Shown here piece by piece: positions 1-64,000 of a stretch of DNA of 64,000 nt. This DNA is from Gracilariopsis chorda. Taxonomy: Eukaryota > Rhodophyta > Florideophyceae > Gracilariales > Gracilariaceae. The position numbers were made by a program, and so were the translations under genes. The stretch spans positions 186,001 through 250,000 of the forward strand of contig NBIV01000107.1 in assembly GCA_003194525.1 (NCBI GenBank). Direction: 5' to 3'. The notes under the pieces were generated by a model. That model did not search any database, was not told the origin of the DNA, and was given only the letters and a program-made list of their open reading frames with translations. The stretch's first letter is position 1; each line of letters begins with the position of its first letter.

Positions 1-1367
1 ACTTAGTCGTGCAGTTGGGCCACTCCGTGGTGAAGCTTGACTTTATTGTTTGTTGGTCATTGGCTGCTCCAGTCATACTGGGATGTGATTACTACAACAG
101 ATTTGTCAACGCAATCAGGCCCCGACTTAGGTCTGTGGAACTCGACGACGGATCGTCGGTCTCGATCGTCCGTCGCCCGCTGAAGCGTGCCTCGCAGAAG
201 CAAGTGCCACTACCTGCTGCGCAAGAACCACCACCCGCGTCTCACAATTCCATCAAACCTCGAGTCGCAGCCTCTGTCTCTATACCGCCTGAGTCCCAAG
301 TCTGGGTGCAAGTCAATTGCCGTCAACACGGTTTTTGTGTTATTCAACCTCTGTCCTCGTTATACGAGAAATACCAGCTCGCGCTGGCAAACGGAATTGT
401 TCACGTTACTCCGGATGCTCCTTTCCGCATACTCGTTGCCAATCGTGGCCATCGCCCCCAGAATCTGATAAAGAACGAAGTAATTGGAAGCGTCAATCCA
501 CACCCCCTTGGGATGCTCCTGACAACGGTGACGACCACCGATGTTCTCGGAATCGCCGCCTCTTCTGAGGAAGCCACCCCCCCGACTGACGAACTATCGT
601 GAAAGGAGGGGGGGAAATCGTTGTTTTAACGTCGAACACCCCGACGAACTCGGAACTGACGGCCACAACTGTATCACAGGACAATGTTACAGCACGTTCT
701 GACCAAGTGGACCCCATAAAGGCACTCGAAGATATAGACCTCAACCATGTACCTGGGTCACACAGCGACATAGCCCGTGCAATGCTGCGGGAATTTAACA
801 CCATTTGGGATGGCTCACTCGGCGAGATTAATGCTACGGAACACTGCATAGATTTATTCCCGGGTTCAAGTCCGGTGGCACAACCCCCTGACAGGGCAGG
901 ACCGAATGCTCGGGAAGAGGAGCAGTCCCAAGTGGACAAAATGCTCCGCGCAGGTGTGATAGAGCCCGCTCAATCACCCTGGGCATCCCCAGTTGTACTG
1001 GCTTTGAAGGTTGACGGAACTTTGAGGTTCTGTGTCGACTATCGCCTGCTCAATGCCGTGAATGTTAGAGACACATATCCCATCCCTCGTATGGACGAGT
1101 GCATCGACTCCCTTGGAGCTGTTACAATGTTCACGGCCTCGGACGGCAATTGGGGTTATTAGCAGCTTAGACAAGAGGATCGCGGTAAGACCGCATTCAC
1201 CTGCCACGCAGGATCGTACAGCTACAAGCGGATGCCGTTTGGTTTGATCAACGCTCCCGCTACCTTTCAGCGTGCAATAGATATTCTATTGAACCACTTC
1301 AAGTAGCAGAGCTGCCTTGTCTACCTGGATGATATTATCATCTTCTCCAATAACTTGGACGACCAGT
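1..1367 (+). mobile_element. Ty3/Gypsy LTR retrotransposon fragment (protease to reverse transcriptase)
   Basis: Fossil of a Ty3/Gypsy retrotransposon that enters the window already inside pol. The first part, around 60-115, reads PVILGCDYYNRF, which resembles the end of a retroelement aspartic protease. A linker follows. Reverse transcriptase starts near 900 with the typical stretch AGVIEPAQSPWASPVVL, then FCVDYRLLNAV and TYPIPRMDE, and reaches the catalytic box YLDDIIIFS near 1320-1350. Similarity stops abruptly at about 1367, where unrelated minus-strand coding-like sequence begins. RNase H and integrase are not seen next to it. The copy is broken in a few places and truncated at its right side. 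No LTR is visible inside the window. The family call rests on established Ty3/Gypsy motifs; age is inferred only from the decay. Confidence 0.9.
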
Positions 1368-1369
1368 GA

Positions 1370-2960
1370 CATCACCCGAAACCTCTGCAGCGCTTAAACC
1401 GGCTCCATGGAGGAATTGGGCAATGACATTGCTTTCATTGACTGTACCCCCGCTGGGGAGTGAAGGCCTGGCACTCGCCGCGGGAGGACTGGGAACCGGA
1501 GGCACCCCTTCTGGGGAATCGTCTACGACCATGTCAGCAACATCTAGTTCCATGTCCTCCAGCTCTTGGGGTGTGTTATCTACCATCAGGTCATCCGCGC
1601 TATACGCGCGGTAGTAATCGTCGGAATCGACGTACCCAATTGGGTGGTCGTCCGGCACGTACCACAGTGTGTCGTGAAGTTCCCTTGCCTCCTCGGAAGA
1701 AATCTCCCGGAACTCCCAGGGATAAAAGTAGATGAAATCCCCTGTAAGGGCGGTGTTTCTATCAACACTGGGACCACCAGTACCACCACCGCCGCCGTCA
1801 AGCCGACCGCTCTGTTCCAGCGAGACCTCGCTGCAGTCAATACTGTCCATCAAACCAAGTAGTTGGTGTACCTAGTCATTGTTGGCTATACCCCCAAGGG
1901 AGGCCATGAGTTCCAGGTTGCCAATAGCGGCCTGCACACGCAGTTGGATGATCCACAGTCGATACTGGTCATAAACATTGGCGAGAATATACCCCGCAGT
2001 TCGGGCAACCCACTCGGTTACAATTACTGACCAAAGCCCTGACCGGGGATCCTGAATCAAAAAGGAACCGAGGTACGTGAGTGCCGGCAAAATCTCAAAG
2101 TAGCAGCCCCGGAAGGCCCCATGGAACCTCCACCATTCGGTAAGTGCGACATACCGACCCTGTCAGTGAGGCGGAGCAGTCCGCCCAATCTCCACGTTTT
2201 GATACGGGACGAAGTACCCGAGTCGGAATCGCCAGCGCCATTCATAACGGATGACGTTTTGAAGGAAGTTAAACCGGGACTGCCAGGAAAGGTACTGGAA
2301 CTCAGACCAAAGTATCGGTCGTTCCCAACGCAGAGCTTTTTGCCGTGCAGCGGGAACGTTCCTCCATGCGAGAGTTTCGAGGCTGTCCAGGCGTTCGCCG
2401 TAACCGGTTTCAAAGCGCGTGCAGAATAGGCTGACGTTGAAGTCAAAGCCGGTAGGCACTGGAAATTGGAAAGCCGCCCGGCTCTGCTGTTGATATGCAA
2501 TCCGCACCAGCGCTGCATGAGCCGCAGTCGCGGATTCTCCCGAGTTTCTTCGGATATGGTGCACTGGGATGGCGATTCGATTCTGCAAGTCCCACGAAGA
2601 GGTGAAGAGGCTGGGTAGATCCCTAGGCAAAGTACCGGAACCATTGGCGTAGGCCGTAACCAAGTCCTCGTTGAGGGCAGCGATAAGATGGAACCACAGT
2701 GCAAGCCGGAGCCGAGAGGGGTGATTCCGATTCATCGGATCTAAACCTACAAGGGCATTATAAGAAGGCCAAGTCGCCGCCGGCATCATTCCGAAAGGAG
2801 CCACCGCTGGTGGAAGTTGGGACCCATGCTGGGAACCTGCGCCAAGGTTGGCCGGTTGTGCTGGAGTTCGTCTCCCTTGTGGCAAGGGTACCGACCGGAA
2901 ACCGGTTGTGAAGTTCCCGACTTGAGTCGGTCCTAGAGGCTGGTTGTTCTTGTTCTTCAT
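1370..2960 (-). other. Uncharacterised long reading frame, possibly gag-like
   Basis: A single minus-strand reading frame runs from an ATG at 2960 towards 1370, with about two breaks. I do not recognise the product. The N-terminal part is rich in Gly, Pro and Gln. The middle is aromatic and Trp/Arg-rich (RYEWRWRFRLGYF) with helical-looking stretches. The C-terminal part is strongly acidic, with a glycine run and the segment DFIYFYPWEFREISSEEA. The frame ends where it meets the opposite-facing Ty3/Gypsy fragment, so its true C-terminus is probably lost. Position among retroelements and composition suggest a structural (gag-like) protein of a retroelement, but a captured host gene is equally possible. 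Function is not assigned. Confidence 0.4.
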
Positions 2961-3981
2961 ATTCCCGTTCGAAAGGGTGCGATCTGATTGAGTTGAGCAG
3001 GAAGTGGAGGATCGTGCACTTTGGAAGGCTGGTTCGCTGCTTTTGCAGGAGGGTTGTTTCTACGAGTCAGAGGTTTGACCCGGTGACCCAGAGAGGTTTG
3101 GACTTTTATCACCCACTTTCTGCTCGGACTCGCCCTCGTCCGTGGTTGCTTTCCCGACTAAGGAGGGAGATATGAAGTGCAATGCCCTCAGGGAGGGATT
3201 CCAGGTACTTGGTTGATTTCCCGAATGTTTCGGTAATGTATTTATGGCATTAACTACGACCAATAATAGTGGATTGGAAACGAGGGACACGGATGAGTCA
3301 ATTTGTCGTTGGCCACAATAGTGGGCATGAACCACCAAAGTGGAATACTTTAATTAATTTTATTTATTATTTTTACACCCATTTCTGGGATGGTTAGTAT
3401 TTCGTGGGCCAGCGAGTTGCCGTCGCACCAGTAAACCTCCACGAACAAGGGACCCCAACCTGGGCAACTGGCTCTAGACCCCACCGCCTTCGCGTGTTCT
3501 CTACTCCCCTTTGGAGGGAAGCACTGTCGCATAAGGGAGGTCTAACCCCCTTGCCTATCTAAAGGACCCGAGTATTCGAATTGTTATTCCAACTGCCTTG
3601 TTGTTCGCGTTTTATAAGTTTTATTTACCGGCATCGCCATTAGTGTTCGTCACGACACTCGTGACTCAGCTCCCCCTTATTTTCCCATTTACAGGTTAAC
3701 TTTCCCGCTAGCCACGGCTCGTGTTCGTGCATGCCACTAACGTGGAAACCACACCTCTGTAGAGAAAGACCACCCCCATTCACCGCTCTTGTGGATACCT
3801 GATTCTTGCCTCAACCTCCCTACGCAAGTGGCAACGAGTGGCCTTGGCCTTACAACGGACATAGTTGTGCGACTTCTGGGAGGACTCTACCCAAGTGGGC
3901 TCACCTCTAACGAGGAACGATCCCGAAGTTCTTTCGGTGCACTCCCGCTTCTCGGCATTGCACTACATTAGCATTTAGTGA
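2961..3981. other. Non-coding stretch, possible leader or LTR remnant
   Basis: I see no supportable gene here. Composition changes several times. The stretch 3350-3380 is AT-rich, and 3600-3780 contains TTTTATAAGTTTTATTT and C-rich pieces. It could be the leader or an LTR of the element carrying the minus-strand frame beside it, but I could not find a matching second LTR. Confidence 0.3.
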
Positions 3982-4317
3982 GACAACGAAAGCTCTTCGT
4001 GCTTACTATCGGATGATGTGGTAGAGTCGAAAGACGGATCTACCAAAGCGATGAGGCTGGTACGCATTGGTGACCGTGTAAGGGTAGCGCATCACAGAGA
4101 GTTCAGCGAAGTGGTTTTCTTCCCGCACAAACGGAAGTCAATGAAGTTGGATTTCGTGAGGATTGGAATTTCATTGGACGCAGTTAGACTATCTGTATCG
4201 CCAGGAAACTTATTTTATATGAAAGGAAAGCTGAAAAGAGCGTCGCTAGTAGGCATAGAAGATACACATTTCCGCCGCACGCACAACTACAAGCTTGACG
4301 AGCTCGGAAACACATAG
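3982..4317 (+). pseudogene. Solo Hint (Hedgehog/intein autoprocessing) domain fragment
   Basis: This frame has no good start codon but begins with the signature of a Hint domain. A cysteine at 4000-4002 is followed by LLSDDVVESKDGSTKAM and then LVRIGDRVRV, matching the family pattern Cys, short strand, V-x-x-x-DG, IGDxVxV. The following SEVVFFPH fits the block-B histidine region. A later segment, LSVSPGNLF, aligns with the usual T-x-x-H block but has Asn where His is expected. The spacing matches the Hint domain of the gene at 53931-56703, which starts CFPASAHVRA and then has LRLGDMV. The frame stops at 4315, before the usual C-terminal strand, and no signal peptide or ectodomain lies upstream. 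I read it as a decayed fragment of a Hint-containing host gene, or a domain carried by a neighbouring element. Confidence 0.65.
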
Positions 4318-4559
4318 CGCGAGAAGGACGCCTCGCGTGCAGTGAAACGCAATCTGCAGGAGAAGCTGGAGATACCATCAGTGCTTCGTCGCCAATGCGG
4401 AAATAGAGCTGTAAGGGTTATAAAATTCTTCACTAGGCAATTATTGCCTTGTATTTGAAAATTTTCTTCAAGTTTACAAGATCATTTCCAAGCCGCGATA
4501 CATAGCTCTTTGATGCTTTGGTGTACCCAGCAAGATCTCGCCGTAAACCAGGGGGAAGG

Positions 4560-5905
4560 TTTCAGCTCGACGTTCCTACTGTACAAAGCTCATGGAAAGC
4601 AGGGACTCTGGCAGAGAAGGTTCTCATTGTACGGAGAGAAGTACTGCGGCTGAAACAGCTTCAGAAATGTCACTTGAAGATGGTGTAAATCTTGAAACAC
4701 TTTCGCGAAACCTACAATCGGTGACTGAAATTTTCTTTCACTTCTTTGTAACTGCTTTGGCGAGTCTGCTATCAATATTTATGAAACAAAGATCACCTCT
4801 TACCTCTGTGTTTCCAATCCTAGAACCTCGTTTTGAAGACGTTACTTCAATTTTGTCAGATCAAAACTTTGAAAAAGCATTCTGAATGAATCGACAGATG
4901 TTTTGAAATCTTGAAGTTATAAGAAAATACATTTTGGTTCTAATCACAGACCAATAAGTATGCCCGTGAAGGTCGCAATTGTTATCAGAATGATGGCAGG
5001 ATCTAGCTACCAAGAGTTCATGCAGTTGTATGGTGTTAGCGAAACTGGCGTGCGCAGATGCTTTAAGCAATTTTCAAATACTGTTTTTGACCTCATGTCA
5101 ATACCAAGACTTCCAAAAGATGAAGCTCGACTTCAAGAGCTGGCCATGGGGTTTAAGACTTCCCGTTTGAATCCGAATCCATTGGCTGGGTGCATAGGAG
5201 CAATCGACGGGCTTTGTGTTTAGAATATAAAACCACCGATCGATGAAAACGCAAGCCCATTTAATTGTTGCAACGGTTACTATTCTATACTGTTTCAGGT
5301 ATGGTGGACTTAACTATAGATTTCTGGATTTCTCAGCATTAACTGTTGGCTCCACTACCGAATCTTTGGACTTTGCCACATCGCCCTTGGCTAAGTACTT
5401 CGAAGGAGGAAATGTGCCGCTGGAGTACTATGTCGTGTGTGATACGGCCTATACGCTCTCCAATTTTGTTTTATGCCCATTTGCAGGAAAGTATGTTCAA
5501 GGGTACAAGGATGCCTTTAAAAAAAATATCTTCTATGAGAATCCACGTCGAGCAGGCTTTTGGAGTTCTTACTGGACGTTGGAAGATCTTTCGGAATGGC
5601 GACATAAATTAATCTGTACAAGACTGCGTGTATATTGTGGCAGTGGGAATGATCCTGAATAACTACGTGATTGATTCCAAGCAGTAAAATCGATATGTAT
5701 ATGGCGAGGAGGAAGTACGAGTTCTGCGTGTGGAAATGAATGACTGGCTAATATCACTACTTTCAACGGCACGAACAGATTTAGAAGGTGAAATAGGCTT
5801 TATTCGCATGATACTACGAGAAGTGCTTGTCGAAAAGGGAGAGCTACGGCCAAACACAGCCATTTACCTTCAGTTGCTATCAGAAAGGCGGATAATAGGT
5901 TAGTG
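4560..5905 (+). mobile_element. PIF/Harbinger-type DNA transposon, broken transposase
   Basis: Remains of a Harbinger transposase. The N-terminal FRMNRQMF-like stretch lies near 4880. From 4960 the frame reads into MMAGSSYQEFMQLYGVSETG, a helix-turn-helix-like region. The first catalytic Asp is in GCIGAIDG near 5200, the second in VVCDTAYTLSNF near 5440-5470, and the third acidic residue in HVEQAFGVLTGRW near 5550-5590. A C-terminal tail in MNDWLISLLSTARTDLEGE continues to about 5900. The copy is dead: there is a frame change near 4915, an in-frame TAG after GLCV at about 5221, a frame change near 5300, and another in an A-run near 5520. All three catalytic positions are still recognisable. 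Terminal inverted repeats were not identified, so the ends are approximate. Confidence 0.75.
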
Positions 5906-7239
5906 AATGTCTGACATAATGTATGCATACACCTCTGAGTACAACGGTTCAAGCTTTCAATCCAATAGACTCACAAACCAGAACATGTAAAGAGAAAGAA
6001 GGCCAGCTATTGTAACTATCATATTCGTGTAATAAACGTCCGTCCTCATACTTTACTTAAGCTTTACGCAAAGGTCAACATCTGTTTCCAACCACGTACA
6101 GCGTGCAAGTGACGCTCTGCAATAACCATGGGTTTGGTGCTTGGCATGTGAGAATCTTTAAAACCACAGCCAAGCGCAACGGGCCGCTATCAACCTCACC
6201 AGCAGGCTTCGTGAAACAGGAGCAAATGATATGCTTCACAAAAAAATAATCCTCTACCCGTTCTTCGAACAGTCCTTCTACATGATGGTAATTCATGCAT
6301 TCCTCCAGCATAGGGTCCAATGATAATTCCTTCTGCCTTGCATGATGCCTCAGAAAACTGAACAACTCTAAGAAGACCCGATTTGAGTGAGACTGACATT
6401 CAGCACCTCTAAGAATGTGGGTCTGGTATTGAGCAGATATATGTATCTCACAAGCAATAAAATACAACCGTGCACTTGGTGCGAGAACCCTTACAATCTC
6501 CTACATCGCACAGAAAACGATCAGCAACACTAATGTGCTCCAAGCCGTATATTGCTGCCCCAAACGAAGAATCTTCAAAAACTAAGCTCCACAAAGTAGC
6601 ATTCACAACAGATATGTGACTTCAGCCCAGTGCTTTACAAAGGGCTCTCAGTATTGTATTAAAACAAACTTGCATGCCTCCATCTGGTTTTGCCATCGTC
6701 ACGGGCTCAAAGAATTTTATGTCAGTATAGTATTTCCTGAACGATACTTTGCACCCATACCAGCTTCGATCCCAAAGACCTTCCTGTTCGCATCAACTAC
6801 ATTTATTAGCTGCTGCGTTTGTTCCAGGCAGAAGCAAGATTCCTGACCCAGTTCTGTACTTATTCGAAGAATGAAAAAAATGGTTTAGAAAGCAAAAACA
6901 ACCATTTCCATAAGCGGCACATGAATAGCACGTGGTAGAATTATAAGTGCGGATGGATTTCCGACTAAAATGGCGCACGACTGCACTCAAATAATACTTG
7001 GAAACAAGTAGCCTTTGAAGAATACTGTACACGGTTGACGAGGATTTATGATCTGTGGTTGCCGCTGTTGTGGTAGGTAAGGAAGGTTAAAACGAAGAAA
7101 CTTATGTAACGGTAGTAACTCTAAAGTTCGACCCAAGGGGTTGGCACAACCTCTCAATGGAGTATCCCAGCTTTGTCAATTATCCAAATAACATACACGC
7201 GCACTCATCAACGGAATCTAAACGACAAAGAGTTCAAAA
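5906..7239. other. AT-rich stretch without supportable genes
   Basis: The longest open stretch is a minus-strand frame of 130 codons at 6075-6467. It shows no recognisable motif and has the base composition of the surrounding decayed DNA. Nothing else is supported. Confidence 0.4.
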
Positions 7240-8660
7240 ACTTATAAAAATATCCGCAAAGCCTATTTCACAAACGAAACGGATTCTTGTATAAAGAAAA
7301 AGTACTCTGCGTAACGAAAGGCCAAGTACGACTGAAGATGCTACAGGATCACCACAATCAACCTAAGTCACGACAAATAGCATGCAAAAAGACATACAAA
7401 AAGATTCAGAGGCTATACCACTAAAAATCGTTACGCCAAACGATTACACAGTACCTTGACTCATGTCTCAAATGTCAAGAAACCAAATCAAAAACCACAA
7501 AACCACAGGGTCAGCTACAACTATTACCTCCGCCGAAAAGGATGTGGGCACATATTACAATGGACTTCATCACACCGCTTCCTAAAACGAAAAATGGGGA
7601 AAGTGCGTTGTACGTAGTAGTAGACCGTCTATTCAAGTTGATCAGAATCATTCCAATTACATCGCATGTCACTGCCATTCAGAATGCAAATCTATATTTC
7701 AAACCCACATACAGACATCATGAACTTTCCGAGGTTATTATCTGTCACAGCGACAAGATTTTTATGAGCAACTTTCGGAAAGAACTATTCCGTCCCATTG
7801 GCACTAAGATAAGGGCATCAACAGGACATCATCTACAAACAGATGGTCAAACCGAAGTAATGAACAGGAAAATGGATAAAATGATTGGAGCATACGTCAA
7901 TCTCAAGCAATCCAATTGGGATGAGCACCTCCTAGAGTCCGAAATCGCATACAACTCGTCAGAGAACTCAACTACAAAGCTTACACCATTTTTCCTAACG
8001 TATGGTGACCACCCAAGAGTACTACCGGTCGATACTCTCATCTCAGAGAACGTGTTGCAGCTCTCAAGTTCGTAGAAAGCATGAAGCAAGTATTAAGAGA
8101 AGCAATAAAAACAGATTGAAAGACAGAATCGTAGCTCCAAGTAATAAACCGACAAGAATCGATCCCCTTGCACATTGCAAATTGGACAAAAAGTCATGTT
8201 GTCTACAAAAAACCCCAATGCGGAGCACATGGGGAAGACGTCCAAGCTACGAATCCGGTACTATGGGCCATTCAAGATCTTAGAGAAACTTGGATTAGCA
8301 AAATTTCGTCTAGACTGAAGCCATACACTGAAGTCAAAGATTTATGATGGGCTCCACGCTACTGTTCTCAAACTTCACCGAGAATACAAGTCAGTCCCTA
8401 GCCAGCTCATCCAACCCCAAAACCCCAATAACAATTAATGATGGAAAAGAAGAGTATGAAGTGGAATGTATTGTCAACCACAGAAAACGTGCCTGACGAT
8501 TCGAATTTCTTGTCAAATGGCTATATTCAAATCATGAGAACACATGGAGGAAATCAGGCGACATTACGAGTTGCAAAGCACTTCTCAGGTAGTACAAGGA
8601 GACGAAAGGACTGCTAGCAAGAAGAAACTAAACATTCCAGTATCAACCAACCCTGAAGAT
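7240..8660 (+). mobile_element. Ty3/Gypsy chromovirus fragment (integrase and chromodomain)
   Basis: Fossil of a chromovirus-type Ty3/Gypsy element. A degraded zinc-binding region with CLKCQETK lies near 7460-7490. The integrase core follows at 7542-8075, with WAHITMDFITPLP, LYVVVDRLFK, a central VIICHSDKIFMSNF, and STGHHLQTDGQTEVMNR. At about 8440-8570 the sequence reads YEVECIVNHRKR, then FLVKWLYSNHENTW, the classical chromodomain pattern with its aromatic residues. The copy is broken in several places. The reverse transcriptase of this copy is not next to it, so it is a separate remnant from the pol fragment at the left edge of the window or a distant piece of the same insertion. Confidence 0.85.
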
Positions 8661-11600
8661 GAATCAGAACACCGATATCGAAGATGTGACAGATTTCTAC
8701 AACAACATCAACCATGGCGGAACATCATTATATCACTGGCTGAGTAAATCTCTAGTATCGAAGCAACTACGCAACCCCATTGCTGGGGAGTCTGTCACAC
8801 ATCTTTCTCATTCGCCTAACATCGTGTACTCTTGTACAGTGACGAGAACGACACAATTCAGCCTTGACTGTTTTTCAACTACAATGATGGAATTCTGACG
8901 ATCTTAGACGACAAGTTTGAATTGCATCTCTTCTACTACATGGTCGTACTCTACGGACATCTCACCGCTGAGCGACGTTTTATGGAAAAATTTGGTGAAA
9001 TCTTGAACCGGATGAAAGGTAATAGTCAAGTCCCGTTTACCCTGGAATCAGAACGTCATCGCAACCTGTTCCCTGTTCTGCATTTGTGCGATTTTAAGGA
9101 AAACTTTGTTTTCATTACTTGCGAATCGGGTCGACTGTACTGTTAGGAGAGAGTAATGTTAGATTTTTAGTTATTACTTAGCTTTGTTTCAGTAGATTTG
9201 GCCCTACCATCAGTTCCAACATGTGTACTTTACCTACGTTTGTTCTACGAGATCTCCTGAAAAAATTGGTTACGTATTTCACTTGTGAGCCTGCCCTCAA
9301 AGCCAAGTTGACATCTTTTGTGACATACTGTCAGCATAACATAACGACATGCTTATGTCAGAAAAGTCCTAGACGACCACGTGGACAAAGTTGGCTAGGC
9401 AGCACAACTTGCCTACTACTTACAATGTTAACAGACACCTCGCACGGCACAGCAATGTTCGAATGGTCATGAAAAATTTCCAAAATATCCGTGCCAATTC
9501 ATCAAGGGCACGCTGGGTTCATGCCAGATTATCAAGAATCTCCCTGTCACTGATTCTTTCCAAGTCATTTAACAAGTTATGAATGCTGGTGGAATTTTCC
9601 AAGTAATCAAACAACAAGATCTGGCACTGAACCCAATAAACGACCCTCATACAGAAAGCCACGAGAAGACCAAGCACACTGCCGTTAAACTCGGACGATT
9701 TCGCATCGACTACTACCACTGATAGAAGTAGGGTATAAACTTTATTTAAACTTCGATGGATGATCCAAACTTCAAATCAGATCATCACCATCGACTTTCA
9801 ACCACTCTAACCATTGCACCTCTGTTTCTAAAACGGCCTCCGATATTTTCGAAATATTGTTTCGCTGATGCCGAAAGCGCTGCCATTGTTCAGTTTGCAA
9901 GATGGATACGCAACAATAAAACCAAAATCTTGATAAAGCAAGAGGTGCAAAATGATGTGCTCCGCCTTACCTTGTTTCTGAGTATGAAAATTTGACCTTC
10001 AAAAGGTTGGGATAATCTGGCCAGCTATTCTCTATATCAGAAGTTTCTACATCATAATGTGGATCTTCTGTACTCGATGTTGGGAAATGCGAAGATATCT
10101 GATATTGGCAGGCATAACGTGCTCCACGAGTCACATGGAATATGCAACGGAATATGGGGCTCCTGGATTGGAGTGTTACGCTGTCATTAGAAGCTACAGA
10201 TTATGGGTGTCGAATAAATGAATTCTACGATACTACATCGGAATTCCGGAGATGAAGTTTCAATAACTCACAGAATGGGAAAATTGTTTGTTACTTTTAT
10301 GGAAATTTGGTGTACCACAACCTATCGAAGAGAAAAGAGACTCATAAGCTATACGGCAGAGGCCTCCTGTGCGCAACTGCTGATCGTTTCCAGACGTTTA
10401 GAACAGCGATAACTCTACCTGGCGAGGTGTTCGAAGACCTGCCGGAAAGAAAACAAAGTCTCCGTTCATTCCGATAATAGGTGTTCCGGCATTATTTTTT
10501 TTAAGAGAAACGATAAACGATCCAAAATATGTGGAAGGGGATATGGAAAGGGATTCTGTTAAACATGGTTTTATTGAACGACGAAAGGCAAATGTTACCG
10601 TGACGCACACGCAATATCTAGGTAATACACTATTTCAACTGAGAGACTATAGATTGCGTGCTATGCTGGCCAGTCGGTATGTCCAAGTGGGTGAAGAGCT
10701 GTTACCAGGTAATGGGAAGGAGTACATGTGGAACATAAACGACACGTCAATAATCGTTTAGGACTGGAGTGCAGATAGACCAGAGTCTGTCTGAACTTAA
10801 TACATATTGCGAAAAGTAAACTTGTTTTACATGACCAATAGTACCTAGAAGTATACTAACCGGTGTTAAAATGAGTTTATTTCCTTTCTTGTACTTGGAT
10901 GTAGTTGTGTATCACAAAGTATGATTGGATTGATGATTCGCTATATTTGCCATGTGCACAATGATTACAGTGGCACAGACCCTAAGCAGTGGTATGCCTC
11001 TGTGTATGGCTCACCTGTAACCATTGTAGTGAAGAAAAATTGCTTTTTAGGGAGACTTGGGAAACGAGGAGCTATGGGAATAGCGGTAAAGAAAGCGAGA
11101 AAGGAGTAGAGAGAGGTCCGGGGGCTGTAGCGCGTGCTCTGATGCAATTAAAAGGAAGCAACGAAAATATTGGTACTATTTAAAGAAGGAAATTGATGGA
11201 GAAAGCTACCTCACCGAAAGCGGTCTTAGAAAAGACGAAGGAGTACTAATACGGTCTTCTGGTTAGCATGAAGTTGGCGCAGAAAGATTTGGAGCGCACA
11301 AGAAGGAAAGTGAAGAACCATAATGTGCTGATCAATAATTTGGGGGAGTCTTTGAAGGCGAAGAGTAAAAGAGGTAGGAATCGAGAGTGAGGCGAGGTGG
11401 CGGGAAGTCGAAAACACTAGATTGGTTTGCGAGAGTGGTATTGTAGGTTTGCACGATTTTTGTAGGAACGGATTCTATACTACGCGAAACTAAAGACTTC
11501 AGAGCTGTGCATTGATACGAAGAAAGTTGCAGGAAGCTAAAAGAACCGCAGCGAACGTTTGAGAAAGAGTAGGGAAGAGATTCAGTTTGTGGTTGGGGAG

Positions 11601-12390
11601 AAATAGATGGTACCAAGATGCCCATTAGAGGTAGTTTCGGAGATGAGGCCATATACGCCATCAACAGAGGGCAGTACTGAAGATGTGTTGAAGTGTGTGG
11701 TGGAGGCGGAAGTAACGGGACCAAATTGGCCGTCGATAAGTAGTGCGGGGAAGAAAGATGACTCTGTGAAAAAGGTGAGTAAGTACATGTGCTTGAGGCA
11801 GCGAATGAAACAGGCACACAGTGGCGTGGTTGAGTTCAGGATGAGAGCTGCAAGATACAAGATGTTTTCGTTGCTGAGCTCCGATTTGATTGCAAGATGG
11901 GGGTAGCCTAACAAAGGAACGGAACTGGAGACGGATCTGAAAAAGCAGTTGGAAGAAGCTCAGGCAAAACTGGAGCACGACGCGAAAGAAGGGATGCAAA
12001 TGCTAAGCAGGTGGAGAGTGAAGAAGATTGAGAATATCGTGTACTTGGGATCAAAGTTGCGTAGTTGTTTAAAGAACTTTTAATAAGAAGATTCGTAATT
12101 TATAAATGCAATGTTGGTGTTGGTGCTGGAAGAATTCATGAGGTATGAGGTGAAGGAGGAAAAGGACGGGCAGACGCACTGTGTGGATGGGACAGTGATG
12201 CATCGTGCGCACTTTGATGCGTAAATAGCGTCTGTGGTGACAGCAATGGAGAAAGTGGTAGGACGGGGGGATAGCAGATGTTGTTCGCCACGTTACATGG
12301 AAAGTATCTACTTCGTGCTGTGGAAAGTTTATGGAGGGTAGCGGGGGATGCATTGAAGGATGACCATGCCTTGGAATTTGATAACGATTG
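8661..12390. other. Decayed intergenic or element DNA without identifiable genes
   Basis: Only short open frames are found (under 100 codons on the plus strand), none with recognisable motifs. From about 11200 to 12340 the plus strand is purine-rich, and translations are Lys/Glu/Arg-rich and coiled-coil-like (for example MKLAQKDLERTRRKVKN near 11270). This suggests a heavily decayed coiled-coil protein. The piggyBac-like element interrupts this block at its right edge. Confidence 0.35.
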
Positions 12391-12394
12391 CCCG

Positions 12395-12500
12395 ATGCCA
12401 CTTCGGTGAAGAAATTTCCTCACCGATTTTTCGGGGTGAGGCCGGTGAGGCCGTCCCATATCACCGTATTTCCATCCCGGCTGCCGCACTGTTTGGTGAG
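12395..12500 (+). repeat. Left terminal inverted repeat of the piggyBac-like element
   Basis: Begins ATGCCACTTCGGTGAAG and ends GCACTGTTTGGTGAG. It matches the reverse complement of 17337-17442 over 106 bases with about 13 differences and no gaps. It is packed with GGTGAG/CTCACC hexamers in both orientations, which look like subterminal transposase binding sites. Confidence 0.9.
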
Positions 12501-13267
12501 CCTCACCACATAGTGGTGAGCTCACCCAGATATGGGACGAACTCACTCAGCAATGGGACGACGAACGCAGTTATAGAGCATGTTTTCGGCTTCAAATCAT
12601 AGCAGTAGCTTTTTGGATGACTTTCGCGTCGCTGGGCGATATGATTCTTGTACGGGTTGAGAATAGCTTGCATGCCAATGGAGTTCAATGACGATGATAA
12701 ACCATGGTAACGCATTGAAAGACATGCCATAACGCAAAAACTGTTCAATAGAGAACTACAGTTTGTGTCTAGGCTTATGAACGATAAAAGCTTCCTCCTT
12801 TGGTGTTTGGTACTGCATTCTTTATCAACACTCATTTGCATCATGAGCACGTTTCGTCTATACATTTACGCAAATTCTTGTAACACCCACAGGTTATGAA
12901 AGTCAGGAATTGCCAGTGTTCAAACCCCTTTTGACCACAATGTCTTTAACCGCATTCTAAGCTTGTGACATTTCTGTTGTTTACCACAGTGTACCTTCTA
13001 CTGAATGGGCTTGTTGCCGAAGTCGTTTCAGCGCCCGAACTCGTAGTAGCCCAACATCGCAAAGGCTTTTTCAGGACACTCGTCAGAGAGCCGCCAATTA
13101 AACTGAACAATGAATGATCCTTCTTTCGAAGGTCGTCAACGATGTTAGCATATTTCACACCTTGATTATGTCACTGGTAATCGATAGAGTTTAGGGATGA
13201 AATGATAATCTGAATTACTTCTATCACTATGATGCTCTCATTCGTACTTAGAATGTACTATATCCGT

Positions 13268-16200
13268 TCAGGGGACCTGTTTTCGAAGGTCTTCCAACTC
13301 AGCAGGGGGAATGGTTGCACGTACTAATACTCTATCCTTGTGCCATTGATCCCAGAAATTGGTACATACATCCTGTCTACATACAGAACACCATTGCTTC
13401 TGTCGTAATCCTCCTTTCTTCCAAAACTCTTCTCCGTTCTTACGTATACTATAACTGTATGAACAAAGTGCACAGTATGAATCCTTGCTCTTCACCCTCT
13501 TGTGCAAGAGTGATTCAGACAATTTTCTTTTCGTGTCCTCCGGTAGATTATATTTCTGAACCACATCACGTTGATACTATGGTTTCATTTCCATAATTAC
13601 GGTACTCTGATTGTTGGCTGATGGCAATGAGTTTCGGCTTATGCAGGATTGGGCTCCCGATGTCTCTGTTTGTAACAGAGCATTGTAATCTTTCGCCAGC
13701 TGTCTTGCATATGAAGCAAAAAACGCACAACGCGTAACAGCATGTCTTAACTCTCGATAACCTTTGCCACTCTTTACATCATTCCAGGTGTCCGGTAGAG
13801 CCCCACTGTTTTTGGCAAGGGATAATCTGTGTACGATAGCGGCATTGTCTACCTGAAAGCAAAGCAAACGGCCAATGATACTTACGATTGGATTCTCAGA
13901 GGAGTTCGGAATGCATAAAGAAGTCAGTGCACAACTGAATTCATCGACCCCTCCATTCAAATGGTTCGAGTAGACCAATCTTGTTGGACATATCATTCGG
14001 GCTGGCGGTAGCGTCCTTGTCAGTGAAACTAATCTCCGGTATGCCAGACTCAGACTATAGTAGGTTGCATAAGAATGAAGGTCCGTGGCATGTGAAGATT
14101 GCAGCATTTGATCATATTCTTTTGGGATGTTCTGCGCGTCTTTTCCGACCCATTCAAAAGCTCCCACCCTCAATGCAGCAAGTACATAACTGTACTGGGA
14201 TAGCAAAACCTCATTGAATACAACGATGGCAGTGCGTATTATCTCTCCAATGCTGCATGTGCTTCCCTTTGCCACAAGAAAACCAACCTTGTTCGCTTTC
14301 AAACATACTGCATGATGGAGACACTGCAGCCTATATTCGGTAGATGAAACCAATTGTTGAAACACTAGCCCAGCATCTACACTTCTCCCAACTCCAGATA
14401 TTAAAATGGTGGAAACAAATTTCCTTGATACATCTCTGGCATCCTCAGTAGTTCGAAAAGCGTTCATAGTTTTGATTTCGATTGCATAAACTTGACGGGT
14501 TTCTTGTTTGTCAAGATAGACCATCAAAGCGTCAAGGCTGTCGGATATCATCAAACCAGATCTCGAAGATATCAATCCGATAGTACGGATGTATTCAGCT
14601 CTGTATTTGAACGTATCATCTTTCATCCTAGTCAAGAGCTATCCTTGGACATTGTGACTGTCAAAAATGTCAGTAGTTTCATCAGCACTTGTTTCTCATG
14701 AAATGATCCGTCTTTCATACCAACGGTACTCACTAATGGTTTCATAACCCATAAATCCAATGAAACCTTGTAAAGGACCTTCAGTAATTTCTTCTTCGCT
14801 GCGATCACCTGCTCCTCCGCTGAAAGCTCTTCAGCCTCATTTTCAACGAGTACAACCTCTCCAGTTGGCACCCGTAGTTGGAATAGCAGGATTTTCTCTA
14901 CAGTCTGTGCTTTCCGTAGCGTGCTAGAAACGGGATGCACAATTTGCACAATTCTCGACATGGCAGCAACTAGCTCCGCTTCTGTCTTGGCGTTGAGAGC
15001 ATTTATCTCTGCAGAAACCAAGAATGTCTTCATTTGGTCAAGCTCGTTCTCCGATGGGGCTTTAGAGAGCAAAATGTTAACTACCTCGCAAAGATTCTTC
15101 ACTCGAAGTTCCAAGCGTGTTAAAGGTTCAATTTTTGTGTCAGGAAAGTGAAAATTACCGTATCCAGTAGATGTTTCTTTCACAATATCCGCGAGAACAC
15201 GAACGTTGCTCTCAAATTGTGTGCTAGTGCTCGAATAAAGTTAGAGGTGGTCCGATAGGTGAACTGAAAAGCTCTAGCTAGGAACAACCCAGGATCTTCG
15301 GACTGCAATGCGGTCACTTCATATAATCCACTGAAAAAAACCCAACCGACTTTGTATCTAGCCAAATAAAGTCCATATGTCCCTCCTGTATTTCGTATAC
15401 CCGATGAAATTGTTTGAGATCCGCACTGCTATTTAGCTGTTGACAGCCTGCCTTGAGCACCATTGTAAACTCCGACGACTTGAACATTTCATCATTGTTA
15501 TGATAAACAGAAACCACTCTCCCACTATAGCTCTTTCGGTATACAACGGCTCCTATAGGGCGTCCAGAAGCTGTTGTGGGCTTCCGACGAGCTGCGTAAA
15601 TTGCGCGACATCCCCTATTGTTTATCTCAACGCCCTTGTGCCAATTGCGAGTTGGAACATCCCGAAACGAAAACGGGTAGTCCAATGATTTTTTGTGCGT
15701 ACCCAGTATAGTTGCGCCAAGCTGATTTAAAAAGTTGGTGGATTCTTGATCGCTGTACTCTCGATCTGCAGCGAAAATATATTCGATCATACCCCTAATG
15801 GGACGAGCAGTAGGAACACCGTGTAGCAATCTGATCAACCGTTGCCCCATATCAATCGACATGCCCCCAACCCTGGTATAATGTTCAGCCTAGAACACAG
15901 GATTCAATTCTGAGCAAATAGCATTGTTAACCGGACCCAAAGCCTTCTTCGGGTTATTTACATGGCTCAGCAGTGTAATTTGCGCACCTGCTTGAGATCG
16001 CAAACGCTGATGGTTGTCATCCAAGCTAAGAATAGTCTGTCCAGGAACCAACAAAAATAACCAATTGATAGCAGCCAGCTCGTCCTCTAGTTCTGTGATC
16101 AACGGATTAGTTCTACGAGGAAAATTTGACCATCCCGAGCCAAACTGCCCCCCCCGTGGTCGTCGTTGGGTATTGCAGCACAGAGCAGACCCAAATTCCA

Positions 16201-17257
16201 AGTACCGTTTGCCTGAGACACCTATGTCGAAGAAAAACTCTTTGTTCTCTGAAAGAGTCATTGTAATAACTAATGTGCCATATGATGCAGCAAGCACATG
16301 TAAAATGATTACTCCTTTGCACTCAAACTCGTCTATTGGTTGCTAATGACGAGCCCTCAGGACGCGGTTCACATTACTAGCAACCTCCGTCAAAATATAA
16401 CTCGGTAGGAACACTTCGAAGGTCACCCATCGAGACAAACTTGAGTATCCCGCATTGCTTGCAGAAGACGACATTTCACGAATCTCTTTTGTCATGTTTC
16501 TTAACACTGCATTGGGCTTTTCTACATACCTTTTCCAGAGCTTTCGGTTAATGTCGTCAACATCTAGTTCCAATGATTGAAATGGTGGGGAATAGTTCCA
16601 CTGCTTTAAACCTTCTGCTAAATTTCCTCGGTCTGACTCACTATCCGGATTGGATTCATTTGGAACAGATGTATTGTGCGAATGCGAGCTAAGACTTTCA
16701 TCAAATGTGCAGTCCATTTTGTCATTGAAGATAGACGACCAGACATCCTCCACCGCGACATGCTGTGCTTCCATGTCATTTGAGGTCATAGAATTTAATG
16801 CATTGTTTGCAAACTGGCGCTATTGATGGGGATATAACTCTTTAACTTCATCGTCTAATATAACTTCATCCTCCAAAATGTTGGAACATGCGAAATCCGT
16901 TGAGGTCGTACTAGTAGATGCTCTGCTTTGGAGATCTTCTTCGTGAAAACTAGGATCCTCGTTACTGCTCTTTGTAAAACTTGAACCCTGAATAATATAA
17001 TCCATGTATTGCTCTAGGGTTTGATGGGGTTGATCTACTACAGAATGCGAATTTTGACCATCGGATAAGTTGAAAGAAGGTGGTGCACAAGTTTCCTCAT
17101 CACTAGGCATGGGTGGTGGCTCTTGAAGTGGAAACACAAAATAGTTTTGAGTCTCAAGACTGGAATTTGGGTCGCAAAGTGGGTTTTCATCTTCGGACAG
17201 AAACTGATCAGCATCATGTTCATTGCAGGAAAGACGTTTTGGCGGCGGTAGAGGCAT
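13268..17257 (-). pseudogene. piggyBac-like transposase with inserted PD-(D/E)XK nuclease-like domain
   Basis: Order from the N-terminus: an acidic Ser/Pro-rich region (17257-16820); a leader with FEVFLPSYILTEVASNVNRV (about 16430), matching the piggyBac region before the core; ILSLDDNHQRLRS near 16020 (first Asp); EYIFAADREYSDQ and LGATILGTHKK near 15700-15790 (second Asp); FIWLDTKSVGFFS near 15350; a region absent from ordinary piggyBac (15200-14250); NGGVDEFSC near 13945, equivalent to the GGVD motif with the third Asp; and a C-terminal cysteine-rich domain CALC...CSVC..DVCTNFWDQWH at 13330-13485, the DNA-binding zinc module of piggyBac transposases. Most of it lies in one frame. Four in-frame stops there (16820, 16343, 15890, 13577) are all TAG. 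Frame changes occur near 15340 (in a T7 run), near 15230 and near 14635. The copy looks dead unless some of these are spliced or recoded. Confidence 0.8.
14250..14760 (-). other. PD-(D/E)XK (YqaJ-like) nuclease-like domain inside the transposase
   Basis: Between the transposase segments FIWLDTKSVGFFS and NGGVDEFSC lies a stretch with the layout of a PD-(D/E)XK nuclease. A conserved-looking MKDGSFHEKQVLMKLL helix is at about 14690-14720, then GLMISDSLDALMVYL with the metal-binding Asp near 14540-14555, then VYAIEIKTM, giving the E-x-K pair near 14475. Finally YRLQCLHHAVCL near 14320 corresponds to the Y-x-x-Q helix of lambda-exonuclease/YqaJ proteins, followed by GFLVA. The motif order and spacing fit the family; catalytic activity is inference. 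The frame changes near 14635, so domain and helix are in adjacent frames. Confidence 0.65.
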
Positions 17258-17336
17258 TATTGTGCCAACTTCTGGCGGGAACAGAAAGGTTGAATTGGTG
17301 AGTACTTACGTCGCGTTCGGTAATTTTTTCAGTGAG

Positions 17337-17442
17337 CTCACCGAACAGTGCAGCGGGCGGGACGGAAATACGGCGATGTGGGACTGCCTCACCGCCCTCA
17401 CCCTGAAAAATCGGTGAGGAAATTTCCTCACTAAAGTGGCAT
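17337..17442 (-). repeat. Right terminal inverted repeat of the piggyBac-like element
   Basis: Partner of the left repeat. Read on the minus strand it starts ATGCCACTTTAGTGAGG and ends GCACTGTTCGGTGAG. The transposase ATG lies only 80 bases inside it, so this repeat probably also holds the promoter. Confidence 0.9.
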
Positions 17443-17891
17443 AGGGGTAGAGTTTTTGAAAGAGACCGGAGGAAGGTTTATGGGAGCTTGGGGAGAAGGT
17501 ATACGGCTGCAGTATGGATACAGTCGATGGAGAAACTGTACTTGGCAGTGAGTAAAGAATACTTTTAGAAGCACATGAGAAGGCTGCTAGGTGCTTTTTT
17601 GGAACACACTTGCAGAATGCTTCAGTAGTGTCTGGACTATTCCATGCTTTGCTGTGAACCCAGCTGCACTATGATAATACAGTTTATTACGCTCTGTACG
17701 CGGCCAGAACATCATTGCTGTTGAAGAACCAAAGTGTTTACACGATGTCGGATTTCCTGGATGTGCACCAGGAAATGTTCTTTCGCTTGTACGCAAGGCA
17801 ACCCAATCGTCGTGAAAGGGGATTGTTGTGACTCCGAGTCGCAACAGTGCAAGGTTTGGCCTTGCCTTGCCAATCCCAAAATGAGAGTAAT
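17443..17891. other. Gap between the piggyBac-like element and the DIRS-like element
   Basis: Probably the 3' untranslated and terminal part of the minus-strand DIRS-like element, plus a short piece of the DNA into which the piggyBac-like element inserted. I searched for inverted terminal repeats matching the region beyond 22500 and found none by eye. Confidence 0.3.
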
Positions 17892-19091
17892 TTACTCGTG
17901 GCGGGTTCTGAGAATTTCAACGTCTTTGTAATTAAAACATTGCCGTAGAAGTTTGTCAAAACAATCTGGGTAGCCAGAAACTCGGGTTTGCATCTCGGTT
18001 GAAATTTTGATTCGAGTAACGGCAGAACGGCCGTTAGTTAAATACCTTTGCAGTGACGAAAACGATTTCCATCTGCCCGTACGTGCAATAGTTTTCGCAG
18101 AATGGCCAGCAAGGAAATCGGTAAGCGCACCCCCAATTCTTGCTGAATGCGTAGTGAATCGATTTGACTGTATACCAAAATGCTGAGCGGCTTGTTTAAA
18201 AAGCAAGTTATACTTCTCATAATGCAAGTCAAATAAGGTTGACTCTGAGTGGCGTGAGAGACTTTCGAGGTAACTTTGCAACAGGGTTATCACAAATTTG
18301 TCTCGAATCGGTGTAAACTGCATGGGACCAGTCTTTGATTTCTCAATATTAATCCCGATGATCTGGCCTCCAGCGTGGGAAATACGCACATCTTGAGGTA
18401 GAACCACATCACATCTACGTAGTGCAAGAACCTCCGAGGCTCTCATGTAGGTACACCATTGTACGCAAAGTGCAACTGCAGCGTGCAAACAATTCTGCGA
18501 GATGAAATATTGAGCAAAAGCCATCATGAAGAGCTTTGTAAGAGGCAATGCGGATAAAGGAGGGTTCAACTTATTCCAACCAATCAATGCTCGTCGAGAT
18601 AACTTGAAATGGAGGTCTGGGGAGGGTACAGATAACGACAGAAAGGCTAGAGCATAGACTACCTGTTGACGTTGACCTGCTGAACGGTTTTCATTGCACG
18701 CTTCGTGCAAATAATCGACAAAGCACTCATCAAGCTCGTTTGGCGAACACGGTATATATCGGAGCGAATGTTTGAAATCAGTGTACGCATTAACATACAA
18801 ATCTCGTGTATTCGGAGACAGGGTGGCGGCAATAAGTGGATACTTCTCGAAGAAATTTTCCGTAGGAAGTTTGAAACCGTCCATTCGATTGGGAGTGCGA
18901 AAATATCTGCTGCTGGTCTCTCGATGCTTCAAGCTTTTCTTCTGGATGCCGAAGTTACTGATAAGCGATTTCTTCCATTGCCGTTCAAATGCAATGTGAG
19001 AGAGACTGAGTCGTGGCCTTGCAATGGGGTTCATCCTGGCTGAATCGTTTTCTGCGTGAGTCGGCCTGGATGGAAGCCGTACGCTACTCAT
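17892..19091 (-). CDS. Tyrosine recombinase of the DIRS-like element
   Basis: A 399-residue protein with the catalytic landmarks of tyrosine recombinases. An N-terminal SAM-like binding domain includes SPNTRDLYVNAYTDFKHSL. The box I arginine is in CTYMRASEVLALRRCDV. A lysine follows in NIEKSKTGPMQF. The box II pair is in THSARIGGALTDFLA (H-x-x-R), followed by GRWKSFSSLQRYL, which holds the nucleophile tyrosine. In DIRS-type elements this enzyme replaces integrase and inserts a circular intermediate without target duplication (established for the class). The ATG at 19091 overlaps the upstream RNase H reading frame by 8 bases. The frame is open throughout. Confidence 0.9.
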   Translation of the reverse strand: MSSVRLPSRPTHAENDSARMNPIARPRLSLSHIAFERQWKKSLISNFGIQKKSLKHRETSSRYFRTPNRMDGFKLPTENFFEKYPLIAATLSPNTRDLYVNAYTDFKHSLRYIPCSPNELDECFVDYLHEACNENRSAGQRQQVVYALAFLSLSVPSPDLHFKLSRRALIGWNKLNPPLSALPLTKLFMMAFAQYFISQNCLHAAVALCVQWCTYMRASEVLALRRCDVVLPQDVRISHAGGQIIGINIEKSKTGPMQFTPIRDKFVITLLQSYLESLSRHSESTLFDLHYEKYNLLFKQAAQHFGIQSNRFTTHSARIGGALTDFLAGHSAKTIARTGRWKSFSSLQRYLTNGRSAVTRIKISTEMQTRVSGYPDCFDKLLRQCFNYKDVEILRTRHE

Positions 19092-21657
19092 AGCTTCCCG
19101 CCTTAAAACGTGGTCGAGAAGGGCCGTCGGCGGGGTTTAGGGTTGTAGGTACGTGAACGAACAAAGGTTCTAAGTCGTGAGCGATGCACACTCCTGCGTA
19201 TCGTCGACATGGGAGACACAGACTCGAAGATGAAGAGCGGCCCTTTCGAAAGGCGCCAATAGTAACCATAGAATCCGAAAGTATCAGGACGCGCAGACCA
19301 GTTATGTCAAAGGAGGCTGCCCATTCCAAAGCAAGGACTGCAGTATGTGCTTCAAGAACATTAATATGTTCATCTCTTCGCCATTTGTGAACAAAAGCTG
19401 TCTTCCAGTGGTGATTTTGAACAAAGTAAAACAGCATTGCGCTTGCATTCACAGACGGGCCTTCAAAAGCAAGGGCAGTAAGATTCGATATCCACAAAGT
19501 GTTGGCTTTCGTATACACAACTGCTCCGGCGTCGGGGGAGGCGTCGATGGCGATGACATGATTCCAGTAAGGTCTATTGAGACGAATGGATGAAAGCGGG
19601 AGCAGTCTTGTCAGCAATGTTAGCTCTCGAAAAACGGCGACTTGAATTGAGTTGTTGACCTTCGAAGGCTGTTCCAGAAATTGAAAGGTGCGATAAAGAA
19701 TAGAGAGCAAAGGCCGGCATCCTAAAGCGATCCAAATAAGTTTTCCCACAGATGAACGAACTCTTGATTCTTCCAAGGGGGACTAGATGATCGCGGATAC
19801 GCTTGTGAGCGCAGAGTTCAACTTTTCTAGTTTCGGTCGCAAGATGTGTCTTTGTAGGCACCAGTTCCATCCCATGAACGTGAGCTGATTCTTTTCCAGT
19901 TCACCGGGTGGTGATGACTTTGCACGTTTGATAGGTAACTGGTTCCGTTGAAGCACAGACTCAACGAGGTTTTGGAGCCTTATGGCATCCTGGTCGCTCC
20001 ATCCTGCAAGTACGAAGTTGAGGTCATCAATAATGTGTAGTATCAAGGAACAGTTCGATTTCAACTTCACTGTGCCGTTCTGTTTGTGCAAAAGGATTGG
20101 GAAAGGGAAAGTGGATGTAAATCCGAGTGTGCGCGATGTGTCTTGAAAAATGCGAAAAGCTTCGACGTAGCATGACTCGACAAAGGTATGTCCAATAAAG
20201 ACTGACCATTTGAATCCCATTGGCAATGTACGTTGACAGGGTCGCATCTTCTGAGCTTGACGGGGCCTGAAACCCAAGGATCGTTCGATGTATCTTTGGA
20301 GTTTTCCGGAAAGATCTCCAAATGCAATCTGAGCCAAAGGGAACAAAGCGGCTAGGTTGAAGGGAAGACGAATGTTGTGGAACATATTTGAGATGTCAAG
20401 GAAAAAGCTGGACAAACCGGGTGTCGTATCAGAGAGAAGTACAGCAGAAAAATTTCCAGGGTTAGGCAGAGACATGTGAGGTGAGTCAGGAATGCAAATG
20501 TTTTGCACCCTCGGCCAGCTGATTAACCGGTCTTTCTGTTCGTCTTTCACGACAGCAAACGAATTCAAGGTAAGATGGTTCGCAAGCTCCCTATATGAAG
20601 TATTCTCTTCATCAACAAGTGACCACTGCAACATTCCAGAATCAGAGAGGCGGAGTAGCATTTGAGGGTATTGATTCGGAGCACAATGGATGCGAGGTGG
20701 TAGAACGTCAGCACTTGATATGTACATCTGAATGGTTTGGAGAAGCTGATTGAAACCATCCCCGAGAAACAAACGCTGGACTTGTGTTGGCATTCGGCTG
20801 GTACAAACAGAATGATCAGATGACGTCTCGGCTGGCAAGTCCAGACGAGCGGCCCGAATCATCGTAAAATCACCCCGTACTAGACCCGCCGACTGGAGAG
20901 AATCAAGGAACTGAGTAGAGTCTCGTACGAGCTCGTCTTCAACATGAAGAATTTTGGTGGACTTCCTTGCGACCCAGCGTGGGAAAGAGAGGCTCTGCAC
21001 TTCGTGACGTCCGTAGGCCTTGGTGAAGTCAGAATGTCTCTTCACGATCGAACGGACTGCTGCTCTGGTTTGAGTTCGGGGGATATTGTTGAAGCTTTTA
21101 GGCTTACTGTACCCGAGGAAAAGGAAATCTAGAAAAGCGAGAACTTCAGTAATGTGCGATCCAGCGCCGCAAAGGGGCCCTTTTCGTAGAAACTGAGTCA
21201 AAGGAAAGGTTCGAGGCCTGACAGGATCAATTACAACTGAGGTGTTTCGGTGGTGTTGTCGCGATGATTTGCTCTGGGTCTCTTGGGTCTTTGAGGTCCC
21301 CTCGTTGGTCGCTTCGCTAAACTTCGTACCGCATTTCGAGCCTTTGATGCTGCAGATATGTGCCGGTTGACGATTGAACGCATAGCTGGAACTCTTATAC
21401 CAGTGTCGGGATACACGTCCAGAGAAGGTAGGACATGTTGTAAAGCTTCGTCGCGAGTTAACGGACTGGGCCCGGAAGTCAAATTCTCTACTTCCAAGAG
21501 AGCCCAGAGTCTTCGAAGGGCTACTTCCGTCCATGGAGCTTTTGTGACTGCTTCTTCCATGGCAGCGAATGTGCAGAAGTGAAAGTGAAGACATCTCGCC
21601 AAAGTGAGGGCTTCTACTTCTGAGCTGAAGGGTCTTCCGTCCGACTGGCGCGTCCAT
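19084..21657 (-). CDS. Reverse transcriptase and RNase H of the DIRS-like element
   Basis: The reverse transcriptase core lies in about 20900-19800. It has FAVVKDEQKDRLISWPR near 20530, SSFFLDISNMFHNIRLP near 20380, QRTLPMGFKWSVFIGHTFVE near 20200, and the catalytic box LHIIDDLNFVLAGWS near 20010, with IDD in place of the usual YxDD. FMGWNW follows. RNase H is in 19776-19084, with VIAIDASPDAGAVVYT (first Asp), a glutamate in NVLEAHTAVLALEWA, and ILSDSMVTIGAF. It ends with LNPADGPSR, a motif typical of DIRS and pararetrovirus RNase H. The upstream frame overlaps the gag-like gene and its true start is unclear. Confidence 0.85.
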
Positions 21658-22481
21658 CTGACATTTCGGACTACCAATTCGATATTCAGACCTTCTTGGC
21701 AGAAAGAGTGAAGAATAGATGGCCCCATGAGTTGCTGAACGTTGAGGAGTACGGAAGAGTGGCCCGGATACGCTGCAAGCTGGCTCGGACGTACGGGCGT
21801 TGGGCCTCCGAGCCTTGAATAAAAATCCTGTGCTTCTTCGTCACCTTCTCCAGTGGGGACTCCAGCGACATGATGAATCTTTTGTCTCTTTGTGTTCACA
21901 TCTTGAGGCAGTAGGTCATCCAAAGGGTTGGGCCTTTTGGGCGCTGGAGGCGTATCGTCCAGAATTCGCGTCGGAGCCTGCGTAATATCGTCTACCTGAG
22001 CCATGTCTCTTCGTTCGAGAGCTGCACGAGTTGCCCCCAGCTGCCATTTGAGAATGAGACTACAAACAGACTTTGCGTCATCTGAATCATACGCTCTCGG
22101 ACTGAGTTTCGAATCGAGGCGCATACAGGTTTCAAAAAGCTTAACCAAGTCCGGGAGGTTGCTTAATGCCATTTTGTCAAGATCCTCAACGGATAACGAG
22201 AACATTCTTTCTATTTCACGTGGATCATCCGCGGGTTCAGTACTGTTGCCTCCGCTTGCAAGCATATTTTCTCGCCAACCAAGAACAATAGCCAGAAGTT
22301 TGTACACACTTCTTGGCACAGCAGAAACTTGACTACGAACATGATTTGGAGCGGTGGAGACAATGTTCTTCAAGGCGTTGTGATTTGCAGTACAAAGCGT
22401 GTTGATGGAGACTGATTGAAGGTTGCTGTATGTGAGCGGCACAATTTGTCTTTCAGGATGAATGTCATCTGATTCGGACAT
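21231..22481 (-). CDS. Gag-like ORF1 of the DIRS-like element
   Basis: I start this at the internal ATG at 22481 (MSESDDIHPERQ). The open frame extends further upstream, but that part is Phe/Trp/Lys-rich, unlike the rest. The product is about 416 residues, hydrophilic, with a helical middle, a Pro/Lys-rich linker (PPAPKRPNPLDDLLPQ) and an Arg/Lys-rich tail (KRPTRGPQRPKRPRANH) suited to nucleic-acid binding. No zinc knuckle is seen. The 3' end overlaps the start of the reverse transcriptase frame by about 400 bases. Assignment as gag rests on position and composition only. Confidence 0.6.
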   Translation of the reverse strand: MSESDDIHPERQIVPLTYSNLQSVSINTLCTANHNALKNIVSTAPNHVRSQVSAVPRSVYKLLAIVLGWRENMLASGGNSTEPADDPREIERMFSLSVEDLDKMALSNLPDLVKLFETCMRLDSKLSPRAYDSDDAKSVCSLILKWQLGATRAALERRDMAQVDDITQAPTRILDDTPPAPKRPNPLDDLLPQDVNTKRQKIHHVAGVPTGEGDEEAQDFYSRLGGPTPVRPSQLAAYPGHSSVLLNVQQLMGPSILHSFCQEGLNIELVVRNVRWTRQSDGRPFSSEVEALTLARCLHFHFCTFAAMEEAVTKAPWTEVALRRLWALLEVENLTSGPSPLTRDEALQHVLPSLDVYPDTGIRVPAMRSIVNRHISAASKARNAVRSLAKRPTRGPQRPKRPRANHRDNTTETPQL

Positions 22482-25400
22482 GTTGAGGCAGTTAAAGCAA
22501 ACCAACTTAAACCAGAGAGAAAACCAAAACCGTGGTTTTGAACGTAGAAAAGAAAAGAACCACGGCAATGAAACAACACCGAGAGCACGAAGACTGTTCT
22601 GAACGATGTTGTGTTTTGTGTTTCGAGATGAAGGACTCGTTTGTGCCAAAATGCAGCATCTCTTATACGGAAACAAATTTGTTCTGATCTGTCCTTTTGT
22701 CCGTTTCGGAATTGGGTGTCACATTCAACCCACTCAGTCTCGTTTGAAACGACTCTTTCGAGAATTCAAATCAGATCACTGTCACCTACGAAATTCTCAA
22801 ACTTGATTTCTGTCTCACCACCACCAATGCACAATTCACCAAATTCAGCGTGCGAACTCTGTAACATACTATCCATCAATTACAATGCGTCTCGCTACCA
22901 CCCGCTCCAATAAAATATCATCACAATTAGGCCAAACGCTGGCACCTGATTGTGGAACTTTCTTGCTTAGTGTACAACTGTGAGTGCCTCGGCAAAACAG
23001 CTATGCTTTATTCTGTGGTAAATACTACTTGGATAATCGTAGTAATTTTAGAGCTCATTCGTGTCTCTCAAGTGAAGAAAGTGGGTGTACAAATCTAGAG
23101 GCATTTGGAAGCCAATGGAGTAATGTAGAGGCACAAACGAGTACTTAGAAAGTATAAATGCGTTTTTTGTTGTTCTGCATGATTTTATACTCTGCAAAAA
23201 GGCACTTTTATGCATGGAATTTGGTCTGGATCATACGCAGCGACGAACCGACACACAAAACTCACAGATCCATTTCAAAGTCATGTTGAGCACCCATGCA
23301 TTCATCAACCACATCCAGTGAGATACTTGCTGCTGGGTGCACACATGGGCTGAGAACTGCAGTCTCTGTGCTCGTTTGAAGCACTTCAAACGTAGACAGG
23401 ACATGAGCAGAGTGTACCAAATGCTGTCGTCTCTGTCCTTTACTTTAGCCTTTAGTGGATCACAGTGTTGGTCGAATGAAATTGTAATTTATGGACGAAT
23501 TAGGTTTAGAGACGTTCTCCAAAGTTTACGTGTCGTGCAACCTTTCCTGGAAAAGGCCAAATTTAGTAGAGAGTAAAAACATAATCCGCTTCTAGTAGCT
23601 GTCTTTTGAAAGCCCTGAAATGATTGTAACTGCTTGCTTTTGATTGTTGCCGAAATGGATAAGCTTCAGATATCCCTTTACACCTGGACTGTTTCACCTG
23701 AAGCCAGGCGTCTGACTATGAGTGACCATGGATGTAAGTCTCTTGTCACTGACCCTGTTCAGAGTTTTTGAAGAAGTTATCTGAGATATAGCTTCTTGTT
23801 TCGTTGTATTTTTATATTTCTTTTCCTAATGTCCCACACTTTTGTTCTATGCATTTTCGTTCAGTCGTGCTTATCCCCTATGTTTTCATCTTCGGCCGGC
23901 TTCCAGCTATGAAGTAACACATTTTAGTGTACATTACAGATAGGTCTGGCACTTCTGCGTCAAATTTTTGAGATTATGCGCACACTACCAATATAATCGT
24001 TGTAAATCAGTTAGCAAGCCCAGTAGAAATCAGAGAGACAAGTTTGATATGAGCGTGACAAGTTTACCGCAGAACAGAGACGGTTTAGATGTACATAAAA
24101 CATCTCTCCTGTATATTCTTGAATCAGACACTATACTTCTGCGATTGTCAGGCGAGATGCCGATATACATTTGATATATTTCTGAAGTCAGTTTCAACAG
24201 TTTCTGATGCTGGAATTATCGATATATATCGGAACTATATCAAAAGTTTACGTAATCTCGTTGATCCTCGATCAGTGATATACCATATAGACATCTAGTG
24301 CATATCCTTCAATAACCAAACTTTCCCACTACTACACTTTCACTTCATCAAATCTCTTTACTCTTCTTAGCATACAGACGTCTTCTCGAGATATTGTGTC
24401 AATATCACTACCATATCTTGGATTTCCACTGGCAAGGAAACCATACCGCTCGGAGATCTATTTTATTTCGAAACACAGCTGTGGTACTGTTGTCTCTTGA
24501 AATAAATAATAAACAATTACTTTTTTGCGTTTTCGAGACTACCCTGTATTTTACACTACCTTGTTGGGGAGGGGCCTATGAACATAAAAAATTACCCGAA
24601 TTTGGCTGAATTGTGGCAAAATGTCCCGGAATGGGTTTGACGCTTGGAATGGAAGAGAAAGAAGTTTGATTTTAAGGGATTTTGCCGAAATGTGACTGCA
24701 AACCGCTAAAACCCCTAACAATCCTTTAATTTCCTAAGAAAACCTGCAACCAACAAACCTAGGGGTGATTGAGGCTCAACTTCAGACGCACTCTGGTACG
24801 AGGCTTATATTTGGGCCACCTCTAGTGCCATGGACCCACTCCCCGGTAGTGGAATGTCCGTAGCACTCTAAGAAAACTATTGCATTATCTAGCTAGCGGC
24901 TCTAATTATGTGGAATATTAACCAACTGGACCTACCAGAGTTTTGAAGACAAATTGCGCACGTATGGCGTGGAACGGGCATGAACAGTGTCCGTTCTAAC
25001 ACAAATTGTACGCAGGTAATAGCCCACATTTTTCTCAACTTTCTGGTACGTTGGTACAATGCGTGCGGCACCTCCTAGCTGCTCAGCATCTTACCGTATC
25101 ACCCAGCGAACAATCACCACGGAGAAGCTCATCCTCTCATGCATGAAAATGGAGAACATGCTTTCCATTTCTATGCATCCTACGACGTGAGCACGGTACG
25201 TCAAACGTCGTGTTGTTAACCGCAACTCACAGAAAGAGGTTTCTGATGATTATCGCACGAATGTGCAAAACTCGGCACTGGCTACAAGCATTGCATGATG
25301 ATGGGCTTTTAGAAGAGGGCCATAATCTGCATTGGTTTGCAAAGAATTACCGGCTTCCTACAGAAACATGTTTACTGATGGGCAAGAACGTATCTGCACA

Positions 25401-27021
25401 CTCCAAGAATATACAGCTCATTGCAAGAAATATAAAAAAGTATATCAGAACTTTTGTACCAGCATAGAGGAACGTTTTACTGATCTTTTGTGGGTATAGC
25501 TGTTGAGAAACGCGTGGATAGCTCGGGTTATGCGTGTCATTGAATATCAAGGTCTTGAATCCGTCGGTGAGCACGACAATTTTTCTAAAGCCAAGAGACA
25601 GGCCTTTAAAAAACCACTTCTAAATTAGTGCCAGGTAAATGTGAGACTTTGCCATTCGTTAATGCTACACCTGGTAAGCTAGTGCGCCACTCAACATCAG
25701 AATAGGCAGTTTGGGAGTGCATGCAATAGCTCCAGTTGTCGTCAAGCAGGAGATCCAGGAGGCTCATCTCTGCCCCATAGAATCTGATTTCTTCACCAGT
25801 TTGTGCCTTGAAGACAAGGTGACGCTTCTCATCGTACTTTTGACATTGCTTGTGTCATTAATCACGAAACTTTTGATCTTGGATGCAGAAAAGCGTACCG
25901 CAATCAGCGCTCTAGCCGAGTGCTCATAAAACGTATATATTCGTTGACTGCTCCTGAAAGACGACCGTCATCTGTGCTTGCGGAGATACGTATGTTTATG
26001 TGCAGTTCTTACTTTGTGATATTTTAGGAGGCGAACGTGTTGGACCCCTCTCAAAAGACAAAAAAACCTGCCACAGAGCACAGAGCAGTCGGTGCTGGAA
26101 ATGAAGCCAAATTGCTCACAGTACGGTTAAAAAAGAGAAAATAGCATCCATGAAGAACTCCAAAACGTTGAAACCGTCGATGAAGAAGAATAAAAACTCT
26201 TGCCCCAAGCGTAAGCTGGTTTTTAAAAAAAAAAATGTAATCAAATTGCAATATTTGGAGCAAAAACTAATACAGATGCTAAACGTGATTCTTTTGTTAC
26301 CATTGTGATTACGAAGCACCCAATGCGCAGAAACACAAAAAATACCACAGGATGTATTTGAAGTTATTGTCCTGAATCTAAGCGCAACCTAAACTCTCTT
26401 TTGGCTTTCTGAAAGAGACAAAGAGCGTGTGAAAAGGATGTAGGGAATCCTGGCAGCCACTTAGAGTACGAAAAAAAACGATACTTCTTTCAAACGCTGA
26501 AGATCTTCATCATCCGAACCAGTGCGACTAATCTCACCACAGTGCACTAAACACCGTAGGGTCTGAGGTACATCGCGACTCGAAGCGTTTTAGCCATACC
26601 AGAACCCCTACGGAATTATAGAGGTTCGAGGGAAGATGGAGGGTTGGTCAATGTGAGTGACAGGGCTGATGATTCAGATCAAGGGCATGAAAAGTCCAGA
26701 CTCATCGGTCTGGCAGAAATGGAGCTCAGACTGGAAGCCTCGATAAGACGTCCGGAACCTCATAGAACGGACTGGAAGAAACCAGCAGAAATGTTGCGGA
26801 GAGTGCATGTGGGGGACCCCAAGGAAAGAATGGTACGCAAAGGAGATATTAATACAATTACGTGGTCGGTAATAAAGCAAGTGCAGCACGTCGATTTGGT
26901 CCTTTCCATGTTAGCGACACGTTTTAATATCACGTAGTCACCACTACAAACTGCAATGAACCCAGATTTGACACTTTACTGTACAGGTACGTGTGGTAAG
27001 CCTCAAAAGAGCTCAACTTGG
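22482..27021. other. Long AT-rich stretch without supportable genes
   Basis: 4.5 kb with only short open frames, the largest plus-strand ones about 80-100 codons (for example 25210-25467 and 26644-26937), none with a recognisable motif. Poly-A/T runs and short repeats are scattered (26220-26240 is an A-run). I see no RNA gene. The first 200-400 bases may be the 5' end of the DIRS-like element. Confidence 0.4.
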
Positions 27022-27047
27022 CCAAGGGCTTAAGTTGGCAGAGCTCC
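27022..27047 (+). repeat. Possible left terminal inverted repeat of the pogo-like element
   Basis: AAGGGCTTAAGTTGGCAGAG here matches, on the minus strand, TAAGGGCTTAATTTGGCAGA ending at 29105. After that core the right copy has an extra seven bases before GAGCTCC. Confidence 0.4.
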
Positions 27048-27170
27048 TTCGAGGTTTGGTCGGTTGGCTCCCGCTCATAAACAACTCACAGACAGGCTCC
27101 CAGACCACCCCCGATAGTTTAAGTACACCCCTTGAGAACTTTCATAGCCTTTCAAGACACCACACCCACC

Positions 27171-28898
27171 ATGCCATTATCAAAGCGACGCCAGACGACC
27201 AAAATAAAGGCCGAACACATACGGAGAGAAGATTTGCAGGCACGTCGCCGCGAAGTAGTGATATTATTCAGACAGCACCATACTGTTGCAGACGTTTCCG
27301 CAGCATCGTCAATTAGCAAACGCACTATGCATGGCATCAAAAAAGGAATAAGAAAAAGCCAAAACGAGAGACTCCACCAACTGGTTACCCCAACAAAGCA
27401 CTATGCCGGACCCAAACCAGTTCTGAATTACTCAGAAGAGAATCTGCTAGTAGAAATCGCTATTTTTGCGTCTGAGCGAGCTTCCACCATTGGAAAGCAT
27501 GAAATACGCTCCATGATGACGCAAGTCTCTAGCGATGGCCGTAAGACTTTCAAAGACCAATCGCCATCCATGTGGGCTCTGCACTCGTCTCGGTCAAGAA
27601 AACACCCATTGAAAATGAGCAGGACGGAAAAAGTAGTACTCAAACGCATAAAATCGCAAAACACAGAACATCTCCATACTTTGGTTGATGGGATTAATAA
27701 CCTCAAGCGAGAGATGCCAGAGATCTTTACAGATCCGCGAAAATTCTGGAACTTTGATGAAACAGATATATTGACCTCATACGGACGTCGTTATAGGGGA
27801 TTTAGTGCGGCGAACCGGAGAGACGGCGGCCTGCATATGAAAATGAAAGACAATGGGAAACATCTCACGTCCGTTATAATAGGTTGCGCTGCAGGGCATA
27901 TAGCACCAATGTTTCTCATTGCACAAGGGAAGAATTCAGTGAGGAAGTGGATGAAGCCGGTACCAGAACAGGTAAACAGAAAGCTGCCAGCAGATTACCA
28001 ATGGCTAGGGGAACAAGATTGGCTTCCCAAGGGCACTAAAATCGCATGCAGCAAAAATGGCTCGATCACCAAGAAATTACTCTCAGGTGTAGTTATCCAC
28101 TTCAAATCTTTTGCATGCAAGTTTGTTCGACAAGAAGAAACAATTTTCCTGTATTTTGATGGCCATAGTTCGCGCAAGAGATGGGAGTGGATCGACTCTG
28201 CGCTTGCCAAAAATATTGAAGTAGTTTAACTCCCTGTCAACACCTCTCACTTTCTCCAACCCTGTGACGATCGCATAAACAAAATGTTCAAAGAACAAGT
28301 CAGAAATGCATTGGATGTGTTCCTGTATACTATTGCTTACATTAATGCAAACTTGTTTGGGAAAATGAGACTGGCTGCTGCTGTATATAGGTACTTGGAT
28401 GCGCCTCTTGCTGTGAAGAGCTTTTATAACTGTAGATTTTACCCTTTACATACGGAGAAGATCATGAGTTTTGCAACATCTCCAACTCCGGAACCAAACG
28501 AGAACACGAAGGTTGACCTACTGGCCACAGGAAGTCCACGAATTGCCCACAATATCATTGCACAGAGAGTGCGTAAAATAGCGCGGAAGGTTAGAGATTC
28601 CGGTGAATATCTCCGTCAAATCGAGAATGTACTGCAACTGAATCACTCTGCGAATTGTGTTATATGGCGCGTGGAGACTGTCATAACGCCAACCAAAGCA
28701 AATCCGGGCGTCAACCTGGGCAGTGCTCTTGCTCTGACACTCACGAATGGAATTGTTGCGACAGGCAACGCCAGTATGTTGGCCTTTGATCCAATGGGAT
28801 CTGCGTCGGTTCGGACTGAAGAAAATAAAGAGAATGGTGTTCAGTACAAAGAGAGTGTTGGTCAGTACAAAGAAAATAGTGGTCAGTTGGATGGATAG
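27171..28898 (+). pseudogene. pogo/Tc1-like transposase with one in-frame stop
   Basis: I choose the ATG at 27171 (MPLSKRRQTTK), which follows CACC. The N-terminal part has a helix-turn-helix-like segment (REVVILFRQHHTVADVSAAS). The DDE_1 core has FWNFDETDILTSYG (first Asp) near 27760, then SVIIGCAAGHIAPMFLIAQG, then IFLYFDGHSSRKRWEW (second Asp) near 28150, and LPVNTSHFLQPCDDRINKMF (third acidic position) at about 28232-28290. A single TAA at 28227-28229 separates the last two motifs in the same frame; otherwise the protein is open for 576 codons. The tail carries a short repeat around QYKESVGQYKENSGQL. The element was probably active until recently and is now a one-stop pseudogene, unless the stop is read through. 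Confidence 0.8.
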
Positions 28899-29073
28899 AA
28901 AGTGCTGCAGTTGGCTGCAGCGCGTAGTGTTGTAGATTTTGACGACATACCTATTGCATTCTGGCCAAAAAAGGCCAGGAAAGGCCCAAGGGCGGGCACT
29001 GAATCGGCCGCGCAGAACGAACCCACTTCAGCATTGCTTGCTATTCATTGCCTCCACTAGCGGGGAAAGTGGT

Positions 29074-29105
29074 GGAGCTCTCCCATCTGCCAAATTAAGC
29101 CCTTA
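29074..29105 (-). repeat. Possible right terminal inverted repeat of the pogo-like element
   Basis: Minus-strand copy of the motif at 27022-27047. A third, weaker copy at about 29195-29215 also reads CTGCCGAATTGAGCCCTAG, so the element may end further right. Confidence 0.35.
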
Positions 29106-32100
29106 GTGACCAGCGCGTGTTTACTCTTTAAAACAGTGTTCACATATGGGCGTGTTTGCATACATTTTGGTCTCTTGTTCAGGCACAGATTCTCTGCCGA
29201 ATTGAGCCCTAGTTAGAGTTACAACTTTGCTATCTAAAACATGCGCTTTTATCATGACAAGAAATGTCACTACTGCCAGCAGAGAGTATTAATGTGATGC
29301 TTGGTGTATGAGAGATGGTGAAAGTTGGCAAGGGCTCCATCTCTTCCAAGCACACACTACATGTTAAACTTTAGCTGAGCTTGAACGAAAGAAAAGACTC
29401 TATAATTTGGACTGTCGTTTTTCTTAGTAAAAACCGAAAACCGGCCAATGCTCTAAGCTTTTAAACCAACCCCTGTTAATCGCTTCTTATCTCAACTTGC
29501 AGCCGTTTATCGGGTTTCTGCTCTCCATCAGTTCTCCATCTTGCACAGATATTAGTTTTCTCGTAACAAAGAATCATGTTGCTACCAGCAACAGTTTTTG
29601 ATTGAGCAAAAATTGTGAGATTTACATCTTTAAGGCTTTATCAATTGTTGGTTTATAACATGCTTATTTTAATGTTTTTGTGTTTTGTTCTTCTTGAATC
29701 GTTTTGGTAGTTTTATAATCAATACATAAATTGAATCTATTAAGAACCGTTTGTTGGTTGGCACTGCGTTTTGCGAATCCGTAGATCTATGAAAAGCCAG
29801 TTGATTTAAACAAATATGTGTTCTTGCTATGTTGTTAGATTGGTGATTTTAAGGCTTACAGTTTATCTTTTATTGATGGCTGGTTCTTTACTATTGGCTA
29901 CGGAGTGGTTTGATTCGTATTTAGTTCGGGCCTTTCTTCTTCACGCCATACACTGCAGCCAAAATGTAGTCTTTAGTGCAAAAGGAGTGATGGAGTTGCT
30001 TTGAATGAAGCCTCGCATTGTAAATCAACACTTGCTGGGTGGCTTTGGTATGGTATCTTTCCGAAAAGGCTAATTATGGAAACAGGTCAACATTGCAGAT
30101 GTCATGGAGCTCATATCTTTGACATACTGCCCCTAATTTCCAATCTATTAAATGCATAAAATTTGACTCAATGCGACAGAGAGTTTGATATCAACAGGAG
30201 GTATTTTCAGGCAGTAGACGCGTAATATCAATGAATATGTACTGGGAAGATATCATCTTTCTTACACGAGTTTCTTTGCTCTTCTTTTGCGTCACCGTTC
30301 TTCATTTCCGAGACCTTCTCACCTCTCTGTATCTCTGCTATATCATTGCAAGACTGATATTGATGCAGCGTGGGATGGAACCTATTCCTGGGATATACAA
30401 AAAGAGTGTTGCGGTTAGTCCCGAGTTCTAGCGGCCAAATTGTATATCGGCCAGTGATGTTGTAAACTGTACAGAGAATAGATTACCACACATTACGATT
30501 CAGCACAGGTCTATAAAAGTTGTTAAAATGTTTCTTCGAAAGCAATTTTCGGAGTGAAATTCCTACGTGCTTACGATAGACGGCCAATTGTCTCGCAATG
30601 TCACAAGAAGGGCTGCATGATGTAACAGAAGCGATATATTGTATTATTAAGCGCTTCAACACCTCAAATTTACTCCAGCCGTGCAAATGTGGCATCCAAA
30701 AAACTCTTTAAGCGTTGCTTAAATATCTTCCAGACCTCTTCGCATGCCCGTAGTAGTAAAATGGGCGAGGCTGCATTGTTCGTGTTTTATACTCTTCTTT
30801 TGGTATACCACGTAAATGTATGCCCACCAAGAATAGATAATTATTTTATGTGCATAGTATGCATAATTAGGTAGTCATCATTAGAGTTGTGTCACTAAAG
30901 GGCACCTCAGATATAACAAATGTCTAAGGTGTGTGGAGATTGTGAGTTGGCGTACTTTCAAGTTGAGAGCGAGGCATTGTCTTAAGTCTGAGTAAGGTCA
31001 ACCACTTTTTGGCTTAGTGATGTATTTCTTGGTTTCTACAGTGGACCATTTAGTTTAGTCAGGATAGTAAACGTTGTAATAGTCTCTCAAGCGCCGCCCG
31101 ACTGAGTTCACCAACTGGTTAGGGTTAACTGGCCGACTATTTTGCGTCTTTAGCGGATTGGTGCTGCCGTTTACGTATCGGTTACTCACTTATCCCCTTA
31201 AGATTGAGTCCTCGAGTGGCTCCACTCAAACGCATCCACTCAAGCTGTCCTGGTATTTAAAGACAAACATTTGATTGTACGGTACTCGTTAGTCTCTGAT
31301 ACTTGGAAACCTTGATTAAAACTTGCGTGTGCCCTTTCTGCACACCAAGCAATAAAGCACCCAGTCATCAATACCTTCTTTTGAGGACACAGTACTGTTT
31401 CCTTTATCTCTGATTATGACAAAAAATACTTGATGCTGAGGCTTGTAGCTAAGCTCTTCACATTATGCATACCGACAAAAAGAATGTTTTAGTGTCCCAA
31501 AAGCTTTAACAGAGCTTAGAAACGGCCAGCATCATCATCATGGATGACATTAGTCCCATTGAGACGAAAATAACAGTACTCATATACTTTTATTTGCAAT
31601 ATAAGCTAATTCATGCTAGATTGTTTAGCACTGACAGAACGAAAATCTTTTACTAGGCGCTCAAAGCCAGATGACAGAAAGATTCCAAGCATCGTGAGAA
31701 GAAACGCAAATTGAGCTTTGCAAAAGCGCATTATGGCAGAATAATATAAAAATGCCCATGTGAAAGTAATAACAATGGACTGTAAGGCAAGGAAAATTCT
31801 CAGGAGAGCCAGAAAGAAAGCAGTTTTTAAAGATTTGCGAAGGCATTGCCGAAAGCTGGCGGGAGGCCATATGTAAATGAGGGTCAGCGTTTGCTATAAT
31901 GTGGTAAAGCCAGAAAGCAAAGCTGTGGCTGGCGTTGTATGCGGAGTTACGGGTGTCATGTGGGTTCCATATTTGACCTTGTAACCCCTTCTGAGGTTAT
32001 ACCACAGTTGGCGGCTGTCTTGGAAGGAAAAGGTCACAAAATAGCACAGACTTGATGGAAGCTTATGGACAGCTCCGATTATAGAACAGAGTACGCCCAG

Positions 32101-32168
32101 GCGATTACAAAACATTTGAAAGGCAAAATTCAAATAGTTTCTGCAATACCTTGAAAACTGTTAAACGT
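29106..32168. other. AT-rich stretch without supportable genes
   Basis: No coding sequence is supported; the longest open frames are about 60-80 codons with no motif. The piece around 31070-31400 has a TATTTAAAG box followed by AATAAAGCACCC, an arrangement seen in solo LTRs or a small promoter-plus-polyA unit. I could not find its ends or target duplication. Confidence 0.35.
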
Positions 32169-32544
32169 CTATCCTAACTAAGGATCTGTGCGACAACGAC
32201 CTTTGCACCCCTACAGATCTTAGAAAAATGCACGATTTGGTTTTTATGGCGCAACCTCCGCCAGCAGCCAAAATCGTGCTTCAAGTTCATTCTTTAAACT
32301 TTTTTGGTGCGCTAACTTTTGACGGCAATGATAATCAAACAGTTTGGATAACCAAAACGTTTCATTTTTAGGTTTGTGAGTGCTCAAACTCTGGCCCTGC
32401 TACTCTTTCCTGCAGGCAAGATGCAGATGTCACAACTGGAGGAACGCGTGTAAGGGCGGCCCTACCACTCTTTTCTGCAGGCAAGATGCAGACAAGTTAA
32501 CTGCAGGAAGTAGTGGTACGGCTCAAGGCCCTTCTTATCCTTCT
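32169..32544 (+). mobile_element. Short non-autonomous Helitron (unit 1 of the tandem array)
   Basis: Starts with the 17-base motif CTATCCTAACTAAGGAT followed by GTGCGACAACGACC and AAAATGCACGATTTGG, shared with the short units at 35440 and 44969 (minus). It ends after a hairpin built on CTACTCTTTCCTGCAG and its complement, at CCTTCTTATCCTTCT. The hairpin region is duplicated inside this copy (32398-32440 and 32463-32523). No coding capacity. Confidence 0.6.
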
Positions 32545-32561
32545 CTAACTTCCCTAATGAT

Positions 32562-33031
32562 CTCAACACCCCACTCTTAATGATTTACACATGTATGAGG
32601 GGGGTGTTGTTGATTGATGGGAGGCGGTGCGCCAATAAACCGCTCTGTATGCCCCTCTACGCGCATGCAAAACTGCCATTTGGCGCAACGCCTCCCTACC
32701 ACTTAAAACATTCAGCAGCAGCAGCAGCAGCAAAGCTTCCTGCTTACTGGCTGGCACTCCCATAATGACTGCAGTGCCATCCAGTTACACAAAGCAACGT
32801 GTCGCGCTTTCTCATCATTGGCTGGCACTGCAGTCAATTTAGGCACCTAAACACAAACCCTAATGGCTCCACATACTCTCGGCGCCGCGGCGCCCCGTGG
32901 TTCTACGAGCGCTATTGCGAGCGCAAGCGAGCAAAGTGCTCGGAGAGCCTCCCAACGCTACAAAATACACCAAGCTACAAAAACAACGCGGCGCGCAGCG
33001 CCGCCCACGGCCGAAGGCCGTTTCCACTTGT
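32562..33031 (+). mobile_element. Non-autonomous Helitron, 470 bp (unit 2)
   Basis: Begins CTCAACACCCCACTCTTAAT, contains a (CAG)n tract near 32710, and ends in the 3' hairpin CGGCCGAAGGCCG followed by TTTCCACTTGT. A nearly identical copy of exactly the same length lies at 34970-35439. It abuts the next unit directly at 33031/33032. No protein is supported. Confidence 0.75.
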
Positions 33032-34969
33032 CTCTCCATGATAATGATTTGTTCCTCTATGAGGGGGGTGTTCTTGATTGAATGGAGGCGTTGCGCCATA
33101 AAATCCTCTTCCACGCCCCCGTTTGCCCATCCAAATCGCCCATTTGGCGCAACGCCTCCCTGCCATTTAAAAAATTCAGCAGCAGCAGCAGCAGCAAAGC
33201 GTTCAGTTAATTAGCTGCTGCTGCTGCAAGTTGACTGTGCAATGGCTGCTGAATGGCTTGCAATACAATCAAATTGTTGTGCCAGCCACTCAGCAGCAAA
33301 ACCCCGCCTGTTCATTCCGACACGTGGCAAATTGCACTGCGCCAGTGCAGCGCATTCCGACACGTGGCAAATTGCACTGCGCCAGTGCAGTGTATACTGA
33401 AGTTTCATTGCAGACTTGCCTGCAACAGACGTATATACTGCACTGGCGCAGTGCCCAATGCATCTCGCTTGCTGACCCTAACCACTTTTTTGCATCCCAT
33501 TCAGGCTTGGCCAATAGCGCAGTGTCGTAACCTTTTGCTACTTTGGGCACTGTTTGCTGGCCTGGGACGTAGGCAAGGCCGAGCTCGTGTGCAGGTCGCC
33601 ACAAGAGTAACCCACTAAGTACCACGGATCTGGGAAAAGTCAGGTGCTCTTCTGTGGTATACTGGTCGTTTGACGGCGATCAAAAAGTCTGAGGGTTTAC
33701 CGGACCTAATACCAGCTTGCTGTGCAGGGTCCGGGGCGGCCGCCGTGTCGTACCTCTTGGGGCCGGAAAGCACACTTCGGTGTGTGAGTAAAGGCAGACC
33801 AATCCTTACAACCGGACTGCTTCCAGTGGTGCCGCAGGTGTACATGGAGGCCGAGCCAAGTGGAAATGTGAGACGAGTGTACACAAACATTCTCAACGAA
33901 TTGCCGTGGAAGAGTGATCTGTGGACATTGTGCTCGGTTCAAGTGCTGTACCTCACGGAACAAGTACGCCAAGCGGATGATCCGGCATTTGCGTCGCTGT
34001 TGCGTTCCATTGCACGAAACACAATATCCAACAACGCTCCACTACCACTCAGATCTACCGGTGGCATGCAAACCGCCTACCAATTCCTGTGGAAGTGGCT
34101 CACAACACGACGCAAGGAGGATGTGGATCTCAGCAAAATGCTCATTGCCTCCACAAATCAGTTGGTCGATGAACACAATGCGGCAGCGCTGGATCTGTTT
34201 CCTGGTGAACGCTTCACTCTTCCGCCAGCTACGACAGTACAACCTGACGGTGTACCAAACTCAGAGCCCGACGTCACCAATACCTTTGTTCCCGAGTTTG
34301 CGTATCAGTATGCGCCTACTGGAGTACCGCCTCATAACTTGGACTTGAAGATTGGTGTGCCAGTTATGGTCATTCGGAACGTGCTGCATCCCGCTGTGGT
34401 CAACGGAAAGCTGTTCGTAGTCGTGCGTGTCGATCAATTTACGATGCAGGTGGCTCGATTCGACGAGAACAGACAGGTGCTCGAACGACAGCTCCTGCAT
34501 CGTATCGACTTCGAGTTTTCTTTCGCAGATATTCGCAAGATTCGAAGGCAGTTTCCCATTCGTCTCGCGTTTGCAGCTACCGTTCACAAAGGACAGGGAA
34601 AGACGTTGGATGGCTTGGTTGTGGATGTGCGATCCAAGTTCTTCTGCGCTGGTCAGTTGTATGTCGCATTTTCGCGCGTTCGAAGGAACGACCATGTGCT
34701 GCTCCTGCATGATCCGCAGCTTACACCCTCCAATGCGCACACAATTCATCCCATGCCTGTTCCCATCGCCAACCCAGTGCTGCCTGAAGCTATTCAGTTC
34801 TGCATCCCTCCACAACCGTAATCATATCTCTTGCATTCTTCTTTCATTGAACTAAACTACTTGCTTTTCTGCTTTTGCATTCTCCACCCTCTTTTTTCCT
34901 CACCGCTGTTTATCACTCCTCCACTGCGGCGCGCAGCGCCGCCCGCGGCCGAAGGCCGCTTCCTCTTGT
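33032..34969 (+). mobile_element. Helitron deletion derivative carrying a helicase C-terminus (unit 3)
   Basis: Begins with the 5' sequence of the family (CTCTCCATGATAATGATTTG, then the GAGGGGGGTG box) and ends GCGGCCGAAGGCCGCTTCCTCTTGT-type, with CTTGT at 34965-34969. Its left part matches the 5' leader of the 6.6-kb autonomous copy on the minus strand (43.8-44.67 kb). From about 33820 it jumps directly to the last third of the helicase gene, so Rep and the helicase N-terminus are missing. A 40-bp tandem repeat lies at 33313-33390 and a CAG tract near 33180. Confidence 0.75.
33670..34821 (+). CDS. Truncated Pif1-like Helitron helicase (C-terminal part)
   Basis: An open frame of 383 residues. 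The first 50 or so translate the element's 5' leader and are not helicase. From QVYMEAEPSGNVRRVYT onward it is the C-terminal half of a Pif1-family helicase: LPLRSTGGMQTAYQFLWKW, KIGVPVMVIRNVLHPAVVNG, the motif V-like FAATVHKGQGKTLDGLVVDV near 34570-34630, and the motif VI-like FCAGQLYVAFSRVRRND near 34650-34690. Walker A and B are absent because of the internal deletion, so no helicase activity is expected. The frame has stayed open in spite of the loss, which suggests the deletion derivative is fairly young. Functional role unknown. Confidence 0.7.
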   Translation: MTAIKKSEGLPDLIPACCAGSGAAAVSYLLGPESTLRCVSKGRPILTTGLLPVVPQVYMEAEPSGNVRRVYTNILNELPWKSDLWTLCSVQVLYLTEQVRQADDPAFASLLRSIARNTISNNAPLPLRSTGGMQTAYQFLWKWLTTRRKEDVDLSKMLIASTNQLVDEHNAAALDLFPGERFTLPPATTVQPDGVPNSEPDVTNTFVPEFAYQYAPTGVPPHNLDLKIGVPVMVIRNVLHPAVVNGKLFVVVRVDQFTMQVARFDENRQVLERQLLHRIDFEFSFADIRKIRRQFPIRLAFAATVHKGQGKTLDGLVVDVRSKFFCAGQLYVAFSRVRRNDHVLLLHDPQLTPSNAHTIHPMPVPIANPVLPEAIQFCIPPQP

Positions 34970-35439
34970 CTCAACACCCCACTCTTAATGATTTACACAT
35001 GTATGAGGGGGGTGCTGTTGATTGATAGGAGGCGGTGCGCCAATAAACCGCTCTGTATGCCCCTCTACGAGCATGCAAAACTGCCATTTGGCGCAACGCC
35101 TCCCTAACATTTAAAAAATTCAGCAGCAGCAGCAGCAGCAAAGCGTCCTGCTTACTGGCTGGCACTCCCATAATGACTGCAGTGCCACCCAGTTACACAA
35201 AGCAACGTGTCACGCTTTCTCATCATTGGCTGGCACTGCAGTCAATTTAGGCACCTAAACACAAACCCCTACGGCTCCACATATTCTCGGCGCCGCGGCG
35301 CCCCGTGGTTCTACGAGCGCTATTGCGAGCGCAAGCGAGCAAAGTGCTCGGAGAGTCTCCGAACGCTACGAAATACACAAAGCTACAAAACCAACGCGGC
35401 GCACAGCGCCGCCTACGGCCGAAGGCCGTGTCCACTTGT
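34970..35439 (+). mobile_element. Non-autonomous Helitron, 470 bp (unit 4, second copy of unit 2)
   Basis: Same start (CTCAACACCCCACTCTTAAT), same CAG tract, same 3' hairpin and CTTGT end as 32562-33031, and exactly 470 bp. It directly abuts unit 3 on its left (34969/34970) and unit 5 on its right (35439/35440). Only scattered single-base differences are seen between the two copies. Confidence 0.75.
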
Positions 35440-35753
35440 TAGTACCACAACGACCGTCACACCCCTTGAAAGACAAGTAAAATGCACGATTTGGTTTTTT
35501 TGTCGCGAACGGCGCCGGCACTCGAAACCTTTTTTCAAGTTACTTTTTTTGAATGTTTTCGGTATGCCAACTTTTTGTATCAATGATAATCAAACGTTTT
35601 GGACAAACAGAACGTTTGAATGTCAGGTTTTTGAGGGCAATTGGCCTACGAGTGGCCTCAAGCCTCAGCCATACCACTATTTCCTGCAGGCAAGATGCAG
35701 ACGTCACAACTGCAGGAAAGAGTGGTATGGCCGAAGGCTCTTCTTACCCTTGT
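35440..35753 (+). mobile_element. Short non-autonomous Helitron (unit 5)
   Basis: Starts TAGTACCACAACGACCGTCAC, contains AAAATGCACGATTTGG and the hairpin ACTATTTCCTGCAGG / CTGCAGGAAAGAGTGG, and ends CTTACCCTTGT. It is related to units at 32186 and 44969 (minus). It is followed by the 17-base motif CTAACCTACATAAGGAT at 35754-35770. Confidence 0.7.
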
Positions 35754-35770
35754 CTAACCTACATAAGGAT

Positions 35771-36850
35771 TGATCTGGAAACGAGCAAGTTGACCCCTTA
35801 TGATACATGAATAAACGCACATTTATTTCCATCCAGACGCCTAGCCAATGATAATCAAACCACTACCGCTACTGGCGCGAGTTGGTCAAGAACCTGTAAG
35901 ATCTGTCACTCTCGACATCCTCAACTTGTGTCAGCGACGTCCAACCCGTCTCAAACGTGGGTATATCTGAAAGCCAACGAACAGGCAAATCCTTGCTGCG
36001 TATAATCAGGCGGTAGTCTTCCAATTCATTTTACACGGTGTCGATCTTCGAGCCAACGGAGCACCAAATCTTTTCCTAAAAAACCAATTGAAAGTGCCAC
36101 GGTGCACATCAATGTATTCCAATGCAGCCTGCATTATGCACAAGTTTTACAATAATGTGCACAAGCGCGGTAGAATAGCATTCTTACGGTCGTGCAAACG
36201 GCATAGTTGTAGGTAGCAAACCTCTGTTCGGGACATATCGGCCTTGGCTTTAGATGATAGTTGAACGAAAAAGCAAGTAGAGTGAAATAAGTTTTAGGTG
36301 GCTGCTTGGAGAAAAGCTTTCTGCAACTTTAGAGTACATTCTATCTTAAATACACAATCGTCAGCACACTAGACAATAGGTAAAATAGAAACGTATCCTA
36401 TTCAAAAAACGTAATAAATTACGTACAGTACCACCTACGTATACCATTCTAACAAAAACAGTTGTAGTTTACGTACGTAGTGCATACGTAGGCTGCACAT
36501 TACTGCAAACGCACATTACTGCAAACGTATACCCTTCTAACAAAAATAGTTGTAATCTATGTAGTGTATAGGTAGGCTGTGCAGTACTGCAAAAATATAT
36601 CCTTCTAACAGAAACAGTTTTAATCTATGGAGTGAATGCATAGGCCACACAGTACTACTAAAGTAGAACCCACTAACAAGAAGAGTATTTAACTATACGC
36701 CACATACGTAGGTAAAATCGTACTCGATATGTATTGACGTCTGAAACCAATACTGAATAATAATGCAATGCATATGTAATTAGTAAAGTACTACGTATGT
36801 AAACTATCAATTTACTGCTGGTTTCAGGAACAACTTGAGACAATGAAGAA
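35771..36850 (+). other. 5' leader of the old Helitron, without genes
   Basis: About 1.1 kb without coding sequence, the same leader length as in the minus-strand copy. It contains the 70-bp tandem repeat block at 36440-36720. Confidence 0.5.
36440..36720. repeat. Tandem repeat of about 70 bp, four degenerate copies
   Basis: The phrase CCTTCTAACAAAAA-AGTTGTAATCTA recurs near 36444, 36532, 36600 and 36669, giving a period of about 70 bases. The first interval is 88 bases because a 16-base piece (GCACATTACTGCAAAC) is itself duplicated. Each copy contains GTAGGCTG and CAGTACTGC-like pieces. It sits in the leader of the old Helitron. Confidence 0.65.
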
Positions 36851-38191
36851 ATTATGTTTACGTATATATCATGCCGTGAACTATTGTGCAACACCAGTTC
36901 CCTACTTAAGAGGCAGAGACGGTACATGTGTCATCGAAAGGTGATCAGCAAATCTCTTAATCTCTCTCCAGTTCCTGGGATCCGACATAGTTCTTCTTCG
37001 CATCGACCGCCATCACCACGTGGTGGACCCCAGTTGGGAGCAGGTGGTCGTCCAAAAGAGAATATACAGCCCGTGCATCATCGAGACATAACCAATAAGC
37101 TTGGGCAGGTGGACGTAAAAACTAGAACCGAGTTTCCCCGAAATATTATGGAACCTCACAACCCTGAAGACATTTACTTGAAATCCTCTCATTCTTCCGG
37201 CATTCAACAGGAACAAGATAGGAGGGTTATGCAGTTCGCTGGGAGACCTCGCCAAGGCATTCAATATGGAGCGAAGTATGTGTGGGATGCAAGGGCAGAA
37301 AAAAATCGTCAAGGCCTCGAACCTCCAAGCTGTTCATATCAGAAGTAGCAAAAAATCTCTGGCACACCTAGAGCGTGTTGTGGGAAGTGCTGTGAAAAAG
37401 GTCATCGAGCAACTCGATGTCCTCTCAAAGATTCTTGGTGGGTGCTTCATATCCGTATGTGCAAGTATTGCGGTGCAGTTCTGAATGGTGCGGAGACGAA
37501 AGGAACATGCCATGGATATAAAAGCTCCAGATTGCTTTGAGTTTCTTTCAGACGAGTGCATATCAATTCGCAACTTGAAGACATATATCGCTTACATTCT
37601 TTTCAAACGCTATCAACACACTTAAATTTGTTATTTGCAAGCGTTGTAATGTAACATTCATGGATGTGAAGTACGTTCGGTGTGGAGGTCCGTCATTTCT
37701 TCGACTTGAAGGCTATGTGTATCTTTCCGTTCCAGGCCGGGACTTGCGCTACACATATTTTGGTCGGAAGGTTCACCCAGTCTTAATTCACGTGATTATT
37801 CTTCTTATTTCACGAGAAGAATGGTGTCTAAACCGAATACTGGATACTTGGGTCCAAAGTTATACGAACCTTTGCAACCAAGAATACACATTGTCAGAGA
37901 AAGGTATAGAAATTTGTTCAGACCAGACGCAAGTGTCCAGAGGAGAACAAACGCGGACGAGTCTACTCCGAACATCTCTACAGACGCTGTTCAGAAACGA
38001 ATAGTTGTCCGGGATTACCAAGGTGCCCATGAAGCCCGAATCGAGGTGAGCTCCGGTGCAGACCCTTTACCAGAAAACAAGGGGAAGTGGCCTTTGGCTA
38101 CAGGCGGCGCTGCGCGCCGCTGTGGAAGAGTGAGGAAAGACGGTGGGAAGTAAAAAAGGGTGGTGAACGCAAAAGCAGAAAAGCGTGTGGT

Positions 38192-41100
38192 TTAATTCAA
38201 TGAATGAAGAACGCAAGAAATATGACTACGGTTGTGGAGGAATGCAGAACTGAACGGCTTCAGGCAGTACTGGGATGGCGAGGGATACAGGCATGGGATG
38301 GTTTGTATGCGCACTCGCGGATGTAAGCTGCAGGTCATGCAGGAGCAGCACATGGTCGATCCTTCGAACGCGCGACAATGCGACATACAACTGACCAGCG
38401 CAGAAGAACTTGGATCGTAAATCCAAAACCAAGCCATCCAACGTCCTTCCCTGTCCTTTGTGAAACGTAGCTGTAAAATCGAGACCAATGGGGAGCTAGC
38501 TACGAGTCATGCGAATGGCTGCGAAAGAAAACCCGAACTCCATGCGATGCAGGAGCTGTTGTTCCAGCACCTGTCCGTTCTCGTCGAATCCAGCCACCTG
38601 CATCGTAAACTGATCGACACGCACGAATACGAACAGCTTTCCATTGACCACAGCAGGATGCAGCGCGTTCCAAACTACCATAACTGGCACACTGATCTTA
38701 AAGTTCAAGTTATGAGTTGGTACTCCAGTAGGCGCATACTGATATGCAAACTCGGGAACGATAGTACTGGCGAGGTCAGACTATGGGTTCTGTCCACCAT
38801 CATGTTGTACCGTCGTAGCTAACGGGAGAGTGAAGCGTTCAACAGGAAACATATCCAGCGCTTACACATCATGTTCATCGACCAACTGATTTACGGACAC
38901 AATGAGCATTTTGCTGAGATCCCCATCCTCCTCACGTCATGTTCTGACCCACTTCCACAAGATTTGGTAAGCGTTTTGCATGCCACCTGTAGATCTAAGT
39001 GGTAGTGGGGTGTAGTTGGATATCGTGTTGCGTGCAATGGACCGTAACAGCGACGCAAATACCGGATCATCGGCTTGGCGTATTTGTTTGGTGAAGTACA
39101 GCACTTCATCCGAGCACAATGTCTGCAAATCACTCTTGCACGGCAACTTGTTAAGAATTTTTGTGTACACTCGTCTCAAATTTCCACTCGGCTTAGCTAC
39201 CATGTATACCTGCGGCAGAAATGGAAGCAGCTGGGAGTAGTGGCCGGATAGAACGATGGCCAATCGCCCAAACGGACCCTGGTTTTGCATTCCAGTGCAC
39301 CGAAGATCTTTTAGCAAAGCGTCCACGAGTTCAAAGAGCTTTCGTGAGAGCATGGACGCCTTATCCAGGAATAGCAGTTGTATTTCAAGTAGCAGTTCCG
39401 CAATTTGAGATGAGGGTCCGTACTTGGCCAAAGAAACTGCAGTGCTCCTTGCACTGTCCTTGTAAGGTACACTCATTCCAAGCAGCCTATGTAAAGTGCG
39501 GCCACCTTCGTACCACGAAGCTGGAATGCATGTTCTAGCAGTCATTTCGGTGAGCATTCCTTCCGACTCAGCGATACCGCAAAGGAGGTTGAGCACGTAT
39601 GTATTTCCGATTCCTGCGGATCCTTGCTCACAGAACACCTTTACCGCGGCGCTTGTTCGCTCCTGCAGCGCCAGCCGTTGTTGCAATGCAGCAATCACGA
39701 AGTCAATGACTTGTCTTTGGCGAGGGTTTAAGGTGGCGTACCTTAACTGCAACGATGACGCATTTCGAACCACTCGCACGTCTCGATTTGCTGTAGCTCT
39801 ACTCGCCTCAGTCAATGCTGCATAATCCTGCTGTAGATGGTGGGAGAAGAAGCTGTGATCGCAAAGTAGTCGTCCACCGTGCCGCTCTGAGATCTCTAAC
39901 ACACGTTGATACATTTCTTGTTTCCGTTGCTGCTCATCGTCTGTATGTATGTCACTTCATAGCGCCTACCAGATGTTGACAGCCATTTTCTGTGGGTCTA
40001 TGCCTTGTTGATATAGTGTGACAACCAGACGTCGTAGCTCGGAGAGCGTGCTGTAGATATGCACTGCTGCTTGGAACGCAATATCAAACTCGGATCCGTC
40101 CGCAAGCAGTCCGCTTGCAATCATCGTTTCACGATACGTTCTATATTGCTGTCTGTTGAGAGTACTTGCGTCTTCATAAGAGCTAGAGCTCTGATTCATG
40201 AGCAGCAAGCGAAGAACAAACAGCCCAATGTCAGACGCTGACACACTTCTGATCCTTGCGACGCACTGCTCATCGTCCGTGCGCTCTACCACGTACATGG
40301 GCGGATCGCAGTCGTTTGTGGGCACCTGAGTGATATCTTTGTTGTTTTGATTAAGCAAACGTGCAAGAAGCGTGCGATACAAACGCACCTTTTCAGAATA
40401 AGAAATGTAGTCGACGTTTGCATATGCTTCGTGCCTAGCAAAGTATCTCTCCAGTGTACACGGCTGCGATGCAGAAAGGATTTGATTTGGACCTCTAAGA
40501 AGAAATGTTCGCTCTCCTTCTAAGTAAATGGACAGTCGCTCTAATTAAGGTACGATATGAACATGTCGAAACTCGAAAATCCTCCAAGCTGCGTTGACAG
40601 CGCCCATCACACGTGCTCGCATGTATGTACGAATGTCGTTCTGCACCTGCGGCTCTTTTCGCTGCTCGTTCTGCGTGCCTTTATCATTAGCACCGCTCAA
40701 ATTGAGCACCACGTCCTGAGGTTTGGGCTGTTTGAAGGCGTACTTCATCAGATAAGCCACTGTGTCCCCTCCTTGCATGCGTTCTAGGTTGATATGGGAG
40801 CGGTACTTCTTGTCAGAGTTGGGTTGTATGGCACAATCTTGAAGTCTTCTTGCCTTCTTCTGCGGTAGATCACGCGATTCGAGCCCACTTCAATGTACGT
40901 CTCTAGCACAATCATGTTGCTATCATATCCAAATTTGCACAGGCCAGCGCGATTCTGTCAATAGGGGGGGTGGGTGTGCCTGAGCATGGAACGAATGAGG
41001 GCGCGCAACGCGTCGTCTTTACCGGGAAGGGGCACTTCTGCACGAAGCAGATCGTCAATCAAGTCAAAGTCTTCAATCACACCCCCCTCGAGCCACAAGA

Positions 41101-43553
41101 GCATGTGTTGATGAGGCACATTGCGTTCTTGAAACTCAAGCTTTGATGCAAGCCCCAAGCACTTCATTCCAAACGTGTGCTCCGAGTTCTTCTCCAAGTC
41201 TTTCATGAAGTTATTGGCGTACTGTTTGTACACCTTTGCAATCAGATCAGGTTGGTCAAGCAGTCGAGGGAAGTTACTCTGAGCTGTAAATGCGCCACGA
41301 TTTGTGGTGCCCATCCTAAGGCGCTGGATGTCCTCTCGCCAGATCTTCATTGTGATTGTAATGAACAGACAAGGCGGTTCTCTCCGCGCCACAATCGCCT
41401 GTACATCCATGCGCTTATTCGTCCAGTATGATGCTAAGTTGACCCAATCATCGGGCAGAAAAATCCATCCTATTTGCGCGAACTGGGATGGTGGCACGTG
41501 ACCGGTTTGCTGTTCTGCTTGCTGGAGTTGTTGCTCTTGTACAATGTGTGCCCATTTTTCTCTTTTCAGGAAACACAATCGCATTTCCTCAATGTTTGTG
41601 TGGGTGCTACGCACCCATATCTGCATCAACCGTCCACTGTTCAGAAAGATTCTGTCTTAGTACAGTCGTCTCTTGGAGTTCTCAGCACAGGTGAGCTTTC
41701 GAAGCCTCCCCTCGTTGACACTAAGACTTGAACTATGCTCTGTAGAGTTTCTTGCGTCCAGAAACACGCCGATGTCAGGCGGTTCGTACTGATCACTGTA
41801 CGGGTAGAGAAGAGGGAAAGTGCCTTTCTCTGCCATTTTGGGTACCAGTATTGGAAGTGGGTACGGCACTTGCGCATTGTTTGCGGCATTTGCAGTTGCC
41901 CCATCTCCAGGATCAGTAGCAGCAGCATCCGTTACTGTGGCGTGCTCTTCTGTTACGATTCTTTCTACTAAGCACTGTAATTGAGACTCCACTCGGTACA
42001 GGCCAGTCGGATCTACGACTAGCGTTCTCATCATGGTTGGCCCCCCACTACGAGCATCTTCAGGGAGAAGGCCAGCACCTGAATGAGGAGCACTGGGTGT
42101 GGCTCTTCGGGTTCTTTCGTATCCACGTACGGCTACTCCCTGTTCTGCTGCCTGCATGCTGATATCGATGGCGGTCTCTGCATTTTGTTGTTGTTTTTGC
42201 GTGCTAAGCATGGATCGGTACCGCTTGCGCACCACGTCTGGCTGGATCACATAGTACAACTTGGGCACGAAATCTCGTACGTTAATGCCTTGGATGAACA
42301 CACGCAAACTGGCACGCGCATAGTGAGATGGATCCAAGGAAGGCGGACTGGTACCAAACAGAAAGCAGTACCAGATGTTGTTCAGGTTCTGCGTGAACAG
42401 AGCGAGAGCTCCATTGCCCTCAAGTCTGAGAAAGGAGATACCACCTCCCGTCACATACAACATGTCCATGAACGCTTGCATCGTCGCGAAGAGCGTTTTG
42501 AGATTGAGTAGGTGGCTGTGAAAGACTCTGAGGCTATAAATACTTCGAACCAACTCGGTGCTGTGCCTTTTGCGTAACGTAAAGCCACATCCTGACAATC
42601 TTTTCATACCACAGCACTCTCCAGTGGACTCTTTGCCAAGCAAAGCACAGCAGCAATACTTGCAGCTATGAATTTTCAATGCCAAGTCCGGGTACGGTAG
42701 GAGAAGAGCGTGTGTGAGTGTTCGCTGCATCTTCTGCGTCGCCTTTGACCTGCAGTGGGAAGCGTCTCAAACTCTGGCACGCTTGCACGAATGGCTGGAT
42801 CATTCCTCGCCTGAGACGCCACGGGATCCCACGCATAGTACACGCGATAGAGTCCTCGATCAGGACGCCCAGCACAGTACATGACCACCGTATCAAGCTG
42901 TTGCTGTGGCTGCTGCTGTAGCCGGTATGAAAGAGCCTGTGTGATCTCATCCTCTTCCAACTCCATTGGAATGGGCACCTGTTGCTCTTCTTGTTCAGCT
43001 TGTGGCAGCACAGGCTGTGGCGGCGGGTGTGAGGGAGCCGGGGTGATCTCATCCTCTTCCACTTACATCGGGACTGGCATCTGTTCGTTCTCTTGTTCCG
43101 CTTGTAGCAGAGCAGGTTACTGTGGCAGTGGTGGCTGTGAAGGAGCAGGGGTGATCTCATCCTTTTCCACTTCTATTGCAACAGGCATCTGTTCTGCAGG
43201 CATCGGTGGGAGATGGGGAGGCATCGAAGGGGGAGGAATGTGATTTGAAAGGCCTCTCACAAACTCCAGAGAGGTATTGGGCACGAAGTTGGTACACCTG
43301 TGGCAACAGACCCACTCGCTCCAGCGGCGCTTGTGCTATCTGCAGCTACAACCGAAATAGGTGCAGGAGTTTTTTCTTCTTTTTCTACCGCTGGAACAAT
43401 AGGTCCTTGAACGTGCGCTCCGCTCTCATTTACCCCCAACTCATCTGGAGCTGGAGGAGCTGGTACTTGTCGGGGTCTTCCAGCTCCTGCCCGTGGTCCA
43501 CCACTGCCGACGCGACGGCCATCAGCATTTGGCCTTGCACCGCCTGCGTTCAA
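38192..43553 (-). pseudogene. Rep-Pif1 helicase gene of the 6.6-kb Helitron
   Basis: N-terminus at 43553 with an AT-hook-like GGPRAGAGRPRQ, then an acidic Pro/Gln-rich repeat region (42940-43240), VMYCAGRPDRGLYRVYYAWD, IYSLRVFHSHLLNLKTLF near 42500, FPLLYPYSDQYEPPD near 41800, and the Rep domain at 41629-40958 (CLFITITMKIWRED, RNVPHQHMLLWLEGG). The tyrosine motif TYMRARVMGAVNAAWRI is at about 40600-40640. The helicase spans 39740-38226, from RQRQVIDFVIAAL to FCAGQLYVALSRVRR. Walker A reads GSAGIGNTY, with Asn replacing the catalytic Lys, and Walker B reads FLDKAS instead of DEAS. Together with several stops and frame changes this copy is inactive. Length and order equal a normal Helitron Rep-Hel protein. 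Confidence 0.85.
42940..43240 (-). repeat. In-gene tandem repeat of about 100 bp, three copies
   Basis: Three direct copies, each encoding a variant of P-I/V-P-M-E-L-E-E-D-E-I-T-P-A followed by a Pro/Gln-rich stretch, in the linker between the AT-hook N-terminus and the conserved Helitron N-terminal domain. The plus-strand phrase TGATCTCATCCTCTTCCA marks each unit near 42941, 43051 and 43156. Confidence 0.7.
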
Positions 43554-44676
43554 CCTGGCCCCTTCCGAAACGTCCCTGGCACCTCCAGTGTAAGATCAGA
43601 CCCCACCAGAGTTCGGGCATTGGCATCTTCTCGTAATTTAAATATCCAAAAAAAGAAGAAACAAACTTCTTGTTTTAAACCACTAAACAATTTGCCAGAG
43701 TTCCAGAATAGTTTCGAATATAACTCAACTTTGAAAGTGAAAAACTGGTTGCAGCTTGTTGCGTTGCACCAACTGGGCCTAGTTGCATGAGCAATTAAAA
43801 CAATTGCTGCAATACTTATGTTTACCTGATGCAGTCGTGTACAGCACAAGGACTCTCAACACACTCCTGTTGGATTATGACGGGCTGAGTGTGCCAAGCT
43901 GGTTTTCAAGCCGTGTGATGTTTAACCTGCGTCCCGTTGTAAAGATTGGTCTGCCTTTATTCACGCACCCAAGTGTAATTTCCGGCCTCAAGAGGTACGA
44001 CACCGCGGCCGTCTCGGATCCGGCACACCAAGCTGGTATTAGGTCCCGAAAACCCTCAGACGTCGTGGATAGTCGTCGATCGACCAGTAGACCACAGAGG
44101 AGCATCTGACCTTTTTAAGATCCATGGTACTCTATGGGTTACTCTTGTAGTGACCTGCACACGTGCTTGGCCTTGCCCAGGTCCCAGGCCAGCAATAGTG
44201 CCCAAAGTAGCAGAAGGTTACGACACTGTGCTATTGGCCAAGCCTGAAATGAGAGGTGAAAATAGTGTTAGGGTCAGCAAGCGAGATGCTTTTGGCACTG
44301 CGGCAGTGCAGTATATATGTCTGTTGCAGGCATGTCTGCAATCAAATTTCAGCGTACAATGCACTGGCGCGGTGCAACCTGCCACATGTCGCAATTAATA
44401 GCCGGGTTTTGCTACTAAGTGGCTGGCACTACAATTTGGTTGTATTGCGAGCCATCCAGCAGCCATTGCAAAGTAAACATACAGGAGCAGCAGCTAATAT
44501 ACTGAACGCTTTGCTGCTGCTGCAGAATTTTTGAAATCGTAGGGAGGCGTTGCCCAAAATGGGCGTTTTGCATTCTCAAACGGTGGCGCGCAAAGCGATT
44601 TTGTGGCGCAACGCCTCCCATCATTCAACAGCACCCCTCTCATACGCATGTAAATGCTAAAGAGTGCGGTACTGAG

Positions 44677-44986
44677 ACAAGGGTAAGAAGGGCCTTTTGC
44701 CCTACCACTCTTTCCTGCAATTGTGACGTCTGCATCTTGCCAGCAGGAAAGAGCGGTAGGGCCGGAGCCTGAGCCCTCACAAACCTGAAAATCAAACGTT
44801 TTGGTTGTCAAAAACCGTTTGATTATCATTGGCGCAAATGTTGGCGCACCAAAAAGGGTCAAAAAATGAACGTGAGGCACGATTGTGGGTGCTGGCGCAG
44901 ATTGCGCCAACAAAACGAAATCATGCATTTTACTAATTTTTAAGGGGTGCAAAGGTTGGTGTCGCACGAATCCTTAGTTAGGTTAG
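44677..44986 (-). mobile_element. Short non-autonomous Helitron joined to the 6.6-kb copy
   Basis: Read on the minus strand it starts with the 17-base motif CTAACCTAACTAAGGAT (44986-44970), then TCGTGCGACACCAACC, and ends with a hairpin (CCGCTCTTTCCTGCTGG / CAGGAAAGAGTGG) and CTTACCCTTGT at 44677. The next base starts the 6.6-kb copy. The two were probably inserted together as one head-to-tail unit. Confidence 0.75.
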
Positions 44987-46654
44987 ACAGCCGAGGCAGA
45001 TCTCTTCCAATGAGAGCTTTCGCCGTTAAGCCAAGTGGACTGTTCAGGTCGGGAACCCCAGTTGCCCAGCTGGTAAGGGGAAGAGAATCCCATCATATGT
45101 CGACCGGAAATTGTCGACGTATAGTTGTCAATTACAAGCGTTTGTAGCATGACTCAATGGACGCTGAGAAAAAGGCTTTTCCGCTGCTCTACCCTTATGG
45201 TGAGATTCATGCCCCGTATGACACAGCAACATATATTACATCCAGGGATGCGAAAAACCGAGACGAAAGCAGCCTAAAATGGCCAGAACACTCTAAGAAA
45301 AGACTTTATATCGATAATGTGCTGCTTAACTCTGGTGATCGTCTTCAACAATGGTTGCTTCGTACTAGCACAAACATTGAAGACTTGAGACTTCGCTACT
45401 TGGAAACAGAACAGATGAAAATGGTTGAACAACGTGAGCTGCTGACCAGAACCCATACCAGAACAAATTAACTCGGCCCTCCGGGTAAAATCTTCCTTCC
45501 AGGTAATCAAAAAAAACTCTACGGCGTACTGGAGACAAAAACCACTGGTATGAGGGCAATGGTCGCTCGACTGGGCTCCCCGACGCTTTTCGTCACAGTC
45601 AAAATGAAATTATGGCGGGAAGAGATGAAAAGGCTTAGTACGGACAATGAAAAGACCAGAGCATTTTCTCCACAAAGAGACAGAAGCGGTCCTTTTGATA
45701 GGCCAGATCTTATTGCAAGAGTGTACAACCTGTATGCAAATTCAATCATGAAGGATCTACAGAATAATTCAGAACAGCTCTTGGCTTGAACTGAATTGGG
45801 ATTGCCGCCAAACATGAGTTCCGGGAGGGAAATACCCCACATCATCACATTCTTCTTTGGTTGGAGGGGGCGTAATTAAAGATCCTGAGATCAATGAAAC
45901 TTTGATCAAAGTCAAACTGCTTAGGGGTGACTCGCCTGAAGACCAGGAACTCCGAAAACTGATGAAGAAATTCAGTATGCACAGACACTCCCCATACTGC
46001 CGTGGTCGTACCTCTGACGGGAGGTGCTGATTTGGGTATGATCGACAAGAAATTGTGGCTGAAACAACAATAAATGAGTACAAAAACCTAGTGAACTATC
46101 GAAGAAGAAGAACAGGAGATTTTAAAGTGGTTCCGTACAATCCGGATCTGACAATGAAGTACAAGGCTCACATCAATATTTAAAGAAACCAAGGTGGCGG
46201 CGCTGTAGAATAACTGAATTATGCTTTCAAGAGTGCCAAAGAACAGGATTTGATTGTATCAAGTCGGACGAAAAGCCAATCAGGTGCACAGATCGACATG
46301 CTTCAAAATGAGATCAGGACGTATATGGGAGATTGGTGGGCGCGGTTAAAGCTGCATGGAACCTCTTTGAGTCAAGACATGTTCGCATCAGTTCAAATTT
46401 ACAGGCACTTGACATACATATCCGTGAAGAGCTACAGGTTTTGACTCGAAACGTAAGACTGTCTAGACTTCTGAATACTTTCCTGCGTGAAAGAGATTTC
46501 AAACTCCCCTCCCGGTACATGGATTTGGACTACATGACATACTAAGAGACTGTACGTGTATGCAATAAGCTACTTTGCTCTGTACTCGAGTCTGAATCTA
46601 CTCTGGATGGAGGAAGTTTACTAATGTACGTCAGGCAACGTGTGGAGCAATATA

Positions 46655-47270
46655 ACTAGGCGGGAAACCCTCCCATGGTGTTCGCAGCCTTGCTCTCATG
46701 TCAGGTAGGCACAGAGACAAGGCCCTCCGTACCACACGGTGTTCGGGTGTGTAACCGAGGTGGGTTCTGGCTATACCGACGGAGGTGATACCGAGAATCG
46801 GGTTACCAGCTGGTCAACGTACTGCACAGGTCCGTTTGAGCGGTGTTCCGTTCCACGGAGAATCCAGAAAGGAAAAAGGGAAAGAGGGGAGAAGCCAAAA
46901 GGGAAGGCACAACCCGGCGGATCGTGTGGAAAGCCGAAAGAGACCCGGCGGTGGGGGGTGTCATTTGTTAAGCCAGCACGACAAAGCTCAATACTGAGTC
47001 GAACGGCTATCTGTACCCACAATAGAAAATAACCAAAACGGTAAAAACAGTGAACAATAGGCGAACTCACGGGGTAAGACAGATCAGCGGTCCTTGGTGA
47101 TACTGTGCGGGTGAGTATAACGAGACCGAAGGCGGTGGAACCCCAGCAGGAGTTGGTCACTTCGCGCAGGCGATAAACTCAGAGCCCAGTCACATCTTGT
47201 CTTTATTTCAGAGTGAAACGGCAAGGCCGTCCTCCCTTAAGTACTATTGGGTCACAATAAACTAAGAATA
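46655..47270. other. Probable insertion of about 0.6 kb in the old Helitron
   Basis: The Helitron reading before 46640 and after about 47280 is interrupted here by GC-richer, unrelated, non-coding sequence. The flanks CAATATAACTA (left) and CAATAAACTA (right) are similar and could be an imperfect target duplication. It might be a solo LTR or small terminal-repeat element; I could not identify the family. A purine-rich run (46865-46960) lies inside. Confidence 0.35.
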
Positions 47271-49757
47271 CTACTACTGTATTGTGCCAAACTTGTGGTC
47301 CATACTCTTGTGCAACTTGGGGGCACTGCTGGCCACGGCGCAACACGATACGTATGAGTCATGCCAACCATGAATAATATCCGTACGCGTGCCACTCGTC
47401 CATCTGTTCCAGATACCACAGAAATTACCCACGATGGTTCCAAAAACAACAATTAAAATTCATATCGAATTTCACACAGTATTTCCGAGGTCCACTCATA
47501 CCTAACTTGAACCGATGCCACGTCGGTATTCAATCATTTATGATCCACCTCGCCTAGAGGGTATACGCGCACGAATTGCTCTACACAACGATCCGAAAGT
47601 GATCGAACTGTGACTCGAATTAGATTTGCTTCTCCTGCAAATCCCGAACTCTTCGCTCTTCGAATATTGCTCATGAACTCTACATTCAGCTCCTCCGATG
47701 ATCCGAAACGTGCTGGAAGCGAATCTTGCCCAACTTATAGTGAAGCGGCCGTAGCCCGTGGACTATATATCCATGGTGACGAGTACGAAACAGCTTTTGA
47801 TGAGGCAGTACGATACCATTCTACTTCTGCTGAGCTACGTTACTTGGTCGTCACTTCCTTTCAACAAGGAATAAATCCTAAAACTGTGATTGAAAAGCAC
47901 GAACGAGCTCTAACTGCAGATATAACCGAGGGCAACAGAGCAAAAAAGAAGAGAAGAACTACTTCGAAGAACCATTGAGATTTCAAACGGACATGGTGGT
48001 CTGCTTATCAGAAATGATCCCTTTTTTCACCATATAGTATCACAACTTCATCTCAGAGAGAGCGAACTGCAATTAGCAGAGGAACGAGCTGCAGTACGTC
48101 ACAGCTCTTCTTGAGGTCCAGGCGAATGTTAAAAGAGCGATATGATGATCTGAAAGAAGGCCAGAAGCAAGTGTTTGACAAAACAATGAGAGAAATACAG
48201 TACAGAGAGAGAATGGAATAGTCTGAAAGACTCAACACACACGGAAGCGTTTTCTCCTTACAAGGAAGAGATGGGACAGGGAAGATCTATATCCCATCTT
48301 TGCTGAGAGATATTGTTGGACACGAAGGCCTATTGGTGCAGATGACAGCCACGACTGGTATTTCTGCTGCACTATATGAAGGCGAAAGAACTTTGCATAG
48401 TTTACTTGGATTGGAAGTTGATGAAAACAAAGATTCGCAAAGTAGAGAGCATCGGACACTTTCCAAGTACGGAACACGATCACAGAGAGCAGGACTAATC
48501 CGGAAGACTGTTTTGCTGGTAATTGATGAAGCTTCAATGTGCCCTAAAATTCTCTTTGAGATTTTGAAAACCGTATTAAAGGACTTAAGAAACTCTACCA
48601 AAGACTTTGGAGGCGTGGTAGTAGTTATGGCTGGCGACTATATGCAACTGCTTCCAGTGGTTCCAAGAACGAGAGCAGTATCCGAAAGAGATAGAATAAA
48701 TCGTTTTGTTTCAGTGTATATCCAACAAGAGCTTCCATAGTACTGTTGTGAGCTTTAAGACAGAAGAGTGGAAGTTCCCCGCCTCACAAATCAGGTTAGT
48801 CAATAAGATGATATAGTTCTTGCCAAAACTTTGCTTACTCATGGTCGTGGGACGTTTTCAGCATCAGCAAGGCTTCTAATCATGTTATAATCAGATAAAC
48901 AAGACGCATACAACTTGCTGTGGAAACTGTTTACAATAAAGAAGAAAAAAGATGTCAAGCTCAACAGACTAATTGTTACGCCAACAAATCAATTATTGTA
49001 GGAACATAACTAGAACCTATTGGAATATGGCTCAATAAAAATGCTTGCATTGAAGTCTACAATGACTATCGTTGCCAATAGAGGGCCGAATGAAGAACAG
49101 TTGAAAAATAGTATCACGGGATCTGAACTGACGTAACATTACGGTCTAACTGGGGTTTGGCACCATCACTTGAAACTGAAGTTGGGTGTTTCTATGATAG
49201 TAATTTGAAATGTTCTTCATCCGCAATTGCTGCATAGAAAGATGTTTATCGTTACCAGCACTTTTCAAAGAGTGACTCAACTTTCGGGTATTGATGAACG
49301 TGAGACAAGTTAGTAAAGCCCTTTACTGCACTGAATTGAATTTGTCTTTGAGTTTGCTGATTTAAAAATCAAACGTCGACAGTTTCCCAATAAATTTGCA
49401 TTTGAAGCGACTGTTTATAAAGCACAAGAGCAAACGCTTAAAATATTGATAATTGACTATCGAGTATATTTTTTCGCTAATTCAGATCTATGTTGAAACT
49501 TTTGCGTGTAAAAATATATGACAATATGTTACCGCTTCATAGTAAAGAAGACCTGCCCCAAAATGCGCACGATTTGTATCCAATGCCGGTAAAAATCTAA
49601 AACCCTGTTCTACAAGAAGCTGTAGACTTTGTAGAGGGGCGTCATTAATTTGACATAGTTTAGTTTATGCGGAAACCAAAATTTGTGCCCATATCTTATG
49701 AATAACCTCGGCCGCCGTGCGAGGCGCCGCCTGCGGCCGAAGGCCGCTTTTCCTTGT

Positions 49758-50103
49758 GTCCAATCTGAGCTCTTGTGAACGGTAGCAAAACCTATGATTT
49801 TTTGGCATGTAAATGAAAACTTTTTTGCGAACGAAAGCGTTTCAAATTGCCCCGATCGGAAGGTTGGCAGTGCTACCTTGGTGTTGCTTTTTGTTCAAGC
49901 AGATGCTTGCCACCCGCAGTCTTGTCAGACAAGACGGGGCCGCACAAACCGTCAGCCAGTGCTGCTTGGCCCCAGTTCTTCACGCGTCGTCCGCAACTCC
50001 AGACCACATCCATCCACCCGCGAGCAGCCTTCTACAGGCATCGAAATGCGTTCTTCTTCCCGTTATCACCCGACTTGAGGGGTAACCCTTTACCTTACCT
50101 CAA
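49758..50103. other. Boundary between transposon field and gene island; HAD 5' region
   Basis: Unique-looking sequence from the end of the old Helitron to the HAD start codon, with no other gene. It presumably contains the promoter and 5' untranslated region of the phosphatase. No clear TATA box is seen. Confidence 0.5.
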
Positions 50104-51051
50104 ATGGCGTTCATCAATTCCATACAACTTGCTTCATGTCACTCTTTCTACAATTCAACGACACGCTCACGTTTGTACCCATATGCGCAGCACAGATGCG
50201 ATCAGCGTGCCGTCACGTCTACAAGAGCGGCACGTCGTGCCATTCGTCTCATTGCAAGCGACATTGATGGAACTCTTCTCACATCTGCAAAACGGTTGCA
50301 CCCGCGTAACGAGCCTTCCGTTCGACGTGCAGTTTCATCAGGAGTTTTGTTCGTCCCGGCCACAGGCAAGTCTATGAGCGGCGCTCAAAGAGCGTTAGGC
50401 CACTCCCTTACGACGTATCTGGAAAAGAAGCAGCCGGGCTTGCCTGGCATCTATCTGAATGGGTTGTTGGTTCGCGTGCATGGGCGCACCATTTTTGAAC
50501 AGACGCTCGAAAAAGAGCATGTCCTTAAGGTCTTGGAGGAAGCGGGCAGACGGCGCTTGACGCCCTTGCTGTACGCTGCGGATAACATTTTGGTGACACG
50601 ACGATCGAAACACACCGACATGTTTATGGTGTCGTTCGAACCCGAGCCTCAAGCTGTCAACCTGCGCGCCACTGTGGAAAAGGAGTCGATACACAAGGTT
50701 CTACTGGTCGATGAAACGGGTGGAGACGTTCGTCGCTATCGCGATGAGATGACACACGCGCTGCACAGCGTCGCCACAATCACGCAGGCAAGACCGGATG
50801 TGTTGGAGGTACTGCCAAACGGGGCAAACAAAGGGCTTGCGTTACAGCACCTACTGAAACATCTTCGCATATCTAACGAGAACGCGATGGCGGTCGGAGA
50901 TGGCGAAAACGACATGGAGATGTTGCAAACCGCAGGAGTTGCTGTAGCTACCGCCAACGCGGTGCCGAGTTTGAGACGTGTTGCTCATCATGTAGTTTGT
51001 GCAAATGATGAAGGCGCTGTTGCGGATGCCATTTACAGGTTTGTACTTTAG
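50104..51051 (+). CDS. Cof-type HAD-superfamily phosphatase (HAD-IIB), probably plastid-targeted
   Basis: 315 residues. It is a haloacid-dehalogenase hydrolase of the Cof/YbiV class, which removes phosphate from small phosphorylated metabolites (sugar phosphates, FMN, PLP or similar). Motif I is IASDIDGTLL (residues 51-59, nucleophile Asp53 and acid Asp55). Motif II is VPATGKS, with Thr87. Motif III is the lysine in GANKGLALQHLL. Motif IV is AVGDGENDMEML, near residue 270. The type IIB cap lies between motifs II and III. The first 48 residues are rich in Ser, Thr, Arg and Tyr with almost no acids, which fits a plastid or mitochondrial transit peptide (inference). All catalytic residues are present and the length is normal for the family plus presequence. 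It is intronless and converges with the kinase gene. The substrate cannot be told from sequence. Confidence 0.9.
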   Translation: MAFINSIQLASCHSFYNSTTRSRLYPYAQHRCDQRAVTSTRAARRAIRLIASDIDGTLLTSAKRLHPRNEPSVRRAVSSGVLFVPATGKSMSGAQRALGHSLTTYLEKKQPGLPGIYLNGLLVRVHGRTIFEQTLEKEHVLKVLEEAGRRRLTPLLYAADNILVTRRSKHTDMFMVSFEPEPQAVNLRATVEKESIHKVLLVDETGGDVRRYRDEMTHALHSVATITQARPDVLEVLPNGANKGLALQHLLKHLRISNENAMAVGDGENDMEMLQTAGVAVATANAVPSLRRVAHHVVCANDEGAVADAIYRFVL

Positions 51052-51582
51052 AAAGAACACGTGTGGCGTTTGCTGCCCTATGTCTCTATGTAGTGTGTGT
51101 GCGGTGGTGTAAGTACTTGTCTAACGTGAGAAGTGTGTAAAAGGAGTTGTTGTGTTGGCTTGTGTCAGTTTTTTGCGGATACAACCATTTGCGTGGTATG
51201 TGTGCATGCGTATGTATCCACGGAACCCCCTCCGTTGCTTGCTTCAACAAGACATCAACTCTTGCCGACGTCAAGAAGAGAAACCTACCACACGCGCTGG
51301 TAAAAAAACAGAGCCCCCACCTGTCGATTGATGAAAAAAAAAAAAACAAAAAGGATCGGGGGAAGAGAACGAAACCATCTACAAGAAAGAAGAGAAAGAA
51401 ACATAAGTCGGAGAAAAGAACATAACGAGAGGAACAAATCAGAACCAAGACACAAACCCCGGACCATACAAAGCGAAAAGGTTATCCATCCCACATACAA
51501 AAAAAAACGATCCCACAAGCATCGTATGAAACCAGCAGCGCATTTTAGGTGTTTGTGCTGTGTTGAGTGATATATATATAGA
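51052..51582. other. Intergenic region between two convergent genes
   Basis: 530 bases of 3' untranslated and intergenic sequence shared by the HAD gene (+) and the kinase gene (-). It holds a long A-run near 51330-51345, a purine-rich stretch (51345-51480) and a TATATATATA tract at 51571-51580. No gene is supported. Confidence 0.5.
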
Positions 51583-53192
51583 TCAACCGCTATTAGCGGC
51601 TTCATGACGCATGGTAGCGAAGACGGCAGCAACATCCTCCTTCTCAGCGGCGCGTTTCAAGAAGGGATGACTCAAGAGCTGACTAGCGGAAGCTCTCCTG
51701 GCCGGGTTGACGACGAGGCATTGAGCCACAAAGTCTCTGAATTCGGCACTCCATCGGTTCGGTTCACGCAAGGTAGGCGGCGGTTGAGTAGTGATTAGCA
51801 CCATAGCGCGCAAGGGCTTTTCAGCCATGTGTGGTGGTTCCCATTCTGCACATTCAATGGCCAAGATACCGACGCTCCATAAGTCGACCTTGTAGTCATA
51901 CTCGCTCTGTCGAATGAGTTCAGGCGCCATCCAATACGGTGTACCGACACAGGTTGTGCGCTTCTTTCGTTCCTCGGTCAACTCGGCACAGAATCCGAAG
52001 TCAGCCAGCTTGCAGCGACCCTGCTGAGTGAGCAGGACGTTATCCGACTTGACATCACGATGCAGTCGTTTCATACCATGCATGAACTTGAGTCCCTTGA
52101 GCACCTCCCTGAGCACATAAGCGATATGACGTTCGTCCATGACATAACCCAACCGCTGGTAATTCTCCAAAACGTTGGTGAGACAACCTCCGTCCATAAA
52201 TTCCATGGAAATCCACATGAATCCGTTGAAATTATAGGTCTCGTGACACTTGATCAAGTTGGGATGACGTGTACAACACATCATACGGATCTCCATTTCC
52301 AGCGCATCGGACTCGGTCTTGTTTGCGGGCTGCACCTTCTTGAGTGCGACCTTTCTGCCATCATGCGCCTCGGCCTCGAACACGCTTCCAGAGGCGCCCT
52401 GTCCAATCTGGCGCATGTGGGTGAAGACGGAACGCGGATCCTTATTGTGGATGTAGACGGGTTTTTCCGGGGCGATGGACATGACTGTGCGGCGATTGGT
52501 GCGGGGTCGGGGCGGGGTGAGCGGCGGGTGAGCGCGGCGCTGCGGCGGCATTGCCGGCGGTTTCGGAGGGGCGGGGAGCGGGGCTGCGGGATGGGCCGGG
52601 GGAGCGCGCGGTGGCGGCGGTAGCCTATCCGGAGGCGGGGTCGGAACGGGGGGTTTGGCGACGTTGGCGGCGGGCGGGGCGGGGAAGTGAACGTTACTGG
52701 GATTGGTTGCGAGGTGATGAGGTTGCTGCTTGGCAGTGCTCTTTGGGAGAGTTTTCTTGGTAGGCGTTTTCGGGGGGGGTCTCGGGGCGGTGGCGAGCGG
52801 CGGTTGGGCGGGGGGGCGACGAGGGGGGACGGCTTCTTGACAGGCGGCGGGGCGCCGTACAGGTAGAGCTGGAAAGCGCGCAGAGCGGCGTCTGGATCGG
52901 CGCGGAGATCGTCGTGGGAAAGGCCTTGTTTGAGCAGCTCGTTTTCCATGGCTCGCGGCAGGCCGCGGAAGCCGGAGGAGGCGTTTGCGTCGGATTCGAC
53001 GTGAACGGCGTGGGTGGAGGAGACGGGGAATCCGACGTGGGCGCTGTGCTTGCGTTTGTGGGGGGAGGACTTCTTGCGGGCTGCGTGGGCGAGGGCGAGG
53101 GAGACTGGTTGGGGGTTGGAGAGGGTGTTTTCCTTTGCGGGATCGGAGTCGCGGGGGGACAGCATGCGACGAAGAGAGGTGAGGACGTCCAT
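51583..53192 (-). CDS. PAK/STE20-family serine/threonine kinase with CRIB domain
   Basis: Starts at the ATG at 53192 in ACCATGG context. Residues 52-113 form a CRIB (p21-binding) domain: VGFPVSSTHAVHVESDAN, then GFRGLP and an inhibitory-switch-like helix, so it should bind Rho/Rac/Cdc42-type GTPases. A Pro/Lys-rich linker follows. The kinase domain covers about 52440-51620, with glycine loop QIGQGASGSVFEA, VALKKV (catalytic Lys), HRDVKSDNVLL, LADFGFCAEL, and the STE20/PAK activation segment CVGTPYWMAPELI, then VDLWSVGILAIECAEWEPP. The CRIB and the kinase are in different frames. The switch falls in C-rich linker sequence (52780-52850) containing runs of 6, 7 and 8 C, and no GTAAGT-type intron is seen there. 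A homopolymer indel in sequence or assembly is the simplest explanation. Expected product is about 535 residues. Confidence 0.85.
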
Positions 53193-53195
53193 GGT

Positions 53196-53285
53196 AGTTG
53201 GAGTTGGGGGGGGAGTTGGGGGGAGTTGGGGGGAGTTGGGGGAGTGGAGGGGGGGGAGGCGGGAGGGGGATGGGGATGGGGGGAG
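53196..53285. repeat. G-rich tandem repeat just upstream of the kinase start
   Basis: About four copies of an 11-base unit GTTGGGGGGGA-like on the plus strand, starting four bases from the kinase ATG and running into GGAGGGGGGGAGGCGGGAGG. Four or more G-runs lie close together, so a G-quadruplex is possible. On the kinase transcript the region is C-rich 5' untranslated sequence. Confidence 0.7.
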
Positions 53286-53930
53286 GGACGTTAAGTATTT
53301 GAGGTTGGGACGTGGGGGGGGTGGGGGTGGGGTGCAGGCGGATGAAACGGGGGCGTGTGTTTGGGCGCGCTGATGTGGCGGAAGGGACGGCAGCCGTTAC
53401 GTGACGCGTGACGCGCGTCGCGGTGGCCGTTTGGAACGGCGCCGTGGCGCACCGTGACGCGCGCCCGTGGCTGTTGCGCCGCGCTGCATGTGGCCGTTGC
53501 GCCGCCGGCACGCGCCACAGCGCGCCCACGTGTGCTCGGTGCACAGCGCGTACAGCGTGCACACGTACGTGGGTGTGGTGGATGATATATGTGAACTTCA
53601 CACTGTGAACTGATGATGGTAATTTGCTTCTGGCCGCGCTCACCGGTAGCGCACGACTCGTCAGAAAGTACGGCTTGTCGTGGCGCCGCTCACCGCCTGC
53701 GCCGCCTGCGCCGCCTGCGGCCGTCGGGGCTCGTCAAGTCATGCGCGCGTGCAGCGTGCACATTCGCTGCGCACAAGTCGTCACCATCTCCGCCACAGAG
53801 AACGCTACATGAAAATGATAATTTAGACAGTCCGAAACTTACTTGGCAGCGCTCACATACAGTACCGTACAGAGCACAGAAAGAAGAAATAAAAAAAAAA
53901 AAATACAGAAACAGCCTATCAAACAAGCAG
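53286..53930. other. Intergenic region between kinase and Hint-protein gene
   Basis: About 640 bases of GC-rich sequence with many GCGC/CGTGGC repeats around 53400-53580 and GCCGCCTGC repeats near 53695-53720. It should hold the kinase promoter and the 3' end of the Hint-protein transcript. A run of 14 A near 53888 lies just downstream of the latter's stop codon. No gene is supported. Confidence 0.5.
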
Positions 53931-56703
53931 TCACAGTCCGCCCATCAACCTGCCCTTCCGCTGCAAATGCAACCCCCCTCCCGACGCCACATGCTCGATA
54001 ACTTGCCCGACCCACTTGCAAACTAGCTGCACCCATCTCCTTTCAAACACCGCGTTGCTCCATCTCACAACGCTCAACGCCGAATGAGCACTTGCAACAT
54101 CCACCGCCTCCGTGTAGCAACTACTCAGAAACCCGTCTACATACATCGTCCCGCTCCCGGTATGCGGGTTGTACAGCCCCCGTTCAATCACCGTTTCCCG
54201 TTTCCACACCTGTGACAACCCCTCTTTTCGTACAACCCATTCTCCCACCTTCACGTCTCCGCCCTTCTTCAACCCGCTCTTCGTGTATATGTAGTGCCCC
54301 TTGGTCACCGTCACGCTTTCATTTCCGGCGTGCAACCGCACAAACTTGTACATCACGTGCGCATTTTCATGCGTGAACATCATGATACGCTCATGCCCCA
54401 CTTTGCTTTGCACCATGTCTCCGAGTCGAAGCTCGCTCATTCGGATCCAACCACCGTTGGGCGCGCGCACGTGAGCGGACGCTGGGAAACACGTGCTTGT
54501 TCCATCTACAGAAGATTCATCACGGTCCGATCCGCCTGTGCCGTTGTTTGTTCCGTTGGATAGCTGCGATGCTGAGGGGGAAGCGCTTAGTGATGCTGAT
54601 ACGCTTGCTTCCGCTGAACCCGTTGCTGAAACCTCCGGTGTCACCGATGAAGCAGTCGCTGCAGAACTTGATGCTGTAGCAGATGCTGTAGCAGATGCTG
54701 TAGCAGATGCTGTTGCACTCGCTGCCACGCTCTCTTGCACTGAAACAGAAACTGACGCCGTAGCTGATGTCGACGCGCTCGCTGTATTCGACCCCGAAAC
54801 CACTGGCGTGGCAGATGCAGACGCTGTCATGGAAGTGATGCTGCTCGGAGTGGGGGCAACGGATGCGGACAGCGAGGGAGACCTCGTCACGGAAGCTGAC
54901 GGAATCATCTGTGAAGGTGGTATAATAGATGAAGACGCCGACGGAAATGCTGTTAGAGACACTTCATTCGTGTTAGACGTGGAGGGAGACGCTGTCAAAC
55001 TGCCCTGTACACCCTGCAAAGCACTGGCCGAAGCACTTGCTGATGCGGATGTGCTTTCTGACGCCGTGGATGTTGGCGGAATGGTTTGAGATGCGCTTGG
55101 CGCCGACGACTCGCTGTTGGATGCCACTGTCGCGCTGCCTGACGGTGTGGCCGAGCTTTGTACAATGCTGCTCAGTGGCGTTGCTGACGGCGTTGCTGAC
55201 GGCATCACCGATGGCGTCGTCGTTCCCGAAGAGCTTGGCGACGGTTGTGCAGCAGCACTGCTCGATGGTGTTGTTGTCGCTGATGTGCTCGCCGACGGTG
55301 GAACAGCGCTAGTAGATGGTGCTTTAGTCGCCGAAGAACTCGGAGAGCTTAGCACCGCGCTGCTGGATGGCGAGGGCGACGGTTGTACAACAACACTGCT
55401 CGATGCTGATGCTGTGTTTGTCGAGCTCGGCGACGGTTGCACGGCACTGTTCGAAGGTGATGTGGTGGGAGATGAGCTTGGAGACAATTGAGCCGCACTA
55501 CTAGACGGTGTGGAAGAAGGCGTTGGTGCAGCACTGTTCGACGGTGTGGAAGACGGCGTCCCCGTCGCAGTGGCCGTGACACTCGGAGTTGGAGAAATCG
55601 CACTGGCGGACGGGGTAGAAGTTCCCGAAGCGCTCGGGGGCGGGAGGGTGCTGGCAGAAGCAGTTGTTGAAGGCGATGGGGTCGGGGAGCTTGACGGGGA
55701 GGGAAGGTCACTTACCGAGGTACTGGCGGATGCGGAGGGTGTTGATGAAGCGCTTCGAGAAGGCTGACTTGTTGGAGTGGGCGTTCTTGTCGGGGCAGCT
55801 GAAGCTGACGCTGATGGTGTGGCAGACGGTGTCGCCGACTGGGAGGCGCTCACTGAGGTAGACGGAGTTGGTGAAGGTGCAATCGGTGAAGGTGTCGCCG
55901 ATGTTGAAGGCTGGCATAAGGATTTGAAGAGAGCAAGATGTTAGTTGTTGTGTGTGGTTGAGGCAAGGTGTGAATGAGCTTTGACTTACGGTGACAGAAG
56001 GAGAATCAGAGGGCCTGGCAACGTTATTGATAATGTCTTGGACATCAGTTTCAACGCGGTAAATACAGGTGGTAGCATCTCTGACGACGATCATATACCG
56101 AATATTGGCGATAAGTGGCAGCGTGACAAGCACTGGTTGTTGCTGAACAATCTTCTTGACAACCTGAAGTTGGATGAGTTTGGACTCATCAAAGAAGAAA
56201 TAGGACTCTTGGTCACTGAACCAAGGTTGTCCACAAACGCGCGCCGAGTCCTGAACGGAGACGAAATAGCGGGCAGACGAGGAAAGCTGGGCGACCAAAC
56301 TGTCGTACAAGATGGACTTATCAACGCTTTGTTGAATGGATGCCAGGAAGGCATTCTTGGTTTCAGCGCGGAGCAGATGGGATTGGACGAGCGTTTGAGT
56401 TCCTGCATCGGTGCACTGCACGGGGGTGAGCGTGTCTGCCTCGGAGATTTTCATGTCGGAGTGCTTAAGAATGTAGTGGTTTTGAGCAGTTTGGGACGGC
56501 GTTCCAGTGTACTGAATATTGTGTGGGCAGGTTGGAACGGAACCATGACGATATTGCACCATGAGTTCATAGGAGGCTGTTAGTTCCGAAGGCGAAAACG
56601 CCCTGACTGAACGGTGTCGTAGAGATGCTGCTGCTGATGGCGAGCATAGCTGGGCGACGACGAGGAGAAGGAGCAGTGGCAAAGCTAATGGTATAGTAGC
56701 CAT
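53931..56703 (-). CDS. Secreted mucin-like protein with C-terminal Hedgehog-type Hint domain
   Basis: Two exons, 56703-55990 (238 codons) and 55910-53931 (659 codons), predict 897 residues. I start at 56703 because MATIPLALPLLLLLVVAQ is a clear signal peptide; an upstream in-frame ATG at 56829 would bury it. Residues 26-238 form a unique ectodomain with about five cysteines. Residues 239 to about 700 are a Ser/Thr/Pro/Ala-rich mucin-like tract, probably heavily O-glycosylated. The Hint domain begins at Cys712 (54491-54489): GTSTCFPASAHVRAP, LRLGDMVQS, FTHENAHV, TVTKGHYIYTKSG, ending VDGFLSSCYTEAV. This matches Hedgehog-type Hint domains, in which the Cys makes a thioester and cuts the chain. 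Cys and the T-x-x-H histidine are kept, so self-cleavage is likely. What is attached to the released part is unknown. Confidence 0.85.
55911..55989 (-). other. 79-nt spliceosomal intron in the Hint-protein gene
   Basis: The donor is ACC|GTAAGT at 55989-55984, a perfect consensus. A CTAAC branch-point sequence is near 55942, and the acceptor ATGCCAG| ends at 55911. The intron is phase 0 and 79 bases long, so splicing moves translation from the ectodomain frame into the frame of the Ser/Pro-rich tract (PSTSATPSPIAPSPTPSTS) and the Hint domain. Reading on without splicing gives a frame that ends after about 90 codons. Confidence 0.85.
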
Positions 56704-57536
56704 GTTGGTGGGGAATTGGGGGAAGGGAAGAGGAGAGGCGGGGTTGGATGGGTGGGGGTGGTGGGGGAGGAACGTATAGTAAGAGGGCTTTACGAGATAA
56801 GTAGGTGGTGGTTTTACGAGAGCCGTCATGCGGTTTTTACGTAGATACTAGGGCGTGTTGGAGTAAGCTTTCTGCTAGCTGCTAGAGCGTGTGTGGAGCA
56901 GTTTTTAAACGCGGGCGGTCGTGAATTTCGGAATGCGACTGACAAAGAAGTGATTGTTGGATTCCGTTTCGGGCACGTTGGAGGACGTGAGGCGGTGCGA
57001 AAAGCGGGGGTGGCTGTTTGCGGCTGAGTTGCGGCCGACTGTGGTGTGATTGATGTAGCGAGAAGCAGCTGGTTGCGGGGAGTGGTGGGCGGTGACGGTG
57101 GACGGTGTTGGGTACTTTGGCGGAAGACGCGCGTCGTGCTTGCGGATACTTGGACGGAGTGTTCGCACATGCAGCAGACGCTGTCGGCGCTGTCAGACGT
57201 TACCTTCATTATCGACAAAAAACAGTTAAAGATTATCTATATGTAACGAATGTGCGGCGGCGACGAAGAAGACTGGGGGCGGGGGGTGCGGACTGCAACG
57301 GGTGGTGGCAGTGTATGAGCGGAGAAGGAGATGAGGTGCAAGGGGGGGAGGGGGGGGGGGAGGTATGGGACGATGGGGCGGTGAGCAAACGGTAAGCAGC
57401 GCGATGGGCGACTCCGGGGCGGGTGCGCGCTCTCGAGACCAAACATACACACATGTCGTTTATATAATAAAAAACGGAGCAGATCTCGTCAAACACACGT
57501 TCGTTATGTACACAGCGCGCGCGCGCCAGTGCGGCG
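56704..57536. other. Intergenic region upstream of the Hint-protein gene
   Basis: Contains the Hint-protein promoter region and the 3' end of the cysteine-rich gene. A TATA-like CTATACG lies on the minus strand about 75 bases above the Hint start. Minus-strand open frames around 56826-57218 show no recognisable features. A long G-run lies near 57340-57362. Confidence 0.45.
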
Positions 57537-58976
57537 TCAGTGCAGGTAGCCCGTCGGCGCGCCAACAACTCGTTTCTCGCTCTTCACACACACGGTGGCG
57601 CTGTGGTCCGACGTCATTCCAGGCGGGCACGCCTCACACGCCGCCTCCGTCGTGCGCTCCTTCCTGAACGACCCCCTTGCGCACGGCACGCACATGAGCA
57701 TGTACTGGTTGTACCGGAAGCCCGGGGCGCAGTCCTCGCACCGTCCGTTCATCATGAGCGCCGTTCCCAGCTTGCACCAGATGCACGTGGACGACCCCGG
57801 CTTGGCCATCATTCCAACCGGGCACTGACGGCACATCGTCGCGTCTCCGCCGCTGCTGTACGTCTGCACTGGGCACTGCTCACACCTTCTTTCCATGCTG
57901 TTGTACATGTGTCCGCGCGGACAGCGCCCGCACTTGGCACCGCTCTCAAGCAGAACGTGCCCGCGTGCGCACCAGATGCACTGGCCGCCCGGGAACGAGT
58001 TGCTTCCAGAAGCGCACCGCTCGCAACGGGTAACAACGCCGCCAGCCGACGTGTGTCCGCCACTGCAAGCCTCGCAGCTCAGTGCGGCGCGGTTGAACCT
58101 CCACCCCGCGCCGCACGTGGAGCAAACGCCGTTGATGAGTGCCTTTCCATTCGGACAGAAGGTGCACGAGGACGAGCCTTCTTCGGCAAACGCGTGTTCC
58201 TCGCACGCATCACACTGCTCCTTGACGTTTGGGGCGGAGGTAAAGGTGTTGCGAGCGCACTTTGAACACGTGTTGAACTCGCGGTTGTAGAAATAGCCGG
58301 GCGGACATGTGGCACAGTTGCCGTCGATCCACGCCTGCCCCTCTGGACACGGCGTGCAGCGGCTGGCGCCCATGTCCGAGTAGCTGTTGTGCGCGCACGG
58401 TTCGCACTCGAAGAGGCCGTCGGTGCTCTTGAAGGTGTTCCTGGCGCACAGATCGCAGCGACCCAGCGGTTCGTACAACCACTTTCCAGGCGGGCAGGTG
58501 GCGCACACGCCGTGAATGAGGGTGCGCCCCTCGCCGCAGGCCACGCACTGTGTGGCGCCTCTGACGGACGACGTGCCCTCTGCGCAGGGCATGCAGCTGG
58601 ACTTGCCGACGGCGGGCTGGAAGGTTCCGGGTGCGCACGGGTAGCAGCCGTACTGCATGACGGAGTTTCCGGGCGGGCACAGCGTGCATTGCGTTGCTCC
58701 GGGCGGCTTGTAGTAGCCTTGGTCGCAGAGGCAGAACATGTGGGACACGTGAGCGTAGGCGTGCGGTCCGCACGGGTGGCATTGTGTTGACGCAAAGTCC
58801 TCGGTGGCCGTGCCGGAGGGACACGGTTTGCAATCTGTGGAGTTGAACGAGGCCGAGAAGGTGCCGGACGGGCAGGGGATACAGTCGTTGACGATGCGCT
58901 TGTAGCCGGGCTCACAGTACAAGGCGGTGGCGACAAGAGCCAGGTGCACGACGGCGGCGAACAGACAAAGCTTCAT
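57537..58976 (-). CDS. Secreted cysteine-rich repeat protein (ephrin-receptor/TNFR-like modules)
   Basis: 479 residues, intronless. A signal peptide covers residues 1-20 (MKLCLFAAVVHLALVATALY). The rest is a chain of cysteine-rich modules repeating about every 45-55 residues in the style C-x-x-C-P-x-G-T/K-x(n)-C-x-x-C, for example CIPCPSGTFSASFNSTDCKPC and CMPCAEGTSSVRGATQC. These resemble the GCC2/GCC3 (ephrin-receptor-like) and TNFR-type modules of extracellular proteins, in which paired disulfides form a ladder. The recurring half-motif I-x-G-V-C-x-T-C-P-P-G occurs at least four times. No transmembrane segment or lipid anchor is visible at the C-terminus (RVVGAPTGYLH), so it is probably a secreted or wall-associated protein. 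The start at 58976 is well set by the signal peptide. Specific function unknown. Confidence 0.85.
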   Translation of the reverse strand: MKLCLFAAVVHLALVATALYCEPGYKRIVNDCIPCPSGTFSASFNSTDCKPCPSGTATEDFASTQCHPCGPHAYAHVSHMFCLCDQGYYKPPGATQCTLCPPGNSVMQYGCYPCAPGTFQPAVGKSSCMPCAEGTSSVRGATQCVACGEGRTLIHGVCATCPPGKWLYEPLGRCDLCARNTFKSTDGLFECEPCAHNSYSDMGASRCTPCPEGQAWIDGNCATCPPGYFYNREFNTCSKCARNTFTSAPNVKEQCDACEEHAFAEEGSSSCTFCPNGKALINGVCSTCGAGWRFNRAALSCEACSGGHTSAGGVVTRCERCASGSNSFPGGQCIWCARGHVLLESGAKCGRCPRGHMYNSMERRCEQCPVQTYSSGGDATMCRQCPVGMMAKPGSSTCIWCKLGTALMMNGRCEDCAPGFRYNQYMLMCVPCARGSFRKERTTEAACEACPPGMTSDHSATVCVKSEKRVVGAPTGYLH

Positions 58977-59399
58977 GTTGTTGCGCAGGGTGGGGGGTGT
59001 TTAAGATCGTAGACAAAGGGGTGGGAAGAGGGGTTGGGTGTGGGGGGGTGAACGGGTGGGGGGGGGGGAGAGGCGGGGCTTTAAGGCGGCGCACGACAAG
59101 CGAAGCGAGCGGCAGGGGGGTGGGCGCGGGGGGGGGGAGAACGTGGCGGCGGCACAGCGACGGGCGATGCAGCGGCGGCGCGTGTGGGGCGCGTGGTGGG
59201 CCGTTGCGTGTCGGCGCCGATCGATCGATCGCTGGAGTGGAGTAAAGATTTATTAAAGTTATATTTTTTGGATATCACAGCTCGCTCACCCCGGACGCAG
59301 CCCTAAGTGTGGGCGCCCTTTCTTTTATTTTTGGAAGCGCGTCTGCGAGCGCTACAAAGGCGCTGCCAGACGCGCCGCCCCCGTCAGGCGCAGGCGCCC
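58977..59399. other. Intergenic region upstream of the cysteine-rich gene and tRNA
   Basis: Promoter region for the minus-strand cysteine-rich gene and the plus-strand tRNA, which diverge from here. G-runs up to nine bases occur at 59060-59140. A short AT-rich island (59245-59275) is the only low-GC part. No gene is supported. Confidence 0.45.
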
Positions 59400-59472
59400 G
59401 TCTCCATAGCTCAGCTGGTTAGAGCGCGGGACTGTTAATCTCGAGGCCGTGGGTTCAAGCCCCACTGGGGAC
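59400..59472 (+). tRNA. tRNA-Asn (anticodon GTT)
   Basis: 73 bases fold into a full cloverleaf. The acceptor GTCTCCA pairs with TGGGGAC, with one G-U-type pair. The D-arm is GCTCAGCTGGTTAGAGC. The anticodon stem CGGGA/TCTCG encloses the loop CTGTTAA with anticodon GTT. The T-arm is GTGGG-TTCAAGC-CCCAC. A-box and B-box (GGTTCAAGC) promoters are intact. No intron. CCA is not encoded, as expected for a nuclear tRNA gene. Confidence 0.95.
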
Positions 59473-59494
59473 TCTCTCTCTCTCCCTCCCCCTC

Positions 59495-59499
59495 TTTTT
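59495..59499 (+). terminator. RNA polymerase III terminator of tRNA-Asn
   Basis: TTTTT lies 22 bases after the tRNA, following a CT-rich spacer. It overlaps the stop codon (59500-59498) of the convergent minus-strand gene. Confidence 0.75.
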
Positions 59500-61405
59500 A
59501 GTTGAGCTCCCCCAACACGGCGCGCTCCGCGTTCATCACCCGTCGCCCCCCTATGCGCGAGTCGTTGGTCAGCGCGTACGCCCCGTACCACGCATCCGTC
59601 ACAAAGTAGCGCCCCCCCCTAATCACCACTCCTTCAAATCCGTCGCGCACAAACTGTCGCACCGCAAACCCCCCCGCCCCAGACCCCACCCGTCGCAGGT
59701 ACGAGTCCGTGTAGAACACCCCCCCGTTCGCTCTTAGATTCACCTGCGCTATGCCGCTCCCCCCGTGCAGAATGTCCAAGCAACAGTGCGACACTCCGAT
59801 TTCCACGTCGCCCATCACCCTCACGAAGCGGTCCATGCTCGCCCCCCATAGTTTCTGCACCGACTTGTCGCGCCCCACCTCGTTCACGTCCCTAATTGCT
59901 GTCGCTGCGTCCCGCACGTCGAATGACATGCCCTCGTCCCGCCCTCCTCCCACGTACCGCCGCTTCGACCACGAGCATGTGTTCAGCTGCGCGTTCCATC
60001 TCTCGTATATCCCGTGCAGCAATCCGCCCTTGGTCGCCTCAGACACCGTCCGGCTGTTCAGCGCAAACCTCGTATCCACACTGTGTGGGAACCCGTCGTC
60101 AATCTTCAGAACGTTAAATCGCCGTCCAGATCGTTTGCCCCTTCTCTGCAGCTCCTGCAAAATCATCCGCTCATGTTTATCAATCCCGATAGTCCGTCCA
60201 TCCCACAGCGTAACCAACGCCGCACCAAAGTCCTGTTTCATGTGCAGCTCCATCAACACTTCCCAATTCTCGTTCACAACCGCCACCACGCTCGTATGAT
60301 GCCGCGTTACAAACCGTCTTCCGCGAGACAAGTGCATGTGCAATGTCACCACCACGATCCTTTTCTCGTGCGCTAACCCCAACACAAACGTTTTGAACCC
60401 CTCGTGAGACTCGTCCTGCCTCCCGTCACTAGTGGAGCTGTCTGCTGTTTTCCACGCCGTGTACCCGAACATAGCCCGGTACTGCCCCGGGTAGCTCCCA
60501 TGTTCATGGTCGTAGTAACACCAGTACACACTGTCAATGGCGCTGTGCCAACTGCGCCACACTAATGGTTCACCCACCGCTCTCGCTACCTCCGCGTCTC
60601 GAGTTTCCGTCACGTGCAGGTCGTGTAACCATTCGGGACATCTTTGGTTGGGCACTACTTCAACCGTCTCAACCTCCTCCCCGCTCATTGGTGACACCAC
60701 CTTCTCCGGAACCCCGGGGTACTCAAACGCTCGCACACTCCCGTTCACCTCTCCTTCCACCTGAGCAAACAGAAGCGTCATTCGACTACAGTTCAACCCG
60801 TTTACCCGAATAGACCCCGGGTGCGGCACTGTCAACACTGCGTCCTTCTCCACCACACTTTCCACCACCGCCGCCTGGGAAGGTAGAAACAGTTCACGAC
60901 CTAAACGTTGCGCATCTCCCACACTAATTCGTCCGCCGTGTGTGGAACGTATCGCAAACAATCCGCTCCAGTTGCTGCTCAGCCCCTGCACCGAATGCAA
61001 GTTGGTCAGTTCTTTGCCATGTAAACCACGTCCGTTCAACAGCATAAACACCCGCGCCGCATAGTTAAGGTGAACTTCTACAAACGGTTCAGTGCTGTCA
61101 ACCCCGCTTCCGGGAATGTACAGAGCGTCCAAAGGAGTCGTTGAGAGCGGTTCCAACGTTGGTAACCGACCGTAACTGGCCGAGTTGGGAGCGAACAGCA
61201 TTGACACAGTTAGCTTATCCTTGTTGCGATATCGGTAATACTTGTTCATCACCACCGGGTTGGGTCGCGTTTCGTTGTACTCGCTGCGCGTATACAGCGG
61301 ATGGTCTCGGTATGTGTATGTTGGAATTTCCAATGCCAGTACGTGCCGCAGGAAGAGCGCAAATCCCACCATGATTGACAACGACCAATTCCACTGAACC
61401 GCCAT
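59498..61405 (-). CDS. Unrecognised secreted protein, paralogue A (635 residues)
   Basis: Intronless frame with an N-terminal signal sequence (hydrophobic stretch SIMVGFALFLRHVLA, cleavage likely before LEIPTYTYRDHP). I do not recognise the family. Features: several N-glycosylation sites (NETR, NWSG, NCSR, NGSV, NDSR); a central His/aromatic-rich block WCYYDHEHGSYPG followed by MFGYTAWKT and DESHEGFKTF; then VVTLHMHLSRGRR and FVTRHH. The regularly placed histidines could bind a metal, but this is speculation. The C-terminal third contains WGASMDRFVRVMGDVEIG and ends in GGRRVMNAERAVLGELN. No membrane segment is seen besides the signal. It is clearly homologous to the gene starting at 62908, which faces the other way. 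It is GC-rich in its 3' part and converges with the tRNA at 25 bases. Confidence 0.8.
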   Translation of the reverse strand: MAVQWNWSLSIMVGFALFLRHVLALEIPTYTYRDHPLYTRSEYNETRPNPVVMNKYYRYRNKDKLTVSMLFAPNSASYGRLPTLEPLSTTPLDALYIPGSGVDSTEPFVEVHLNYAARVFMLLNGRGLHGKELTNLHSVQGLSSNWSGLFAIRSTHGGRISVGDAQRLGRELFLPSQAAVVESVVEKDAVLTVPHPGSIRVNGLNCSRMTLLFAQVEGEVNGSVRAFEYPGVPEKVVSPMSGEEVETVEVVPNQRCPEWLHDLHVTETRDAEVARAVGEPLVWRSWHSAIDSVYWCYYDHEHGSYPGQYRAMFGYTAWKTADSSTSDGRQDESHEGFKTFVLGLAHEKRIVVVTLHMHLSRGRRFVTRHHTSVVAVVNENWEVLMELHMKQDFGAALVTLWDGRTIGIDKHERMILQELQRRGKRSGRRFNVLKIDDGFPHSVDTRFALNSRTVSEATKGGLLHGIYERWNAQLNTCSWSKRRYVGGGRDEGMSFDVRDAATAIRDVNEVGRDKSVQKLWGASMDRFVRVMGDVEIGVSHCCLDILHGGSGIAQVNLRANGGVFYTDSYLRRVGSGAGGFAVRQFVRDGFEGVVIRGGRYFVTDAWYGAYALTNDSRIGGRRVMNAERAVLGELN

Positions 61406-62806
61406 GTTTCTTGCGCGTGATAGACGTTACGGGTGATAACTGATCCTAACGACAATCAAAACGTTCTAGCAACGTCTTGTCCCTCGTGTTCGTTGCTTCA
61501 TGACAACATGCTCATCGAAATGCCTTTGCCTTAAGTACACTACTCCCGGTTTCCTTACAGACCATTGATTCTTGTTTGGAAACCCATTTCGTCCTTGCTT
61601 CTTGAGTCGCACCTCATCTTTCAATATCTGCAACGCTTTGCGAACCCTCGATTGGGATGTACTACCTCCTTTGCTCTTGCGTGTCTCGTTCGTTTTAGTT
61701 CGCGGGATGACTTGCGGAGCATCTTGAGGAGCTTCTTGGGGACAGCTCCAACGTCACCGAGGTCACCAGCATCCACAACAACCATGCCACCTTGCCCACT
61801 TCTGGTCCACGCAATTCACCATACTGCTGAGCGTTCGTATCAGCAAGTACCCATCCATAGGAATGAACCTCAAGTGGTAGCTGCTATGAAAGCTGACTCA
61901 AGGCAAGACGTTTCGACACCACAAAGAGACTGCACAATGATTGGTTGGAAAGAGAACTCCTAAAACTACGACAGGATGCAAAACTTGCGACAGCTTCCCA
62001 AAGTGATCTTCGGCTTGTCATGCCGTTTAGAAACCCTCTCTTTATAATTAGACGCTCCTTCTGTGTTTCATGTTCGTCGCGAAAGAGTACACGCTGATTG
62101 TCCTAGCTGAGGCACCCAAACGAGTACAAATTCTTCCTCGGCACCGCCTTGAAGAGGCATGAAGGTTCGTTCATGCGCGTGAAACCCAAAGCTCGCAGCG
62201 TCACGTAACAGATGGACAGCAGATTTCACCGGACTGCCCAAAGCATAACAAGCGTATTCGACCGCATGGTATCAAACGAGGGTGAAGCGAACTGCGGTCG
62301 TGCTTTTGCTTCTCTCTGAAGATGAAATGGGCAAATTGTTTTAACTCCGCCAGTTTTGCAAGAAACGGGACGTTTCCTAAATTGTCGTCGAGCGAACCTA
62401 CTGCTGACACGAAACTGAGACATCAAAGGGCTCCAATCGGAGCACGCCACAACAATGGTTTCCGTGAATGCATTTTCACGTAGGCCTTCACGGAGAACGA
62501 GGACCTGAGTTTCGATTACTCACTCCCCCACAAAGCACATGAAGTTAAGCATAATTCTCTTTCCAGTCGCAGCATGTGCGGTGACTGAAAACTGCGAGAA
62601 ATCAACCACTCTCCAATATTCTATCAGGTATTCTCCCGACGTTGCGATGGATATGATTACTGTTTCTGCGGGCGTGAGCAAAATCAGCTGGATCTCTGAA
62701 CCACCGGTTGAAGTATACTCGCCAAGACCTCCGGAAACTGAGTTCGCATCCATTAATCGCGTCCAAAGTGCACTCAGTGAAAGTTCAGTGCAGTCTCGCA
62801 GAAGGG
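61406..62806. other. Shared upstream region of two head-to-head paralogues
   Basis: 1.4 kb between the divergent start codons. The best open stretch is 132 codons on the plus strand at 61565-61963; it is Ser/Thr-rich, shows no recognisable domain, and I do not call it a gene. A CTTAAG-centred AT-poor box lies near 61531. The region should hold both promoters. Confidence 0.45.
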
Positions 62807-62814
62807 TATAAAAG
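62807..62814 (+). promoter_or_regulatory. TATA box of paralogue B
   Basis: TATAAAAG in the context GAAGGGTATAAAAGGTGC, 94 bases upstream of the ATG at 62908 and preceded by TGCACTCAGTG/TTCAGTGCAG repeats. Position and consensus are good for a core promoter. Confidence 0.65.
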
Positions 62815-62907
62815 GTGCACAGGATCTTGCTCTCTCGTCACTTTGAGCTCGATCAACATCCCCAAGGCCAAACCCCCATCACCAAGCAGTCCGCCTTACC
62901 TGTCAAG

Positions 62908-64000
62908 ATGGCAGCTTCTGTTTTCAATTCTGTTCTTCTTGCGTCTCTTTTTCTCCAAGTCTGTTGGTCATTGGAGTTCCCCACTTATTCCTACCGTGAT
63001 CATCCCTTCTACACTTCGCCTGAGCATGACGAAGCTCGTCCATCCCCGGTAGTCATGCACAAGTACTACACACACAACCCAAAAGCAGGAAAAGTGACAG
63101 GAAATCTTCTCTTCGCGCCTCGTTCGGCTACCTACAACTCTTTCCCCTCAAAACAGCCGTTTGGATCCAAGCTGGATGCGCTATTCATCCCAGGAACTAG
63201 CAATGAATCCAAGTCAACATTTGTGGAGGTGCACGTGAACCGCCGTACTCGCGTGTTTCTCGTGCTAAACGGTAAGGGGTTGTCCCTGAACGCTATGAAG
63301 AACTTGGCCTCTATTACCGGTCTCAGTGCAGAATGGAGAAACCTTAGAGGGATTCGTTCCGCCTCTGGAAGTCGCATTCCAATCGGTGACAAAGCCCGCC
63401 TGGGACGTATCTTCAGCTTACCACGCCACGGAGCTATTGTAGAAAGAATAGTGGAACCAGATGAGCCCCTCCTTCTTCCTCACCCTGGTTCTGTCTCTGT
63501 CAATAATGTGAAGTGCCGTCGTTTTACGCTGCTCTTCGCGAAGCCGGAGGAAGGGAATCCTATCGCGTTCGAATCTCCGCATGTCCCAGAGCACGTACAG
63601 TCACACATCAGAGGTGAAATTGTGAAGACAACCCCCGTGTTTCCGAACATGAAATGCCCGAACTGGTTGCATGATATGCATGTGACTTCGTCGAGAGATT
63701 CTTCGGTTGCAAGAACACACGGCGAACATGTCCACTGGCGTACGTGGCACCCACCAATCGATCCCATTTTCTGGTGCTACTACGACCACGAGCATGGATC
63801 CTTCCCCGGGAAGCATTGGCCTATGTTCGGCTATACGGCTTGGAAGACCTTTGATAACACAACCGTTCACAAACGACAGGACGAATCTCACAATGGTTTC
63901 AAGACGTACTCCTTCCCAGTACCCGGCCGAAGCAGGTATGTGGTGATAGTGGTTCATATGCATCTCTCATTCGCAAGGAGATTCACTGCCCGTCATCATA
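62908..64000 (+). CDS. Unrecognised secreted protein, paralogue B (runs off the window)
   Basis: Open from the ATG at 62908 to the end of the window (364 codons, 3' end missing). Signal peptide MAASVFNSVLLASLFLQVCWS, then LEFPTYSYRDHPFYTSPEH. It aligns along its whole visible length with paralogue A: SPVVMHKYY against NPVVMNKYY, VNRRTRVFLVLNGKGL against LNYAARVFMLLNGRGL, KCPNWLHDMHVTSSRD against RCPEWLHDLHVTETRD, WCYYDHEHGSFPG against WCYYDHEHGSYPG, and VVHMHLSFARRF against TLHMHLSRGRRF. Conserved features are the paired cysteines, the DHEHG block, FGYTAWKT and QDESHNGFKTY. Function unknown. The codons are less GC-rich than in the 3' part of paralogue A. The frame is uninterrupted as far as it can be seen. 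Confidence 0.9.
   Translation, partial: MAASVFNSVLLASLFLQVCWSLEFPTYSYRDHPFYTSPEHDEARPSPVVMHKYYTHNPKAGKVTGNLLFAPRSATYNSFPSKQPFGSKLDALFIPGTSNESKSTFVEVHVNRRTRVFLVLNGKGLSLNAMKNLASITGLSAEWRNLRGIRSASGSRIPIGDKARLGRIFSLPRHGAIVERIVEPDEPLLLPHPGSVSVNNVKCRRFTLLFAKPEEGNPIAFESPHVPEHVQSHIRGEIVKTTPVFPNMKCPNWLHDMHVTSSRDSSVARTHGEHVHWRTWHPPIDPIFWCYYDHEHGSFPGKHWPMFGYTAWKTFDNTTVHKRQDESHNGFKTYSFPVPGRSRYVVIVVHMHLSFARRFTARHH

Follow-up and report, generated by a model that had tools for sequence, protein, structure and literature searches.

A putative piggyBac-like transposase with a YqaJ-type nuclease nested in its catalytic core in the red alga Gracilariopsis chorda

The window analysed here, a 64,000-nucleotide stretch of contig NBIV01000107.1 from Gracilariopsis chorda, contains a decayed copy of a red-algal transposon. 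This copy is a pseudogene, broken into eight open pieces by four in-frame stops and three or more shifts of frame. The ends of the element were set by eye by comparing both terminal inverted repeats (TIRs), and no target-site duplication (TSD) remains because the flanking 4-mers (GATT and TAGA) differ. The motifs quoted in the original prediction, which read this locus as a piggyBac-like transposase with a second nuclease inside its core, are all present on the minus strand. The features are given below in the order of the gene, with predicted domain assignments.

12390-17447, transposase gene on the minus strand: whole transposon copy (TIR pair and gapped blastn)
17336-17447, plus: high-coordinate TIR, at the 5' end of the gene (repeat search and gapped blastn match)
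16820-17305, minus: coding piece 1, acidic N-terminal region
17234-17257, minus: Met with MPLPPPKR, in piece 1
16343-16819, minus: coding piece 2, counterpart of the helical part before the first Asp (D1); frame of piece 1, past a stop
15890-16342, minus: coding piece 3, first catalytic Asp block (open frames, alignment to relatives)
16001-16030, minus: LSLDDNHQRL, first catalytic Asp, in piece 3
15920-15958, minus: NNPKKALGPVNNA, in piece 3
15314-15889, minus: coding piece 4, second catalytic Asp (D2) block
15752-15775, minus: FAADREYS, second catalytic Asp, in piece 4
15671-15703, minus: GTHKKSLDYPF, in piece 4
15494-15547, minus: VVYRKSYSGRVVSVYHNN, in piece 4
15180-15428, minus: short coding piece in a different frame, start of the YqaJ-type domain
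15258-15302, minus: SEDPGLFLARAFQFT, the domain start itself, in the short piece
14632-15240, minus: coding piece 5, nuclease-internal linker, then LWVMKPLVSTVGMKDGSFHEKQVL
14683-14754, minus: LWVMKPLVSTVGMKDGSFHEKQVL with the first nuclease Glu, in piece 5
13577-14638, minus: coding piece 6, nuclease core, then the third transposase Asp (D3)
14516-14557, minus: GLMISDSLDALMVY, which includes the nuclease SDSLDAL, in piece 6
14465-14491, minus: VYAIEIKTM, nuclease E-x-K, in piece 6
14309-14335, minus: YRLQCLHHA, nuclease Q, in piece 6
within 13934-14002, minus: NGGVDEFS with GGVD, third transposase Asp, in piece 6
13823-13870, minus: RLLCFQVDNAAIVHRL, in piece 6
13268-13576, minus: coding piece 7, C-terminal Cys/His zinc module; frame of piece 6, past a stop
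13334-13396 and 13448-13477, minus: parts of the zinc module, in piece 7
12391-12501, plus: low-coordinate TIR, at the 3' end of the gene; arm of 111 nt with 87% complementarity to 17336-17446

Better preserved relatives exist both in the same genome and in the databases. At least one locus, L049, holds all motifs of both modules in an intact frame of 1351 codons, and further uninterrupted frames run to 1155 and to at least 948 codons. Eleven full-length database relatives (1203-1391 aa) complete the set, and the intact homologue carrying both sets of motifs that the original prediction had looked for is therefore at hand. One of these proteins bears a transcriptome-assembly name and the Chondrus member is named PiggyBac transposable element-derived protein in UniRef. 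The nuclease part occurs at about 70 loci in the G. chorda genome, with the DDE part no more than 6 kb away at 53 of the 70 and absent from that distance at 17; conversely, the nuclease part is missing within 6 kb of 15 of the 68 DDE loci, and among such unpaired loci only C307 was read. A nuclease-free sister lineage may exist. C307 itself was rejected as a nuclease-less copy: its frame runs out of the nuclease into unrelated sequence that resembles a retroelement (an insert judged by eye), and it is therefore interrupted there. Two loci in which ExK has become NxR (C283 and C306) were likewise rejected as a nuclease-dead subfamily, as they are a pair of broken, almost identical copies with ESID in place of GGVD. 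A diverged second family in the same genome is represented by L071, and the profiles of the two families align over 733 columns (E 3.9e-27).

The landmark order of piggyBac (D, D with GT.KR, GG(V/T)D and a C-terminal zinc module) is common to the full-length relatives, as had been predicted. Transposase D1 and D3 are kept in all 11 and D2 in 10; blocks of the GTHKRSLDYPF and RPTALVYWNxLKGGVD types (GGTD in P0024) correspond to the GTxxRxxxxxP block that follows D2 in piggyBac and to its PxxxxxxYxxxxGGVDxxD block, and all 11 proteins have a zinc module of six Cys and one His, with a B-box match above cut-off in P0012. Between D2 and D3 lie near-invariant residues of YqaJ-type PD-(D/E)XK character, as judged from their pattern: E, D, E, K and Q are retained in 11, 10, 11, 11 and 11 of the 11 proteins, and all five in L071. 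The one protein to have lost the nuclease D, P0017, has lost D2 of the transposase as well. The insert is larger than the "about 300" residues first proposed, at approximately 520 (D2 to D3 spans 622 aa in L049 and 101 in piggyBac), and the nuclease domain starts further upstream than had been placed, at SEDPGLFLARAFQFT. This window segment aligns to WFVLRQFRVTGTSAGKIL, the point at which Pfam YqaJ starts in L071. The second nuclease appears to occupy the position of the piggyBac insertion domain, with the same sequence block on either side.

Profile evidence for the nuclease comes from the relatives. The eight window pieces gave no Pfam match to a DDE transposase or a PD-(D/E)XK nuclease, at E≤0.1 for the piece at 15180-15428 and at E≤1 for the other seven. 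The original prediction had staked its nuclease on a profile match to 14250-14760 and on survival of the E-x-K and Asp in intact relatives; the former failed for the window sequence, whereas the latter held. In L071 the Pfam YqaJ match exceeds the cut-off and is nearly full length (model 1-146 of 150, E 3e-7), which bears out the placing of a YqaJ-type nuclease in the DDE core, and P0008 scores 25.3 bits against a cut-off of 22 (E 2.1e-5). At E≤0.1 only two of the 18 members of alignment A3 match YqaJ (a P0008 piece and P0018), and the sole phage family fairly matched is the RecE-like exonuclease PHROG (phrog_434; E 8.6e-4 in one of 18). At E≤0.1 three of 18 relatives score as SAP in the nuclease-internal linker, and for P0012 and P0013 the score exceeds the cut-off. 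Searched by sequence against solved structures, L049 itself and the nuclease piece of L071 gave no match and A3 gave three weak, unrelated matches only; an ordinary piggyBac protein of the same genome found piggyBat (E 1e-5). Searches of phages (tblastn), viral contigs and GTDB genomes returned no match to the fused protein and so, at those sensitivities, indicate no phage, viral or prokaryotic source. Taken together, these data support the two-domain interpretation at the level of sequence.

Family copies have CCCC at their TIR tips, and perfect 4-bp TSDs flank six of ten: two TTAA, two TTAG, one TTAC and one CTAG. One of the TTAA cases, C37, has ends 20 kb apart and was counted as a single interrupted element. 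Next to L049, reading by eye showed the target repeat in unbroken form, with a single TTAA at the junction.

At the level of sequence, the nested architecture and its retention in relatives are established, as are the TIRs and the 4-bp TSDs. Based upon these observations, we propose, with roughly even confidence, a piggyBac-like cut-and-paste transposon encoding one protein, in which a DDD transposase houses, between D2 and D3, a YqaJ-type nuclease that trims 5' ends. The DDD site would cut as in piggyBac, by way of a 3' nick and a hairpin to a 4-nt 5' overhang, and the nuclease, held near the hairpin and the target, would remove or trim 5' ends. It could in this way clear a donor-derived 4-nt 5' overhang that mismatches the new target. 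Such a mismatch never arises when the site is always TTAA, whereas at the variable NTAN-type sites seen here it would be frequent. For piggyBac, mismatched flanks are described as no bar to integration at TTAA (PMC7351741), and host enzymes may therefore suffice in place of trimming by the nuclease. The fuller version of the proposal is more tentative. In it a single chain would have two different DNA-cutting centres, one of the DDD type making piggyBac-type hairpin ends and the other an embedded 5' nuclease erasing the donor overhang, and the element would be freed from a fixed TTAA; the arrangement would also be ancient, having had time to diverge deeply into two or more families within one red-algal genome. 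We consider this combined reading possible but doubtful. If correct, the element would be unbound from TTAA (NTAN sites) and yet keep clean 4-bp duplications.

The nuclease might instead act on the donor chromosome. Enzymes of the lambda exonuclease/RecE type are 5'-3' exonucleases that feed recombination, and 5' resection of the excision break could lead to homologous recombination with the sister or homologue, recopying the element and raising its copy number. The RecE-like PHROG as the only fairly matching phage family and the past amplification implied by about 70 nuclease-part loci both fit this idea. However, piggyBac donor sites are described as being mended seamlessly via complementary overhangs (PMC7351741), and we regard resection at the donor as rather unlikely.

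We think it improbable that the YqaJ-type domain does not cut during transposition, serving mainly as a DNA-binding or scaffolding insertion domain or being dispensable. The insertion domains that other DDE transposases often have between their second and third catalytic residues are indeed described as shaping or binding DNA, not as cutting it (PMC7351741; PMC6900584), and the substitution data lean the same way to a limited extent. Six closely related copies from a single subfamily give a pN/pS of 0.81 for D1-D2 and of 1.43 for the nuclease, a difference that is not significant (pooled changes 44:17 and 34:7; Fisher p 0.24). Across eight comparisons with L050, involving five distinct copies, Ka/Ks for D1-D2 is 0.42-0.49 in seven and 8.51 in the eighth, which is almost without synonymous change, and that for the nuclease is 0.58-1.46. 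The comparison of L049 with C307 points the opposite way (0.77 for D1-D2, 0.13 for the nuclease over only 67 nuclease codons), and three further pairs usable for both regions give 0.75/0.69, 0.66/0.85 and 0.99/0.80. Within-genome ratios therefore carry no sign of constraint on the nuclease; because the changes are mostly single-copy and the copies largely dead, they lend it no support and deliver no verdict. Against a non-cutting domain stand the near-invariant nuclease residues in the 11 relatives and L071, and the loss in P0017 of D from the nuclease together with D2 from the transposase.

Similarly improbable, in our view, is that the transposase represents a separate DDD superfamily merely resembling piggyBac, such that the nuclease would be no addition to piggyBac proper. 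DDE_Tnp_1_7 never exceeds its cut-off, the best match being P0019 (E 9.7e-5, 22.3 versus 22.4 bits, model 1-141). At E≤0.1 it is found in five of 18 A3 members, always with the N-terminal part of the model and at the counterpart of window piece 2; L071 matches model positions 303-349 (E 0.048). Aligned with hhalign to conventional piggyBac of the same genome (five proteins; a poorer reference set gave E 0.081), the region from before D1 to D2 scores E 0.0015 over 222 columns, with an HH probability of 17% and both Asp in register. The helical part alone gives E 4.9e-4, whereas the catalytic D1-D2 part without it is not significant (0.081 and 0.58), and the nuclease, linker, D3 and zinc regions give 0.17-0.88 over two targets. 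The TSDs are variable, and Ser occupies the position of piggyBac D450 in 11 of 11 relatives. The catalytic aspartates of piggyBac are given as D268, D346 and D447 (PMC2533014; PMC7351741), and D450A is cited as active in vitro, so that D450 is not a triad residue (PMC2533014). The GGVD and GT blocks, the CCC tips of the TIRs, the TTAA duplications of some copies and the UniRef name of the Chondrus protein all speak against a separate superfamily. Kinship with piggyBac is supported by the order of the motifs, weak matches to profiles, TIRs that start with CCC and duplications of 4 bp. Finally, although the window copy lies in eight pieces without a Pfam match to either domain, an artefact of two unrelated adjoining pseudogenes or of chance motifs is refuted by the intact frames, the 11 full-length relatives and the DDE part within 6 kb of 53 of 70 nuclease loci, and is vanishingly improbable.

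The proposed architecture offers a natural test of the tie of piggyBac to TTAA and of the role of YqaJ domains in eukaryotic transposons, and is open to experiment because an intact single-gene copy and a relative with a transcriptome-assembly name are available. We found no description of a piggyBac-like transposase with a nested YqaJ domain in the open literature searched (papers on piggyBac and YqaJ being judged by title), nor did we meet there a complete second nuclease motif set between D2 and D3.

The YqaJ/RecE/lambda exonuclease family (PF09588) has the same motifs in the same order (E, SPD, E-x-K, Q). The members known so far are free-standing recombination enzymes of phages or bacteria, whereas in the present case a transposase encloses the domain, which in the window family is interrupted by a long internal linker. 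Members of the piggyBac superfamily (Trichoplusia ni piggyBac, piggyBat, PGBD) share the order D, D with GT.KR, P..(W/Y)N..GGVD and C-terminal Cys-His module, as well as the single long frame, CCC TIR starts and a 4-bp TSD (TTAA in some copies here). They differ in having a three-strand insertion domain (372-433 in piggyBac), described as aiding contact with the TTAA hairpin and target (PMC7351741), where our family has the extra residues with the YqaJ-type nuclease. The protein described here is also about twice as long, has Ser for D450, duplicates TTAG, TTAC and CTAG as well as TTAA, and comes from elements whose TIRs match over about 65 to 230 bp. KolobokP is likewise a DDD/E transposon that also encodes a nuclease, but that described is a small His-Me finger homing-type enzyme of another fold, in an element with long terminal direct repeats (PMC9587614). 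ISL2EU of the PHIS superfamily, a eukaryotic DNA transposon, combines a YqaJ exonuclease domain with a transposase of the DDE type; the role of extra ORFs in PHIS groups is called unknown in the same source (PMC4482050). The YqaJ domain of ISL2EU is described as lying in a separate second ORF beside a DDE-HTH-THAP transposase related to PIF/Harbinger, with an AT TSD and animal hosts (PMC4482050). Pfam scans of our family list no THAP match, and here, in contrast to ISL2EU, a single ORF appears to carry the nuclease nested within the DDE core, with a 4-bp TSD.

The copy of the transposon in the window (G000:C107:186001-250000, in an assembly of 91.3 Mb) is dead. Positions in the window are as follows.

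12390-17447: transposon, with its gene on the minus strand
12391-12501 and 17336-17446: TIR arms, 111 nt each, 87% complementary
17892-19136 (-): frame of 414 aa that matches Phage_integrase (tyrosine recombinase; E 6.8e-7), just outside the transposon and probably another mobile element
33619-34818 (+): PIF1-like helicase piece (Pif1_2B_dom, E 1.9e-7)
38940-39956 (-): PIF1-like helicase piece (PIF1, E 2.5e-21)
51586-53733: protein kinase gene, adjoining the next frame
53934-55940 (-): 669-aa frame with a terminal Hint (hedgehog/intein) module (E 9.7e-20)

The transposase gene consists of eight open pieces. Pieces 1-4 lie in a single frame interrupted by stops. The short piece that follows (15180-15428) and pieces 5 and 6 are each in another frame, and pieces 6 and 7 have a common frame with a stop between them. 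The landmarks from which the original prediction read a piggyBac-like transposase with a nuclease in its core are all carried on these pieces. A Pfam scan of all eight matched neither the transposase nor the nuclease domain in any of them, and this dead copy is therefore insufficient proof on its own.

Relatives are numerous in the same genome. A 353-aa window piece that includes nuclease motifs gave at least 96 matches at no fewer than 70 loci, and a 191-aa DDE piece at least 84 matches at no fewer than 68 (6-kb grouping; all copy counts are lower bounds). Among the matches listed, the DDE part lies within 6 kb at 53 of the 70 nuclease loci. The original prediction looked to red algal genomes for intact copies, and one is present here: L049, on contig C177, has 1351 codons in a single frame without stops and carries both motif sets. 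On C147 a stop separates a 1155-codon frame from a 176-codon N-terminal frame, and C86 has a frame of at least 948 codons. In protein databases the window piece found P0001-P0007, L049 found P0008-P0013 and the family alignment A2 gave 17 hits; those with a source-given organism come from red algae only (Agarophyton chilense, Gracilariopsis chorda and Chondrus crispus). P0008 is labelled as a complete ORF from a TRINITY (transcriptome) assembly, which suggests that it is expressed.

Motifs of the family protein, in order (L049 numbering)
D1 block: S-L-D416-D-D-H, plus NNPxKALGPV
D2 block: D501 in FAADRGY, then GTHKRSLDYPF
Block after D2: YRESxSGR
First nuclease motif, about 665-683: SEDPGWFLARAFxFTSRTT, with the linker next
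Nuclease Glu, after the linker: GMKEGxxNE868
Nuclease Asp: SPD928
Nuclease E-x-K: E945-x-K947
Nuclease Gln: YRLQ996CxHH
D3 block: PARMIRPTxLVYWNxLKGGVD1123
C-terminal zinc module: YCSLCS...WCxxCxQxxCxxCWxxWH

Taken together, these motifs very probably describe a nuclease nested within a transposase. D2 and D3 are 622 residues apart in L049 (D501 to D1123) and 101 in piggyBac (D346 to D447; numbers from the available parts of PMC7351741 and PMC2533014). Conservation was counted over the 11 full-length rows of the 18-member alignment A3, excluding the other seven, which are without much of the C-terminal half. The E-x-K and Asp expected to persist in relatives do so: nuclease E, D, E, K and Q are kept in 11, 10, 11, 11 and 11 of the 11 rows, and D1, D2 and D3 in 11, 10 and 11. 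P0017 is the sole full-length row without the nuclease Asp, and has lost D2 too. Across 27 distinct, mostly decayed genome copies the same nuclease residues occur in 25, 26, 22, 25 and 25; where letters are present, D1 is kept in 21/23, D2 in 20/24 and D3 in 26/27. The linker matches SAP in three of the 18 members (E<=0.1), above cut-off in P0012 and P0013.

P0008 scores 25.3 bits with Pfam YqaJ (E 2.1e-5), above the cut-off of 22, and one of 18 members matches a RecE-like exonuclease PHROG (E 8.6e-4). Only two of the 18 match YqaJ at E<=0.1, so the window family sits at the edge of this profile. Searched against the genome, the profile found 12 places, of which the best seven score almost alike and are absent from the list of window-family nuclease matches. 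Their frames are 799-1115 codons long, and six of them have no stops.

G000:C19:189800-193600, ORF 390-3737 (+): L071, a 1115-codon frame, read in detail
C113:55775, C104:9405, C129:25209, C137:110058, C18:408598 and C409:13830: other second-family places

L071 combines TLDDD and TADRGY with a YqaJ match that covers nearly the whole profile (positions 1-146 of 150, Pfam E 3e-7), KGGVD and the C-terminal zinc module. A3 aligns to it over 733 columns (hhalign, E 3.9e-27); the alignment starts upstream of D1 and reaches at least into the C-terminal region. The first nuclease motif precedes the Glu by about 70 residues in L071 versus about 200 in the window family, and the linker is therefore absent from L071. 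Its Pfam match begins at WFVLRQFRVTGTSAGKIL, which aligns to WFLARAFxFTSRTT of the window family; this is where the nuclease domain probably begins. Judged from this one C19 copy, the second family appears to share the DDE-YqaJ-DDE-zinc plan of the window family, from which it is deeply diverged. The single L071-type copy inspected, also on C19, has CCCTAGT tips and ATAT flanks on both sides. More second-family frames are open, which suggests that it is the younger family.

For kinship with piggyBac, the motif blocks and their order agree, and the TIR tips are CCCC; against it, D450 is replaced by Ser and the TSDs are variable. The N-terminal part of DDE_Tnp_1_7 is matched by five of 18 members, the best being P0019 (E 9.7e-5; 22.3 bits, 0.1 below cut-off), and no family member scanned passed that cut-off; the L071 GGVD region matches the last 47 positions of the model at E 0.048. 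Compared by hhalign with five conventional piggyBac proteins of the same genome, the region from before D1 through D2 gave a 222-column alignment that keeps both Asp in register (E 0.0015, HH probability 17%). The helical part alone gave 4.9e-4 versus 0.081 for the D1-D2 part, so the signal is mostly upstream of D1; for the other regions (nuclease, linker, D3, zinc) the values were 0.17-0.88. Also counting against kinship, besides the missed cut-off, the window family matched no transposase of known structure, while an ordinary piggyBac protein from this genome matches piggyBat. Ordinary piggyBac-like elements are plentiful here, with at least 119 matches to conventional DDE_Tnp_1_7 transposases.

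TSDs at all copies with both ends found (n=10)
Perfect: C177 TTAA; C147 TTAC; C86 TTAG; C5 CTAG; C91 TTAG; C37 TTAA
One mismatch: C1 TTAA/CTAA; C255 ATAA/AGAA; C60 TTTT/TTAT
No match: window copy, GATT/TAGA

The C37 ends lie 20 kb apart and were treated as one interrupted element; without C37, perfect TSDs number 5/9. That locus (C37:221098-241356) has left and right TIRs of the same subfamily and matching TTAA flanks, exceeds the element by about 15 kb and looks like a nested insertion. No TIRs were found for C283 and C306. By eye, an unoccupied copy of the target repeat adjoins L049 and carries one junction TTAA. The C1 copy, also read by eye, occupies the same site in that repeat; the unoccupied repeat is an empty-site control. 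This repeat (L049 5795-6162 and G000:C1 flanks) has near-perfect inverted arms (127 nt, 99%). Its relatives were the target, at the same TTAA, of two different window-family copies (C177 and C1), and it is possibly a preferred target.

In the available parts of PMC7351741, piggyBac proceeds from a 3' nick to a hairpin with the flanking 4 nt, which opens to a 4-nt 5' overhang and joins to TTAA; its insertion domain (residues 372-433) follows the fifth strand, breaks up the RNase H fold and helps to contact the TTAA hairpin and the target (see also parts of PMC6900584 and, for piggyBat, PMC11707139). Lying between the blocks that flank this domain, the nuclease would be placed near hairpin and target. 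Relatives of lambda exonuclease degrade 5' ends. With a constant TTAA the donor overhang would suit the next target, and at NTAN sites mismatch would be frequent; a built-in 5' nuclease could take off the mismatched overhang. We consider 5'-end processing of some kind reasonably likely, and overhang trimming in particular a more tentative proposal, against which mutated flanks leave piggyBac integration into TTAA unaffected (PMC7351741, in part). That the nuclease instead resects the donor break, steering repair to recombination, is a less probable alternative. For six close copies in this genome pN/pS is 1.43 in the nuclease versus 0.81 in the D1-D2 region, a difference that is not significant, and such ratios give no support for nuclease constraint; conservation between species is the sole sign of selection on it.

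The transposase kinship is not new, since UniRef names the Chondrus crispus relative (1315 aa) PiggyBac transposable element-derived protein; the nested nuclease is the part found undescribed in the literature searched. No description of piggyBac with YqaJ, or of an algal piggyBac-exonuclease, was found in open-licence literature, judged partly by title, and a Repbase entry may exist. The available part of PMC12732532 mentions piggyBac in red algae and a few non-TTAA TSDs in beetles. According to the accessible parts of the sources, the nested arrangement differs from ISL2EU, in which YqaJ is encoded by a second ORF (PMC4482050), and from KolobokP, whose nuclease is of the small His-Me type (PMC9587614).
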